Origin: a virus
DNA: 45,154 nucleotides
Strand: one strand, 5' to 3'
Virus record (IMG/VR): IMGVR_UViG_3300047553_000511
Location: 1 to 45,154 of that record
The notes under the pieces are model-generated. The model saw nothing but the letters and a program-made list of their open reading frames with translations, was not told where the DNA came from and did no database searches. Below are positions 1 through 45,154 of this stretch, piece by piece. Numbering within the stretch: the stretch's first letter is position 1; the number at the start of each line of letters is the position of its first letter. Position numbers and translations under genes: made by a program.

Positions 1-1
1 C

Positions 2-85
2 CATATGGATACGTCTAGCAAATCAGAATCGATTACCAAAAGTATGCGAACGTTTGAATATATGGATAAACAAATTAGAAAATGA
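2..85 (+). CDS. 3' end of a gene cut by the window edge
   Basis: An open frame runs from the window edge to TGA at 83-85 and overlaps the next start as ATGA, the usual tight operon junction here. The readable tail ends SMRTFEYMDKQIRK. A second frame, ending at TAA 87-89, is also open to the edge, so the frame choice rests on codon style and the ATGA junction and is uncertain. No function can be assigned. Confidence 0.4.
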   Translation, partial: HMDTSSKSESITKSMRTFEYMDKQIRK

Positions 86-267
86 GTAAAGTAAAATTAA
101 AAGGGATATATGTAGAACTTGAGAATGAGGAAGGACATATACAAATGACTCATATAAGAGAGTTAGATAAAGAAGATTACGAACAATTTTTAGAAATGAT
201 GCATGGATTGAGATTGGCCTATATTACATCGATGCGTAAAGCAGATAATGGGGATGAACGTGATTAA
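82..267 (+). CDS. small hypothetical protein, 61 aa
   Basis: The predicted protein is soluble and charged, rich in Glu and Lys, and begins MSKVKLKGIYVELENEEGH. It has no cysteine pairs, signal peptide or membrane span. The ATG overlaps the stop of the preceding frame and its own 3' end overlaps the next gene, so it belongs to a tightly packed operon. I do not recognise a family. Confidence 0.6.
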   Translation: MSKVKLKGIYVELENEEGHIQMTHIRELDKEDYEQFLEMMHGLRLAYITSMRKADNGDERD

Positions 268-442
268 TAGAGAAGAGCATTTAATCAATACATTTCCATT
301 AGAAGATGGAACTACCTATATTCAATCTTTAGATGAGTATAATAAAAGAAAAAAAGAGGATAATCTATGTCCAAAGTGTCAATCCATCGTACGTGATATG
401 GATGGATTGTGTTGGAAATGTTTAATAGAATCAAACAAATAA
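248..442 (+). CDS. small zinc-ribbon-like protein, 64 aa
   Basis: The C-terminal half carries two CxxC knuckles (CPKC and CWKC) separated by about 13 residues, the spacing of a small treble-clef or zinc-ribbon fold. Such mini-proteins usually bind nucleic acid or a partner protein, but the sequence gives no specific target. The start is either ATG 248 or ATG 254; both overlap the end of the previous gene. The metal site is an inference from the cysteine pattern. Confidence 0.65.
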   Translation: MGMNVINREEHLINTFPLEDGTTYIQSLDEYNKRKKEDNLCPKCQSIVRDMDGLCWKCLIESNK

Positions 443-448
443 CAAGTT

Positions 449-646
449 ATGAATAAAGAAAATATCAAAGTACCTCGTAGATACGAACGTGAAATCAATG
501 CATTAGGAGTTCAAATATCTGGGTTGCGTAGTGAAAATGAATCATTACAATATCAAATCAGTAAGAACGATAAAATAATCGAACAATTGGAACACCAAAT
601 CGAATCAATCTATAATACGATTAAGAAAGAAGAAACGGATGCCTAA
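449..646 (+). CDS. short coiled-coil protein, 65 aa
   Basis: After a basic N-terminus (KVPRRYEREINAL), residues about 15-60 show a continuous heptad pattern with alternating hydrophobic and Q/E/K residues (for example LRSENESLQYQI and IIEQLEHQIESI), typical of a dimeric coiled coil. There are no membrane spans or cysteines. The 3' end overlaps the next small ORF by 8 bases. Function unknown. Confidence 0.6.
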   Translation: MNKENIKVPRRYEREINALGVQISGLRSENESLQYQISKNDKIIEQLEHQIESIYNTIKKEETDA

Positions 647-785
647 AGTAACATGGGATGATATCGATAGAGAGAATCGAACCCCACCCAAACCCAAAAA
701 GAAAGTAACAAAATTAAAAACCGAAGAACCCAAAGACAAGAAACGAGATAGTTGGATTGGGGTAAACAAAAAACAAAGGTGGTAA
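639..785 (+). CDS. very small basic protein, 48 aa
   Basis: An ATG inside the end of the preceding coiled-coil gene opens a 48-codon frame, MPKVTWDDIDRENRTPPKP..., ending in WIGVNKKQRW. The middle is Lys/Pro-rich and probably disordered, while the aromatic tail looks like a conserved peptide. Codon use matches its neighbours, and the frame fills what would otherwise be a gap before 787. It is below the usual length cutoff, so it may be missed by automatic callers. Function unknown. Confidence 0.55.
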   Translation: MPKVTWDDIDRENRTPPKPKKKVTKLKTEEPKDKKRDSWIGVNKKQRW

Positions 786-786
786 T

Positions 787-978
787 ATGAGAAAATTTTA
801 TAGAAGTGAAACGGACAAGAAGATATTCGGAGTATGTTCTGGTCTAGCAAGATACACCAACACCGATGTTGCGTTGTGGAGAATAGGATTTTTAGCCGGA
901 ATATTCACACCAATACCAAGTATCTTAGTATATGTAATCGCAACAATCGCAACGGAGGGAATTGAATTCCTTGACTAA
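787..978 (+). CDS. PspC-domain-like membrane protein, 63 aa
   Basis: The sequence reads as a stand-alone PspC domain: a basic start (MRKFYRSETDKKIFGV), the CSGLARY segment matching the family's CGGLAxY signature, then a hydrophobic span (about residues 33-57, LAGIFTPIPSILVYVIATI). In bacteria PspC senses membrane stress in the phage-shock response. A phage-borne copy could dampen or mimic that signalling, but this is inference. The length equals one domain with no extra regions. Confidence 0.7.
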   Translation: MRKFYRSETDKKIFGVCSGLARYTNTDVALWRIGFLAGIFTPIPSILVYVIATIATEGIEFLD

Positions 979-979
979 T

Positions 980-1492
980 ATGAGAAAAGAACTAAAAGTA
1001 GAGTGGGAAACTGAATTACATTTGTTGAATATCTTAAAGGATAAACTATTATCGGAGGGATTAAATTCATCAAACACAATAATTGTAACAGTTTCAACGG
1101 ATTATTCATCCGTAGTAGGTCAATATCTTCGCCATCAATTGACCTGTAATGGGGAAATTTGTGATGGATTTGGTATAGATGTACCTTACCCTGACCAAAC
1201 ATTCGATGAAAAATTCGTAAAAGAAATCTGCGATATGTTCAATATTCATAATGATAGTATAGGAGACAAGATAATCCTATTGGTAGAAGCAGGAGTAATT
1301 CGTGGTGGTAATTATACAAAGGTGGTAGATATAATAAGAAACGAATTGAAATTGACTCAACCAATATCAACACTAACGATGTATGAGAACGTACACTCAA
1401 AATTCAAATCAGATTTTGTAGGAGAATACTACAACGATGATATAGAAGACCTAACCTTTTGGTGGGAAATGGATAATAATCATTGGCAATGA
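980..1492 (+). CDS. phosphoribosyltransferase-like hypothetical protein, 170 aa
   Basis: The ATG at 980 is preferred over an upstream TTG because it follows the previous stop by one base. The segment KIILLVEAGVIRGGNYTKVV resembles the hydrophobic strand plus loop of type I phosphoribosyltransferases, followed by a strand ending in STLTMYENVHSKF and a WW-rich tail (DLTFWWEMDNN). The usual two acidic residues of the PRPP loop are not both present, so catalysis is doubtful. The fold is a tentative suggestion from pattern only; treat as hypothetical. Confidence 0.5.
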   Translation: MRKELKVEWETELHLLNILKDKLLSEGLNSSNTIIVTVSTDYSSVVGQYLRHQLTCNGEICDGFGIDVPYPDQTFDEKFVKEICDMFNIHNDSIGDKIILLVEAGVIRGGNYTKVVDIIRNELKLTQPISTLTMYENVHSKFKSDFVGEYYNDDIEDLTFWWEMDNNHWQ

Positions 1493-1566
1493 ACAAATAA
1501 TAAAATAATATATTATATTTCGTTTATTTATCGGTATTTATATGTAGAACTTAATTTACTAAATAA

Positions 1567-1677
1567 ATGGAATATCTATATAGTTTAATACGCGGAGTGA
1601 ATGATGGGATAATACTTTTGATAGGTATTGCAATGGTATATTTTATAAATAAAAAAAGAAATCGATGGAACAAATAA
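1567..1677 (+). CDS. micro-protein with one membrane span, 36 aa
   Basis: ATG 1567 opens MEYLYSLIRGVNDG followed by a hydrophobic helix (IILLIGIAMVYFI) and a basic tail (NKKRNRWNK), a classic single-span topology with the positive end inside. It overlaps the next start by 13 bases, implying translational coupling. Upstream AT-rich sequence (1495-1560) may hold a promoter, but it does not match the phage consensus well. Function unknown. Confidence 0.5.
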   Translation: MEYLYSLIRGVNDGIILLIGIAMVYFINKKRNRWNK

Positions 1678-1862
1678 TTGGCGGTTACAAAGAGTTCGTA
1701 GTAATAGAAAGAGAATTACTAAACGAATTATTAAAACAAAGTAAAGAGTACACAAATAGTAAAGGTCTATTCGGACAAGGAATAGGTGAAGGAATGAAAC
1801 GCGTAATAGATAAGGTAAAGGAAAACAACATATACAATAAGGACTTTCAAATCAAAAGTTAA
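1665..1862 (+). CDS. hypothetical protein, 65 aa
   Basis: A soluble, mostly helical small protein beginning MEQIIGGYKEFVVIERELLN with a Gly-rich middle (GLFGQGIGEG) and a basic amphipathic tail. No recognisable motif. It follows the membrane micro-protein with overlap and is separated from the next gene by only a few bases, so it is probably co-transcribed. Confidence 0.6.
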   Translation: MEQIIGGYKEFVVIERELLNELLKQSKEYTNSKGLFGQGIGEGMKRVIDKVKENNIYNKDFQIKS

Positions 1863-1865
1863 GTT

Positions 1866-2165
1866 ATGATATTAAAGAGACGTTTCCCTAACTATGCAGA
1901 TATGGGACCGGAACAATGGACAGAACACGAAGTAAATTCAATCGAAGACATCCTTGCGTTAGAATGGATACAACGATGGACGTGGGATGAATCCCCAATA
2001 TACTATTCAGACAACAACCCTTTCTATAACCCAAAGAAATTTCCCTATAATCTAATCGGTACAGTTAATAGTGAAGTAACCGGTACATCACATATAGTAA
2101 TAGGTTTATTCACCGAAAATCCATCCCACTTAGGTATAAAGAAATATCAACGAAACGAAATATAA
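1866..2165 (+). CDS. hypothetical protein, 99 aa
   Basis: Trp/Pro/Asn-rich protein with several aromatic clusters (EWIQRWTWDESPIYYSDNN, PFYNPKKFPYN) and no membrane span. The overall look is a small globular domain. It ends one base before the next start. I do not recognise a family. Confidence 0.6.
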   Translation: MILKRRFPNYADMGPEQWTEHEVNSIEDILALEWIQRWTWDESPIYYSDNNPFYNPKKFPYNLIGTVNSEVTGTSHIVIGLFTENPSHLGIKKYQRNEI

Positions 2166-2166
2166 C

Positions 2167-2514
2167 ATGCGTAAATTTATATTATCGGTAATACTAATAA
2201 TATTACTACCTATACTATCCTATGCTCAAACCCCTATAAAATCAGACTCATTGCGTATTAATGAAATCGATAAGACTCTACGTGAGTATGGTAAACAACA
2301 AACGATAAGTAATAAAATAACAATAGTATCCATAGCAACAATAGGAATAGGTACTATAATAGGAATACCCGCAGGACCTCTTTTGATAGTAAACACCATA
2401 GCAGATTTAACTACTATACTAATAAGTTCAAAATCCAATAAGAGACTATCCAAACACGCAACCGATACGAAGGCCACGAAGGGAATAGACCAACCGATAA
2501 CCCCAACACCCTAA
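2167..2514 (+). CDS. exported or membrane-anchored protein, 115 aa
   Basis: A clear Sec signal peptide (MRKFILSVILIILLPILSYA, probable cleavage before QTP) is followed by a polar helix and then a long Gly/Ile-rich hydrophobic stretch (about residues 52-88), which could insert in a membrane. The tail is Thr/Pro-rich. This could be a periplasmic or inner-membrane phage factor. It is the last gene before a long gene-poor stretch. Confidence 0.6.
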   Translation: MRKFILSVILIILLPILSYAQTPIKSDSLRINEIDKTLREYGKQQTISNKITIVSIATIGIGTIIGIPAGPLLIVNTIADLTTILISSKSNKRLSKHATDTKATKGIDQPITPTP

Positions 2515-3437
2515 GCACTCTACTATACTATATACAATATAGTAATCATTTCCCCTATACTATACTATACACAACTAACATCGATATGGTCGAATCCCTT
2601 TGGCCGAAGTCGTCCCTAAAAATTTTTTGATAGTACCTACTTGCGTATGAATGATGCAATGAGGATTGAAGAATAGAGAGAATGAGGATTATGAGAACTC
2701 CTATCCGCATATAGTATGGATATAAGAGTACCAACCCATCACTCCCAATAGCAAACCCCACCGACAACAACACATCTTCGGTACATATCCCAATAATTCA
2801 GAGGATACACCCTATACTATATAAGACTATAATACTCTCTATGATATAAGAGATACTATACATGCTATACTATAAGGGAATACTCTCTATACACATAATA
2901 CCTATATAAGAGTACCTACCCTTCACTCAAGAGCGATGTACTGATGAACTCCTGAGCTCACACTACTGATGATAGCTCCCCCTGCTGAGAGTGCTGAAAT
3001 AGTAGGGAATACGAGGGGGTTTTAAGGGGATTTATAGCCCATGCGGTGAAATTATACCACCCACTTGGAATTAACCTCTCTATATCCTTCTAAGCGGGGT
3101 TAAAATCGATTGTAGGTGTGGCTACTCGATTAAAAGGTTTCAAAATGATGAGCATAGGATAATGGAGAAATGACACAAAATCCCACCAAACGACACAATA
3201 TAGTAATATAGCAGATAATATGGGGAGCATATACGCATTTCTTGTCACAAAAACAAATTTTTATATCCATATTTTCATATACTTTTATACACATATGTAA
3301 CGGCTTTGTACACATTTGTGAATCGGACATTATGTCATAGTGCCAAAATCCCCTCGATTGCAATATTATCAAGGATATCCCCATACCATTGAATGAATGA
3401 CAAATCGCGTTGATACGACACATTGTCATACTTTTTA
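2515..3437. other. gene-poor stretch with AT repeats and hairpins
   Basis: No convincing gene is present on either strand. The first half is full of short ctatacta-type AT repeats. Around 2938-3020 there is a GC-richer patch with nested inverted repeats (for example gagct 2956 with agctc 2976, and ccccc near 2982 with ggggg near 3014) and two copies of tactgatga. The second half (3130-3430) holds repeated gacaca words and an inverted repeat gaca-cat-tgtc at 3417-3427, ten bases before a promoter. Minus-strand frames here have poor, Cys/Ile-rich translations and are rejected. Confidence 0.5.
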
Positions 3438-3469
3438 TTTGGAAATGTAAAATCTTTTTCGTATCTTTA
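3438..3469 (+). promoter_or_regulatory. Bacteroidota-type promoter
   Basis: TTTGG box at 3438 and TATCTTTA box at 3462, start-to-start spacing 24, with TTTCG just before the second box. No gene follows within 160 bases, so it appears to drive a short non-coding transcript. Confidence 0.75.
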
Positions 3470-3474
3470 AGGGA

Positions 3475-3546
3475 GAGGAGGGCGGGTTAAGCGTTGGACT
3501 GACGTTGCTTGGTTTAGTTTCCTTCGTGACTAGACAAAACTTTTTT
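3475..3546 (+). ncRNA. possible short non-coding RNA
   Basis: Between a strong promoter and a hairpin followed by six T's lies a GC-rich 70-base stretch without an ORF. The 3' hairpin pairs gtttagt (3512-3518) with actagac (3529-3535), followed by aaaac and the T-run at 3541-3546. The T-run is slightly displaced, so termination is plausible but not certain. No known RNA family is recognised. Confidence 0.4.
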
Positions 3547-3565
3547 AAAAATAAATGGAAATAAA

Positions 3566-3597
3566 TTTGGAAGTCTCAGCATTTATTCGTATGTTAG
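3566..3597 (+). promoter_or_regulatory. Bacteroidota-type promoter
   Basis: TTTGG at 3566 and TATGTTAG at 3590, spacing 24. The following leader (taataagagataaaca...) recurs almost word for word after the promoters at 5119 and 30789, so promoter and leader are a repeated cassette. It drives the gene at 3635. Confidence 0.8.
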
Positions 3598-3634
3598 CTT
3601 TGTAATAAGAGATAAACAATTAAAATATAAAGAT

Positions 3635-4045
3635 ATGAATAACACAATTATTAAATTCAACGACCAATTATCAAATGATTTGTTTAACACTAAGTTAGAA
3701 CGTACTTACTGGAGTGAAGTGAATAAGAGATACTTGTTAAGAGTATATGAACCGATGAAACTGATTGTTGAGAATGTTACTAAACCTAAATGGTCTCAAG
3801 TTATTTGTGAGATGGTTGGTTATGTTCATCCTGGTTATTACTCTTGTGTATATAAGAGTCTAAAAGAAATTGGAGTTATTCAGTATAATAAGTACCAACG
3901 ATGTTTAGAGAAAGGTCCGAATTGGGATAGATTCTACGATGAGTACGAAGGTTGGGATTGGTTTTATATGAATACATCTTCAGGTTGTTTATCTTACGAA
4001 ACGAAAACCAAAGGTGGATTGGAAGTTAGAAAGGTATATAACTAA
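3635..4045 (+). CDS. hypothetical protein, 136 aa
   Basis: Begins MNNTIIKFNDQLSNDLFNTK, with a middle region (about residues 50-90) of helix-turn-helix-like spacing (WSQVICEMVGYVHPGYYSCVYKSL) and an aromatic-rich C-terminus. A winged-helix fold is conceivable but not shown. It has its own promoter and leader, suggesting independent early expression. Confidence 0.65.
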   Translation: MNNTIIKFNDQLSNDLFNTKLERTYWSEVNKRYLLRVYEPMKLIVENVTKPKWSQVICEMVGYVHPGYYSCVYKSLKEIGVIQYNKYQRCLEKGPNWDRFYDEYEGWDWFYMNTSSGCLSYETKTKGGLEVRKVYN

Positions 4046-4164
4046 TAATCAATCAGTTAGCTAAGTAGTTGATACTCAATCGAGAGATTTTAAAAAAGAT
4101 GGGTAAGGATTTGGTAGATTCAACAATTCACCCTATCTTTACTATGTAATCAAATGATAAGAAT

Positions 4165-4278
4165 ATGAATGAAACAATCACAATTGGAGAGGCGTTAATA
4201 GTAACGTTCTTCTCAGCAGTTACTATCTTAGGATGGATATTCATTAAAACCTTAATCGAACACATTAAAGAAAAGTAG
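4165..4278 (+). CDS. micro-protein with one membrane span, 37 aa
   Basis: ATG 4165 starts MNETITIGEALIVTFFSAVT, continuing into ILGWIFIKTLIEHIKEK: one hydrophobic helix then a charged tail. The stop is one base before the next ATG, indicating an operon pair. Too short for most gene callers. Function unknown. Confidence 0.5.
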   Translation: MNETITIGEALIVTFFSAVTILGWIFIKTLIEHIKEK

Positions 4279-4279
4279 T

Positions 4280-4471
4280 ATGATGACCACTATTGAAAAA
4301 ATGGAACAATTAGAGTTAGAACGCAATCAGACCATGTCTGACCCTGCATTCCAAAATTGGATGAGGAACTTAAATGTATCCCAATCCTATGAGGACCCAA
4401 CTCTTAGATTGAACGCAAAGGATGTTCAATCACAATACGATGTAAAGAAATATCAAAAATTCTTTAGTTAG
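4280..4471 (+). CDS. hypothetical protein, 63 aa
   Basis: Small, polar, probably helical protein (MMTTIEKMEQLELERNQT...) with a C-terminal YDVKKYQKFFS. No cysteine or membrane segment and no recognised motif. It follows the membrane micro-protein directly. Confidence 0.55.
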   Translation: MMTTIEKMEQLELERNQTMSDPAFQNWMRNLNVSQSYEDPTLRLNAKDVQSQYDVKKYQKFFS

Positions 4472-4473
4472 AA

Positions 4474-4505
4474 TTTGGATATATCAGCTTTTATTCGTAT
4501 CTTAG
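4474..4505 (+). promoter_or_regulatory. Bacteroidota-type promoter
   Basis: TTTGG at 4474 and TATCTTAG at 4498, spacing 24, followed by ctttgtaat. The next coding start is over 300 bases away and behind another promoter, so this one appears to serve the non-coding transcript at 4508-4741. Confidence 0.8.
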
Positions 4506-4507
4506 CT

Positions 4508-4741
4508 TTGTAATCGAGATATACTGATTGAGACGTTCTCTAGGTTGTATCCAAATATAATGGTATAAGTCCGTATAGGTGATGAAAGATACTCCGGCAT
4601 CTATAATATCCTACTCATAGCTAAGGGGTTAGCTGTGTGGTAGTTACAAAAGGGAGGTCCTCTCAAATTCTCTCCTATCCTAAATGTTCGTTCTGAACTA
4701 CCCACTCCGAAGATTGACCTCCGCGGGGTGGGTTTATTTTT
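4508..4741 (+). ncRNA. candidate structured non-coding RNA with own promoter and terminator
   Basis: This ~230-base transcript unit has no usable ORF. It contains a perfect 6-bp hairpin (agctaa 4619-4624 with ttagct 4629-4634), a gatg/catc stem near 4581-4600, a ggag/ctcc stem near 4652-4673, and a terminal stem acccac (4700-4705) with gtgggt (4728-4733) followed by a T-rich tail. The local base composition is more GC-rich than neighbouring genes. It could be a regulatory RNA. No known family is recognised. Confidence 0.55.
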
Positions 4742-4790
4742 GCCCATACTATACTATGACACATTGTCAGTAAAAATAAATGTTAAATTG

Positions 4791-4822
4791 TTTGGATATA
4801 TGGATATTATTTCGTATGTTAG
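4791..4822 (+). promoter_or_regulatory. Bacteroidota-type promoter
   Basis: TTTGG at 4791 and TATGTTAG at 4815, spacing 24. It lies inside the longest open frame of the next gene, which shows that translation actually starts at the later ATG 4848. A perfect inverted repeat tgaca-cat-tgtca at 4757-4769 lies upstream and could be an operator. Confidence 0.75.
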
Positions 4823-4847
4823 CTTTGTAATAAATGATAAGACAGAT

Positions 4848-5090
4848 ATGAATACGAAAATTAAAGAATTGATGAAAGTGGTAGGTGAAGTAACATCAGA
4901 GAACTTCTCCCCAACCCTACGAGCTAAGTTATTGGCCATAGATGAGAGTCGTGGTGGTGGTGTGTGTATTATGGAGGTTGTTGAATCCCCTTATACATCT
5001 ATGAAAACTATGGGGTCATTGAATGCCGAAAAGGTAGGGATGAGATACGAGGCTCCTGTCTATCGTATCCACAACGCCTTCTTCTTCTAA
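4848..5090 (+). CDS. hypothetical protein, 80 aa
   Basis: The start at 4848 (MNTKIKELMKVVGEVTSEN) is chosen because a promoter sits between the upstream in-frame starts and this ATG. The protein is a small mixed alpha/beta chain with a Gly-Gly-Gly turn (SRGGGVCIMEVVESPY). No family recognised. It is transcribed singly between two promoters. Confidence 0.6.
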   Translation: MNTKIKELMKVVGEVTSENFSPTLRAKLLAIDESRGGGVCIMEVVESPYTSMKTMGSLNAEKVGMRYEAPVYRIHNAFFF

Positions 5091-5118
5091 AAATAAATGA
5101 AAAATAATTGGTATATTA

Positions 5119-5150
5119 TTTGGATATATCGATTATTCTTCGTATGTTAG
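5119..5150 (+). promoter_or_regulatory. Bacteroidota-type promoter
   Basis: TTTGG at 5119 and TATGTTAG at 5143, spacing 24, followed by the same leader (ctttgtaataagagataaac) seen after the promoter at 3566. Drives the gene at 5187. Confidence 0.8.
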
Positions 5151-5186
5151 CTTTGTAATAAGAGATAAACATTAAAACATAAAGAC

Positions 5187-5777
5187 ATGAAAAATTCAAA
5201 GAAAATCGGTTTGGTAATTGAAGGTGTTAAATTTGAAATCCCTGCGGAGGCGTTAAGAACTGCTGATTATTGGGGTAAGAAGATTGAACCTTACATATAT
5301 GGTTCTGGTCCTATTGCGAGTAAGATGGTTAAGGCGTATGTAAAGAGTAAGTATCCGGAAGTGATATGTACTGCGAAATCATCATCCTTCGCTAATGGTA
5401 ACTCCTTAGATGTGAATGTATGTATGGCGGATGGTTCGGAAGTTGAAAGAAGTATCTTCTCTGATATTGCCCGATTTGCTGATAAGTTTGAATATGGACG
5501 TTATAATGGTTGGAACGATAGTTACGAAACATACGAAGAGGGTGAGAGTGGGTTAGTATCTGAAAAGGGTACTAAGATTGAAGCCGGTGTTAAATACGTT
5601 CATGTAAATAACTCCCCTGCGTTTGGTACTTATCCCGATGTAATCCGAATGTTAAGAGGTATGATGGCTGGTGAGTATGTATGGGGACCAATCACGTTAG
5701 AGAAGGCGATTGAGAAAGTAAAGGGTTATAAAGTATCTGATTCCAACATCGCCAAAGCATTACCTTACCTTGCGTAA
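5187..5777 (+). CDS. LPD29-like phage protein, 196 aa
   Basis: Residues about 50-110 (KAYVKSKYPEVICTAKSSSF, then ANGNSLDVNVCMADGS) resemble the 'large polyvalent protein associated' LPD29-type domain, in which a basic helix is followed by S-S-F/Y-x-G-G-x-S/D-V strands. Those domains occur in mobile-element polyproteins and phage proteins of unknown role. The N-terminus has KIGLVIEGVKFEIP and the C-terminus a helical region. Family placement is from memory of the motif, moderate certainty. It has its own promoter and leader. Confidence 0.6.
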   Translation: MKNSKKIGLVIEGVKFEIPAEALRTADYWGKKIEPYIYGSGPIASKMVKAYVKSKYPEVICTAKSSSFANGNSLDVNVCMADGSEVERSIFSDIARFADKFEYGRYNGWNDSYETYEEGESGLVSEKGTKIEAGVKYVHVNNSPAFGTYPDVIRMLRGMMAGEYVWGPITLEKAIEKVKGYKVSDSNIAKALPYLA

Positions 5778-5830
5778 CACTAATAAGAATACAAGCTCAC
5801 TATATAGTATATAACACATAACAAATATAA

Positions 5831-6103
5831 ATGAAAATGAAAGAAGTATATAAAATCCAGAAAGACGGTAGTTACAAATACAAAAACGTAAAAGTAGTAG
5901 ATTACCCACATCCCACATTCCAAACTATGGTACAAATCCAAAAGGCACCTGCAAGACTACGTTCCCTTATAGGTAAGAAGTATGTCACCATAGAGAAGGC
6001 AGTAATCGCAGTAGATGTACTCTCTGCAGAAACCCTAATCCAAAAAGGCTACAAACAGGCAGTAGAAGAAATGCAAGAAATGGGACTTGGACTTGAGCTA
6101 TAA
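5831..6103 (+). CDS. hypothetical protein, 90 aa
   Basis: Basic N-terminal half (KIQKDGSYKYKNVKVVDYPH), a central RLRSLIGKKYVTIEKAV segment and an acidic helix at the C-terminus (EEMQEMGLGLEL). Soluble, no cysteines. The gene lies 50 bases after the previous one, probably in the same transcript. Function unknown. Confidence 0.6.
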   Translation: MKMKEVYKIQKDGSYKYKNVKVVDYPHPTFQTMVQIQKAPARLRSLIGKKYVTIEKAVIAVDVLSAETLIQKGYKQAVEEMQEMGLGLEL

Positions 6104-6376
6104 GAAGGGAGGGGAGGGATAGCATGGCCACCCCCCTCCGAATTTCTTGTAACTCGGGAAAAGTGATTTGGCCAGGCGGGGGCTCGTATTCGTTTTATTG
6201 TGCGGGCTAGCTTTTTCCACCCTAGGAAAAGATAGGCTGGTTACCCCTATGGGGAAGGCGTATGTGGAAGAATGGTTGTTGCACGATTGTCGGCTTGTCT
6301 TCACTTCTATTCAGGCGTATATAGTATATAGTATGAGAGTGACGGGTTGGTACTCTTTTTTTAAAAATTATATGAT
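6104..6376. other. GC-rich intergenic island with hairpins
   Basis: This 270-base gap is markedly GC-richer than its surroundings. It holds a strong hairpin (ggagggg 6108-6114 with cccctcc 6133-6139), a ctttttcc/ggaaaag hairpin near 6210-6232 and a cccc-tat-gggg hairpin near 6244. A plus-strand frame without an ATG (6168-6380) and a minus-strand frame exist, but their codon use is unlike real genes here. A non-coding RNA or terminator/attenuator region is the best reading. Confidence 0.45.
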
Positions 6377-6664
6377 ATGAGTTATAAGAAATATGCAAAG
6401 GGGATAATGATGAAGGCCAATGTTCCTCATATGGTTAAGTTACATCCCAAACAATTGGATTGGTTGGATTGGACGTTTACTACTATATCAGGTAGGAAGT
6501 TTTTAGATTGGTGTGTGTTAGATACGAAGACAAGGGAGGCAATGAGTGAGATATGGATATTTGAGGAATATGATAAGGCGAATGATTCTGCTATCCTTAA
6601 TGATATAGTAGGGTTATATAGGGAATGGTTGTATAATGAGAAAAGGGGATTAAATAAGGAATAG
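6377..6664 (+). CDS. paralogue-family small protein, 95 aa
   Basis: First of a run of related small proteins. Its C-terminal part, EEYDKANDSAILNDIVGLYREW, matches the shared signature (Y-x-x-x-x-x-x-x-LN-x-I-x-x-LY). The N-terminal part has KLHPKQLDWLDWTFTTI, corresponding to the Q...L..W helix of the others. All-helical and soluble. Function unknown; expansion of near-neighbour copies suggests diversification by duplication. Confidence 0.65.
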   Translation: MSYKKYAKGIMMKANVPHMVKLHPKQLDWLDWTFTTISGRKFLDWCVLDTKTREAMSEIWIFEEYDKANDSAILNDIVGLYREWLYNEKRGLNKE

Positions 6665-6665
6665 G

Positions 6666-6983
6666 ATGGATGTAAAGGATTTAATAGTATTGAGTGAGAA
6701 TAAGGTAAAGTTATTATTAACAATGAAACATTGGTTTAAGGAGTGTGAATTGGAGAATAGTTATGGGAATCCGGGTACATACTTAATGTGGGGTACATAC
6801 TTAGGTTCTTCTACTATGGAGAGTACGATGTCTACTACTACTATTGTTGCTTATATAGATTGGGTTATTGATAAGGGTTGGTATAGTGATATAGAGAGTA
6901 AAGAGACTTTGAATTGGATGAGAGAGTTGTATATAGTGAATGGTATGGGTTATACTACTATATCTCCTATTACTACTATATAG
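6666..6983 (+). CDS. paralogue-family small protein, 105 aa
   Basis: Carries the family C-terminal signature as VIDKGWYSDIESKETLNWMR followed by ELYIVNG. The middle contains a Ser/Thr-rich stretch (GSSTMESTMSTTTI) not seen in the other copies. The start is two bases after the preceding stop. Function unknown. Confidence 0.65.
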   Translation: MDVKDLIVLSENKVKLLLTMKHWFKECELENSYGNPGTYLMWGTYLGSSTMESTMSTTTIVAYIDWVIDKGWYSDIESKETLNWMRELYIVNGMGYTTISPITTI

Positions 6984-7028
6984 TGAGTCATTATCCCTTT
7001 TAGTGTTACGCAAGGGGTTATTCTTTTA

Positions 7029-7060
7029 TTTGGAAATGTGGAAATTATTTCGTATATTTG
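7029..7060 (+). promoter_or_regulatory. Bacteroidota-type promoter, start codon almost adjacent
   Basis: TTTGG at 7029 and TATATTTG at 7053, spacing 24. The ATG of the next gene begins at 7065, only four bases after the second box, about where transcription should start. The mRNA would therefore be leaderless or nearly so. Confidence 0.75.
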
Positions 7061-7064
7061 ATTT

Positions 7065-7352
7065 ATGGTTGATTTAGATAAAGAACGTAAAGAAAAGCAA
7101 TTGAAAGGCCTTATTAAGATGAGGAATTGGTTTTATAGTATTAGTACCCATAAGGATTTTGATATTGATTGGAGTAATGAAAAGGCATCTTTATTTTTTA
7201 TAGAAACTACCAATATCGTAAATTACCTCGATAAGATAATTGAAATGGGAAAGTGGGCGGATAGTGATAGAGAAATCTTAAATGGTATGAGAGCTTGGTA
7301 TATGGTAAATAGGGGAGTTGAATATCCTCAATACTTAAAGACTAGAATATGA
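7065..7352 (+). CDS. paralogue-family small protein, 95 aa (leaderless mRNA)
   Basis: Family signature IIEMGKWADSDREILNGMR, followed by AWYMVNRGV. The N-terminal helix is KQLKGLIKMRNWF, again like its neighbours. Translation must begin at the very 5' end of the message because the promoter's second box ends four bases upstream. It overlaps the next gene by 4 bases (ATGA). Function unknown. Confidence 0.7.
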   Translation: MVDLDKERKEKQLKGLIKMRNWFYSISTHKDFDIDWSNEKASLFFIETTNIVNYLDKIIEMGKWADSDREILNGMRAWYMVNRGVEYPQYLKTRI

Positions 7353-7600
7353 AAAGCGTAACGACAATACAAAAAGAATGGTTAGGGTGGCTTATTATCG
7401 ACCAAAGGAATTGGTTTGATAAACATATTGAATTATCTGAAGCTGGACGATTAAGAATCCGAAAGGCTTATTTGAATAAGGAATATGATACTATGACTGA
7501 ACACCTATTGAATTATATATTAGAACAGTTCAATAAGGATGTGGTGCTTAAGGAGAAATGGAAGAATGAGAGGGCGTGGAAGATAAAGAGTAATAATTAA
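7349..7600 (+). CDS. divergent paralogue-family protein, 83 aa
   Basis: Shares the N-terminal helix pattern (TTIQKEWLGWLIIDQRNWFD) with the family, but its C-terminal signature is eroded (LNYILEQFNKDVVLKEKWKN, then ERAWKI). It may be a diverged copy. Coupled to the previous gene by an ATGA overlap. Function unknown. Confidence 0.6.
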   Translation: MKSVTTIQKEWLGWLIIDQRNWFDKHIELSEAGRLRIRKAYLNKEYDTMTEHLLNYILEQFNKDVVLKEKWKNERAWKIKSNN

Positions 7601-7612
7601 AATAGATAAAAT

Positions 7613-7840
7613 ATGAATTGGATTGAAGGGTTAGGATACTTTGCAACTTTGGTTACATTAGTATCGATGATGGTAAAGGATATGGTCTACTTACGAGTCA
7701 TCAATAGTGTTGGGTGTTTATTGTGGATTGGGTATGGGTTGATGAGTGAATCGATTCCGGTATTGATGGTGAATACTATTATATTGGGAATACACATTTT
7801 TAAGTTAATCGAATTAAAAGAAACCGAAGATAAGAATTAA
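7613..7840 (+). CDS. small three-span membrane protein (SemiSWEET/YgjV-like), 75 aa
   Basis: Three hydrophobic segments (about residues 5-22, 29-45 and 49-66) in 75 residues, with GYFATLVTLVSMMVKDMVYL and NSVGCLLWIGYGLMSESIPV followed by MVNT. The size, the three-helix plan and the Trp-x-x-Tyr-Gly with a downstream Asn resemble SemiSWEET or YgjV-type mini-transporters. A sugar or small-molecule transport role is inferred only from this resemblance. Confidence 0.55.
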   Translation: MNWIEGLGYFATLVTLVSMMVKDMVYLRVINSVGCLLWIGYGLMSESIPVLMVNTIILGIHIFKLIELKETEDKN

Positions 7841-7847
7841 AGACGAC

Positions 7848-7952
7848 ATGTCTAAGAGGGTAGAAAGAGTTGTGGGATGTGTGGGAAACCTTATAGGGAT
7901 TGGATTAGGTATTTGGTTCATACTATGGGGTTTGATGAACTGCATAAAATAA
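7848..7952 (+). CDS. micro-protein with one membrane span, 34 aa
   Basis: ATG 7848 starts MSKRVERVVGCVGNLIGIGL and continues GIWFILWGLMNCIK: a basic N-terminus and one long hydrophobic helix with small-residue (GxxxG) spacing that favours helix packing. It fills the gap between two genes and follows the mini-transporter by seven bases. Function unknown. Confidence 0.5.
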   Translation: MSKRVERVVGCVGNLIGIGLGIWFILWGLMNCIK

Positions 7953-7967
7953 AACTTTACGACAATA

Positions 7968-8261
7968 ATGGAATACAAATATACAAAGGAACAGATGGCG
8001 GGTATTGAGAAGATGTTGGAATGGTTTCATTCTAAATCGACCACTATGTTCAAATTCACCGATGAGAGATGGGGTAAGGAAAACGGAAACGATGGTGTCA
8101 TTATCTATTCGAATGGCCAAAATATGGTGGATTGGATGACACAAAAGGTAACTGATTTGGAATATACTGAATATGATAAGGTGGTATGGAATGCAATAAG
8201 GGAACTATACTTAGATAATCAGAAAGAAGGATATATGGTTACTCAAATAGTTCATACATAA
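7968..8261 (+). CDS. paralogue-family small protein, 97 aa
   Basis: N-terminal YKYTKEQMAGIEKMLEWFHS and C-terminal EYTEYDKVVWNAIRELYLDN match the two conserved helices of the family. The central region (DERWGKENGNDGVIIYS) is variable. Function unknown. Confidence 0.65.
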   Translation: MEYKYTKEQMAGIEKMLEWFHSKSTTMFKFTDERWGKENGNDGVIIYSNGQNMVDWMTQKVTDLEYTEYDKVVWNAIRELYLDNQKEGYMVTQIVHT

Positions 8262-8262
8262 A

Positions 8263-8294
8263 TTTGGAAATGTGTAAAATATTTCGTATTTTAG
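8263..8294 (+). promoter_or_regulatory. Bacteroidota-type promoter
   Basis: TTTGG at 8263 and TATTTTAG at 8287, spacing 24. Drives the gene at 8310, giving an expected leader of only about 10 bases. Confidence 0.8.
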
Positions 8295-8309
8295 TATAAA
8301 TAAAACAAT

Positions 8310-8588
8310 ATGGTCTTTCTTACAAACATACAAAAAAGAGGTATTGCCCGTTTAATTAATTGGGTAGAGAAGAAAGATGCTAATTGGTATTTGGTAATAA
8401 TCACTAATCGAAATTCAACTGCACCAGGAATATCGGGTGGTATTGAAAAAGACCATACTAAAAAAGAGACGGTATTAGAAATGTTACATACCTTATTAAA
8501 ATGTGAAACTTATTCCGAATACGAAAGAATCCGTTTGAATAGATTAAGAACATTATATTATTTAGATAAGGAAACACATGGTGTATAA
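8310..8588 (+). CDS. paralogue-family small protein, 92 aa
   Basis: Conserved helices: TNIQKRGIARLINWVEKKD near the N-terminus and ETYSEYERIRLNRLRTLYYL near the C-terminus. The middle is a variable Ser/Gly-rich loop. Its 3' end overlaps the next paralogue by 11 bases, as expected for tandem duplicates. Function unknown. Confidence 0.65.
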   Translation: MVFLTNIQKRGIARLINWVEKKDANWYLVIITNRNSTAPGISGGIEKDHTKKETVLEMLHTLLKCETYSEYERIRLNRLRTLYYLDKETHGV

Positions 8589-8826
8589 ACTAACGGATGA
8601 CCAGAAGGATTTGATAATGACAATCTTATACGATTTGGATAATATAGAAGATTCTGATGTTATAGAGAACATTAATATGAAATCCATGCTATCCCACATC
8701 TACAATAATGGTATGTATGAGGATTCTCATAGAGAGATTCTTAATAGTATAAGAGAATTTTGGATGAATAACATTTATAACAAAGGGTATTCGACTTGGG
8801 ATTATATAAGAGAATCACCCGTTTAA
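8578..8826 (+). CDS. paralogue-family small protein, 82 aa
   Basis: YKLTDDQKDLIMTILYDLDN opens the protein and NNGMYEDSHREILNSIREFW gives a clear family signature. This is one of the shortest and cleanest members, close to the minimal domain. Function unknown. Confidence 0.65.
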   Translation: MVYKLTDDQKDLIMTILYDLDNIEDSDVIENINMKSMLSHIYNNGMYEDSHREILNSIREFWMNNIYNKGYSTWDYIRESPV

Positions 8827-8839
8827 ACTATAAACAATT

Positions 8840-9088
8840 ATGAGTGGATTTAAAAAAGGATTAGTATTTGTTATGGGGTTACTTGTAGTAGTAACATTTT
8901 TTAGAATGATAGTTCTATTCATTCCGAACCCACCATCTAAATATACGATATATGCTGCAGACCACGTTTATCATACAAATGAATTTAACGTAAGTGGTAA
9001 TACCATTTATTTTAGGGATGTGAATAAGAAGAATGTGTGTATTAATGGAAACTATACTTTAATTTACGAAACCGAAGAAAAAAACTAA
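8840..9088 (+). CDS. membrane-anchored small protein, 82 aa
   Basis: A basic N-terminus (MSGFKKG) precedes one membrane helix (about residues 8-28, LVFVMGLLVVVTFFRMIVLF). A small beta-rich extracytoplasmic domain follows (YTIYAADHVYHTNEFNVSGN, then TIYFRDV). It is not a member of the surrounding paralogue family. Function unknown. Confidence 0.6.
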   Translation: MSGFKKGLVFVMGLLVVVTFFRMIVLFIPNPPSKYTIYAADHVYHTNEFNVSGNTIYFRDVNKKNVCINGNYTLIYETEEKN

Positions 9089-9091
9089 GAT

Positions 9092-9373
9092 ATGGAATAT
9101 AGATACGATGTAACACAATTTAGATGGAATAAGGATACTAACTCCTTTTATGGTGATGCACCACATTTAGTACACTTTAATTCGGATGGTTCAATTCATC
9201 CCTATGCTTTCCCAAACCAAAAGAGCCAATTCTTTATAGATAATCATACGACAGGTGGTTTCCGAAGATTTCGATTTTTAAAGGAAATCACTACAACCTA
9301 TGATGGAATTGAATATATCGAATGGGTATATAAAAGCGAGGATGGTATAAAATGTATAATAGCAATAAATTAA
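9092..9373 (+). CDS. hypothetical protein, 93 aa
   Basis: Aromatic- and His-rich, probably beta-structured protein (MEYRYDVTQFRWNKDTNSFY, FRRFRFLKEITTTYDGIEYI). No membrane span. Placed between the membrane-anchored protein and a longer paralogue. I do not recognise the family. Confidence 0.6.
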   Translation: MEYRYDVTQFRWNKDTNSFYGDAPHLVHFNSDGSIHPYAFPNQKSQFFIDNHTTGGFRRFRFLKEITTTYDGIEYIEWVYKSEDGIKCIIAIN

Positions 9374-9377
9374 TTAT

Positions 9378-10001
9378 ATGGAAGAAAAAGATGAGGATTT
9401 AATTAAGAAGTTCATAAGAGGTGGATTTACATCCGATAATATAAATTGGATGGATGTACAATCTTCTGCGGTAATGGCTGCAATAGAATTACAAAAGGAG
9501 ATAGATAGATACAATATATCAACTCCATCATCCCATTCATTCGATGCTATGATTGATGATGACGAAGTATCGAATAAAGTTCTTAATCAAATAGATGATG
9601 ATTTAACTAATACTGTCTTAACCAAAGATTTGATTGATGACTTAATAGCCAAAATCAACACTAATACTAAACCATCACCAACTCCACCATCGACTGATAC
9701 TTACAAGCTAACTAAGGATGGTGCATATTTCATCTATTGGCTAATGATGAACTATGATTTTATATTAGATAAAGGCTTCAAACCCAAAGAATCACCAGCA
9801 TCAAACTTAATCCATAGTAGATTAAAATCAGGCGGTGGATGGGTTAGACACATTATCCGAAAAGGTATGTACAACGAAATGGATAGAATATTCCTCAATA
9901 ACATTAAGGAATGGCTTAAAGATTTCGGTTGGGTATATCGCAAGCCAGATATAAACGAACATAACGATTTGTACGAATACATAGAAAAACTCCCCAACTA
10001 A
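9378..10001 (+). CDS. long paralogue-family protein with acidic N-terminal extension, 207 aa
   Basis: The C-terminal ~90 residues belong to the family (TDTYKLTKDGAYFIYWLMMN ... IIRKGMYNEMDRIFLNNIKE). The first ~110 residues are an added, acidic, helix-rich region (for example DDEVSNKVLNQIDDDLTNTV) joined by a Pro/Ser/Thr linker (NTKPSPTPPSTD). This is a fusion architecture unique in the run. The stop is directly followed by the next ATG. Function unknown. Confidence 0.65.
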   Translation: MEEKDEDLIKKFIRGGFTSDNINWMDVQSSAVMAAIELQKEIDRYNISTPSSHSFDAMIDDDEVSNKVLNQIDDDLTNTVLTKDLIDDLIAKINTNTKPSPTPPSTDTYKLTKDGAYFIYWLMMNYDFILDKGFKPKESPASNLIHSRLKSGGGWVRHIIRKGMYNEMDRIFLNNIKEWLKDFGWVYRKPDINEHNDLYEYIEKLPN

Positions 10002-10319
10002 ATGAAAACCTATCCCCTAACTATACAACAATACACATTCCTAAAATGGGTAAACCGCAACTATGAGTGGATGAAGACAAAGGGATATAAGACAACGTAT
10101 CAACCCTTTCAACATCGTGTCCATCGTATTATGGTGAGTTCCGAATACACCGAAGAAGATAAGTTGATGATGGATGGGGTTAGACGTTTTTTAGGAGGTA
10201 TTGGCTTGAAGACTTACAATAGAGATTGGACATGGGATAGAAGTGGTGCGGAATTGGATTGGTTGGTGAATACTCCAATGGGTGGGTATATGAGCGAGAA
10301 GGATGTATTTGGGTGGTAA
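10002..10319 (+). CDS. paralogue-family small protein, 105 aa
   Basis: Starts MKTYPLTIQQYTFLKWVNRN and carries VSSEYTEEDKLMMDGVRRFL, a variant of the family signature with D in place of N. The C-terminal tail (NRDWTWDRSGAELDWL) is specific to this copy. The ATG abuts the previous stop. Function unknown. Confidence 0.65.
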   Translation: MKTYPLTIQQYTFLKWVNRNYEWMKTKGYKTTYQPFQHRVHRIMVSSEYTEEDKLMMDGVRRFLGGIGLKTYNRDWTWDRSGAELDWLVNTPMGGYMSEKDVFGW

Positions 10320-10376
10320 TACTATCAAAGGAAGCCGTAGGTTTGAAAAAAGCGATTTTCGACTAAACTGAACAAT

Positions 10377-10754
10377 ATGAAATATAGAACAAGAAAACTA
10401 ATTAAGCCGGAAGACCTGAATAGTAGGGGAACTCTCTTTGGTGGTCAATTATTAAAGTGGATAGATGAGGAAGCAGCAATCTTTGCTATGTGTCAATTAT
10501 CCGGCCCGAATGATAATGAAGTGCCCAACATCGTAACTAAGGCGATTTCAGAGATTGACTTCAAATCATCAGCATATATTGGTGATATTATTGAGATTGG
10601 GTGTAACTTAGTTTCATTCGGTAATACATCCGTTACAATAGAGTGTGAGGTTCGAAACAAATACACACAAGAGATTATCGTTAAGATAGATAAAATAGTA
10701 TTTGTATTATTGGATAAAAGAGGTAAACCTATCCCGCATGGGTTTATAAAATAA
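10377..10754 (+). CDS. hotdog-fold acyl-CoA thioesterase, 125 aa
   Basis: The N-terminal segment (LIKPEDLNSRGTLFGGQLLK, then WIDEEAAIFA) is the hallmark of YciA/BACH-type thioesterases: N-x-x-G-T-L-F-GG-x-L-L followed by D-E-A with the catalytic acid. The later GDIIEIGCNLVSFGNTSVTI and the final GKPIPHGF also fit. These enzymes cleave acyl-CoA thioesters in the cytoplasm as oligomers. Length equals one hotdog domain. A phage might use it to alter host acyl-CoA pools or membrane lipid synthesis, which is inference. Confidence 0.85.
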   Translation: MKYRTRKLIKPEDLNSRGTLFGGQLLKWIDEEAAIFAMCQLSGPNDNEVPNIVTKAISEIDFKSSAYIGDIIEIGCNLVSFGNTSVTIECEVRNKYTQEIIVKIDKIVFVLLDKRGKPIPHGFIK

Positions 10755-10756
10755 AA

Positions 10757-10788
10757 TTTGGAAATGTGGAAATAATTTCGTATATTAG
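10757..10788 (+). promoter_or_regulatory. Bacteroidota-type promoter
   Basis: TTTGG at 10757 and TATATTAG at 10781, spacing 24. Drives the long operon beginning at 10810. Confidence 0.8.
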
Positions 10789-10809
10789 CAATATTAAAAC
10801 AAAAAGATT

Positions 10810-11271
10810 ATGAAAAATAACGGAATAGCAGATTTTTTAAAGCCAACACTAATTACGGCTCAACAATATGGAACGAAAGTATCGGTGGAGATAGACCATA
10901 GTGATACTGATATAGATGAACTAATGGATGCATTCCATACCTTAGTAATTGGTATGGGGTATTCCGAAAGTTCTTGGAAACAAGCAATTATGGATATGGG
11001 TGATGAATTTAGAGATGAAGAGTTTGATAAAAATTATTCGTTTGATTTTCCAGAATCATATATTGATGAAGCATTAGCAGAACATAATCAAATTGAAGAT
11101 GCGGATACTGAATATGGTGATTTATATCATTCAACCGATAATTTTGAAGATTATCAAAATAAGAATGAAGATGATGAATATCCAGAACCAAACGAAGCAT
11201 TAAAGAAAGCAGCAGAGAAATATAAGAAATCTGTTAAGGTTGGTAGACGTGGAGTTAAAAAATCAAAATAA
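10810..11271 (+). CDS. acidic hypothetical protein, 153 aa
   Basis: Residues 1-60 look globular (ADFLKPTLITAQQYGTKVSV). The centre is strongly acidic and disordered (EDADTEYGDLYHSTDNFEDY, ENEDDEYPEPNE-like) and the end is basic (KKSVKVGRRGVKKSK). Such a split charge pattern is often seen in phage-borne inhibitors or DNA mimics, but no function is evident. First gene of the operon. Confidence 0.6.
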   Translation: MKNNGIADFLKPTLITAQQYGTKVSVEIDHSDTDIDELMDAFHTLVIGMGYSESSWKQAIMDMGDEFRDEEFDKNYSFDFPESYIDEALAEHNQIEDADTEYGDLYHSTDNFEDYQNKNEDDEYPEPNEALKKAAEKYKKSVKVGRRGVKKSK

Positions 11272-11276
11272 GTTAT

Positions 11277-11555
11277 ATGAATAATCAATACAAAATTTAT
11301 AGACAATCCCATTTAAATGAATATGGTGTAGAAGGTTCAGTATCATATTATATCAGAGAACATAAAACCTTTTTAGGTATTCCGTATTGGAAATCTATAA
11401 CACATCAAATATGTGGTATGGGTGATTGCTATAATGTCAGAACCCAATTTAAATCAGTAGAAGAAGCAGAAACCTTTATTAAGGAAAAACTTTGTACAAA
11501 GATTGGTAAAGATAAGTGGGTAGAGAAAGAAGTAAAACAATTAAGTTGTAATTAA
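11277..11555 (+). CDS. hypothetical protein, 92 aa
   Basis: Small soluble protein with several Tyr/His/Cys residues (KTFLGIPYWKSITHQICGMG and DCYNVRTQF) and a C-terminal helix. The K.FLGIPYWKSI pattern is seen in many phage and host proteins of unknown function. Five bases after the previous stop. Confidence 0.6.
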   Translation: MNNQYKIYRQSHLNEYGVEGSVSYYIREHKTFLGIPYWKSITHQICGMGDCYNVRTQFKSVEEAETFIKEKLCTKIGKDKWVEKEVKQLSCN

Positions 11556-11556
11556 A

Positions 11557-12138
11557 ATGAAAGTAATATTTTTAGACCACGATGGGGTGATATGTTTATC
11601 ATCAGAGTTTGGTGGTCGATTTAAGAAACAAAGAGAAGCAAAAAGGAAATTATCACAATCGATAGAATCCCTACCAGTCTTTGCACGTTTCGATAATTTT
11701 AATAAAAAGGCAATTGTAATATTAAATGAAATATTGGAAGAAACTAACGCTGAGATTGTTGTCTCATCTGATTGGAAAAGATGGGCGAGTGTTGAGGAGA
11801 TGGGTGAATATTATGAGTCACAGGGAATCAAAAAGAAACCAATCGGATTTACGAAGAAAGTAATGGATTGTGAAGTACCCCAAAACTTTGTTTGGTCACC
11901 TCGATTTGAATTAGAACAAGAACGTTCATTAGAAATTTTGCAATACCTTAGAGATAATCCACAAATTACGCATTGGGTTGCAGTGGATGACCTTAATATG
12001 GGTATTCCACAAACGCATGAAACGTGGGGTGAAATGGAAATGGATTGGGGATTGACTAATTTTGTACACACACCGAGAGTAAGAGAAGGGATTAAACAAT
12101 CAAATATAAAAGATAAAATATTAAATTTTTTAAACTAA
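11557..12138 (+). CDS. HAD-superfamily phosphatase (RNA-repair associated type), 193 aa
   Basis: Motif I is FLDHDGVI (residues 5-12), with the nucleophile D7 and the D9 acid. The segment ETNAEIVVSSDWKRW carries motif II (S-S-D-W-K). HWVAVDDLNMG supplies the acidic motif IV. This arrangement matches the HAD domain found in 'Swiss army knife' RNA-repair proteins and in stand-alone phage phosphatases. It could remove terminal phosphates from RNA or nucleotides. Other RNA-processing enzymes occur in the same operon and further downstream. Confidence 0.8.
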   Translation: MKVIFLDHDGVICLSSEFGGRFKKQREAKRKLSQSIESLPVFARFDNFNKKAIVILNEILEETNAEIVVSSDWKRWASVEEMGEYYESQGIKKKPIGFTKKVMDCEVPQNFVWSPRFELEQERSLEILQYLRDNPQITHWVAVDDLNMGIPQTHETWGEMEMDWGLTNFVHTPRVREGIKQSNIKDKILNFLN

Positions 12139-12144
12139 CAAAAA

Positions 12145-12537
12145 ATGGGGAAATTTAAGAATACCAGAACAATCGAATACACTAAACAACGTGTAAGAGA
12201 ACTAAGTCAAAAACGTTTAACCGCAACACCACCTAAAAATTATCCACTAGATGAAAAGATATATCGTCAAACATTAGGTAATTTATTAGCTGCAGGTCAT
12301 TTGAAGATAAATGGATTTGAATCTATGAAGATGGAAACGGAGCGTTTTGGGACAATATCTGATAGAGTAGCTGTTCAACGAACATTAGGGTTTCGTAGTG
12401 TCATACAACATAATGGTGCAGGTGAAGCTCCTCATTTAAGTGGTTATTTAGAAAGTGGTAATTCGATTGATAAACGATATAAATTAAAAGGGTGGTTTAA
12501 CGAAGATGGTACTATCCGTATTGAGTTGGTAAATTAA
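12145..12537 (+). CDS. hypothetical protein, 130 aa
   Basis: Basic N-terminus (KNTRTIEYTKQRVRELSQKR) followed by a mixed globular region (LGNLLAAGHLKINGFESMKM) and a beta-rich C-terminus (HLSGYLESGNSIDKRYKLKG). The basic start may bind nucleic acid. No family is recognised. It sits between a HAD phosphatase and a 2H phosphoesterase. Confidence 0.55.
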   Translation: MGKFKNTRTIEYTKQRVRELSQKRLTATPPKNYPLDEKIYRQTLGNLLAAGHLKINGFESMKMETERFGTISDRVAVQRTLGFRSVIQHNGAGEAPHLSGYLESGNSIDKRYKLKGWFNEDGTIRIELVN

Positions 12538-12544
12538 GAAATAT

Positions 12545-13102
12545 ATGATAAAATTAAAAGATTTAATAACCGAAGCAAAATCTGGTTATGATTATGGATG
12601 TGTAATGTTATACTTTACACCAAATGAAGATGTAGTTCAATTTCAAAACGAAATATCCTCATCAGATTTATATACTGCAGATGATAATGGTGGATATGGG
12701 TTAGAAACCGAAGCACATTGTACTCTATTGTATGGATTACATGAAGAAGTTGAATTAGATACTATTAAGGAAATATTGGATAAAATTAAGTTTGGTGAAT
12801 GTATGGTTCACAATCCATCTCTTTTTGAAAACGAAAAGTTTGATGTATTGAAATTTGATGTAGGCTATCCAACCAAAGGTGGTGCGTTTTTACATAAAGC
12901 AAATAAGGAATTGGTAAAACTACCGAATACCCAAACATATCCAGATTATCATCCACATATGACAGTTGCATATTTGAAACCAGGAATGGGTAAGAAGTAT
13001 GTTGATATGTTAAATGGTAATGTTAGTTCATTTAAAATCGTTCCTACACATGCAGTGTATTCACAACCAGATGGAACTAAAACTGAAATCAGTATAAAAT
13101 AG
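12545..13102 (+). CDS. 2H phosphoesterase (cyclic phosphate/oligonucleotide hydrolase or ligase fold), 185 aa
   Basis: Two H-x-T motifs are present at H58-C-T60 (AHCTLLYGL) and H138-M-T140 (HPHMTVAYL), the catalytic pairs of the 2H superfamily (LigT, CPDase, Acb1). The first ~20 residues (KLKDLITEAKSGYDYGCVML) give the first strand of the fold. These enzymes act on 2',3'-cyclic or 2'-5' phosphodiesters. In phages, one branch (Acb1) destroys cyclic-oligonucleotide signals of CBASS immunity. Which substrate applies here cannot be told from sequence. Confidence 0.8.
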   Translation: MIKLKDLITEAKSGYDYGCVMLYFTPNEDVVQFQNEISSSDLYTADDNGGYGLETEAHCTLLYGLHEEVELDTIKEILDKIKFGECMVHNPSLFENEKFDVLKFDVGYPTKGGAFLHKANKELVKLPNTQTYPDYHPHMTVAYLKPGMGKKYVDMLNGNVSSFKIVPTHAVYSQPDGTKTEISIK

Positions 13103-13108
13103 TAATAT

Positions 13109-13477
13109 ATGAATAAAGAGTATAAGGTTTTTATGATTAAAGGGATGTATAATACTATCACCGCATCAGGACCTTCATTAAGAGATTTTTTAGGTAGAAA
13201 GTTTTTTAAAGAGTTTGGAATACAACCAGATAAGATTGAAGTATTACAAGAGGATAAATACACCAAAGCTGATAATCCCAAAGATGTAGTGTGGATTGGA
13301 ACTCTAACACTTAAATTGACAATCGATGGGGAATCATATTCAGTAACACGTGATTTTGGTGAAGAGTATGAAAACGATATTAAACACTCTTGTTACAACG
13401 ATGATTACTTTTATGAATCAGAATCTTGTTTCTCATATAAAAAGAAAATAGAATTACTTAAATCCTTAAACGATTAA
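13109..13477 (+). CDS. hypothetical protein, 122 aa
   Basis: Soluble mixed alpha/beta protein (KEYKVFMIKGMYNTITASGP, then SLRDFLGRKFF; WIGTLTLKLTIDGESYSVTR). The C-terminal part is rich in acidic and aromatic residues. I do not recognise it. Tightly packed in the operon. Confidence 0.6.
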   Translation: MNKEYKVFMIKGMYNTITASGPSLRDFLGRKFFKEFGIQPDKIEVLQEDKYTKADNPKDVVWIGTLTLKLTIDGESYSVTRDFGEEYENDIKHSCYNDDYFYESESCFSYKKKIELLKSLND

Positions 13478-13478
13478 G

Positions 13479-14096
13479 ATGGTACAATCCCTTGCACCCG
13501 AATTGACAGAAGATGAATTACAATTTTGTTCTAACGCAATGTTAGTTCATACTTGGCCAAATCCATATAAAATCAATTTAATGCAATTATATCTATGGCA
13601 TGAAAAGATTCCGGTACATCCCTCATGGAATATGGCTCACAATATTGGTTTAACTAATGATAAAAAGTATTGGTTACAAGTATTGGGTAGTTGGATGTTG
13701 AGTAATAAGTTATATCCAAATCATGTAAGAGTAGATGTATTCAAATTATTACAAGATATTACCATAACCGGATATTATCCAATTACACTTATTCCATTTC
13801 TAAATCGATTAAGATGGGATTATCAAAGAATCAAACGTAGTAAAAGAGATTTAGTTCCTGGTGAATTTGGATATGTAGGATGGGCTATTTTGAATTATGT
13901 TGAAGATAAAGGTTCTGCAACATATACCGAAATGGCAACTTATTATCAAACACACATCAGAGGACAACAAAAAGAAAAAGGTGGTTCATTTATACACCAT
14001 TTACATAATTTAAAGAGACAAGACTCGAATAGAAAATGTAAACGATATTTACATAAAAGCATTCATAATGGTATGTGGACAGTCTTATATCTATAA
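13479..14096 (+). CDS. hypothetical protein, 205 aa
   Basis: A helical, Trp-rich protein (LVHTWPNPYKINLMQLYLWH; KKYWLQVLGSWMLSNKLYP). The C-terminal region (YVGWAILNYVEDKGSATYTE ... HLHNLKRQDSNRKCKRYLH) reads like a winged-helix domain with a basic recognition element. DNA or RNA binding is possible but unproven. Starts two bases after the previous stop. Confidence 0.55.
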   Translation: MVQSLAPELTEDELQFCSNAMLVHTWPNPYKINLMQLYLWHEKIPVHPSWNMAHNIGLTNDKKYWLQVLGSWMLSNKLYPNHVRVDVFKLLQDITITGYYPITLIPFLNRLRWDYQRIKRSKRDLVPGEFGYVGWAILNYVEDKGSATYTEMATYYQTHIRGQQKEKGGSFIHHLHNLKRQDSNRKCKRYLHKSIHNGMWTVLYL

Positions 14097-14114
14097 TATT
14101 AAAACTTAAAATAT

Positions 14115-14426
14115 ATGTTTAACGAAGACGATGAATTTGAAACTTACGAGGGAGATGAATTACCTCAACGATTAGGCCAATTACTAATGGCTACTGATGG
14201 GTTTAGAGATATGTTGATTGAAAATTCAATTGAGGTATTACGAAACCCTAAATTTCAAATGGAATATGTATTGGAAGAATCGATTGATGCTCCTACTAAA
14301 CTTGATGATATTGATGAACTTATTGAATGGGCAGTAGAACGTGAGATGTATGAGGATTGTGCAATGATGGTTAAATTAAAAGAACGTATCATCGATTTAA
14401 TTGATATTCAATCAGTTATAAAATAA
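14115..14426 (+). CDS. acidic helical protein, 103 aa
   Basis: Very acidic N-terminus (MFNEDDEFETYEGDELPQRL) and a helical remainder. The segment IDELIEWAVEREMYEDCAMM followed by VKLKERIIDL resembles the tail of UvrB/UvrC-motif helices found in many phage accessory proteins. Last gene before a new promoter. Function unknown. Confidence 0.55.
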   Translation: MFNEDDEFETYEGDELPQRLGQLLMATDGFRDMLIENSIEVLRNPKFQMEYVLEESIDAPTKLDDIDELIEWAVEREMYEDCAMMVKLKERIIDLIDIQSVIK

Positions 14427-14437
14427 TTTCCCTTTTA

Positions 14438-14469
14438 TTTGGAAATCTTAATTATTTTTTGTATCTTTA
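14438..14469 (+). promoter_or_regulatory. Bacteroidota-type promoter
   Basis: TTTGG at 14438 and TATCTTTA at 14462, spacing 24, preceding the gene at 14487 and probably the whole run to the terminator at 18452. Confidence 0.8.
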
Positions 14470-14486
14470 CTTTATAAGAAAAAGAT

Positions 14487-15149
14487 ATGATAGATAATTT
14501 AGAACTTATTAAACCCCTCCTAAACTTTGAAGAGAAAGGTGATTTCTATATGCTATATATTTTCAAGCGTAAGAAAGACCAGACAACTGATAAAGCTAAT
14601 CACCAATCGGTAAGAACAATCAAAACTTATTGTATTGAAAGTATCGAACAATTAGATGAGAGATACGATGAGATTACCCAATTATGTGAGATGTTCCGTG
14701 CAAGGGCATATATTCATATCCAAAAACAAAACCATAAGGATGTTGCAATGAATATGATTACTGAAATTGTAACACGTATTCAATCAGGTCAAATCAACCA
14801 AAAGAATGTATTTGATTCAGTTGTAGGTCAATTGAAAACAAATGAAAAGAGATGGATTGTTGATTTAGATACTACTGATGCAGATGAGTTAGAACGAATC
14901 AAAAAGGTAATCGAAGTAACAAGACCAGAAGGTGATAAGATTGAAGCAGTTATTCCAACAAAGAATGGATTTCATCTTATTACAAAAAGATTCGATGTGC
15001 AGATGTTTAGAAATCTTTATCCACATATCGATATTCAAAAAAAGAACCCAACACTATTATACTATCCAACAATACTAAGTGTAATGGTTGAAAATGAAAA
15101 GACAATTGAAAACCTTAATAAAATTTTAAATGAAACTAACATTAAATAA
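14487..15149 (+). CDS. hypothetical phage protein, 220 aa
   Basis: The segment RWIVDLDTTDADELERIKKV, followed some 20 residues later by PTKNGFHLITKRFD, recalls the DxD and G-x-H motifs of the archaeo-eukaryotic primase fold, but the usual spacing and third acidic motif are unclear. An N-terminal alpha/beta part precedes it. It could be a degenerate primase-like or nucleotide-binding protein; this is a weak suggestion. It overlaps the next gene by 20 bases. Confidence 0.6.
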   Translation: MIDNLELIKPLLNFEEKGDFYMLYIFKRKKDQTTDKANHQSVRTIKTYCIESIEQLDERYDEITQLCEMFRARAYIHIQKQNHKDVAMNMITEIVTRIQSGQINQKNVFDSVVGQLKTNEKRWIVDLDTTDADELERIKKVIEVTRPEGDKIEAVIPTKNGFHLITKRFDVQMFRNLYPHIDIQKKNPTLLYYPTILSVMVENEKTIENLNKILNETNIK

Positions 15150-15783
15150 AGGACAGAAGTTGTGGTTCACGAGTGATACTCACTACAACCATGCTAACAT
15201 TTGTTCTGCTACAACGAAATGGCAAGACCCCGTTACTTGTAGAGAGTTCAAAACGTTAGAACATATGAACGCAACGTTAGTGAATAATATCAACGAGTTT
15301 GTAAAACAAGATGATATTTTATTCCATTTAGGTGATTGGAGTTTCGGTGGGTTCGAACAAATTGAATTGTTTAGAAATAAAATCGTTTGTCAAAATATCC
15401 ACATCATTACAGGTAACCACGACCATCACATCGAAAACAATAAAGAAGGATGTCAATCTCTTTTCAGTTCGGTGAATAAATACCTTAACTTAAATGTTAA
15501 GTGGAATGTGGGAACTCCTTTAATGGGAGAACAACGATTTGCCTTAATGCACTTTCCTATAGCAAGTTGGGATAATATGGCAAGAGGTGCAATTCACTTA
15601 CATGGACACGTTCACTTTAATCCAAAGTTGAGAATCGGTTCTGGTAAGATGATGGATGTGGGTGTAGATGGTAATGCATTATACCCAATTGAAATGAGCA
15701 CGATATTAAGTTTAATGAGAAATCAACCAATTAAAAGTTTATTCTCATTTGACCATCACGAAATTGTAGAAAATTATAAATAA
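15130..15783 (+). CDS. calcineurin-like metallophosphoesterase, 217 aa
   Basis: All metal-binding motifs are visible in order: FTSDTHYNHANI (D-x-H, residues 14-25), FHLGDWSFGG (GD), IITGNHDHHI (GNHD), LMHFPI (H) and HLHGHVHFNP (GHxH). This is the two-metal phosphoesterase fold. Phage versions act on phosphodiesters or phosphomonoesters of nucleic acids or nucleotides. It overlaps the preceding gene and precedes a lipoprotein. Exact substrate unknown. Confidence 0.85.
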   Translation: MKLTLNKGQKLWFTSDTHYNHANICSATTKWQDPVTCREFKTLEHMNATLVNNINEFVKQDDILFHLGDWSFGGFEQIELFRNKIVCQNIHIITGNHDHHIENNKEGCQSLFSSVNKYLNLNVKWNVGTPLMGEQRFALMHFPIASWDNMARGAIHLHGHVHFNPKLRIGSGKMMDVGVDGNALYPIEMSTILSLMRNQPIKSLFSFDHHEIVENYK

Positions 15784-15791
15784 AATAAATT

Positions 15792-16049
15792 ATGAAAAAA
15801 GTATTATTAGGATTATTTGGAATTATGATGTTAGCATCTTGCACCGAAAACACTCGTGCAAGAGTATGGGGTGGAACTGAAACTATTGAATTAGATTCGG
15901 GTGTTCGATTGGTGAATGTAACTTGGAAAGAAGGTTCATCATTATGGATTCTTACAAAAAAAGATACTACAAAAGCATCAACATACTCATTTAGTGAGAA
16001 ATCAAATTTGGGTGTGATGGAAGGAAATGTAATCATTATAGAAAAATAA
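15792..16049 (+). CDS. small lipoprotein, 85 aa
   Basis: Signal peptide MKKVLLGLFGIMMLASC with lipobox LASC; the mature protein would be lipid-anchored at Cys17. The rest is a small beta-rich domain (TIELDSGVRLVNVTWKEGSS). In Bacteroidota, lipoproteins reach the inner or outer membrane. A phage-coded one could alter the host surface, for example to block superinfection (inference). Confidence 0.75.
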   Translation: MKKVLLGLFGIMMLASCTENTRARVWGGTETIELDSGVRLVNVTWKEGSSLWILTKKDTTKASTYSFSEKSNLGVMEGNVIIIEK

Positions 16050-16061
16050 AATAAATAAGTT

Positions 16062-16688
16062 ATGGCTATTAAATTAAAAGCAGAAAGTTGGCATTATAAG
16101 TTCTTTAAGAAACAATTACCTTATACATCAGCACCACGAACATTATGTCCGTATTTTTGGATATTGGTAGGATTGTTAGTAACATACCCGTTTCTACAAG
16201 CAGGTAAGGGTATTGATACGTTTTTCACTTGGTTAGTTGGGTTTATACCAAAGACAAAAGAAAAAGAACAATCTCAAGAAGAATGGGAAAGAGAATATAA
16301 AGAGAAACGTAGAAAGGCAAAGATTAAAGAAGAGAAAATGCACCGAATAGGTAAGGTTTTCAGTAACATCTTTTTTTATGGTGTTCTACCAATTATAGGT
16401 TGTATATTGATATACTTTATTGGAAGAGAGTTGATTCGAATACCTTTGATAAATACATTAGCTGCATTGGGTATTTGTATTGTAATCGCATTAATTATAG
16501 TTGGAATAGTGGAATTGGGTGAACGATGGGGTGATAAGGTGGTTGATTTATTAATTAAGATTATTGGAACTCCTATCAAATGGTGTTGGTTGATGATTAA
16601 AGCCGGATATGAGAAAGCATGTCCATTAGTAGAATGGGAAGGTGAGGTATATAAGGAAACTGAACGAGATTATCATCATTTCAATTAA
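16062..16688 (+). CDS. multi-span membrane protein, 208 aa
   Basis: Three or four hydrophobic segments: about residues 30-50 (YFWILVGLLVTYPFL), 105-122 (FFYGVLPIIGCILIYFIG), 130-152 (LINTLAALGICIVIALIIVG), and a weaker one near 165-180. Between the first two is a highly charged cytoplasmic stretch (KEKEQSQEEWEREYKEKRRK). No enzyme motif is visible. It could be part of a phage-induced membrane structure. Function unknown. Confidence 0.6.
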   Translation: MAIKLKAESWHYKFFKKQLPYTSAPRTLCPYFWILVGLLVTYPFLQAGKGIDTFFTWLVGFIPKTKEKEQSQEEWEREYKEKRRKAKIKEEKMHRIGKVFSNIFFYGVLPIIGCILIYFIGRELIRIPLINTLAALGICIVIALIIVGIVELGERWGDKVVDLLIKIIGTPIKWCWLMIKAGYEKACPLVEWEGEVYKETERDYHHFN

Positions 16689-16691
16689 ACT

Positions 16692-16889
16692 ATGGATATG
16701 TTAAAATTTTTTATAATAATAATATTCTCACTTTTAATTTCATTTGGAATGTGGTATTTGATATTCGCATTCGTATCGGGTGCATGGAATCCATTAGAAT
16801 GGCATTGGATAGCACGATTAGCATATTTGTGGATTGCAATATCAGCATCAACAGCAGTAAGTGAGGGAATGACAAACAAATTTTTATGA
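16692..16889 (+). CDS. small membrane protein with two spans, 65 aa
   Basis: Two hydrophobic helices (MDMLKFFIIIIFSLLISFGM; ARLAYLWIAISASTAV) joined by a short loop (GAWNPLEWHW). It overlaps the next gene by 4 bases (ATGA) and follows another membrane protein, suggesting a joint membrane complex. Function unknown. Confidence 0.6.
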   Translation: MDMLKFFIIIIFSLLISFGMWYLIFAFVSGAWNPLEWHWIARLAYLWIAISASTAVSEGMTNKFL

Positions 16890-17071
16890 TAAAAGTATTC
16901 ACATCAAACGTAAGCCCAGACGATAATAAAGCTGGAATGGATTTCACACAACAAATAGATAAGTGGTTGGGTAGTTATGCTGCCAATAGACCACACATTA
17001 TAAACATTCATACTAACTCAAATGAATATGGTTGGATGATTGTTATTCAATATGATATGTCAATAAGATGA
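16886..17071 (+). CDS. hypothetical protein, 61 aa
   Basis: Small beta/alpha protein with FTQQIDKWLGSYAANRPHII and a C-terminal strand (YGWMIVIQYDMSIR). It overlaps both neighbours by four bases, so translation of all three is probably coupled. No family recognised. Confidence 0.6.
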   Translation: MIKVFTSNVSPDDNKAGMDFTQQIDKWLGSYAANRPHIINIHTNSNEYGWMIVIQYDMSIR

Positions 17072-17481
17072 AAAATTTAATATTATTAAGAGGATTGCCA
17101 GGGAGTGGTAAATCTACATTCGCTAAAACTATGTGGAGTGAATTGGTAGTTTGTGAAGCAGATGATTACTTCATAGATGAAGAAACTGGCGAATATAAAT
17201 TCAATGCAAGAGATTTACCTAAAGCACATAATTGGTGTAGATTTAGAGTAGAAACCTTTATGAAGGATAATCAGATGAATGACCAATTCTATCCAAACAT
17301 CGTAGTATCAAATACATTCACTCAATATTGGGAAATGGATGAGTATTACGAATTGGCTAAAAAATATGGTTATATAGTTTATTCTTTAATCGTAGAGAAT
17401 AGACATGGTGGAGTAAATCAACATGGAGTTCCAGCTGAAAAGTTAGAACAAATGAAAAATAGATTCGAAGTAAAGTTATAG
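17068..17481 (+). CDS. P-loop kinase, polynucleotide-kinase-like, 137 aa
   Basis: Walker A motif GLPGSGKST at residues 9-17 follows a hydrophobic strand (NLILLR). CEADDYFIDEETGEYKF provides the acidic pocket typical of the 'AAA_33' kinases, with AHNWCRFRVETFMKD and IVVSNTFTQYWEM as in NEDD4BP2-like and phage polynucleotide kinases. It lacks a fused phosphatase, so 3'-end processing would need another protein such as the HAD enzyme at 11557. A 5'-end RNA or DNA kinase role is inferred. Confidence 0.75.
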   Translation: MKNLILLRGLPGSGKSTFAKTMWSELVVCEADDYFIDEETGEYKFNARDLPKAHNWCRFRVETFMKDNQMNDQFYPNIVVSNTFTQYWEMDEYYELAKKYGYIVYSLIVENRHGGVNQHGVPAEKLEQMKNRFEVKL

Positions 17482-17484
17482 GAT

Positions 17485-17886
17485 ATGAACCCACAATTAG
17501 AAGCATTAAAGAAACATTTAGAATCCGATGAGGGTAAAGCATCTATAAAACGATTTGTTGAAAAGATGGTTAATAGATATGATGTTAGACAGAGATGGGT
17601 TGAAAAGATTCATACCTACTATGGTAATGATATTGATTCACTAACTGAAAAGTTGATGGATAAGTATTATTCAAAAGAGTATAGTGATAGAGAATACTAT
17701 AAATGCCATTGTGAACCCAGAGAACCTCTATTATGGTTGTTGATGGAATATGCGGAAACATATGGTAAGAAATGTAAGAACAAAAAGTATTATAATGATT
17801 TCACCGGAGTTGCATACTACTTGGGTTCTTATGTAATTCAAACAATGCACGGACAAGGTTCGGTAATTAGAATAGATAAAAAATAA
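17485..17886 (+). CDS. hypothetical protein, 133 aa
   Basis: All-helical, basic protein (EALKKHLESDEGKASIKRFV; YDVRQRWVEKIHTYYGNDID) with a CHCEP motif in the middle and a hydrophobic core (PLLWLLMEYAETYGKKCKNK). Possibly one zinc-binding pair. Function unknown. Three bases after the kinase gene. Confidence 0.6.
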   Translation: MNPQLEALKKHLESDEGKASIKRFVEKMVNRYDVRQRWVEKIHTYYGNDIDSLTEKLMDKYYSKEYSDREYYKCHCEPREPLLWLLMEYAETYGKKCKNKKYYNDFTGVAYYLGSYVIQTMHGQGSVIRIDKK

Positions 17887-17889
17887 TAT

Positions 17890-18441
17890 ATGGGAATAAC
17901 AATACCACAACCTCCAATTAGTATGAAGAAATTTCAAACTGAATTAGAACATATACCACAAGAACACTTTGTAAGAAAGAGTGATACAAAAGCGGTAACT
18001 AAACATGAACCAAAGGAAGAACCAAAGTTTGGTCAAAAAGAAAGTTTCAATATAGGTGATAATACATTTCATTATACCGAACCCGAAATGCCGATTACTG
18101 CGAGTTATGACCCAAACACATTTCAAATGACAGGTGCATCAACTTCGTATTCATTTCAAAGTGTAGAAGATGCTATCCAAAATGGTAAGGATACTGATTT
18201 GGTTGTTATGAATGTAGGGGATGTTCGTGCTATGCAAGAGAGGATTCGGATAATGGAAAAGGAGATAATGAAATCCTACTCTAATACATCAGCCAAACAA
18301 AAACATAACGATATGATTATGGATATGGAACGAAAGAGAATCGCAATGAACGAACAAATTAGGGAACACGAAATGGCCACCGATTTAAGAAAGATGGAAA
18401 TCCAAAAGGCTATGTTAAATCGTAACTTCAAATTTAAGTAA
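17890..18441 (+). CDS. hypothetical protein with C-terminal coiled coil, 183 aa
   Basis: The first ~100 residues are Pro/Lys/Glu-rich and low in structure (KHEPKEEPKFGQKESFNIGD). Residues about 115-180 form a long helix with heptads (MQERIRIMEKEIMKSYSNTS, MERKRIAMNEQIREHEMATD). It may be a scaffold or linker. Last gene of the operon, directly followed by a terminator. Confidence 0.6.
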   Translation: MGITIPQPPISMKKFQTELEHIPQEHFVRKSDTKAVTKHEPKEEPKFGQKESFNIGDNTFHYTEPEMPITASYDPNTFQMTGASTSYSFQSVEDAIQNGKDTDLVVMNVGDVRAMQERIRIMEKEIMKSYSNTSAKQKHNDMIMDMERKRIAMNEQIREHEMATDLRKMEIQKAMLNRNFKFK

Positions 18442-18451
18442 TTGATAATGA

Positions 18452-18478
18452 ATGAGTTATAAAATAACTCATTTTTTA
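18452..18478 (+). terminator. intrinsic terminator
   Basis: A perfect 8-bp stem (atgagtta 18452-18459 with taactcat 18465-18472) and a run of T's mark the end of the operon ending at 18441. A promoter begins immediately after, at 18479. Confidence 0.85.
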
Positions 18479-18510
18479 TTTGGATATATCCCAAATTCTT
18501 CGTATATTAG
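18479..18510 (+). promoter_or_regulatory. Bacteroidota-type promoter
   Basis: TTTGG at 18479 and TATATTAG at 18503, spacing 24, directly after the terminator. Drives the PRPP-synthetase-like gene at 18532. Confidence 0.85.
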
Positions 18511-18531
18511 CTTTATAAAAATGATACATAA

Positions 18532-19404
18532 ATGACAAGATTACTATTAGACCTTACCGATATATCAAACTCTGATATATCATTTAAGATTTCCAAATTC
18601 CCCGATGGACAACAATCGGTTTCCATAACTGGTGGATTTGATGGAAACGAAACAATCCAATTATCATCTCGCATGAATTCGTTCAAAGATATTGAATTGA
18701 TTATTTGTGCTAATCAGGCTCTTAAAGAGAATGGGGCTAAAAATGTAGAACTATATGTTCCCTATTTTTTAGGTGCACGTAGTGATAGGAAGTTCGAACA
18801 AGGACAAACGAATTACCTTAAAAATGTAATTTGTCCTATTATCAATTCACAAGGATTTAGTAAAGTAATTGTGGTGGACCCCCATAGTGATGTATTAGAA
18901 GCTTGTTTGAATAACTTCTATAAGATTAACAACTTTCAATTGGTTGAATTTGCTCTTACAGAGTTAGGAGGGCGTAATTCTCAAACTGCAATAGTATCAC
19001 CCGATGCTGGAGCGTTAAAGAAGATATTTGATGTAGCAAAAGAATTCAACATTACAAATGTAATCACTGCATCAAAGGTTAGAGATATTGCAACCGGTAA
19101 TATCGTTAGAACTGAATTACCAACTATGGATTTGAGAGATATTGAGCATATTATCGTTATAGATGATATTTGTGATGGTGGTAGAACCTTTATAGAATTG
19201 ACTAAAGCAATCAAAGAAATAACTGAAATACCAATTTATTTAATTGTTACACATGGTATATTCTCAGCAGGATTTGAAAAGTTAAGTGATGAATTGGCTG
19301 GTATCTTTTGTACCGATAGTATTAAGGTTATTGACCCCGAAATTGTTAAGGTTCAAACAAAAGATGGTAATGCAGCTTTCGTTAAACAATTAAACGTATT
19401 CTAA
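18532..19404 (+). CDS. prs: ribose-phosphate pyrophosphokinase-like enzyme, 290 aa
   Basis: Full-length PRPP-synthetase fold: FPDGQQSVSI (substrate region), YFLGARSDRKFEQGQ (the R-x-D-R flexible loop), VVDPHSDVLE near residue 115, IVSPDAGALKK near 154, and the PRPP-binding loop HIIVIDDICDGGRTF near 205. The canonical enzyme makes PRPP from ribose-5-phosphate and ATP. In phages it often pairs with a nicotinamide phosphoribosyltransferase. Some such phage enzymes instead pyrophosphorylate ADP-ribose (Adps) to rebuild NAD+ after immune depletion. The pairing with the gene at 19871 makes one of these roles likely. Confidence 0.88.
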   Translation: MTRLLLDLTDISNSDISFKISKFPDGQQSVSITGGFDGNETIQLSSRMNSFKDIELIICANQALKENGAKNVELYVPYFLGARSDRKFEQGQTNYLKNVICPIINSQGFSKVIVVDPHSDVLEACLNNFYKINNFQLVEFALTELGGRNSQTAIVSPDAGALKKIFDVAKEFNITNVITASKVRDIATGNIVRTELPTMDLRDIEHIIVIDDICDGGRTFIELTKAIKEITEIPIYLIVTHGIFSAGFEKLSDELAGIFCTDSIKVIDPEIVKVQTKDGNAAFVKQLNVF

Positions 19405-19405
19405 T

Positions 19406-19813
19406 ATGAAACAAATAGATGAGTATTTAGACCCTAGCAGTTCATTGCATAGATTGTTAGATGAGTATAAAAAATATGGTTCATTATGTATTGGATTTGA
19501 TTTCGATGGGACGGTATATGATTACCACCAAACCGGAGCATCTTATGAATATGTGATTGAACTATTGAGGGATTTGAAGGAGTTAAATTGTACCCTAATA
19601 TGTTGGACAGCCCAAAAGGATTTAGAGTTCGTAGAAAAATTCCTTACCGAAAATGAGATTCCATATGATGGGATAAATACCGATGGAATCAATTTAGGAT
19701 GGGATTCACGTAAACCATTCTTTTCAGCCCTATTAGATGATAGAGCTGGATTGAAACAGGTCTACGATGAACTTCGTTGGTTGGTAAAATTATTCAAAAA
19801 AACTGATAAATAA
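19406..19813 (+). CDS. HAD-like hydrolase, 135 aa
   Basis: CIGFDFDGTVYDYHQTG contains the D-x-D-G-T/V nucleophile motif. LICWTAQKD is the motif II strand and ALLDDRAG the terminal acidic motif. The length is that of a minimal HAD domain with almost no cap, as in phage-encoded nucleotidases. It lies between the PRPP-synthetase-like and nicotinamide transferase genes, so it may act on a phosphorylated nucleotide or ribose intermediate; this is inference. Confidence 0.8.
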   Translation: MKQIDEYLDPSSSLHRLLDEYKKYGSLCIGFDFDGTVYDYHQTGASYEYVIELLRDLKELNCTLICWTAQKDLEFVEKFLTENEIPYDGINTDGINLGWDSRKPFFSALLDDRAGLKQVYDELRWLVKLFKKTDK

Positions 19814-19845
19814 TTTGGAAATCCCAAATAAAAGTTGTATATTAG
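19814..19845 (+). promoter_or_regulatory. Bacteroidota-type promoter
   Basis: TTTGG at 19814 and TATATTAG at 19838, spacing 24. It immediately follows the stop of the HAD gene and gives the nicotinamide transferase gene its own transcription start. Confidence 0.8.
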
Positions 19846-19870
19846 CTTTATAATTAAAACATAAAAGAAT

Positions 19871-21436
19871 ATGAATCCATTATTATTGACCGATGGTTAC
19901 AAGACTGGTCATCACCAACAATATCCAAAAGGGACAGAGTTGGTTTATTCAAATTTCACCCCACGTTCTAACAAATACGCACCAGAAGGTTGTGATGCAG
20001 TTGTATCATTTGGCCAACAAATGATTATGATGCAAATCCATAATGCGTTCCAAAACGAATTCTTTTCTAAACCAAAGGAAGAAGTTTGTGGTGAAATGAA
20101 AAAGGAGTTAAGTTTATATTTGGGAACTGATTATGATGTTTCCCATTTTGAGGCGTTACATGATTTGGGTTATTTACCAATCAAAGTAAAGGGTATTGAA
20201 GAAGGAACATTAGTTCCAATTAAGATACCAGTATTGACAATCTACAATACATTACCTGAATTCTATTGGGTTACGAATTATTTAGAAACAATCATTTCTA
20301 ACTTATTGTGGAAACCTATGACATCTGCAACAATTGCACATCAGTATCGTAAGGTATTGACAAAGTGGCAAGAAAAAACTGATGCTGAAAAAGGTTGGTT
20401 TATTGATTGGCAAGGACATGATTTCTCTATGAGAGGTATGGATTCAGTTGAGGCTACAATCGCTAGTGGTTTAGGTCACTTAACATCATTTAGTGGAACT
20501 GATAGTTTACCTGCAATTTATGGTGCTAGAAATTTCTATGGTGAAGAAGGATTCGTTGGTGGTTCAGTAAACGCAACCGAACATAGTGTAATGTGTGCCG
20601 GAACAAAAGATGATGAAGTTGGAACATTCCGTAGATTATTAGAAACATATCCAAAAGGTATTTTATCAGTTGTAAGTGATACGTGGGATTTATGGAAAGT
20701 ATGTACCGAACACGTTGTTACTCTTAAAGAAGAAATCTTAGGGAGAGATGGTAAGTTAGTAATTAGACCTGATAGTGGTGACCCCGTAGATATTCTTTGT
20801 GGTATTGATGATTACAAACAAGATGAAGATGGTACGATGTATAAAGTACATTTAACTAGTGGAATGTTTAGAGACAGAGGTAGAAAGATTTCACCTACTG
20901 AACAAAAGGGTGTGATTGAATTACTTTGGGATGTATTTGGTGGAACAATCAACGAACAAGGTTATAAAGTATTAGACCAACATATCGGAGCAATCTACGG
21001 CGATAGTATCACAATTGATAGAGCCAATGAGATTTGTGAACGATTAGAAGCAAAAGGTTTCGCATCTACAAATGTTGTGTTGGGTATTGGTTCATTTACA
21101 TATCAGTATAACACTCGTGATACATTTGGTTTCGCAATGAAAGCAACTTATGTTGAAGTGGAAGAACATTTTGAAGCAACTGATGAACATCCAGCTGGAT
21201 ATCATATTGTTGGTAGAGAAATCTTCAAAGACCCAATTACTGATGATGGTACAAAGAAATCTGCAACAGGTCTATTAGTTGTATATGACAACTACGAAGG
21301 TGGTTTAACTCTTATAGATAAAGCTAGTTGGGAATCAGAAGGACAAGGTAGATTAAAAACAATTTACGAAAATGGTAAGTTCTATAACACAACAACACTT
21401 ACTCAAATTAAAGAGAGAATTAAAACAAATAAATAA
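19871..21436 (+). CDS. nadV: nicotinamide phosphoribosyltransferase-like enzyme, 521 aa
   Basis: The protein aligns by eye with NAMPT/NadV from the start (NPLLLTDGYKTGHHQQYPKG, then YSNFTPRSNKY) through HDFSMRGMDSVE, FSGTDSLPA near residue 207, the catalytic-histidine segment TEHSVMCAG near 237, and LVIRPDSGDPVDIL near 296. Length is near the family's typical ~470-500. NAMPT joins nicotinamide and PRPP to give NMN. A phage variant (Namat) instead uses ADP-ribose pyrophosphate and makes NAD+ directly. Either way it belongs to NAD+ salvage, together with the gene at 18532. No NMN adenylyltransferase is seen in the window. Confidence 0.93.
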   Translation: MNPLLLTDGYKTGHHQQYPKGTELVYSNFTPRSNKYAPEGCDAVVSFGQQMIMMQIHNAFQNEFFSKPKEEVCGEMKKELSLYLGTDYDVSHFEALHDLGYLPIKVKGIEEGTLVPIKIPVLTIYNTLPEFYWVTNYLETIISNLLWKPMTSATIAHQYRKVLTKWQEKTDAEKGWFIDWQGHDFSMRGMDSVEATIASGLGHLTSFSGTDSLPAIYGARNFYGEEGFVGGSVNATEHSVMCAGTKDDEVGTFRRLLETYPKGILSVVSDTWDLWKVCTEHVVTLKEEILGRDGKLVIRPDSGDPVDILCGIDDYKQDEDGTMYKVHLTSGMFRDRGRKISPTEQKGVIELLWDVFGGTINEQGYKVLDQHIGAIYGDSITIDRANEICERLEAKGFASTNVVLGIGSFTYQYNTRDTFGFAMKATYVEVEEHFEATDEHPAGYHIVGREIFKDPITDDGTKKSATGLLVVYDNYEGGLTLIDKASWESEGQGRLKTIYENGKFYNTTTLTQIKERIKTNK

Positions 21437-21454
21437 TAATTAAAACTAAACAAA

Positions 21455-23326
21455 ATGTTACAAACAATTTTAGGTTACGCATGGATGTTGATTCCATTAT
21501 TAGCAATTATCGGTTACAAGTTCACTTTGAGAGTGTTCTTCGGTATGGTGATTATTCCAGAAAACAAAATCGGTTTGATTACCAAAAAGTTCGTTCTATT
21601 TGGAACAAATAAATCTTTACCAGATGGTAAGATTATCGCATTGAATGGTGAACCCGGTTTCCAAGCTCAAACTCTAGCTCCTGGTTTATATTGGGGATAT
21701 TGGGTTTGGCAGTATTCAATTGACCAAGCAGGTTTAATTGAAATTCCAAAGGGTAAAATTGGTTTACTATCTGCAAAGGATGGTGCACAATTACCAACGG
21801 GTGCAATCTTAGCACGTCATATTGATTGTGATAATTTCCAAGATACAATAGCATTCTTAACAAAGGGTGGACAGAGAGGTAAGCAAGTTGGATACTTAAA
21901 TAATGGTGTATATCGTATCAACCCATTCTTATTTGATATTTCAGTTGCAGATATTACAAACATCGAAGATGGACAAGTAGGTATTATCACTGCATTGGAT
22001 GGTACTCCATTAGATGCTGGAAACATTGCGGGTGCAGTTGTTGAAGGACATAATAACTTTCAGGACTTTGATAAGTTCTTAGCGAATGGTGGTCAAAGAG
22101 GTTTACAAACACAAGTAGTTCAAGCCGGTAACTATTCATTTAACCCATGGGCAATCCAAGTGGAGAAAGTTGATATGACACAAATTCCTATTGGACACGT
22201 TGGGGTTATTATCTCATATGTTGGTAAGGAAGGTAAAGATACATCTGGTACATCTTTCAAACATGGTAATATCGTAGGTAAAGGTGAGAAAGGTGTTTGT
22301 GGTGTTCCATTAGACCCAGGTAAATATGCAATCAATCCTTATACACATAAGATTGAAGTTGTACCAACTACTAACTTAGTATTGAATTGGGCTAATGCAA
22401 GAAGTGAATCTCATAATTTAGATAAGGGATTAAGTACAATCACAGTTCGTTCAAAAGATGGTTTCCCATTCAACTTAGATGTATCACAAATTATTCACAT
22501 TCCTGCAACTGAAGCACCAAAGGTAATCGCACGATTCGGTTCAATGCAGAACTTAGTTTCACAAGTATTAGAACCAACAATTGGAAACTACTTTAGAAAC
22601 TCTGCACAAGATAGTGATGTAATCGCGTTCTTATCAACTCGTCAAAGTAGACAAGATGCAGCAAAGGTAGCAATTAGTAAAGTATTAGATGAATATAATG
22701 TTTACGCAGTGGATACTTTAATCGGTGACATTAATCCACCAGAATCTTTAATGAAAACTCTTACTGATAGAAAGATTGCACAAGAAGAAGAGGTTACATT
22801 TGAAACACAACGTAAAGCACAAGACCAACGTAAAACGTTAGAATCTGCAAAGGCGTTAGCAGATATGCAAGGTCAAATGGTTGCTGCACAACAATCGGTA
22901 GAAATCTCCGAAAGAGAAGCACAGGCATCAGTTAAGAAATCAGAGGGTGAGGCTAAAGCAATTGAGTTAAAAGCAACTGCACAGGCAAACGCGAAGAAAG
23001 TAACTGCACAAGCAGATGCTGCACAAATTGAATTGACTGGTAAAGCGGAAGCAACTAAAATCCAAGCAATTGGTAAATCAACTGCCGAGGCATATGATAT
23101 GCAGGTTAAAGCAATGGGTGGTGATAATTTCGCTAAGTTTAAGATTACCGAAGAGATTGGTAAGAATGGTATTAAGATTATTCCAGAGGTTCTTATCTCC
23201 GGTAATGGTAATGGTTCACCAATCGATGGTTTGTTAGGTATGGAATTACTTAAACAAATTAGTGATAAAAAAGATTTACAATCAATCGTAGAAACAACAA
23301 CTGAATCTACAAAGAAAACTAAATAA
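21455..23326 (+). CDS. SPFH-domain membrane protein with N-terminal repeats, 623 aa
   Basis: An N-terminal membrane helix (about residues 7-35) is followed by several similar ~80-90-residue modules with a G-x-(I/V)-G-(L/I)-(L/I) strand and FL-x-x-GGQRG (AFLTKGGQRGKQ and KFLANGGQRGLQ). A canonical SPFH/PHB domain comes next (TITVRSKDGFPFNLDVSQII; FRNSAQDSDVIAFLSTRQSR), then a long Ala/Glu/Lys coiled coil (EGEAKAIELKATAQANAKKV). SPFH proteins oligomerise into membrane cages (flotillin, HflK/C). A phage copy might shield membranes or modulate FtsH/HflKC. It sits between NAD-salvage genes. Confidence 0.85.
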   Translation: MLQTILGYAWMLIPLLAIIGYKFTLRVFFGMVIIPENKIGLITKKFVLFGTNKSLPDGKIIALNGEPGFQAQTLAPGLYWGYWVWQYSIDQAGLIEIPKGKIGLLSAKDGAQLPTGAILARHIDCDNFQDTIAFLTKGGQRGKQVGYLNNGVYRINPFLFDISVADITNIEDGQVGIITALDGTPLDAGNIAGAVVEGHNNFQDFDKFLANGGQRGLQTQVVQAGNYSFNPWAIQVEKVDMTQIPIGHVGVIISYVGKEGKDTSGTSFKHGNIVGKGEKGVCGVPLDPGKYAINPYTHKIEVVPTTNLVLNWANARSESHNLDKGLSTITVRSKDGFPFNLDVSQIIHIPATEAPKVIARFGSMQNLVSQVLEPTIGNYFRNSAQDSDVIAFLSTRQSRQDAAKVAISKVLDEYNVYAVDTLIGDINPPESLMKTLTDRKIAQEEEVTFETQRKAQDQRKTLESAKALADMQGQMVAAQQSVEISEREAQASVKKSEGEAKAIELKATAQANAKKVTAQADAAQIELTGKAEATKIQAIGKSTAEAYDMQVKAMGGDNFAKFKITEEIGKNGIKIIPEVLISGNGNGSPIDGLLGMELLKQISDKKDLQSIVETTTESTKKTK

Positions 23327-23329
23327 AAT

Positions 23330-23809
23330 ATGGCATTAGTATTAAAGCCAGGTATGGTAGGGTTTGAGGATTCAATTCTCAGCCCTACTATATTTTTAGC
23401 TGGTTCAATCGAAATGGGAGCAGCTGAAGAATGGCAAAGTGTAATTGAAAAAACATTTGAAAACGAAGAGGTTACATTCTTTAATCCTCGTAGAAATGAT
23501 TGGGATAGTAGTTGGACACATAATGGTGAGCAATTCAACACACAAGTAAATTGGGAATTGAATGCATTAGATGATTCAGATATTATCTTTATGTATTTTT
23601 CACCCGAAACTAAATCACCAATTTCCTTATTAGAATTAGGATTATATGCAGACCATCGTAAGATGATTGTAGTTTGTCCTGATGGATTTTGGAGAAAGGG
23701 TAATGTGAGTGTGGTTTGTACTCGATATTCGATTCCGATGTTTAATACCTTTGAAGAGGGTGTATTCGCATTGAGAACTGCAATCAAAAAAAATCAAACA
23801 TTATATTAG
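23330..23809 (+). CDS. nucleoside 2-deoxyribosyltransferase-like protein, 159 aa
   Basis: The sequence TIFLAGSIEMGAAEEWQSVI ... FFNPRRNDWDSSWTHNGEQF ... QVNWELNALDDSDIIFMYF ... SPISLLELGLYA matches the Nuc_deoxyrib_tr family: the G-S-I strand end, D-W-D, the WE-x-x-ALD-x-SD helix and the catalytic-Glu segment S-x-x-E-L-G. These enzymes exchange or hydrolyse the N-glycosidic bond of nucleosides, and relatives cleave NAD-type bonds. Here it follows the NAD-salvage genes and could feed free bases or act on modified nucleotides. Confidence 0.8.
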   Translation: MALVLKPGMVGFEDSILSPTIFLAGSIEMGAAEEWQSVIEKTFENEEVTFFNPRRNDWDSSWTHNGEQFNTQVNWELNALDDSDIIFMYFSPETKSPISLLELGLYADHRKMIVVCPDGFWRKGNVSVVCTRYSIPMFNTFEEGVFALRTAIKKNQTLY

Positions 23810-23837
23810 GAAATATCAATAATTTTTCGTATATTTA
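23806..23837 (+). promoter_or_regulatory. Bacteroidota-type promoter
   Basis: TTAGG variant at 23806 (overlapping the previous stop codon) and TATATTTA at 23830, spacing 24. Drives the gene at 23845 with a very short leader. Confidence 0.7.
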
Positions 23838-23844
23838 TAGAGTT

Positions 23845-24135
23845 ATGACAAGTAATGAATTTAATATCAAATACAAACAATACATACCAGAAGGTTGGTA
23901 TGGGTTAGGGTTTGATATACCGGAGGTAACCGAATGGTTAGATAGTATAATCGAATATGGTTTAGTAAACTTACCCGATTTTGAAATACATCAAATTAAG
24001 TTAAAATTTGGTATGTGTCGATTTTACTTTGAAACAAGTATGGAAAATAAAAAATTAGAAGCAATTATTCAATTTGGAATAGAAAACGAAATAAATAATA
24101 TAATTAAACGATTAAACGATGGAAAACTTAAATAG
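23845..24135 (+). CDS. hypothetical protein, 96 aa
   Basis: Begins MTSNEFNIKYKQYIPEGWYG, continuing LGFDIPEVTEW: a compact acidic protein with a final helix rich in Asn/Glu/Ile. The pattern 'YIPEGWYGLGFDIPEV' is found in phage proteins of unknown role. It overlaps the RNA ligase gene by 17 bases, suggesting coupled translation. Confidence 0.6.
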   Translation: MTSNEFNIKYKQYIPEGWYGLGFDIPEVTEWLDSIIEYGLVNLPDFEIHQIKLKFGMCRFYFETSMENKKLEAIIQFGIENEINNIIKRLNDGKLK

Positions 24136-25246
24136 TGTTTGTTACATTTCAACGGTCAATGAAATCAATCCAATCGAAGGTGCGGATAATATTGAATTAG
24201 CAGTAGTTGGTGGATGGAATTGTATTACCAAAAAGGGAGAACAAAAAGTTGGTGATTTGGTAATGATAGCTACAACCGATGCAATCATCCCATTTGAACT
24301 TTCTGAAAAGATGGGTGTTACTAATTATTTGAGAAAAGGTGGTAGAGTTAGGACAGTGAAATTACGAGGTGTATATTCAGAATGTTTGATTATCCCAATC
24401 ACTCATATTCCTTTTATGGAAAATTATTATGAGGGTAAGGATATGATGAATGTAATGGAGATTTACAAATACGAACCACCGGTTAAGCAAATTCAATTAG
24501 CAAGTGGTAAAAAGATTCGTTATCAAGACAATCCTAATTTCCACGTTTACTATAAGTTCCCTAACTTAAAAAATGTGCCAGGAATGTTTACCGAAGAGGA
24601 TTTGGTGGAAATTACTCGTAAGATTCACGGAACTAATGCTCGTTATGGTATTGTTAAGAAAAACAAATTATCATTCTTTGATAAAGTTAAAAAATTCTTA
24701 CGATTAGCAGATAAGTGGATTGAATACGAATTCGTAGTTGGTTCTCATAATGTCGAAAAGGGTTCAGATTCTAATGGTTTCTATGATACGAATGTTTGGT
24801 ATGAAATTGAAAAGAAATATGATATCAAAAACAAATTATGGAAATATGTACGAGCATATGAACCAGCAGTAATAGGTGATGGTGTTACCCTATATGGTGA
24901 GATTTACGGAGCTGGAATTCAAAAGGGATATGATTATGGGTTGAAAGAGATTGAGTTCGTAGGATTTGATATAAAGGGTAATGGTGAGTATTTACCTACT
25001 TACACTGCTTGGGCAATAATTGAAAAACAATTAGAATTACCATATGTGAAGGTTTTACATTATGGTAATTGGTCACAAGAAGTGCAAGATAAGTATGTAT
25101 TCAACAATTTCATCAAAGGAACGAAAGTTCCACATGAAGGTATTGTAATCAAATACCATACCGGTGAAAGACAAAAGATTGCTAAAGTAATCAACCCTGA
25201 TTATTTGATTTACGGAGAAAAACATAATATCGGTGATTCACACTAA
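24119..25246 (+). CDS. RNA ligase with N-terminal OB-like domain, 375 aa
   Basis: Residues ~1-120 form an OB/tRNA-binding-like domain (SVCYISTVNEINPIEGADNI, GVTNYLRKGGRVRTVKLRGV), followed by the nucleotidyltransferase core. The nucleotidyl-lysine motif is ITRKIHGTNARYGIV (K near residue 168). Later motifs include YEFVVGSHN, TLYGEIYG, FVGFDIK, and HEGIVIKYHTGERQKIAKV (motifs IV-V). This domain order is that of the Deinococcus Rnl (Rnl5-like) group, which seals nicked RNA using ATP. It would complement the kinase and phosphatases upstream in RNA repair. Confidence 0.88.
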   Translation: MENLNSVCYISTVNEINPIEGADNIELAVVGGWNCITKKGEQKVGDLVMIATTDAIIPFELSEKMGVTNYLRKGGRVRTVKLRGVYSECLIIPITHIPFMENYYEGKDMMNVMEIYKYEPPVKQIQLASGKKIRYQDNPNFHVYYKFPNLKNVPGMFTEEDLVEITRKIHGTNARYGIVKKNKLSFFDKVKKFLRLADKWIEYEFVVGSHNVEKGSDSNGFYDTNVWYEIEKKYDIKNKLWKYVRAYEPAVIGDGVTLYGEIYGAGIQKGYDYGLKEIEFVGFDIKGNGEYLPTYTAWAIIEKQLELPYVKVLHYGNWSQEVQDKYVFNNFIKGTKVPHEGIVIKYHTGERQKIAKVINPDYLIYGEKHNIGDSH

Positions 25247-25769
25247 ATCCATAGCATTAAACCACAACGATTCCATAGATAGGAAAGTTGCAACTCGTTT
25301 CTTAGAAGAAAGGGGTTGGTATGATATTGAAGAAGGTGGGGAGTTTGAATTGGATTTAATTGTTCCAAAATTCAAACGAGGTGCAGATATGGAATCTTTT
25401 AAAGGAAATCTAAATACATTCAAACAAGATGGTTATTTTAGAATTCCTGCTAGGAAACAAAAGTATTGGAGTGGTAACCCAACTTACATAAATAATGAAG
25501 GTAATCAACGAATCAATAAATACAAAGATTGGTTTGTTGATTATATTCAGTTTCTAAATAAAAGTAATACCGAACTTTTATGGTATTCATATAAAACAAT
25601 AGTTCCATATCATACAAATATTATTGAATGGAAGGGGTTATATAAAAAGGGGTTTAAGGGAAATCAAGCTAAATTTATTAAGATTCCATACAAAAAAGGA
25701 ATCAAAGAGATTCAGTATTGGAAATTGATTGATGGGGTATGGACTAAAATAAATTTGGTAAATTCATAA
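25233..25769 (+). CDS. hypothetical protein, 178 aa
   Basis: The frame opens with GTG at 25233, overlapping the RNA ligase end by 14 bases; no earlier ATG is suitable. MIHTKSIALNHNDSIDRKVA is followed by FLEERGWYDIEEGGEFELDL and many Tyr/Lys/Trp residues. The strand ELDLIVPKF might suit a nuclease-type fold, but catalytic residues are not evident. Function unknown. Confidence 0.55.
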   Translation: MIHTKSIALNHNDSIDRKVATRFLEERGWYDIEEGGEFELDLIVPKFKRGADMESFKGNLNTFKQDGYFRIPARKQKYWSGNPTYINNEGNQRINKYKDWFVDYIQFLNKSNTELLWYSYKTIVPYHTNIIEWKGLYKKGFKGNQAKFIKIPYKKGIKEIQYWKLIDGVWTKINLVNS

Positions 25770-25785
25770 AAATTTCGTATCTTTG
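25754..25785 (+). promoter_or_regulatory. Bacteroidota-type promoter
   Basis: TTTGG at 25754 (inside the end of the preceding gene) and TATCTTTG at 25778, spacing 24. Drives the zincin-like gene at 25800. Confidence 0.75.
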
Positions 25786-25799
25786 TAAAAAGACTATTA

Positions 25800-26228
25800 A
25801 TGAGAATCACTAAGAAATTATTAAGACGTATTGAAGAAAGTTTCAATATGATTGTGGAGGATTTTGGAGAAAGTAAATATCATAGTGATATACCATATTT
25901 GGATATACTTCCACGAGAATCTATATTAGAGTATAATGATGATTTCGCAGATGGTAAGGTTCGTAAGAAAGATTTGGAACTAATACAAGGTTGGTTTGAC
26001 CCAAATGACAATAGTATTGTTTTGATACTTGAGAATATTGATTCGGTTGGAGAAGCTATTAAAACCATACTACATGAATATCGACATTATCTACAATGCC
26101 CATCGTGGATTCAACGTTATTACAATATGGGATATACTTATGATAATCATCCATATGAAATTCAGGCATTAGAATCCGAAGGATTGTGGAGAAAATATTA
26201 TAAACAATTAAAGTATGGCCGAGTTTAG
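25800..26228 (+). CDS. zincin-like metallopeptidase, 142 aa
   Basis: Residues 90-99 (ILHEYRHYLQ) contain HExxH at H92-E93-x-x-H96. A downstream acidic helix, NHPYEIQALESEGLWRKYY, would supply the third ligand. The N-terminal ~85 residues form a small alpha/beta part ending in NSIVLILENIDSVGEAIKT. This is the layout of minimal phage metallopeptidases of the SprT/DUF-zincin type. Substrate unknown. The ending overlaps the next gene by 14 bases. Confidence 0.7.
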   Translation: MRITKKLLRRIEESFNMIVEDFGESKYHSDIPYLDILPRESILEYNDDFADGKVRKKDLELIQGWFDPNDNSIVLILENIDSVGEAIKTILHEYRHYLQCPSWIQRYYNMGYTYDNHPYEIQALESEGLWRKYYKQLKYGRV

Positions 26229-26487
26229 TAAACAATATTGTGAAATATATGAACCAGATTTGAAATGGGATTTTGATATTGAAGAAATAGCAGAAACTAT
26301 CCCGAAAGGATATTATAAACCAATCATTTGTGAAGGGTTTGGAATATTAGGTATAGCCGTTACAATTGATGGAAATATTTCGGTATTAATAGATGATTCT
26401 GATGGTAGTTATGAAAACGCAGGTTCTATGAGACAGGTGGATTATAAAAAATATATTTCATTACATAAATCAAAGGTACAACGTTAA
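26215..26487 (+). CDS. hypothetical protein, 90 aa
   Basis: Mostly beta structure (GFGILGIAVTIDGNISVLID) with an acidic N-terminus. It overlaps the zincin gene upstream and shares one base with the next start, so the three are probably translated together. It could be a partner or inhibitor of the peptidase, but nothing in the sequence proves this. Confidence 0.55.
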   Translation: MAEFSKQYCEIYEPDLKWDFDIEEIAETIPKGYYKPIICEGFGILGIAVTIDGNISVLIDDSDGSYENAGSMRQVDYKKYISLHKSKVQR

Positions 26488-26654
26488 TGGGAAAATTCTA
26501 TGAGGATTTAGCTACTCTTAATGAGTTAGTAAAAAAATTAGATAAAAAAGATAAATTGAGTGAGTTCATTATTAGAGCAATACGAAAGATGAAAGATGAC
26601 TCAACAAAATCCGTATCAGATGTCATTAAAGAAACAAAAAAAGAATTCAATTAA
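26487..26654 (+). CDS. small helical protein, 55 aa
   Basis: ATG 26487 overlaps the previous stop (taATG). MGKFYEDLATLNELVKKLDK continues with KDKLSEFIIRAIRKMK and a Ser/Lys tail: an amphipathic helical protein. Its end overlaps the possible start of the next gene. Codon use is normal for the region. Function unknown. Confidence 0.5.
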   Translation: MGKFYEDLATLNELVKKLDKKDKLSEFIIRAIRKMKDDSTKSVSDVIKETKKEFN

Positions 26655-26856
26655 TGCAGGTCATTATTTAGAGTTAATGGATAGAATTCATATCGTATGT
26701 TGTACGATTGATGACCATATCCTAAATCATCCACTTTCAGAAAACGAAAAAGATATACAAGATAAAATAGATTCAGCATTAGAATTATTATTAGAAGCTT
26801 ATCAAATGGTAGGCAATAAAGAAATTGGTTATGAAGATGAGAATAACACATATTAG
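26620..26856 (+). CDS. hypothetical protein, about 78 aa (start uncertain)
   Basis: The frame can start at 26596, 26620 or 26677. The first two overlap the preceding small gene, and I prefer 26620 as a compromise. The conserved-looking body is YLELMDRIHIVCCTIDDHIL followed by an acidic helix (DKIDSALELLLEAYQMVGNK). It overlaps the phosphoesterase gene that follows. Function unknown. Confidence 0.5.
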   Translation: MSLKKQKKNSINAGHYLELMDRIHIVCCTIDDHILNHPLSENEKDIQDKIDSALELLLEAYQMVGNKEIGYEDENNTY

Positions 26857-27610
26857 TGATACTCACAATAAACACAAACAACTTAATGGTAAATTACCTG
26901 GTGGGGATATTCTCATTCATAGTGGGGATATTTCTTCATTAGGTAGAGAACGTGAAGTTGTTAATTTTATTAAATGGTTTAATGAGATAGATAATTATAC
27001 TCATAAAATCTTTATTGCAGGTAATCATGATATGTCTTTTGATTCTGAAATATTGATGCAAACTAAGATTGATTATTTTGATGGAAAACGTTCAGTATGG
27101 GAAACCGAAGGTAATACACATTTCCCATCAATAGGTAAACCGCAGTGGTTGGATATATTATTAAATTCTGAATTAAATTCAAATGTATTTTATTTAGAAG
27201 ATTCTGATATTACAATTGGTGGATTAAAGATATGGGGTTCACCAATCACACCATCATTTGGATATGGTTGGGCTTTTAACAAAGATAGAGGATATGATAT
27301 AAATGAAGTTTGGAACAAAATTCCTACTGATTCAAATATTATTATTACACACGGTCCTATATTTGGATATTGTGATAGAACTGATAGAGGTGGGTTGAAC
27401 GTAGGATGTGAACAACTATTTCATAGATTAAATGAAGTAAAACCACAACTACATTTTTCAGGTCATATACATGAAGCATATGGATATAGACGTACTGATT
27501 GGGGATATGCATTTAATGGATGTAATTGTGATTTAAGTTATTTGGTAAATAACAAACCAATGACGTTTGATTATGATTTTGAGGCGAATGAAATTTTAGA
27601 ATTTATATAA
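26831..27610 (+). CDS. metallophosphoesterase, MPPED-like, about 259 aa
   Basis: Motifs in order: ITHISDTHNKH (D-x-H), ILIHSGDISSLG (GD), IFIAGNHDMSFD (GNHD), IIITHGPIFGYCDR (H) and LHFSGHIHEAYG (GHxH). The THGP-x-x-x-x-D segment and the moderate length match the MPPED/UPF0046-like group of cyclic-nucleotide phosphodiesterases. ATG 26831 (or 26837) is chosen over an upstream TTG. A second-messenger target, relevant to anti-phage signalling, is possible but not shown. Confidence 0.85.
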   Translation: MKMRITHISDTHNKHKQLNGKLPGGDILIHSGDISSLGREREVVNFIKWFNEIDNYTHKIFIAGNHDMSFDSEILMQTKIDYFDGKRSVWETEGNTHFPSIGKPQWLDILLNSELNSNVFYLEDSDITIGGLKIWGSPITPSFGYGWAFNKDRGYDINEVWNKIPTDSNIIITHGPIFGYCDRTDRGGLNVGCEQLFHRLNEVKPQLHFSGHIHEAYGYRRTDWGYAFNGCNCDLSYLVNNKPMTFDYDFEANEILEFI

Positions 27611-28077
27611 TGAAAACAAATAAAAAAATATGGTTATATTTGGATGATGTAAGAACTCCAAAAGATGACAATTGGCAAGTGGTTAGAAACTATGATGAGT
27701 TTATTGCTCATATTAAAATGAATGGATTGGATAATTATGAAATCATTTCATTAGACCACGATTTAGGGGATACTGCAATGCGAGAATATTACAATAACGT
27801 ATCGCCAAATTATACTTTGGATTATAACAATATTCAAGAAAAGACTGGATTGCATTGTGCAAAATGGTTAGTAAACGAATTCTATAATGTAAATCCAAAG
27901 TGGAGCAAATTAGCAAGAGATGTGAAAAAAGGTAAACCATTTCCATTTCCAAAAGTTTACGTTCATTCAGCAAATCCAATCGGTTCTGCTAATATGATGG
28001 GGTATATAAATAATTTCTTTATGAATGAAGCTCAAGCACAAACTTGTGTAAGGGTTAATATAGAACACACAATTTAA
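27610..28077 (+). CDS. cyclic-phosphate-processing receiver-like (cREC) protein, 155 aa
   Basis: IWLYLDDVRTPKDDNWQVVR holds the acidic pocket D-D-x-R. EIISLDHDLGD supplies the second acidic motif, and KVYVHSANPIGSANMMGYIN the H-S-x-N-x-x-G-x-x-N-M signature. These match the cREC family described with RNA-repair and cyclic-phosphate enzymes. It starts in the previous stop codon (taATG), pairing it with the metallophosphoesterase. It may process 2',3'-cyclic phosphate ends. Confidence 0.75.
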   Translation: MKTNKKIWLYLDDVRTPKDDNWQVVRNYDEFIAHIKMNGLDNYEIISLDHDLGDTAMREYYNNVSPNYTLDYNNIQEKTGLHCAKWLVNEFYNVNPKWSKLARDVKKGKPFPFPKVYVHSANPIGSANMMGYINNFFMNEAQAQTCVRVNIEHTI

Positions 28078-28088
28078 AATAAAAAGTT

Positions 28089-28883
28089 ATGACAGGATTA
28101 TTAATCGTAGGTGCAATTGTATTATTCGTTTTATGGGCGATATATGCTGGATGGTCTGCACCACTTATGAAAGAAAATGAAGATGGTAGTTGGACAACTT
28201 TAAGACCTGAAAGAACGTTTAGTGATTTATTTGGTAAAAAATCTACATTAAAAGATTTACCGGATTTTCAACATACACCTCCTTCACCAAATCCATTAGA
28301 TGAATTACCAGCATCATTACTGATTGATAATGAACGAATGTTGCATATAGCGGGTATCAAAACAGCATCACCGGAAAAAATTGCTGAATGGCAAAATGGT
28401 AAACGTAAAATGGAGGAAACTAAAAGCGAAGCATTAATGGAGGATTTGTTAGCTAAAATTAATCCAAACGAAATGCAAGTGATTGCGGGTATTAAAGAAC
28501 ATGATAGAAGTAAAGGTGCAGGTGAAATTGCCGAATCTGATTTTACTATTAAGACTGGTAAGAAGAGTGCTAATGAAATAGTTGAGGCTTTAATGAATGC
28601 TGCTAAAAGTAATACTTTAACAAATACCGAAGCTCTTAATGAAATTAGAGAAAAGCAAATTAGAAAAGAAATCGAATTTAAAAAGAAAATGGATTTTGAA
28701 GCTCTACCATTTAGTAGATTAACTCAAGATGCAAGAGACCAAATAACAAAAATTGTTAGGGAAGATATTTCTAAACAATTGGAAGGAATGGAAATACCCA
28801 AAGCAGTTGCTGAGTTCAATGACCAACGATTGGGTATGGAGGTTATAAAACCAAAAAGAAAATATACAAAAAAGAAAAAATGA
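28089..28883 (+). CDS. membrane-anchored protein with long helical region, 264 aa
   Basis: An N-terminal membrane helix (MTGLLIVGAIVLFVLWAIYA) is followed by a Pro-rich linker (FQHTPPSPNPLDELPA), a globular part and long charged helices (EALNEIREKQIRKEIEFKKK). The C-terminus is very basic (KPKRKYTKKKK). It could tether a complex to the inner membrane. It overlaps the next gene by 4 bases. Confidence 0.6.
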   Translation: MTGLLIVGAIVLFVLWAIYAGWSAPLMKENEDGSWTTLRPERTFSDLFGKKSTLKDLPDFQHTPPSPNPLDELPASLLIDNERMLHIAGIKTASPEKIAEWQNGKRKMEETKSEALMEDLLAKINPNEMQVIAGIKEHDRSKGAGEIAESDFTIKTGKKSANEIVEALMNAAKSNTLTNTEALNEIREKQIRKEIEFKKKMDFEALPFSRLTQDARDQITKIVREDISKQLEGMEIPKAVAEFNDQRLGMEVIKPKRKYTKKKK

Positions 28884-29503
28884 AAGTAGAATTTAAAGAT
28901 ACATTTTTTGAAAGTGTAGAGAAATTAGTTTGGTATGATACTAAACTATGGAAAGTATGGGAATTTATTAGACGAGGTATTCCAACATTCTTTGGAAACA
29001 TTTGGCGGTTTCGTAAAGAATTATATAATCACCAGTGGTGGGATTATCGATATACATTAGAAATGTTACATCGTTCCCTAACTATTATGGTTGATAAGTT
29101 AGAAATCTATGGTATTGAAGAAGATTTAAGTAGAGATAAGAAAGTTGCTAAAATTAAAAGAGCAATTCAATTATTAGATAATCGTTTGAATGATAATTAT
29201 ATCGAACAAGCCGAAAGTATATTAGGTAAATTACCAGATAATCCATTTGAATTTGAAAAAACCGAAGATGGTAATTATCGTTTAGTTGATAATGATTCCA
29301 AAGAAGAAAAAGAACATAGTCGTAAAGTATTTAAATTAGCACAAAGTATTGATGATAGAGAGTGGAGAGAACTTTGGAATATTTTTAAAGGACAATCAAT
29401 ATTAGATTATAAGAAACATTTAAAAACTCTATCAAAAGAACAAAAGGAAACTGCATGGAATGAATGGTTTAATGGTTCTGATATGAGAGGATGGTGGGAT
29501 TAG
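28880..29503 (+). CDS. hypothetical protein, 207 aa
   Basis: Trp/Arg-rich N-terminal half (LVWYDTKLWKVWEFIRRGIP, WRFRKELYNHQWWDYRYTLE) followed by helical segments (AKIKRAIQLLDNRLNDNYIE) and a C-terminal WNEWFNGSDMRGWWD. The WW-DYR-TLEMLHRSL pattern is common in phage genomes without a known function. Starts by ATGA overlap with the upstream membrane protein. Confidence 0.65.
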   Translation: MKVEFKDTFFESVEKLVWYDTKLWKVWEFIRRGIPTFFGNIWRFRKELYNHQWWDYRYTLEMLHRSLTIMVDKLEIYGIEEDLSRDKKVAKIKRAIQLLDNRLNDNYIEQAESILGKLPDNPFEFEKTEDGNYRLVDNDSKEEKEHSRKVFKLAQSIDDREWRELWNIFKGQSILDYKKHLKTLSKEQKETAWNEWFNGSDMRGWWD

Positions 29504-29504
29504 T

Positions 29505-29666
29505 ATGGAAGCAAAATTAATAGTATTTGGGGTTATTTTTATTTCACTACTACCAATCGTATATTTATGGGTGAGAGGTATTGATTATATGCATAAAAAT
29601 CACCCAGATTATACAGGTGATGACTTATTTGGAATAACTGAAAAAGGAGATAAAAATGGAAAATAA
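29505..29666 (+). CDS. micro-protein with one membrane span, 53 aa
   Basis: ATG 29505 opens MEAKLIVFGVIFISLLPIVY with a hydrophobic helix, then a polar tail (HKNHPDYTGDDLFGITEKGD). It begins one base after the previous stop and overlaps the next micro-ORF by 11 bases. Function unknown. Confidence 0.5.
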   Translation: MEAKLIVFGVIFISLLPIVYLWVRGIDYMHKNHPDYTGDDLFGITEKGDKNGK

Positions 29667-29787
29667 AATTGAAAAAATCGGTGAAGGTATTTTGTTAGGA
29701 ATTGGATTTGTGGTAGGTGGGTTAGTAGTATCTACTTGTCTTATTATTTTAACAGCATTTGTTGAAGCCGTATTAACAGTATTTTAA
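29656..29787 (+). CDS. micro-protein with one membrane span, 43 aa
   Basis: ATG 29656 encodes MENKIEKIGEGILLGIGFVV, continuing GGLVVSTCLIILTAFVEAVL: one Gly-zipper-like membrane helix covering most of the protein. Overlaps its upstream partner and ends two bases before the next start. The small size and Gly spacing recall holin-like or regulatory membrane peptides, without proof. Confidence 0.5.
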   Translation: MENKIEKIGEGILLGIGFVVGGLVVSTCLIILTAFVEAVLTVF

Positions 29788-29789
29788 TT

Positions 29790-30110
29790 ATGATACAAAA
29801 ATTAATAGAATTCTTTTCAAAGAATCAAAAGTATTTTACTATCGGTGGAGCATGTCTTTTATTAGTTCTTAATGGAGAACAACGAAAAAGAATCTTCACA
29901 TTACAACAAGACCTTAAAACAGCACAAATGTTACAAGGTGGTGATATTGTAAAAGATTCGTTAGTAAACTTAACAGATAGTTTATCGAATGAAGTATTTA
30001 TACTACAAACTCAAAATGGTAGATATGAATTAGGATTACAATATCTTTATGAAACAAATCCAAAAGCAGGAAAAGAGTTTGAAGAATATATAAATAACAA
30101 TACTGAATAA
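29790..30110 (+). CDS. membrane-anchored coiled-coil protein, 106 aa
   Basis: One membrane helix (YFTIGGACLLLVLN, residues about 15-28) is followed by a helical periplasmic part with heptads (IFTLQQDLKTAQMLQGGDIV; LTDSLSNEVFILQTQNGRYE). This topology resembles an i-spanin-type lysis protein, but no lysis genes are evident nearby. Shares one base with the next start. Confidence 0.55.
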   Translation: MIQKLIEFFSKNQKYFTIGGACLLLVLNGEQRKRIFTLQQDLKTAQMLQGGDIVKDSLVNLTDSLSNEVFILQTQNGRYELGLQYLYETNPKAGKEFEEYINNNTE

Positions 30111-30454
30111 TGCCAACGAATTTATTATACGGAATTCTATATGGTATTGTTGGACAAATTATATCTTTTTTACAATTACAAGGAAATATAAAATACGGAT
30201 GGTTTGATAAATATCCAATCTTAGTTTTATTAAGTGCAATACCATCAACATATCTTTACATCAAATCAGTTGATAATTTAGTTGCATGGGGTAATGGTGA
30301 ATTATGGCCAAGTAGGTTAATTGGATTTGGTATTGGAATAATCATATTTGTTACTCTAAGTATGATACTTTTTAAAGAGCCACTAACACTTAAAACTATA
30401 ACTTGTTTATTACTTGCTTTAAGTATTTTACTTATCCAGCTGTTTTGGAAATAA
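30110..30454 (+). CDS. four-span membrane protein, 114 aa
   Basis: Four hydrophobic segments in 114 residues (about 4-20, 34-52, 68-86, 93-111), with NLLYGILYGIVGQIISFLQL and LILLSAIPSTYLYIKS-type helices ending in TCLLLALSILLIQLFWK. The size and topology are like small multidrug-resistance or EamA-half transporters and similar phage membrane proteins. Function unknown. Confidence 0.6.
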   Translation: MPTNLLYGILYGIVGQIISFLQLQGNIKYGWFDKYPILVLLSAIPSTYLYIKSVDNLVAWGNGELWPSRLIGFGIGIIIFVTLSMILFKEPLTLKTITCLLLALSILLIQLFWK

Positions 30455-30507
30455 TGTATATATTTATACATGAAATATTTTCCATCATCATTTAATCTTT
30501 TTGTATC

Positions 30508-30741
30508 ATGTTCACCAAATTCATCAAAAGCCGTAAGTCTTTGGTGGAACAAGAATCTAAAAACTCTCATTCGTTTTCGTTCGGAAGAACTGATTTGGAT
30601 GGGTTAGAAGAATGGTTGTATAACAGAGAAGCCCGTGCTGTTAGACAATCTGATTCGAACGTTACTTTGGATAATGTCAACGGCCTTACCGGAAGGGATG
30701 GTTGGGATGACAACTTGATTCACACCGAAGGTGATTTCTAA
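30508..30741 (+). CDS. hypothetical protein, 77 aa
   Basis: Polar protein (MFTKFIKSRKSLVEQESKNS; GLEEWLYNREARAVRQSDSN) with Asp/Asn-rich end and no membrane span. Directly followed by a strong terminator. No family recognised. Confidence 0.55.
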   Translation: MFTKFIKSRKSLVEQESKNSHSFSFGRTDLDGLEEWLYNREARAVRQSDSNVTLDNVNGLTGRDGWDDNLIHTEGDF

Positions 30742-30750
30742 ATGAAATTG

Positions 30751-30777
30751 AAAAACCCCAAAAATAGGGGTTTTTTT
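30751..30777 (+). terminator. intrinsic terminator
   Basis: A stem of aaaacccc with ggggtttt around the loop aaaaata, followed by seven T's (30771-30777), ends the operon that includes the gene at 30508. A promoter starts 12 bases later. Confidence 0.9.
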
Positions 30778-30788
30778 ATGCAAAAATA

Positions 30789-30820
30789 TTTGGAAAATTC
30801 AAAAAAAGGTTGTATATTAG
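30789..30820 (+). promoter_or_regulatory. Bacteroidota-type promoter
   Basis: TTTGG at 30789 and TATATTAG at 30813, spacing 24, followed by the same leader (taataagagataaaca) as the promoters at 3566 and 5119. Drives the micro-protein operon from 30857. Confidence 0.85.
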
Positions 30821-30856
30821 CATTGTAATAAGAGATAAACAAATAAAACTTAAAAT

Positions 30857-31111
30857 ATGGATATTAGAGAAAAATGTAGAGTAAAAGCAATTGAGTTTGC
30901 TAATGAATGGGGATTCCCAAATGTAAGTTCGCATATAATCGACATAATGGTTTCTATTATGTGTACGCGAGATAAATCATCTTACGCAGGTGGCGGATTT
31001 GTAGAAGCAGTAGTTTCTAATAATTTGTATCTGGCAATGAATAGAGCAGATTCTGATTGTAGAAACAATATCTTTTTATTAACTATGTGTAACGCTAATT
31101 GTTATTTGTAA
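30857..31111 (+). CDS. hypothetical protein, 84 aa
   Basis: MDIREKCRVKAIEFANEWGF is followed by a helix with several Cys (IIDIMVSIMCTRDKSSYAGG; DCRNNIFLLTMCNANCYL). Five cysteines in 84 residues could allow metal binding, but their spacing fits no known finger. First gene of its operon; its stop overlaps the next start. Confidence 0.6.
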   Translation: MDIREKCRVKAIEFANEWGFPNVSSHIIDIMVSIMCTRDKSSYAGGGFVEAVVSNNLYLAMNRADSDCRNNIFLLTMCNANCYL

Positions 31112-31236
31112 TGGGAGTTTATGATATGTGGGATTACATCGGTGTAGCATTAGATGCAATCCATTTAGGAATATTGTTTGGAATGTTAGGTGGTATGTGT
31201 TATTTATTGGGTAAAGAAATTGTTAAAACAAAATAA
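31111..31236 (+). CDS. micro-protein with one membrane span, 41 aa
   Basis: ATG 31111 shares a base with the preceding stop. MGVYDMWDYIGVALDAIHLG continues into ILFGMLGGMCYLLGKEIVKT: a Gly-rich hydrophobic helix and a basic C-terminus. Function unknown. Confidence 0.5.
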   Translation: MGVYDMWDYIGVALDAIHLGILFGMLGGMCYLLGKEIVKTK

Positions 31237-31241
31237 ATTAT

Positions 31242-31514
31242 ATGAAAGAATTTCTAAAAGAAAATTGGGGATTATTATTAATAGTTGGATTATTCACTAC
31301 GTTTATATTACTAATTTCACTAACCACCGAAACCAGAGAGGTTGGTGGTGTTGTTTATGAGCACGTTGTAACCGCGAATGGACACGGACGTAATAGATAT
31401 GTAACTATTGTTAAAACAGATGATGGGTTTATAGAAGAAGAAAGGGGATTGAAATTATACACTACTCCAGTTGGTAGTAGAGTTACAATTGAAGTTACTA
31501 GACAAAGAAAATAA
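31242..31514 (+). CDS. membrane-anchored small protein, 90 aa
   Basis: MKEFLKENWGLLLIVGLFTT then FILLISLTTE forms a membrane helix, followed by a small beta domain (YEHVVTANGHGRNRYVTIVK; LKLYTTPVGSRVTIEVTRQR). Function unknown; same operon as the surrounding micro-proteins. Confidence 0.6.
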   Translation: MKEFLKENWGLLLIVGLFTTFILLISLTTETREVGGVVYEHVVTANGHGRNRYVTIVKTDDGFIEEERGLKLYTTPVGSRVTIEVTRQRK

Positions 31515-31522
31515 TAAATTAT

Positions 31523-31693
31523 ATGACATCAGAATTAACAATCGGAGATTTGCAAGAAATCGAAATGATTTTATTAGAAGCATCAGCTTGGGGATTACGA
31601 GTTGAAGTAGAAGAAACTGCTCAAAAATACATCGATGAAGGACATGATAAAGTTGAATCATATCATTGGGCTTACGGAGATTGGATAAAATAA
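31523..31693 (+). CDS. hypothetical protein, 56 aa
   Basis: ATG 31523 encodes MTSELTIGDLQEIEMILLEA, then SAWGLRVEVEETAQKYIDEG and a His/Tyr/Trp tail (YHWAYGDWIK). Acidic, helical and soluble, unlike its membrane neighbours. The A-W-G-L-R-x-E-V pattern appears in phage small proteins. Function unknown. Confidence 0.55.
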   Translation: MTSELTIGDLQEIEMILLEASAWGLRVEVEETAQKYIDEGHDKVESYHWAYGDWIK

Positions 31694-31714
31694 TTTTTTC
31701 TTATATATACTATT

Positions 31715-31831
31715 ATGGATATAAATCAAATAGTGAATAGTGTTGGTGCATTCTTAGCTGGAGGTTTAACTGTCTGGTTAATGGATGCAATGAAACGAGA
31801 TTCACAACGTAGAAAAAATAAGAAAAAATAA
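31715..31831 (+). CDS. micro-protein with one membrane span, 38 aa
   Basis: ATG 31715 encodes MDINQIVNSVGAFLAGGLTV, then WLMDAMKRDSQRRKNKKK: one helix and a strongly basic tail. Upstream there is an AT-rich patch (ttatatatactatt) but no consensus promoter. Function unknown. Confidence 0.45.
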   Translation: MDINQIVNSVGAFLAGGLTVWLMDAMKRDSQRRKNKKK

Positions 31832-31833
31832 TT

Positions 31834-32094
31834 ATGGTAAATGTTATACACATCTTAGAAGGATGGGGAAATTATGTTAGAGATAAATTCGATATGTTAG
31901 ACTCGGATACTCAAGAATTAGCATCTAAACGATTAACATTTTGTGATTCATGTCATATGAGAGATGGGAACTCATGTTCAACAAGTAGAAGTGGATTTCA
32001 TGAAGTTACAAGACAATTAACAAAAGGTTGTGGTTGTAATATATCAGCAAAAACTTTATCAAAAGGTTCACATTGTCCATTAGGTAAGTGGTAA
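31834..32094 (+). CDS. Cys-rich zinc-binding phage protein, 86 aa
   Basis: Residues about 36-85 hold C-x2-C (FCDSCHMRDG), a third Cys (NSCST), a G-C-G-C block (KGCGCNISAKTL) and a C-terminal HCPLGKW. This six-cysteine layout ending in CPLGKW is a recurrent phage zinc-ribbon of unknown function. The N-terminal ~35 residues are helical. Metal binding is inferred from cysteine spacing. Confidence 0.7.
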   Translation: MVNVIHILEGWGNYVRDKFDMLDSDTQELASKRLTFCDSCHMRDGNSCSTSRSGFHEVTRQLTKGCGCNISAKTLSKGSHCPLGKW

Positions 32095-32104
32095 AAAATA
32101 AGTT

Positions 32105-32392
32105 ATGAATCAACCAACAACCGGAAAAATAATTAAATCCGAAAAAACATTAGAATTATTAGAAAGTATAGGCGTTGTAATGCGAATTATGGCTTTTGCA
32201 ATGTTATCTATTATGGGTAAAGATACACCATTTCTTTGGATGTGGTTATGGAATACATCAGATGCTATTATTCTAACATATTGTGCATGGGAACGTAATA
32301 ATAAACCATACATTCTAATGAATACATTTTGGTTAATAGTGGGAGTTGTTGGTATTTACACATCAGTATTCGGAAACCCATTTAGTAACTAA
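32105..32392 (+). CDS. small membrane protein, 95 aa
   Basis: Two or three hydrophobic segments: GVVMRIMAFAMLSIMG, LWNTSDAIILTYCAW and ILMNTFWLIVGVVGIYTSVF. The N-terminus is polar (MNQPTTGKIIKSEKTLELLE). Similar in plan to the mini-transporter at 7613 but without its motifs. Function unknown. Confidence 0.6.
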   Translation: MNQPTTGKIIKSEKTLELLESIGVVMRIMAFAMLSIMGKDTPFLWMWLWNTSDAIILTYCAWERNNKPYILMNTFWLIVGVVGIYTSVFGNPFSN

Positions 32393-32413
32393 CCTTGCCC
32401 GCTCAAAATCGTT

Positions 32414-32665
32414 ATGAAAGGTAATGTAATCCATATAGATGATAAACAAATACAATTAATCAATTTAATAGATGCTTGGTTGAGAGATTTGATGACAAAA
32501 GATAAAACATCATATCAAGAAATCGGAGTAATTGCAAATGCAAGAGTGTTTTTGACAGAAATACTTTCGAAGGGTTGGTATAGAGATGGGAGTGAGGAAC
32601 AAAAACTTTTAGCCCAATTAAGAAACGATTGGATTAAGAATGGGGGAGTTTGGAAAGCTAAGTAG
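32414..32665 (+). CDS. distant member of the paralogue family, 83 aa
   Basis: DDKQIQLINLIDAWLRDLMT and LTEILSKGWYRDGSEEQKLL, then AQLRNDWIKNGG, match the two conserved helices of the family clustered at 6377-10319, 22 kb away. The LN of the signature is replaced here by LL and AQ. Its separate location shows the family is not confined to one duplication block. Followed by a T-rich, gene-free gap (32666-32841) with several agctt repeats. Confidence 0.6.
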   Translation: MKGNVIHIDDKQIQLINLIDAWLRDLMTKDKTSYQEIGVIANARVFLTEILSKGWYRDGSEEQKLLAQLRNDWIKNGGVWKAK

Positions 32666-32841
32666 CTTTAAGCTCTTACTTATACTTTTTATTCTAACTT
32701 TATCAGCTTCTAGTTTAAAAGCTCTTTTATAATTATTAGCTTTTCAAAATTTTTAGCACACTTTTTTTGAAGAAAGTTATTAACATTTTAAATATTCATA
32801 ATATGTTGATAATCAATCCCTTATAAATCCAATAAAATAAA

Positions 32842-32873
32842 TTTGGAAATCTCATTTATTTTTCGTAATTTAG
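32842..32873 (+). promoter_or_regulatory. Bacteroidota-type promoter
   Basis: TTTGG at 32842 and TAATTTAG at 32866, spacing 24. Drives the lipoprotein gene at 32898 and probably the genes through 35795. Confidence 0.75.
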
Positions 32874-32897
32874 TCTTATAAATTTAAAACATAAAAT

Positions 32898-33170
32898 ATG
32901 AAACGGATTTTATTAGGATTAATTATATTACTATCAGCATGTGACCCAATCAAACCTGATTATGTGGATAAAAATGGTAAGGAGTATCTTTTCTCGCATC
33001 CATGTGTTAAATCACATACTGAAAGTAGATATGAATATCATTATGGATATAATATGATGGCTGGGAAATTTAATTATCACTATGGGTTAAATACCGAAAA
33101 CATTTGTGATAGTGTTGGAATTGATACAATCGAAATTAATCAAGATAAAAGATATTATACTAATAAATAA
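32898..33170 (+). CDS. small lipoprotein, 90 aa
   Basis: Signal peptide MKRILLGLIILLSAC with lipobox LSAC; lipidated Cys at residue 15. The mature part is rich in Tyr, His and Asn (ESRYEYHYGYNMMAGKFNYH, YGLNTENIC). Together with the lipoprotein at 15792, this phage encodes at least two surface-type lipoproteins. Exclusion or host-surface remodelling is possible. First gene of its operon. Confidence 0.75.
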   Translation: MKRILLGLIILLSACDPIKPDYVDKNGKEYLFSHPCVKSHTESRYEYHYGYNMMAGKFNYHYGLNTENICDSVGIDTIEINQDKRYYTNK

Positions 33171-33173
33171 CTT

Positions 33174-33737
33174 ATGGTATATAAACGGTTTCAATATTCA
33201 AATGGATTAGATATAATTGCTCCACTAAAACATGGAACACGTTGGTTAGATGAAGAAACTAATCCGTTATCTATAATAGAAGACCCATTATCAGCTGCAA
33301 ATTTAAAATTACATAAAATTACAAATAAAACATATTGGGTATATAGAGAACCAGAAGAACATTTATTATCGGCATTGATGACTGAAATACGTGGAACAAT
33401 AGAATTGGAAGAATATGAAACCGAACGAATTATAAATAGTTTTATGACAGGTACTGGAACTCACTGGGGTCCATATGTTTTTAAAACTATGTTTACATAT
33501 TGGAATCGATATAGAGTCAAACCAATTCATTTATCAAAATTATCTACATTATTCCCAACTGATGTAAAATTTGATAAAACAAATTATCAAATGAATTATT
33601 ATACAAAAACAAAATACGATACTGATTTTATTATAGATTATATTGGTAATGAAACTTATATAAAATTAAAAAAATTATCGGAAATTGATAAACCATACTT
33701 AGATAATATCTTAAACAATAAACATAATTTAATTTAA
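33174..33737 (+). CDS. possible sulfotransferase-like protein, 187 aa
   Basis: The segment APLKHGTRWLDEETNPLS resembles the 5'-PSB loop of sulfotransferases (K-x-G-T-x-W-L). YWVYREPEEHLLSALMTEI resembles the 3'-phosphate motif (V-x-R-x-P-x-x-x-x-x-S). The remaining sequence is short for that family and lacks an obvious second half. The assignment rests on these two motifs only. A phage could use such an enzyme to modify a small molecule or surface glycan. Confidence 0.45.
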   Translation: MVYKRFQYSNGLDIIAPLKHGTRWLDEETNPLSIIEDPLSAANLKLHKITNKTYWVYREPEEHLLSALMTEIRGTIELEEYETERIINSFMTGTGTHWGPYVFKTMFTYWNRYRVKPIHLSKLSTLFPTDVKFDKTNYQMNYYTKTKYDTDFIIDYIGNETYIKLKKLSEIDKPYLDNILNNKHNLI

Positions 33738-34400
33738 ATGAATATAAATTATAAAATAGAAAAAGTAAAACCAAAAATATTCGCAGTGGTTATTGAGGAT
33801 TCATATGATAGAGCAATGACCTTTCTACGAATACAAGAATTTTACGAATGTCCAAATCCACAATTCAGAGGTAATATACATTTTAGTTTTACGGAATATA
33901 TGAAATGGTATAGTAAAGAATATGGTAAAGGATTTACATATGGAGTAGATTGGAGTGGATTCAATGTTCCGTTGGAAGTTGCATATGCATGTTACGATAC
34001 GTTAAGAGATAGATATACCGATTATGATGATGTGATGGAATCAATCGTACATCAGATTTATGAATTAAATGGTGATGATGCCGATGGGTATATTATTGGT
34101 GCAGGAAATACCGAAGATGAAACATTCAAACACGAAGTTTGTCATGGATTATATCATACTGATATTGAATATAAAACTTTGGTAGATGGTGTAACTAAAA
34201 ATATTTCAAAAAAAGATTATAAAACATTCAAAAAGAATATAATTAAAATGGGTTATACTGATTCGGTAATCGATGATGAGATTCAAGCGTATCTACAATA
34301 TGGATGGGAATCTGAACCATTTGGTAAAGGTGTTCCATTAGAAATCAGAGAAATGTATAATAGTTGGTATGCGGATGAGGTTGAAAATTATTCAAAATAA
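33738..34400 (+). CDS. zincin-like metallopeptidase, 220 aa
   Basis: FKHEVCHGLYHTDIEYK holds HExxH at H132-E133-x-x-H136, and DDEIQAYLQYG near residue 181 provides the downstream acidic ligand. The first ~120 residues (IEDSYDRAMTFLRIQEFYEC; GADGYIIGAGNTED-like) form a lead-in domain. It starts right after the preceding stop and precedes a radical SAM gene. Substrate unknown; a role in processing the neighbouring products is possible. Confidence 0.7.
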   Translation: MNINYKIEKVKPKIFAVVIEDSYDRAMTFLRIQEFYECPNPQFRGNIHFSFTEYMKWYSKEYGKGFTYGVDWSGFNVPLEVAYACYDTLRDRYTDYDDVMESIVHQIYELNGDDADGYIIGAGNTEDETFKHEVCHGLYHTDIEYKTLVDGVTKNISKKDYKTFKKNIIKMGYTDSVIDDEIQAYLQYGWESEPFGKGVPLEIREMYNSWYADEVENYSK

Positions 34401-34423
34401 AATATTTTAATATATATAGATAT

Positions 34424-35593
34424 ATGGATAGTAAAGTAGATTTAACAAAATATGTATGTAGAGCCCCATTTGAGGATTTTATGATATTTCATAATTCTAC
34501 ATGGTTTTGTTGTCCAGACTGGATGGAAATCCCATTTGAAGAATGGTCTTTTTTAAAAGAAGGTGATACCGAAGATTTAAAATCAGTTTGGTTTAATGAG
34601 ATAAATACAAAAGTAAGAGAAGGTGTTTTAGACGGAACATACAAATATTGTTCAAAAACTAAATGTCCATACCTATCTAAATTAATCAATACCGATGAGC
34701 GAACTTTATTAAAACAATTTGAATCAAATTCAGGTCAATCAGTTTATTTTGGTTATTTTTATAAAAGAAAAGAGTTTTTTAAAAAATACAATTTAAGTGA
34801 AAAAGATAAAGATTGGAAATTGTTTCCTCGTTTGATTTATTTTAATTTTGATTTTGCATGTAATTTGAGATGCCCATCATGTAGATTGGATACCATTCCA
34901 AATCGTAAGGATAAATTAGTTGATAGTATAATTGATGATATAAATAACCAATTTAGTGAAAACGTTGAAGTGATACATATGACTGGAAGTGGAGACCCAT
35001 TCTACTCTAATGCGTTTAGAACGTTTATGCAAAATTTTGATGCTAAACGTTATCCAAAATTGAAATCTATTTATTTGGTTTCGAATGGTAATATGTGGAC
35101 ACAAGAAATGTGGGAATCCGTAAAGGCAATTCATCCATATGTTTATGAATATGAAATATCAATTGATGCAGCAACAAAAGGAACTTATGAAAATAAAGTA
35201 AGATTAAATGGCCATTGGGATACTTTAATGAAGAATTTAAAATATCATTCAACTTTAAAATTTATCAATAGAAATTTCTCATTTGTAGTTCAAGACCATA
35301 ATGTTCGCGAAATAAACAAATTTGTGAAATTGATTGAAAGTATATATGATTATAATGAAACACCCTATACTATTACGTTTAGGGCAATACAAGATTGGAA
35401 TCACCAAACAAAAGAATGGGTAAAGGAAAGAGCAGTTCAAGAACCATCACATCCATTACATAATGTATTGTTAGAACAATTGAAAGAATTAGGTAATAAA
35501 AAATATGTAATACACAATTTTTGGCATCTAATATCAGAAGAACAAAAAACAAATGAAATATTCGATGAACCAAAAAAACAAAAATTAATATAA
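34424..35593 (+). CDS. radical SAM enzyme, 389 aa
   Basis: The CxxxCxxC motif binding the [4Fe-4S] cluster is at C146-NLR-C150-PS-C153 (NFDFACNLRCPSCRLD). HMTGSGDPFYS is the GGE-like SAM-binding strand. YLVSNGNMW and YEISIDAATKGTYE are later barrel strands with the S-I-D-A signature. Extra cysteines before the core (C12, C29, C30, C76, C81) suggest an N-terminal auxiliary Fe-S site. Such enzymes often modify peptides or cofactors. It sits with a zincin and a 66-aa protein. Confidence 0.85.
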   Translation: MDSKVDLTKYVCRAPFEDFMIFHNSTWFCCPDWMEIPFEEWSFLKEGDTEDLKSVWFNEINTKVREGVLDGTYKYCSKTKCPYLSKLINTDERTLLKQFESNSGQSVYFGYFYKRKEFFKKYNLSEKDKDWKLFPRLIYFNFDFACNLRCPSCRLDTIPNRKDKLVDSIIDDINNQFSENVEVIHMTGSGDPFYSNAFRTFMQNFDAKRYPKLKSIYLVSNGNMWTQEMWESVKAIHPYVYEYEISIDAATKGTYENKVRLNGHWDTLMKNLKYHSTLKFINRNFSFVVQDHNVREINKFVKLIESIYDYNETPYTITFRAIQDWNHQTKEWVKERAVQEPSHPLHNVLLEQLKELGNKKYVIHNFWHLISEEQKTNEIFDEPKKQKLI

Positions 35594-35594
35594 T

Positions 35595-35795
35595 ATGACA
35601 CTACAAGACATTTCACACAAGTATAGAATTTCAGATAATTATTTGAGTTCGAAAGAAGATGCATTAATTGTTACTGCAGCATCTCTAGCAGATTTAGTTG
35701 AAGAATTACAGCCAATCGCTGGAACAACAAGTGTATCAGAAAAAATGGAAAGATTGATAAACTTTCTACAAGATGTAAAAAATTCTACATTTTAA
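35595..35795 (+). CDS. small hypothetical protein, 66 aa
   Basis: MTLQDISHKYRISDNYLSSK is followed by an Ala/Leu/Glu helix (ALIVTAASLADLVEELQPIA) and a second helix. Begins one base after the radical SAM gene, so it is co-transcribed. It lacks a Cys/Gly-rich core expected of a modified-peptide precursor, so it is more likely an ordinary small protein. Confidence 0.6.
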   Translation: MTLQDISHKYRISDNYLSSKEDALIVTAASLADLVEELQPIAGTTSVSEKMERLINFLQDVKNSTF

Positions 35796-35827
35796 TTTGG
35801 AAATGTAAAAAATTATTCGTATATTTG
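35796..35827 (+). promoter_or_regulatory. Bacteroidota-type promoter
   Basis: TTTGG at 35796 and TATATTTG at 35820, spacing 24, directly after the stop at 35795. Drives the coiled-coil gene at 35853. Confidence 0.85.
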
Positions 35828-35852
35828 TAAAACAAAAATAAAATCATAAAAG

Positions 35853-36281
35853 ATGAACGTAAAACAGGCATTAAAACAGAAAAACAAATTAGTTACTGAT
35901 TTAAAAGCTCAATATGAGATTTTGAAAAAGTATAACTCAATTGAGGAAGGTAATCCTCGTAGATATTCAATGGCAGACACATTGGATAAAATCGACACAT
36001 TGCAATTTGAATTAGTTAAATTGAAAGCAAAAATTCATAAAGCAAACCAACCAGTGTATGATAAAATCTTTGCATTGGCAGAGTTGAAAGGGTTGGTAAA
36101 GGAATTAAAGAAAGTTCCAACCGAAGAAGGTAAAATAAATGAAAGATACGGAAGTGTCGTTTCAGTAAAGGAAGTGGAATTGAATGTTGTGGATATTCAA
36201 AACAAAGTGGACACGTTGGGTGAAACAATTGAAGAGTTACAAAACCAATTGGATATTCATAATTCGAATACCCAAATTTAA
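35853..36281 (+). CDS. coiled-coil protein, 142 aa
   Basis: Nearly the whole chain shows heptads: QALKQKNKLVTDLKAQYEIL, DKIDTLQFELVKLKAKIHKA and KVDTLGETIEELQNQLDIHN, interrupted by a central loop (PTEEGKINERYGSV). It is predicted to be a helical hairpin, as seen in septicolysin-like/DUF phage coils. Function unknown. Single-gene transcript followed by a ~230-base non-coding gap with inverted repeats. Confidence 0.65.
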   Translation: MNVKQALKQKNKLVTDLKAQYEILKKYNSIEEGNPRRYSMADTLDKIDTLQFELVKLKAKIHKANQPVYDKIFALAELKGLVKELKKVPTEEGKINERYGSVVSVKEVELNVVDIQNKVDTLGETIEELQNQLDIHNSNTQI

Positions 36282-36515
36282 AAATATTGAGTGAGTGGGG
36301 TTTGAAACCATTTAATTAGTTTATTCTTACAATTCTACTATGATACCAAATAGCGGATGAACGAATAAGATAATGAATAATTAACAAACTTCAACAATAT
36401 TAGGGTCACTTGTCGCGTAATTTCAAAACACTCAAACCTCTTTGAAACTCGAATAACCTTTTTATTGGATTCATTCCTCACAAACTCAAACTTATTAACC
36501 ACTAAAAATAAAATT

Positions 36516-36746
36516 ATGAATTGGTTTATTACCTATTACGTTCTTTGTATTATTTATTGTTTTTATCAATTAAATAAAAAATATAAAACAAGAGGTGTAG
36601 ATTACGGAACATCACCAGAGTTAGATTCAATAATGGTATTAGTTATGGCTGGTATTTTAGCACCAGTGGATGTAACTATAACATGGATACGAATGGTGAA
36701 GGAAGCAGAAGAAGCTAAACGTAGAGTAGAAAAACATAATATATAA
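36516..36746 (+). CDS. small membrane protein, 76 aa
   Basis: The ATG at 36516 is preferred over a non-ATG start further upstream. MNWFITYYVLCIIYCFYQLN is a first helix and SIMVLVMAGILAPVDVTITW a second, ending in a charged tail (KEAEEAKRRVEKHN). It lies just upstream of the tRNA region and is the last gene before it. The preceding gap (36282-36515) has long inverted repeats but no gene. Confidence 0.6.
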   Translation: MNWFITYYVLCIIYCFYQLNKKYKTRGVDYGTSPELDSIMVLVMAGILAPVDVTITWIRMVKEAEEAKRRVEKHNI

Positions 36747-36761
36747 TATATATATTATAAT

Positions 36762-36847
36762 GGAAGGATGGCAGAGTTGGTCTATCGCGCTTGACTTGAA
36801 ATCAAGTGTACTGAAAGGTACCGTGGGTTCGAATCCTACTCCTTCCG
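36762..36847 (+). tRNA. tRNA-Ser(TGA)
   Basis: Acceptor ggaagga pairs with tccttcc. The anticodon stem cttga/tcaag encloses loop cttgaaa with TGA. A long variable arm (tgtactgaaaggtacc) is typical of Ser, and the discriminator is G. CCA is not encoded. First tRNA of the cluster. Confidence 0.93.
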
Positions 36848-36862
36848 CAATGTTTACTTAAT

Positions 36863-37069
36863 ATGATGTTACAATTAAATCCGATGATTCCCATAGTAAG
36901 AGTATCTGACAAAATGGAAGGATATGCTTTTTTGGTAATCGATTACTCACAGGAACATAATATACTTTTTACCTGTGCAATGGATGATGGTGAAATTTGG
37001 ACATTAAGTAACAAAGAAATTCGTTTTTGTAAAAACATATCGTTAGATAGAAACGAAGTTAAATTGTAG
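36863..37069 (+). CDS. hypothetical protein inside the tRNA region, 68 aa
   Basis: MMLQLNPMIPIVRVSDKMEG, then YAFLVIDYSQEHNILFTCAM and DDGEIWTLSNKEIRF: an SH3-like all-beta small protein, similar in style to phage proteins with the 'I-P-x-x-D-x-x-G-x-A-x-V-I-D-Y' pattern. It follows tRNA-Ser by 15 bases, and its stop overlaps the start of the unusual tRNA-like RNA. Function unknown. Confidence 0.6.
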   Translation: MMLQLNPMIPIVRVSDKMEGYAFLVIDYSQEHNILFTCAMDDGEIWTLSNKEIRFCKNISLDRNEVKL

Positions 37070-37234
37070 TGTGTTGGAAAATGATTTGTACGTGTGCAAA
37101 TCTGGCAGACAAGCCCTCCTGTCTCGAGGGTGATGAGAACGAAATAGGTTAGTAATATGGGGTAGACCACCATCTTGCAAGAATGTGTTACTAACTGAAT
37201 CGCATCGTGGAGTGTTCGAATCCTCCCATTACAG
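37065..37234 (+). ncRNA. enlarged tRNA-like RNA, Asp-type anticodon, 170 nt
   Basis: The ends pair like a tRNA acceptor (tgtagtg 37065-37071 with cattaca 37227-37233). An anticodon arm ccctc-ctgtctc-gaggg (37114-37130) carries GTC. The D-loop region contains an added hairpin (gatttg 37083 with caaatc 37097). The variable region carries a large insert closed by gttagtaa (37148-37155) with ttactaac (37188-37195). The T arm has a bulged base (ggag-t-g / cctcc). A normal tRNA-Asp(GTC) exists at 43459, so this one looks like a modified or decoy tRNA. Confidence 0.5.
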
Positions 37235-37245
37235 CAAAAGAAAAA

Positions 37246-37258
37246 GTTCTTTAACATA
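37246..37258 (+). promoter_or_regulatory. boxA-like element before tmRNA
   Basis: gttctttaacata closely resembles the E. coli rRNA boxA core (gctctttaaca). It stands directly before the tmRNA 5' end. Similar words precede other stable RNAs in this region, suggesting Nus-factor antitermination or processing. Confidence 0.55.
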
Positions 37259-37259
37259 T

Positions 37260-37633
37260 GGGGATGCCCGGTATTGACAGGTATGAAGAGTTAGTATAAT
37301 TGCAAGCAGGATTAGATGGAAATCCTTAAACACCTATCGAACAATAAACGCAGTAGAATTATCTACAATGACCTTCGAAGATGCTATGGCATTCGTTGGT
37401 GCTGATTACGCAGTAGCTGCCTAATTACTCCCGCACACATCGTGGGACTTGAAATAGAATGTGAAATCAGGTGGAAAAGTGATTGAACCCGAAATCGAAT
37501 CACTCATTGTTTATCGGTTGCCGATGGTGAAGAACCAACCGAATATTTTGTTAGTTAAGAAAAACTAACTAAGCTTGTGAATGAGGTTTATTAAACCATA
37601 TTTTGGACGAGGGTTCGACTCCCTCCATCTCCA
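37260..37633 (+). ncRNA. ssrA: tmRNA
   Basis: The 5' end ggggatg pairs with catctcc at the 3' end, and the tRNA-like domain has T arm gaggg-ttcgact-ccctc with discriminator A. Pseudoknot 1 is visible: ggatt (37309) with aatcc (37321), its loop gatgg pairing with ctatc (37334). Eleven bases later the resume codon GCA lies at 37350, nucleotide 91 of the RNA, like position 90 in E. coli. The reading frame gives a 24-residue tag starting AVELSTMTFED and ending ADYAVAA, stop TAA at 37422. The tag end matches the protease-recognised YALAA type. tmRNA rescues stalled ribosomes and tags the products. Confidence 0.92.
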
Positions 37634-37695
37634 CTATTTACGTTTTGTATATTTTTATATATTTATACATACGAAATAAAAAACTTTACAAAAGA

Positions 37696-37727
37696 TTAGG
37701 AAATATCAAAAACATTTCGTATCTTTG
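37696..37727 (+). promoter_or_regulatory. Bacteroidota-type promoter
   Basis: TTAGG variant at 37696 and TATCTTTG at 37720, spacing 24. It is followed by a short structured stretch rather than a gene. Confidence 0.75.
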
Positions 37728-37730
37728 TAT

Positions 37731-37812
37731 TGTTATTGAAATAAAGGTTGAAGCCAATAGTAATAAAACCGACTATGTGACCCCGTAAGGAATAAAGCCG
37801 GATACCTTTGAT
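37731..37812 (+). ncRNA. possible short structured RNA
   Basis: About 80 bases between two promoters. The ends pair (aaaggt 37743-37748 with accttt 37804-37809) and internal repeats (ggtt with aacc; agcc with gg) suggest a compact fold. No ORF. It is followed by an A-rich repeat that recurs before other promoters here. Family unknown. Confidence 0.35.
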
Positions 37813-37834
37813 TCAAAAAAAACTTTAAAAAAGA

Positions 37835-37866
37835 TTTGGAAATATAAAAATTATTTCGTATCTTTA
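37835..37866 (+). promoter_or_regulatory. Bacteroidota-type promoter
   Basis: TTTGG at 37835 and TATCTTTA at 37859, spacing 24. Drives the initiator tRNA transcript, with a boxA-like element 18 bases downstream. Confidence 0.85.
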
Positions 37867-37883
37867 CAAAGTAAAAAGAAAAC

Positions 37884-37896
37884 GTTCTTTGAGAAA
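37884..37896 (+). promoter_or_regulatory. boxA-like element
   Basis: gttctttgagaaa lies in the leader between the promoter at 37835 and the initiator tRNA, the place where boxA sits in stable-RNA operons. Confidence 0.5.
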
Positions 37897-37979
37897 TATA
37901 ATAATTGTGGAATAGTAGACTAATCGTAAATAAGACGTCCATAAATGTACAACATTTCAATTATTATTAAATATTATAT

Positions 37980-38051
37980 CGCAGGGTAGAGCAGTGGTAG
38001 CTTGGTGGGCTCATAACCCATAGGTCGGGGGTTCGAATCCTTCCCCTGCAA
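37980..38051 (+). tRNA. initiator tRNA-fMet(CAT)
   Basis: Acceptor cgcaggg/ccctgca leaves a C1-A72 mismatch, the hallmark of bacterial initiator tRNA. The anticodon stem ends in ggg/ccc around ctcataa (CAT), also an initiator feature. The T arm is ggggg-ttcgaat-ccttc. Downstream, gagtaagt (38056) pairs with acttactc (38114), a large hairpin that may guide 3' processing. Confidence 0.93.
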
Positions 38052-38142
38052 CTAAGAGTAAGTAAGAGAACCGGTTATCTAAACCTTTGGGTGAAGAGCC
38101 AAACGTCATACTAACTTACTCAAAAAAAAACTTTAAAAAAGA

Positions 38143-38174
38143 TTTGGAAATATGAAAATTATTTCGTATCTTTA
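38143..38174 (+). promoter_or_regulatory. Bacteroidota-type promoter
   Basis: TTTGG at 38143 and TATCTTTA at 38167, spacing 24. The flanking aaactttaaaaaaga repeat is shared with the promoter at 37835. Drives the membrane protein gene at 38259. Confidence 0.8.
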
Positions 38175-38258
38175 CAAAGTAAAAGAAACCAACCAAACGC
38201 AATCTATGAATCAAACAACAAAACGAAAGTAGTATTGTTCAATTTAAAAAATAAAAAA

Positions 38259-38471
38259 ATGGTAAAGTTTCAAAAAGTTCTTTTAATTACTGGATGTGTT
38301 ATGTCATTATTAAGTGGTATAATAAGTGTAATCGAAAAAAGATTCGATACATATGCATTCATCTCAGCAATGTTGTTCTTCAATTTGTATCTTAGTTTAC
38401 TTAGTAATCAAAGATTATCAAAGTTAATTGATGACCACGTTGAAAATGTGAAAAAAATAATTAAAAAATAA
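38259..38471 (+). CDS. small membrane protein, 70 aa
   Basis: The ATG at 38259 is used; an upstream TTG is unlikely. MVKFQKVLLITGCVMSLLSG and AFISAMLFFNLYLSLLSN form two hydrophobic helices, ending in a charged helix (LSKLIDDHVENVKKIIKK). Single gene between two promoters in the stable-RNA region. Function unknown. Confidence 0.6.
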   Translation: MVKFQKVLLITGCVMSLLSGIISVIEKRFDTYAFISAMLFFNLYLSLLSNQRLSKLIDDHVENVKKIIKK

Positions 38472-38482
38472 TTGTAAAAATA

Positions 38483-38514
38483 TTTGGAAATGTGAAAAAC
38501 ATTTCGTATCTTTA
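38483..38514 (+). promoter_or_regulatory. Bacteroidota-type promoter of the large RNA
   Basis: TTTGG at 38483 and TATCTTTA at 38507, spacing 24, one of the closest matches to the shared consensus. Transcription would begin near 38518-38520, right at the first stem of the large structured RNA. Confidence 0.85.
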
Positions 38515-38602
38515 CAAAGTAATCAGAAATCGTAAAAACGTACCTGAAGTAAGAGTAACAAAGTTTACTATACCAAATGGTTGAAATCTGATTACAAAAA
38601 AT

Positions 38603-38615
38603 GTTCTTTAAAATT
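38603..38615 (+). promoter_or_regulatory. boxA-like element in the large RNA leader
   Basis: gttctttaaaatt follows the first long hairpin of the large RNA. It matches the boxA-like words before the tmRNA and tRNAs and could license read-through of the long structured transcript. Confidence 0.5.
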
Positions 38616-39725
38616 ATTGAAAATATTGTACATAGTATCCTCGTGGTACATAGTACATACCCGCCGCATATGGTGGTTAAATAAACTTGGAAACAAGGAT
38701 AAAGTGAATCGTTTGGTTAGACGGTTTGCGGTTTCAGAAATGGAACTCGAGTATGCAAGTGGAATATCGTTAGACCTTAGTAGTGAGGGTAACTCCGTAG
38801 CGAAATGGTTTGATGACTGGGCTAAGTAGAAGTTCAGTTGAGTTCGGAAGAACAATAAAAATAATCCATAGAGTTAATACAAAAAGTAAGGACTTAATCT
38901 CTCCTTATTATTGTGTGATTCAATATTAAAGGTTGCTTAAAACCGAAAGGTATGATGATGTACAAGTGGTGTTGTTATTATCCTTACCTACCTCTCACCA
39001 AAGAGTGGGTATTGAAGTAGTCTTAAAGTATGACGGTAGAGATGCCGTATCGGGTAGTATAGTATTCCGTTCTTTAAAGTGGAACGGAGCTAGTGGTAAT
39101 CCACTACCTGAATCCATCTACAAACCAAACTCAATTTGCTTTAGGTGCAAACTATAAAAACAAATAAAGAGAAAGTGGTTACCAGTTGCAGACGAAAGGT
39201 GTGTACATAGTAGGGAGATGTTCCCTGCCACAAATCCTCTCAAGGGAAATGTGATTCTTTCGAAAAGCTTCTAACATTGCGAGATGTGAATCGGGTTGGC
39301 AAACTCGAAGAGGTAGAGTAAAGAGAGAGTAGTTTGTAACTTTATGAGTGGTAGGCATTACTTACCCACATTGAATTGGTACTTCTCAAAAGGAAGTGGA
39401 AATTAAGGCAACTAATAACCCTTATAAAGCTGGTTCACAATATGGAGTATTCTCATCCTTATATTTTTATCTAAATGGTTAAAGTTGGTTCGATTCCAAT
39501 ATAGATAGCTTCGTAGTGGTTTACGACAGATAGGTTGGGTGTATCTCTCCAATAACTGAAAATTCCACTTAAATAAAAAAGACAAATAGTATGAAGATAT
39601 GGTTTTCAGTAGGGGATTTTTGCCTTAAACAATCTCAACCGATACGAATTAGTGTTGATGGTAAACAACGGATGTAGCTAGTCCTTTGGAAAGAACCACC
39701 CTACAAAATCTTTCCTTTTTAATCG

Positions 39726-39799
39726 AACTAATCCTTCGAGGCTAGTATTAACCAGAGCATGACTTGGATGGTGTATTTTGAAGATGGATTAGTTTTTTT
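39726..39799 (+). terminator. terminal stem of the large RNA
   Basis: A perfect 9-bp stem (aactaatcc 39726-39734 with ggattagtt 39786-39794) closes a ~50-base internal domain and runs into seven T's (39793-39799). It acts as the 3' boundary or terminator of the large RNA. Confidence 0.65.
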
Positions 39800-39864
39800 A
39801 TTTAGCTAATAATAAAAAACAAACAAACGTTACGAAAAAATAATTTTTAGATATTTATAGCAAG

Positions 39865-40023
39865 ATGAAAACTTTAACATTACATATGAACAACCAACTG
39901 CCGACACAGAGATGTGAATGGACAGGAATTCGTATGTTTAGTGCGATAGCGAATCCTACGAGCTTGAATTTAGGCAAGGTGGATTATATTAGCACAAAGT
40001 TAGAGGATGACAACTGGGGATAA
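39865..40023 (+). CDS. small hypothetical protein, 52 aa
   Basis: ATG 39865 starts MKTLTLHMNNQLPTQRCEWT, then GIRMFSAIANPTSLNLGKVD and a final STKLEDDNWG. It lies between the large RNA and a strong terminator, so it may be a real mini-gene. Codon use is acceptable, but some codons (ctg, ccg, gcg) are rarer in this genome. Function unknown. Confidence 0.4.
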   Translation: MKTLTLHMNNQLPTQRCEWTGIRMFSAIANPTSLNLGKVDYISTKLEDDNWG

Positions 40024-40052
40024 AATGTAAAAATTTTATAACAATATTGGAA

Positions 40053-40083
40053 AACCTCTAACTCACAAAGTTAGGGGTTTTTT
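40053..40083 (+). terminator. intrinsic terminator
   Basis: An 11-bp stem (aacctctaact with agttaggggtt, one G-U) and loop cacaa are followed by a T-run. It separates the 39865 region from the following tRNA run. Confidence 0.88.
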
Positions 40084-40090
40084 CATTTAA

Positions 40091-40162
40091 GGGGTGGTAG
40101 CTCAGAGGCAGAGCAGATGACTGTTAATCATCAGGTCGAGATTTCGAAATTCTCCCTCCCCT
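40091..40162 (+). tRNA. tRNA-Asn(GTT)
   Basis: Anticodon arm gatga-ctgttaa-tcatc carries GTT. Acceptor ggggtgg/cctcccc has one T-T mismatch, and the T stem (gagat/ttctc) has one weak pair, so the tRNA is slightly irregular. No CCA encoded. Confidence 0.85.
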
Positions 40163-40168
40163 CAATTA

Positions 40169-40180
40169 GTTCTTTGAAAT
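40169..40180 (+). promoter_or_regulatory. boxA-like element between tRNAs
   Basis: gttctttgaaat lies directly before tRNA-Gly and matches the other boxA-like words of the region. Confidence 0.4.
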
Positions 40181-40252
40181 GCGAGTATAGTATAATGGCT
40201 ATTATGCCTTCCTTCCAAGTAGGATATGTCAGTTCGATTCTGACTACTCGCT
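40181..40252 (+). tRNA. tRNA-Gly(TCC)
   Basis: Acceptor gcgagta/tactcgc is perfect. Anticodon loop cttccaa holds TCC, and the stem ccttc/gtagg has one T-T mismatch. T arm gtcag-ttcgatt-ctgac. No CCA encoded. Confidence 0.9.
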
Positions 40253-40267
40253 CAATAAATTTTAAAT

Positions 40268-40338
40268 TGCTCGATGGTGTAGCGGTAGCACAAATGTTTT
40301 TGGTGCATTTAGGGTAGGTTCGAATCCTGCTCGAGTAA
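40268..40338 (+). tRNA. tRNA-Gln(TTG)
   Basis: Acceptor tgctcga/tcgagta pairs with one G-U. The anticodon stem aatgt/gcatt encloses ttttggt with TTG. T arm gtagg-ttcgaat-cctgc. Confidence 0.88.
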
Positions 40339-40344
40339 CAATTT

Positions 40345-40421
40345 AGGAGATTAGCTCAGTTGGTTAGAGCATTTGGTTTACATCCAAAGGGTCATAGGTT
40401 CGAATCCTATATCTCCTACCA
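40345..40421 (+). tRNA. tRNA-Val(TAC)
   Basis: Acceptor aggagat/atctcct, anticodon arm tttgg-tttacat-ccaaa with TAC, T arm ataggttcgaatcctat. The 3' ACCA (discriminator plus CCA) is encoded, which is rare in this cluster. Confidence 0.93.
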
Positions 40422-40427
40422 TTTAAC

Positions 40428-40509
40428 GCCGACGTCGCATAGTGGCAATTGCAAGGGACTGTAAATCCCTCCTCTTCGGAGTTCGTAGGTTCGAGTCCTA
40501 CCGGCGGCA
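40428..40509 (+). tRNA. tRNA-Tyr(GTA)
   Basis: Anticodon arm aggga-ctgtaaa-tccct carries GTA, and a long variable arm (cctcttcggagttc) fits bacterial Tyr. Acceptor gccgacg/cggcggc has one A-G mismatch. T arm gtagg-ttcgagt-cctac. Confidence 0.9.
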
Positions 40510-40515
40510 CAAAAT

Positions 40516-40588
40516 GGGACTTTCGTATAGCTGGTGCGTACGTTGGACTGAAAATCCAAAGGAAATGGTTCGATTCCATTAGGTCCCA
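40516..40588 (+). tRNA. tRNA-Phe(GAA)
   Basis: Acceptor gggactt/aggtccc, anticodon arm ttgga-ctgaaaa-tccaa with GAA, T arm aatgg-ttcgatt-ccatt, discriminator A. Confidence 0.92.
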
Positions 40589-40593
40589 CAATT

Positions 40594-40667
40594 GAATCCG
40601 TAGCTCAGTCGGTTAGAGCACCTCACTTTTAATGAGGGAGTCAATGGTTCGAGTCCATTCGGGTTCA
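40594..40667 (+). tRNA. tRNA-Lys(TTT)
   Basis: Acceptor gaatccg/cgggttc (one G-U), anticodon arm cctca-cttttaa-tgagg with TTT, T arm aatgg-ttcgagt-ccatt. Confidence 0.93.
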
Positions 40668-40722
40668 CATAGTAGTTTTGAGGTTGGCGAATTCTACTTT
40701 AAAAAAATAATCCATCCACCAA

Positions 40723-40798
40723 CGGAATGTAGAGGAGTCCGGTCTATCTCGCCACATTTGGGATGTGGAGCACGCAGGTTCGAATCCTGCTATTCCGA
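40723..40798 (+). tRNA. tRNA-Pro(TGG)
   Basis: Acceptor cggaatg/tattccg, anticodon arm ccaca-tttggga-tgtgg with TGG, T arm gcagg-ttcgaat-cctgc, discriminator A. Confidence 0.9.
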
Positions 40799-40804
40799 CA
40801 ACAC

Positions 40805-40878
40805 TGGTAGTTAGCTCATTTGGTTAGAGCATCTCGCTGATACCGAGAAGGTGGCAGGTTCGAATCCCGCACTACCAA
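40805..40878 (+). tRNA. tRNA-Ile(GAT)
   Basis: Acceptor tggtagt/actacca, anticodon arm tctcg-ctgatac-cgaga with GAT, T arm gcagg-ttcgaat-cccgc. Confidence 0.93.
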
Positions 40879-40908
40879 CGAAGATTGGAGTAATTAACCA
40901 ATCCTAAC

Positions 40909-40968
40909 AAGAAGATAGTTCATATAGCTTAAAGAGATTTGACGTCACTAATTTCTGGCTATCTTCTT
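40909..40968 (+). ncRNA. small structured RNA between tRNAs
   Basis: A perfect 10-bp outer stem (aagaagatag 40909-40918 with ctatcttctt 40959-40968) encloses a second stem (agagatt with aatttct). A gattgg/ccaatc hairpin lies just upstream. It is not a tRNA: no T arm or anticodon loop. It may be a processing signal or a small RNA. Confidence 0.45.
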
Positions 40969-40976
40969 GATTAATT

Positions 40977-41047
40977 ATGGGTATGGTGCAATGGTAGCAT
41001 ACGGCTCTCCAAAAGCTTTGATGTGGGTTCGAATCCTACTACCCGTG
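40977..41047 (+). tRNA. tRNA-Trp(CCA)
   Basis: Acceptor atgggta/tacccgt, anticodon loop ctccaaa with CCA (stem cggct/agctt, outer pair mismatched), T arm gtggg-ttcgaat-cctac, discriminator G as expected for Trp. Confidence 0.9.
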
Positions 41048-41108
41048 CTAAATGTAAAATTATGAAACAATTATTTGACAAGCATTAGGTAACCAAACCT
41101 AATGCAAA

Positions 41109-41306
41109 ATGAAAGAAGAAAAAGTAAAAAGAATGAGAATGGAATGGAACTATTGTTTCATTTGTTCTAAAAGATGTGGTAGTTGGTATTATGATTGTGC
41201 ACCATCAAAAATTTGGGGTAGACACGGAAATGGTAAACCAATTTATTCACATAAGTTCAGAGAGTATAAAAGTTGGAAACACAACCGAAAGACTCAATGG
41301 AAATAA
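41109..41306 (+). CDS. small zinc-finger-like protein in the tRNA array, 65 aa
   Basis: MKEEKVKRMRMEWNYCFICS contains C-F-I-C, followed by KRCGSWYYDC, giving a four-cysteine cluster, then a basic aromatic tail (KIWGRHGNGKPIYSHKFREY). A 9-bp hairpin (gcattaggt 41082 with acctaatgc 41097) ends just before the start codon, and an 8-codon mini-ORF (41062-41088) runs into the hairpin, an attenuator-like layout. It could bind RNA; function unknown. Confidence 0.6.
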   Translation: MKEEKVKRMRMEWNYCFICSKRCGSWYYDCAPSKIWGRHGNGKPIYSHKFREYKSWKHNRKTQWK

Positions 41307-41310
41307 TAAT

Positions 41311-41382
41311 GGTTCTATGGTGTAACGGATAGCACCTTTCACTACGGATGAAAAAGTTTGGGTTCGAATCCTAATAGAACTA
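41311..41382 (+). tRNA. tRNA-Arg(ACG)
   Basis: Acceptor ggttcta/tagaact, anticodon arm tttca-ctacgga-tgaaa with ACG, T arm ttggg-ttcgaat-cctaa. Decoding CGN with A34 normally needs the host deaminase TadA. Confidence 0.9.
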
Positions 41383-41390
41383 CATTAAAT

Positions 41391-41462
41391 GTCAGGTTGG
41401 CCGAGTTGGTTAGGCGGAGGTCTGCAAAACCTCTTACATTGGTTCGAATCCAATACGTGACT
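41391..41462 (+). tRNA. tRNA-Cys(GCA)
   Basis: Anticodon arm gaggt-ctgcaaa-acctc carries GCA, T arm attgg-ttcgaat-ccaat. Acceptor gtcaggt/acgtgac has one G-G mismatch. Confidence 0.88.
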
Positions 41463-41520
41463 CGATAAAGGATACTGGGTGTATCGCCTGACGAGGAGAG
41501 TGTGGTTCAATTCCACAAAA
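41463..41520 (+). pseudogene. tRNA-like remnant without acceptor stem
   Basis: A T-arm-like hairpin (tgtgg-ttcaatt-ccaca, 41501-41517) is preceded by a short hairpin gatac-tgggt-gtatc (41471-41485) and a cct-gacg-agg mini-stem. No acceptor pairing or anticodon loop can be drawn. It looks like a decayed tRNA or a tRNA-derived element squeezed between tRNA-Cys and tRNA-Met. Confidence 0.4.
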
Positions 41521-41521
41521 C

Positions 41522-41591
41522 TGCGTGACTTAGTGGAAAAGAACTTTCTCTCATAAGGAAAGTCAATTGAGTTCGAACCTCAAACACGCAA
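41522..41591 (+). tRNA. tRNA-Met(CAT), elongator or Ile2
   Basis: Anticodon arm tttct-ctcataa-ggaaa carries CAT, T arm tgagg-type (ttgag-ttcgaac-ctcaa), acceptor tgcgtga/acacgca with one mismatch. With a CAT anticodon it could be elongator Met or lysidine-modified Ile. Confidence 0.85.
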
Positions 41592-41634
41592 CGATGGATA
41601 ATATATTATACATTATATATCATTTTAGATAGTT

Positions 41635-41654
41635 TTGTATAATATATTATACAA
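41635..41654. repeat. perfect 20-bp palindrome
   Basis: ttgtataata followed by tattatacaa is a perfect inverted repeat in the spacer before tRNA-Ser(GCT), with a related ataatatattat word 40 bases upstream. It could be an RNA processing hairpin or a protein site. Confidence 0.6.
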
Positions 41655-41657
41655 CAT

Positions 41658-41743
41658 AGAGAGTTACCCAAGTTGGTGAAGGGGCCACATTGCTAACGTG
41701 GTAGGATGTTAAAGTCGCGAGAGTTCGAGCCTCTCACTCTCTA
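41658..41743 (+). tRNA. tRNA-Ser(GCT)
   Basis: Acceptor agagagt/actctct, anticodon loop ttgctaa with GCT in stem ccaca/cgtgg (4 bp plus mismatch), long variable arm (taggatgttaaagtcgc), T arm gagag-ttcgagc-ctctc. Confidence 0.9.
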
Positions 41744-41752
41744 CTGAAAATT

Positions 41753-41826
41753 GTCCGTATGGCGTAATTGGCAACCGCACTGGTCTTAGAAACCAGTTTG
41801 TGTAGGTTCGAATCCTACTATGGACA
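41753..41826 (+). tRNA. tRNA with anticodon TAG (Leu codon) but short variable arm
   Basis: A clean 74-nt class I cloverleaf: acceptor gtccgta/tatggac, D stem gcg/cgc, anticodon arm ctggt-cttagaa-accag with TAG, five-base variable loop (tttgt), T arm gtagg-ttcgaat-cctac. Bacterial Leu tRNAs normally have a long variable arm, as the Leu(TAA) copy at 44063 does. The body (gtccgtatggcgtaattggcaac) looks more like tRNA-Gln, so its amino acid identity is open. Confidence 0.85.
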
Positions 41827-41850
41827 CTACTTATTAAAAAAGGAAATAAA

Positions 41851-42309
41851 ATGGTTTTTAAAAAATTACAATCTGGCGAAGAAATTCAATTAGTAACATA
41901 TATCAAAGAATATATGGAAACGTATAGTGATGCTGAAATCTTAATTGGTTGTGATTCACAAAACTCCGGTACTAAAACTGTTTACGCAATTGTAGTTGCA
42001 TTATATAGACAAGGTAAAGGAGGACACGTTTTATATAGAAGATGGAATACTGAAAGAGAAAGAGTTCGTTCAGTAAGGTTATTACAAGAAGTTTGGTTCG
42101 CAATTGAAACTGCGGAATACTTAAAAGAGAATGGTGTTAAAAAACCAAAGTGGATTGATGTGGATTTAAATCCAGACCCACGTTTCAAATCTAACGAAGT
42201 ATTCAGACAAGCAGTTGGTATGGTTGAAGGTATGGGATATAATGTAAGATACAAATCATTAGGTCCTATCGCAACATATTGTGCAGACCACTTAGTAAAA
42301 AATAAATAA
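41851..42309 (+). CDS. RNase H-like YkuK/DUF458-family protein, 152 aa
   Basis: EILIGCDSQNSGTKTVYAIV starts a beta-hairpin strand with the D-S-Q of this RNase H-like family. GGHVLYRRWNTERERVRSVR and KPKWIDVDLNPDPRFKSNEV hold the further acidic residues (D-x-D, D-P). The family (B. subtilis YkuK) has an RNase H-type fold, but its activity is not settled. Encoded inside the tRNA array, so a role in RNA processing or cleavage is an attractive inference. Confidence 0.75.
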   Translation: MVFKKLQSGEEIQLVTYIKEYMETYSDAEILIGCDSQNSGTKTVYAIVVALYRQGKGGHVLYRRWNTERERVRSVRLLQEVWFAIETAEYLKENGVKKPKWIDVDLNPDPRFKSNEVFRQAVGMVEGMGYNVRYKSLGPIATYCADHLVKNK

Positions 42310-42316
42310 ATATTTA

Positions 42317-42348
42317 TTTGGATATATAAGAATTATTTCGTATATTTG
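42317..42348 (+). promoter_or_regulatory. Bacteroidota-type promoter
   Basis: TTTGG at 42317 and TATATTTG at 42341, spacing 24. An 8-bp hairpin (attaggga 42356 with tccctaat 42370) follows at once, before tRNA-Met at 42383, perhaps as a 5' processing mark. Confidence 0.8.
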
Positions 42349-42382
42349 TTAAACAATTAGGGAGAACGTTCCCTAATATATC

Positions 42383-42453
42383 GCGAGGGGGAGGTAAGGT
42401 ATTTCGTTGGTCTCATAAGCCAAATTAAGTGGGTTCGATTCCCACCCTACGCA
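42383..42453 (+). tRNA. tRNA-Met(CAT), elongator or Ile2
   Basis: Anticodon arm ttggt-ctcataa-gccaa carries CAT, T arm gtggg-ttcgatt-cccac. The acceptor gcgaggg/cctacgc has one A-A mismatch and one G-U. Third CAT-anticodon tRNA of the array. Confidence 0.82.
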
Positions 42454-42474
42454 ACAAAAAAATGTTAAAAAAGA

Positions 42475-42506
42475 TTAGGAAATGTTAAAATAATTTCGTA
42501 TCTTTA
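42475..42506 (+). promoter_or_regulatory. Bacteroidota-type promoter
   Basis: TTAGG variant at 42475 and TATCTTTA at 42499, spacing 24, followed by a boxA-like gttctttgag at 42511. Drives the tRNA-His transcript. Confidence 0.8.
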
Positions 42507-42510
42507 CAAT

Positions 42511-42523
42511 GTTCTTTGAGATG
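42511..42523 (+). promoter_or_regulatory. boxA-like element
   Basis: gttctttgagatg is only five bases after the promoter's second box and 20 bases before tRNA-His, mirroring the arrangement at 37884. Confidence 0.5.
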
Positions 42524-42542
42524 ATGGTTATTAAAACAATAT

Positions 42543-42614
42543 GGTGTTTGAAGCATTAAGGTGATGTACTGGTTTGTGGAGCCAGGGAAGTCGGTTCGAT
42601 ACCGTCCTTACACC
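42543..42614 (+). tRNA. tRNA-His(GTG)
   Basis: Anticodon arm ctggt-ttgtgga-gccag carries GTG. The extra G-1 opposite C73 typical of His is present. The acceptor (gtgtttg/cttacac) has two T-T mismatches, so the stem is weak. T stem gtcgg/ccgtc has one mismatch. CCA-like bases follow. Confidence 0.8.
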
Positions 42615-42623
42615 CAATAAAAT

Positions 42624-42736
42624 TGTCAGGTGGCGGAATTGGTTAGACGCTATCCGTAGAGGATTGATTGGTTCTGTTCGATTCAGACGTTGGAAATGGT
42701 GTTCCACAAATACTCGTTCGAATCGGGTTCTGACAC
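42624..42736 (+). ncRNA. Leu-type tRNA-like RNA with enlarged middle, 113 nt
   Basis: Acceptor tgtcagg/tctgaca and the D arm tg-gcg-gaattggttaga-cgc are classic tRNA-Leu, and the T arm actcg-ttcgaat-cgggt is intact. In between, instead of one anticodon and one variable arm, there are three hairpins: atcc-gtaga-ggat, a T-arm-like ttctg-ttcgatt-cagac, and tggaa-atggtg-ttcca. No standard seven-base anticodon loop can be drawn. It may be a degraded tRNA, an insertion, or a specialised tRNA-like RNA. Confidence 0.5.
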
Positions 42737-42785
42737 TGGAGAATGGTTAGTACTAGACAACTCTGTATATAGGAAGTACAAATAT

Positions 42786-42909
42786 TGTCAAAAGGCGAGA
42801 GGAACACGCCCCGAAACATTGATTCAAAACTTTCTGACAGAAGAACGGAGTCTCTGCTTTATCAATGTGCTGATGGAGACTATCACTGGTTCGAATCCAG
42901 TATTGACAA
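42786..42909 (+). ncRNA. tRNA-like RNA with expanded arms, 124 nt
   Basis: Ends pair as an acceptor (tgtcaa/ttgaca); a D stem ggcg/cgcc with a GG-containing loop and a perfect T arm actgg-ttcgaat-ccagt are present. The anticodon position is replaced by a larger domain closed by ccg/cgg with an inner tct-gac-aga hairpin. The variable position is a long arm agtctct (42849-42855) with ggagact (42875-42881) and an inner atca/tgat. No anticodon is assignable. Second such RNA in a row. Confidence 0.5.
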
Positions 42910-42981
42910 CAAGGAGTTCCCAATCTCAAGTGCTGGTTAGATGAAACACTCTAATCGAAGAGCCCATCAAAATTGGAAACT
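42910..42981 (+). ncRNA. structured spacer RNA
   Basis: The flanks pair (gttcccaat near 42916 with attggaaac near 42972, 8 of 9 positions) and an inner hairpin ttaga/tctaa lies in the middle. No tRNA features. It may be a processed spacer or another small RNA. Confidence 0.35.
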
Positions 42982-43053
42982 GCTCCCATCGACAAGCGGT
43001 TAAGTCACGTCCCTTTCACGGATGAGTCACGGGTTCGAATCCCGTTGGGAGTA
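42982..43053 (+). tRNA. tRNA-Glu(TTC)
   Basis: Acceptor gctccca/tgggagt, anticodon arm cgtcc-ctttcac-ggatg with TTC, T arm acggg-ttcgaat-cccgt. Confidence 0.92.
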
Positions 43054-43250
43054 CAATGTATCAAATGTGCGGTGAAAGTTGATGTAGGCATACATCGATG
43101 AGGTGGGTTCGAATCCCGTTTAATAATTCCAAACCCGTTAGGTGGGGAAGCCAAGTAACTGATAACACATTATAGCCGGATGGGTTGTGCACCTTGTCTA
43201 AGAGACCCTAATAGTTCCTAATAGGTCGGTATGGAACTGATACATAAATT
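43054..43250. other. structured gap between tRNA-Glu and tRNA-Thr
   Basis: No gene. Contains a 6-bp hairpin gatgta-ggca-tacatc (43081-43096), a T-arm-like ggtggg-ttcgaat-cccgtt (43102-43120), paired aaccc/gggtt (43133/43181) and gttcc/ggaac (43214/43233). It may hold one decayed tRNA plus a further structured RNA. Confidence 0.4.
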
Positions 43251-43323
43251 GCCTCCTTAGCTCAGTTGGTAGAGCATCTCATTTGTAATGAGAATGTCAC
43301 TGGTTCGAACCCGGTAGGAGGCT
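43251..43323 (+). tRNA. tRNA-Thr(TGT)
   Basis: Acceptor gcctcct/aggaggc, anticodon arm tctca-tttgtaa-tgaga with TGT, T arm actgg-ttcgaac-ccggt. Confidence 0.93.
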
Positions 43324-43458
43324 CAATGATTACTGATATTGAATGATACGAGCCCCGAAAGTTCGAAATGAGTCAATCGGTAATCATAGAGTGGATTCAT
43401 CAGTTGATGAAAACCAATCGGGGGTTGTCCCACTAGAATGGAAACATCCCCTGCAATC
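43324..43458. other. structured gap between tRNA-Thr and tRNA-Asp
   Basis: An 8-bp stem atgattac (43326) with gtaatcat (43379) closes a ~60-base domain, followed by tcatca/tgatga and a gtgg/ccac plus gggg/cccc arrangement up to tRNA-Asp. No ORF of note. Likely another non-tRNA structured RNA or processing element. Confidence 0.4.
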
Positions 43459-43535
43459 GGTGTATTGGTGTAGAGGCCCAACATGCTTCCCTGTCACGGA
43501 AGAGACCACGAGTTCGAATCTCGTATACACCGCCA
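43459..43535 (+). tRNA. tRNA-Asp(GTC)
   Basis: Acceptor ggtgtat/atacacc, anticodon arm cttcc-ctgtcac-ggaag with GTC, T arm acgag-ttcgaat-ctcgt, discriminator G, and CCA encoded (43533-43535). Canonical, unlike the GTC-bearing RNA at 37065. Confidence 0.93.
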
Positions 43536-43536
43536 T

Positions 43537-43608
43537 GGCTCCATAGTTAAATGGATATAACACCTCTCTTCTAAAGAGGATTTCTAAGTTCGATTCTTAG
43601 TGGGGCTA
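43537..43608 (+). tRNA. tRNA-Arg(TCT)
   Basis: Acceptor ggctcca/tggggct, anticodon arm cctct-cttctaa-agagg with TCT, T arm ctaag-ttcgatt-cttag. AGA is a frequent Arg codon in this genome, so this tRNA directly fits phage codon use. Confidence 0.92.
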
Positions 43609-43656
43609 CATAAAAGTTAAAACGTTAAACCTTAAAATAAACCAAAACCAAAAATT

Positions 43657-44064
43657 ATGCAACATCTTTTCGTAAGTTTTATTATGTTATTATTTCCATT
43701 AGAAGTAACAACATCAAATGTAGAAATTGAAGAAAGTAATTTAGAAGAAGTAGGAATAGTAACTGTCACAACGTATAAGGCATTAGCAGAAGAAACTGAT
43801 TCCACACCAAATATTACAGCAAGTGGATTTAAGATTAGTAAACGTAATCCTAAGAAACATAGAATCATTGCAGTAAGTAGGGATTTGAAACGTAAGTTAA
43901 AGTTTGGTCAGAGAGTTCGATTGAGAAATGCTGGTAAGTATAATGGTGAGTATGTAGTTAGGGATGTAATGAATAAGAGATACAAAAAACGTATTGATAT
44001 TTTAATCAACCCAAAAGATAAACAAACAAAACTTTCAAAAGTGAAAGTTTATAAAGTAAAATAG
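43657..44064 (+). CDS. secreted 3D-domain (double-psi beta barrel) protein, 135 aa
   Basis: A signal peptide (MQHLFVSFIMLLFPLEVTTS) leads into VTVTTYKALAEETDSTPNIT and ASGFKISKRNPKKHRIIAVS, then RDLKRKLKFGQRVRLRN and EYVVRDVMNKRYKKRIDILI. This is the T-x-Y ... D-x-TP-x-x-TASG ... G-x-x-V-x-x ... V-x-D-x-M-x-x-R-x-x-x-x-x-D order of 3D/RlpA-type domains, which act on or bind peptidoglycan. It may aid cell-wall degradation in the periplasm. Located between tRNAs. Confidence 0.8.
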   Translation: MQHLFVSFIMLLFPLEVTTSNVEIEESNLEEVGIVTVTTYKALAEETDSTPNITASGFKISKRNPKKHRIIAVSRDLKRKLKFGQRVRLRNAGKYNGEYVVRDVMNKRYKKRIDILINPKDKQTKLSKVKVYKVK

Positions 44065-44147
44065 GCGTGTGGCGTAATGGTAGCCGCGAGAGACTTAAAA
44101 TCTCTTGTCCAGTAATGGGCGTGCCGGTTCGAATCCGGCCATGCCTA
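44063..44147 (+). tRNA. tRNA-Leu(TAA)
   Basis: Acceptor aggcgtg/catgcct, anticodon arm agaga-cttaaaa-tctct with TAA, long variable arm (tgtccagtaatgggcgt) as expected for Leu, T arm gccgg-ttcgaat-ccggc. The 5' end overlaps the stop codon of the 3D-domain gene. Confidence 0.93.
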
Positions 44148-44161
44148 CGATTATTTTTAAT

Positions 44162-44235
44162 GGGGTTGTAGTTCAGTTGGCTAGAACGTCTGATTTGCAT
44201 TCAGAAGGTCGTGGGTTCGAGTCCCTCCCTCTCCA
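44162..44235 (+). tRNA. tRNA-Ala(TGC)
   Basis: Anticodon arm tctga-tttgcat-tcaga carries TGC. D arm gttc/gaac. Acceptor ggggttg/cctctcc has mismatches in its lower part and the T stem gtggg/ccctc has one, so it is a weak but recognisable tRNA. Confidence 0.83.
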
Positions 44236-44240
44236 CACTA

Positions 44241-44286
44241 TCGTTGAAACATACGATATTCAACTTTATCGTTAATATAAACGATT
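44241..44286. repeat. paired hairpins in tRNA spacer
   Basis: Two hairpins, atcgt-tgaaacat-acgat and atcgtt-aatata-aacgat, share the same stem sequence and fill the spacer between tRNA-Ala and the last CAT tRNA. Probable RNA processing signals. Confidence 0.5.
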
Positions 44287-44288
44287 AA

Positions 44289-44363
44289 GGGCTTGTAGCC
44301 AAGTTGGTGAAGGCACTTGACTCATAATCAAGAGATGCGTAGGTTCGAACCCTACCGGGCCCA
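44289..44363 (+). tRNA. tRNA with anticodon CAT (elongator Met or Ile2)
   Basis: Acceptor gggcttg/cgggccc (two G-U), anticodon arm cttga-ctcataa-tcaag with CAT, T arm gtagg-ttcgaac-cctac. Fourth CAT tRNA including the initiator. At least one is probably the lysidine-modified Ile tRNA reading ATA, a common codon here. Confidence 0.9.
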
Positions 44364-44440
44364 CAATAATAAAATGGTCAGACCATCATACTCCGTTTTT
44401 TTATTTTTATTATATTTATATGTAGATAATTGATAAAAAT

Positions 44441-45094
44441 ATGGAATGTGTATATTGTAAAAAGATTTGTAAAAACGATAATAGTTTGCGTAATCATCAA
44501 AGGTTGTGTAAATTAAATCCAAACAAACAAATCATTAAATCTAATTTTATTGAATATAATAATAAAGTTAAAAATGGTGAAACTCCAAAATCGGCAACAA
44601 ATCAACATACCAAAGCTAAGTTAAACGGAACTACATATATTGTTAGTGATACAACTAAACTAAAATTGAGTAAAGCTAATAAAGGAAAAAAACACACAGT
44701 TGCAAGTATAGAAAAACTAAAAATATCTATGAGAAAGGCTGTGTTGAATAATCCAGATAGTTATACTGCTAGTAATGTTTCTGGTAGAACTCCTATAATA
44801 ATGTATAATGGGTTCAAACTAAAAGGAACATGGGAATTAGAAACGGCTAAATGGTTAGATAGTCAAAATATAAAATGGACAAATATTTTAAAAGGGTTTG
44901 ATTATGAATGGCAAGGTTCTACTCATATTTATTATCCAGATTTTTATCTAATAGATTATAATAAGTATATCGAAGTCAAAGGATATGAACGAGAACGCGA
45001 TAGGATTAAATGGAATACTATTAAAGATTTAATAGTGATTAAAAAAAATGAAATTGATATGATTAAAAAAGGAACATATCAATTGTATATATAA
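44441..45094 (+). CDS. homing-endonuclease-like protein with zinc finger and PD-(D/E)XK-type domain, 217 aa
   Basis: The N-terminal CVYCKKICKNDNSLRNHQRL with a following C is a zinc finger (C3, C6, H19, C23). The central SKANKGKKHTVASIEKLKIS resembles a NUMOD3-type DNA-binding repeat. The C-terminal THIYYPDFYLIDYNKYIEVK followed by GYERERDRIKW supplies P-D-x(n)-E-V-K, a PD-(D/E)XK nuclease core as in some free-standing phage homing endonucleases. It lies right after the tRNA array, a frequent insertion target. A mobile gene is likely. Confidence 0.75.
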   Translation: MECVYCKKICKNDNSLRNHQRLCKLNPNKQIIKSNFIEYNNKVKNGETPKSATNQHTKAKLNGTTYIVSDTTKLKLSKANKGKKHTVASIEKLKISMRKAVLNNPDSYTASNVSGRTPIIMYNGFKLKGTWELETAKWLDSQNIKWTNILKGFDYEWQGSTHIYYPDFYLIDYNKYIEVKGYERERDRIKWNTIKDLIVIKKNEIDMIKKGTYQLYI

Positions 45095-45117
45095 TCTATT
45101 AATTTAATTAATTATTT

Positions 45118-45154
45118 ATGAATCACTTAAATGAGTACATGAAAGGTATATTAC
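45118..45154 (+). CDS. start of a gene cut by the window edge
   Basis: ATG 45118 opens MNHLNEYMKGIL and runs off the window. Preceded by an AT-rich stretch (ttaatttaattaattattt). Too short to assign. Confidence 0.5.
   Translation, partial: MNHLNEYMKGIL

Follow-up and report, generated by a model that had tools for sequence, protein, structure and literature searches.

A predicted NARP1-type NAD+ reconstitution cassette extended by candidate accessory enzymes in a phage

Does a phage that carries a PRPP-synthetase-like gene (Prs) and a nicotinamide phosphoribosyltransferase-like gene (NAMPT), with a HAD-family gene between them, use this cluster to rebuild NAD+ from the products of its cleavage, or for ordinary nicotinamide salvage? 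And what is the contribution of the additional genes found in the same place? Adps plus Namat is reportedly the composition of NARP1 in Bacillus phage SPbetaL1, as described by Osterman et al. in 2024. From what is known of studied homologues, nicotinamide and ADP-ribose (ADPR) are left when a host NADase splits NAD+; Adps then turns ADPR into ADPR-pyrophosphate at the expense of ATP, and Namat couples this compound with nicotinamide to give NAD+, in two steps overall. The reading developed below, which is given a probability of about 0.85 on the basis of sequence comparisons, takes the locus for a NARP1 cassette to which accessory enzymes have been added. These enzymes probably supply or protect ADPR, by way of substrates that we infer. 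NARP1 itself is already known; its extension by the HAD gene and by a gene encoding an NDT-like protein goes beyond the known two-gene system.

The window, that is the whole stretch of 45,154 nucleotides analysed here, is an entire IMG/VR record labelled 'linear' and is therefore probably a piece of a larger phage genome; an identical gene order is present in relatives on contigs of 287-289 kb. The arrangement on which the original prediction relied, a PRPP-synthetase-like and a NAMPT-like gene with a HAD gene between them, was recovered by the ORF check, all frames being intact and on the plus strand (Table 1). The genes follow one another in the order Adps, HAD, Namat, SPFH/band 7, NDT-like, a small ORF and an RNA ligase, with 1 nt between Adps and HAD and 57 nt between HAD and Namat. 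Comparison with relatives gives dN/dS values of 0.10-0.26 for Adps, HAD, Namat and the NDT-like gene, indicating purifying selection on all four. The SPFH/band 7 gene shares the strand of the cassette and is tightly spaced; it is also found near the cassette in four other loci and in cr126_1, and RNA-repair genes lie with it in the same region. PADLOC returned a weak match of Adps (20 bits) to a phosphoribosyltransferase-domain model, and none for the remaining six proteins submitted to it.

Table 1. Position of the cassette genes, of their diagnostic motifs and of the adjoining genes in the window
Feature	Coordinates	Strand	Evidence
Predicted Adps, annotated PRPP synthetase	18532..19404	+	290 aa; TIGR01251 108 bits; tree
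Adps substrate loop DDICDGGRTF	19162..19191	+	alignment; same in Bas62 Adps
Predicted cap-less phosphatase of the HAD superfamily, conserved third cassette gene	19406..19813	+	135 aa; catalytic residues; model; linkage
Predicted Namat, annotated NAMPT	19871..21436	+	521 aa; 51% identity to SPbetaL1 Namat; solved chains; tree
Predicted Namat selectivity-clamp loop K35-Y36	19973..19978	+	alignment and rule in PMC12774641
Predicted Namat selectivity-clamp helix GSFTYQYNTRD	21089..21121	+	identical to SPbetaL1; motif as in PMC12774641
SPFH/band 7 protein, between Namat and the NDT-like gene	21455..23326	+	PF01145 94 bits
NDT-like protein, PF15891 Nuc_deoxyri_tr2, candidate N-glycosidase	23330..23809	+	159 aa; PF15891 115 bits; E102; model; linkage

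The NAMPT-like product scores 537 bits with NF006629 (cut-off 405 bits), matches the Pfam families NAPRTase and NAMPT_N, and finds its best solved counterparts in chains 9w5x/9w5w. Its Nampt-like catalytic core (F185, R188, D211, R299, D301 and D378) matches F189, R192, D215, R306, D308 and D361 of SPbetaL1 Namat; the SPbetaL1 ORF in the alignment starts one residue early, which shifts its own numbering by one. The structure of SPbetaL1 Namat was solved by Lan et al. (2026, PMC12774641), who define the selectivity helix as GSX-phi-X-phi-X-phi-TRD and describe a selectivity loop in which the third residue is Arg, or else Lys or Tyr with a stacking residue next to it in the fourth position. The helix of the window protein (residues 407-417) is identical, letter for letter, to that of SPbetaL1, and its loop, with Lys in the third and an aromatic residue in the fourth position, appears to follow the stacking variant of this rule. 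At the same helix, phages with a nearby NMN adenylyltransferase (NMNAT) have GGGLLQKVNRD or a similar motif, while GGALLQKVDRD is found in the solved Xanthomonas Nampt and GGGLLQKLTRD in the mammalian enzyme.

The score of the PRPP-synthetase-like product stays under the 113-bit cut-off of TIGR01251, and its substrate loop, unlike the DDMIDTGGTL aligned in E. coli Prs, is that of Bas62 Adps. In the Adps tree, where Prs is represented by E. coli, 4twb, Mucilaginibacter and one phage Prs, a 100/99 branch separates these rows from the window protein, which lies with Adps. The Namat/Nampt tree contains a 100/100 branch that sets the Nampts (NARP2 and bacterial) apart, with SPbetaL1 and the window protein on its other side; among the rows labelled as known in this tree, SPbetaL1 alone is directly characterised, Bas62 and Breezona being stand-ins for related phages. 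The pair is thus predicted, with very high confidence, to consist of Adps and Namat. The preference of the original prediction for this kind of NARP over one made of Nampt and an NMNAT is upheld by the helix motif and clamp, by both trees, by the Bas62-type loop and by a window without NMNAT; the phylogeny that it had called for separates the two proteins from ordinary Prs and Nampt. As in SPbetaL1, Adps and Namat are neighbours on one strand, and the helix motif and the tree placement are shared as well; NARP1 of SPbetaL1, however, has two genes only, whereas in the window the HAD gene lies between them and the NDT-like gene follows.

The HAD product contains motifs I-IV (Asp-x-Asp, Thr/Ser, Lys and acidic residues) and is, judged by its sequence, catalytically intact. 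Residues D32, D34, T36, K103, D111 and D112 are invariant in 71 relatives, and T68 is kept in at least 90% of them. The nearest solved fold to its model (pLDDT 92.8) is BT0820 (2obb, Z 11.3), yet the protein scores 21.8 bits with NF046079, the model of the BT0820 family, against a cut-off of 165, which leaves it outside that family. Other near folds are the 3'-phosphatase of T4 Pnkp and phage AfhF (Z 7.8). The fold comparisons, here as for the NDT-like protein below, do not reveal a substrate.

The association of this gene with NARP1 was analysed with a query alignment that contained the HAD protein alone and none of the NAD genes, run against the genomes of IMG/VR and GTDB. A locus was counted as linked when the same strand carried Adps and/or Namat at a distance of up to 2.5 kb, after dereplication at 80% identity. 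Among the best 80 of 187 confirmed viral loci, 47 of 64 dereplicated representatives have Adps/Namat beside the HAD gene, and the best 80 of 134 confirmed bacterial loci give 33 of 42. Such a neighbour is absent for 17 viral and 9 bacterial representatives, some of which are on short contigs. The genes occur as Adps-HAD-Namat, Namat-HAD-Adps, Adps-Namat-HAD and HAD-Adps-Namat, and the Adps and HAD frames mostly overlap (median -4 nt). GenBank phages contain few homologues (27 records); the order is Namat-HAD-Adps in three Crassvirales and Adps-HAD-Namat in Aeromonas phage PhAER-3, the HAD gene comes after Namat in Phass-1, and in Lak-C1 it is directly upstream of Adps, with Namat 84 kb away. 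Since the same genes recur jointly across many loci, a chance association is excluded, and the HAD protein is very likely a functional partner in the pathway. NARP1 loci with neither HAD nor NDT-like gene are nevertheless numerous (SPbetaL1, Bas62 and ICP1 are examples), and therefore neither gene is essential to the core pathway. The HAD gene is not mentioned in the NARP1 papers PMC12774641 and PMC13232231, both of which present this counter-defence as having two core genes, and a literature search for NARP1 accessory genes found none, although the founding NARP1 paper may mention some.

The bacterial operons are found in Flavobacterium, Saprospiraceae, Cytophagales, Paenibacillus, Cohnella, Tenacibaculum and others. 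An NrtR-like protein is encoded in 40 of the 52 bacterial loci that combine HAD with Adps/Namat (HAD search, best 80 of 134), mostly beside the operon. It is composed of a NUDIX domain and an NrtR winged helix, and its best NCBIfam match is an ADPR-responsive repressor, at a score under the cut-off. A bacterial NARP1 with the same Adps-Namat pair as the window has been reported in Paenibacillus foliorum, its two proteins being 53.6% and 71.9% identical to those of SPbetaL1 (PMC12774641); the values of 56-59% and 64-71% obtained for other Paenibacillus loci are close to these. The text of that paper makes no mention of a HAD gene, whereas most of the other Paenibacillus loci have one before Adps. 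In three Mucilaginibacter loci the HAD gene follows an ordinary Nampt and Prs, accompanied in one of them by a NadM-like gene, which suggests that it may perform a task shared by the two NAD+ routes and not one confined to ADPR.

Relatives that lack the HAD gene often have, between Adps and Namat, a gene with weak similarity to macro domains (16-21 bits, below the Pfam cut-off of 22 bits), which is absent from the window. Among 51 Namat-seeded loci, the HAD gene (12 loci) and the macro-like gene (17 loci) never occur together, with a Fisher value of 0.002-0.04 that depends on the dereplication level and ignores kinship. A tree-corrected test, resting on 3 supported pairs only, gave no signal in either direction, and 2 of 102 loci in a wider set hold both genes. 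Mutual exclusion is accordingly no stronger than a hint.

The alternative that survives best retains NARP1 and makes of the HAD protein a pyrophosphatase, which would pull NAD+ synthesis forward by clearing the pyrophosphate that Namat or Nampt releases. It accounts for the HAD gene behind Nampt and Prs in Mucilaginibacter, pyrophosphate being a product shared by both routes. The nearest folds, BT0820, T4 Pnkp 3'-phosphatase and AfhF, are however not pyrophosphatases, and HAD enzymes without a cap usually take bulky substrates. An ADPR-type substrate would also fit better with the macro-like gene of the HAD-less relatives, if the two genes do replace each other. A pyrophosphatase is on this balance unlikely.

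Less probable still is the explanation that the HAD and NDT-like genes are mere neighbours, under shared regulation, in an island devoted to nucleotide metabolism or counter-defence, and are not pathway enzymes. The RNA-repair and SPFH genes of the region and the many NARP1 loci devoid of HAD and NDT-like genes speak for it. However, the RNA ligase gene of this island, used as a control, has NARP1 nearby in 4 of 36 loci, against the 47 of 64 counted for HAD (Fisher ~1e-9), and the HAD linkage holds in bacteria under NrtR, with overlapping frames and in rearranged orders.

The extended NARP1 cassette also includes, as a possible second accessory enzyme, the NDT-like protein, which scores 115.5 bits with PF15891 (gathering score 30). 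Residue E102 is invariant among its relatives and, by its position, would correspond to the glutamate present in N-glycosidases of the NDT fold. The closest structure to its model (pLDDT 93.6) is 4mcj from Parabacteroides (Z 21.4, 37% identity, sequence match of 91 bits), which has the same Nuc_deoxyri_tr2 fold and is itself uncharacterised. YtoQ, MilB and DNPH1 follow with Z 11-13, and TIR domains with about 10, the characterised relatives MilB, DNPH1 and NDT being only 10-17% identical to the protein. Adps and/or Namat is near the NDT-like gene in 29 of 36 dereplicated viral loci, in variable orders, and operons of the type Adps-HAD-NDT-Namat were met in three bacterial loci found without NDT as query. 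In the eight GenBank phages examined, no annotated Adps/Namat pair is beside the NDT gene; 7 of these 8 have a Nampt/Namat gene elsewhere. The suggestion of the original prediction that the HAD and NDT-like proteins may be extra steps thus gains from the linkage of both genes, while the reactions that they would catalyse are put forward here as proposals.

There remains the question of whether the central pair could perform ordinary salvage after all, with Prs producing PRPP, Nampt producing NMN, and an NMNAT of the host, or one of the phage lying out of sight, completing NAD+ in the manner of NARP2. General annotation does read Prs and NAMPT, Lan et al. report that in vitro Namat retains an NAM-PRPP activity (PMC12774641), and an NMNAT could be located outside a window that is a fragment. 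The absence of a visible adenylyltransferase, already remarked in the original prediction, is borne out by a profile search, which detected no PF01467 protein in the 45-kb window. The larger relatives do have PF01467 proteins, but in the five that were checked the RfaE/TagD models outscore NMNAT, and these were rejected as NMNATs. The same test returned a clear NadM-Nudix from Xanthomonas phage X1, a NARP2 phage, and is therefore able to detect NARP2. True NARP2 phages carry NadM-Nudix near Nampt: X1 and Stenotrophomonas phage DLP_6 have salvage enzymes of the same family as the window, but their Nampt shows GGGLLQKVNRD, with a NadM-like gene nearby (confirmed as NadM-Nudix for X1), whereas the Namat of the window has the clamp. 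With the Namat signature present, the Nampt signature absent and both trees against it, salvage is very improbable. An ordinary Nampt/Prs identity was rejected on the motif, the trees and the lack of NMNAT; as far as the fragment allows, neither placement among ordinary Prs and NAMPT nor an NMNAT was found. The supply of a pentose phosphate for DNA hypermodification by the Prs-like and HAD proteins, rather than of NAD+, is hardly credible: it draws on the distant likeness of the HAD fold to AfhF, a D-arabinose 1,5-diphosphate phosphatase, but a Z of 7.8 is what a widely shared arrangement can give, the partner that stays constant across the linked loci is Namat, and NrtR ties the bacterial operons to ADPR/NAD.

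In the extended NARP1 cassette, the HAD protein would serve the pathway as a phosphatase without a cap, converting a phosphorylated ADPR into the free ADPR used by Adps. Candidate substrates are ADPR-1''-phosphate, from decayed ADPR-pyrophosphate, and 2'-phospho-ADPR, from the cleavage of NADP+; this activity on phospho-ADPR is put forward tentatively. Equally conjectural, and drawn from analogy, is the NDT-like protein as a glycosidase-fold enzyme that would act on ADPR compounds, releasing either ADPR or nicotinamide from some other derivative of NAD. ADPR chemistry in an NDT fold is plausible because DUF4062, a TIR-like NADase family, is reported to be distantly similar to both TIR and NDT domains (PMC13174449). 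The nearest analogue for such a role is found in mycobacteriophage DyoEdafos, where the NARP1 operon contains an inserted gene for RyDEP, a glycosidase by which cADPR signals are opened and ADPR is fed into the pathway (PMC13232231). A cADPR glycosidase of this kind is defined by its hydrolysis of 2'cADPR or 3'cADPR. DyoEdafos thus resembles the window in having a NARP1 operon with an added gene, the product of which acts on ADPR-based signals, but RyDEP is a RyR-domain protein, whereas the additions of the window are of HAD and NDT fold and are linked to NARP1 in many loci.

NARP1 could, as a possibility that we hold with reserve, be the core of an ADPR recycling system common to phages and bacteria, controlled by NrtR in the latter and equipped with a dedicated HAD phosphatase, sometimes replaced by a macro-like protein, and an NDT-fold glycosidase, which would recover free ADPR for reuse from its phosphorylated forms and from immune signals derived from NAD. 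The persistence of the HAD linkage through rearrangements in phages, Bacteroidota and Firmicutes, with NDT in some operons, points to an undescribed chemistry of the pathway, possibly the processing of phosphorylated or glycosidically bound ADPR before NAD+ is rebuilt, or the removal of a product. The accessory genes encode small, testable enzymes. The bacterial operons suggest that bacteria recycle ADPR into NAD+ under an ADPR-sensing repressor, perhaps as a means of surviving their own NADase systems.

The Adps-HAD-Namat cassette is flanked in the window by an RNA-repair-like set composed of a Pnk-like kinase, a DRB0094-type RNA ligase and a metallophosphoesterase, and a comparable set is found close to the NARP1 (Adps plus Namat) of phage Bas62. 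The gene encoding a PF20274 protein is located 3.8 kb downstream of the NDT-like (PF15891) gene. The 25 tRNA genes and the tmRNA gene of the window constitute a near-complete phage-encoded decoding set.

Genes of interest in the window and in other viral and bacterial loci (L-numbers)
Feature	Locus	Position	Remark
Metallophosphoesterase	window	15130-15783	
Pnk-like kinase	window	17068-17481	
RNA ligase	window	24119-25246	
'Cyclic-phosphate processing receiver' domain protein	window	27610-28077	PF20274, 78 bits
Radical SAM-like protein	window	34424-35593	PF04055, 26 bits, below cut-off
tRNA genes	window	36762-44364	
tmRNA gene	window	37260-37634	tag AVELSTMTFEDAMAFVGADYAVAA
Macro-like gene	L036	6135-6653	weak Pfam score
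Macro-like gene	L041	7473-7988	weak Pfam score
Macro-like gene	L025	10417-10935	weak Pfam score
NrtR-like regulator	L325	3420-4112	
NrtR-like regulator	L358	2703-3422	
NrtR-like regulator	L379	3463-4164	
1278-residue ORF	L109	7905-11741	

In three relatives devoid of HAD (L036, L041 and L025), a macro-like gene either flanks Adps and Namat or separates them. An NrtR-like regulator adjoins the Adps-HAD-Namat operon of three bacterial loci. In Mucilaginibacter (L332, L336 and L339), the cassette-type HAD follows ordinary Nampt and Prs genes and, in L332, also a NadM-like gene.

An NDT-like gene and a Nampt are both present in the phages CcrColossus, EliS-L02, X1, DLP_6 and Tunturi_5 (L104-L106, L108, L109), each with a PF01467 match 1-3 kb from Nampt, confirmed as NadM-Nudix in X1 only. 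Tunturi_5 has its NDT-like domain at the N-terminal end of an ORF of 1278 residues, for which the annotation is MutT/NUDIX hydrolase. With Nampt and a nearby PF01467 match, the five phages are NARP2-like (Nampt plus NMN adenylyltransferase).
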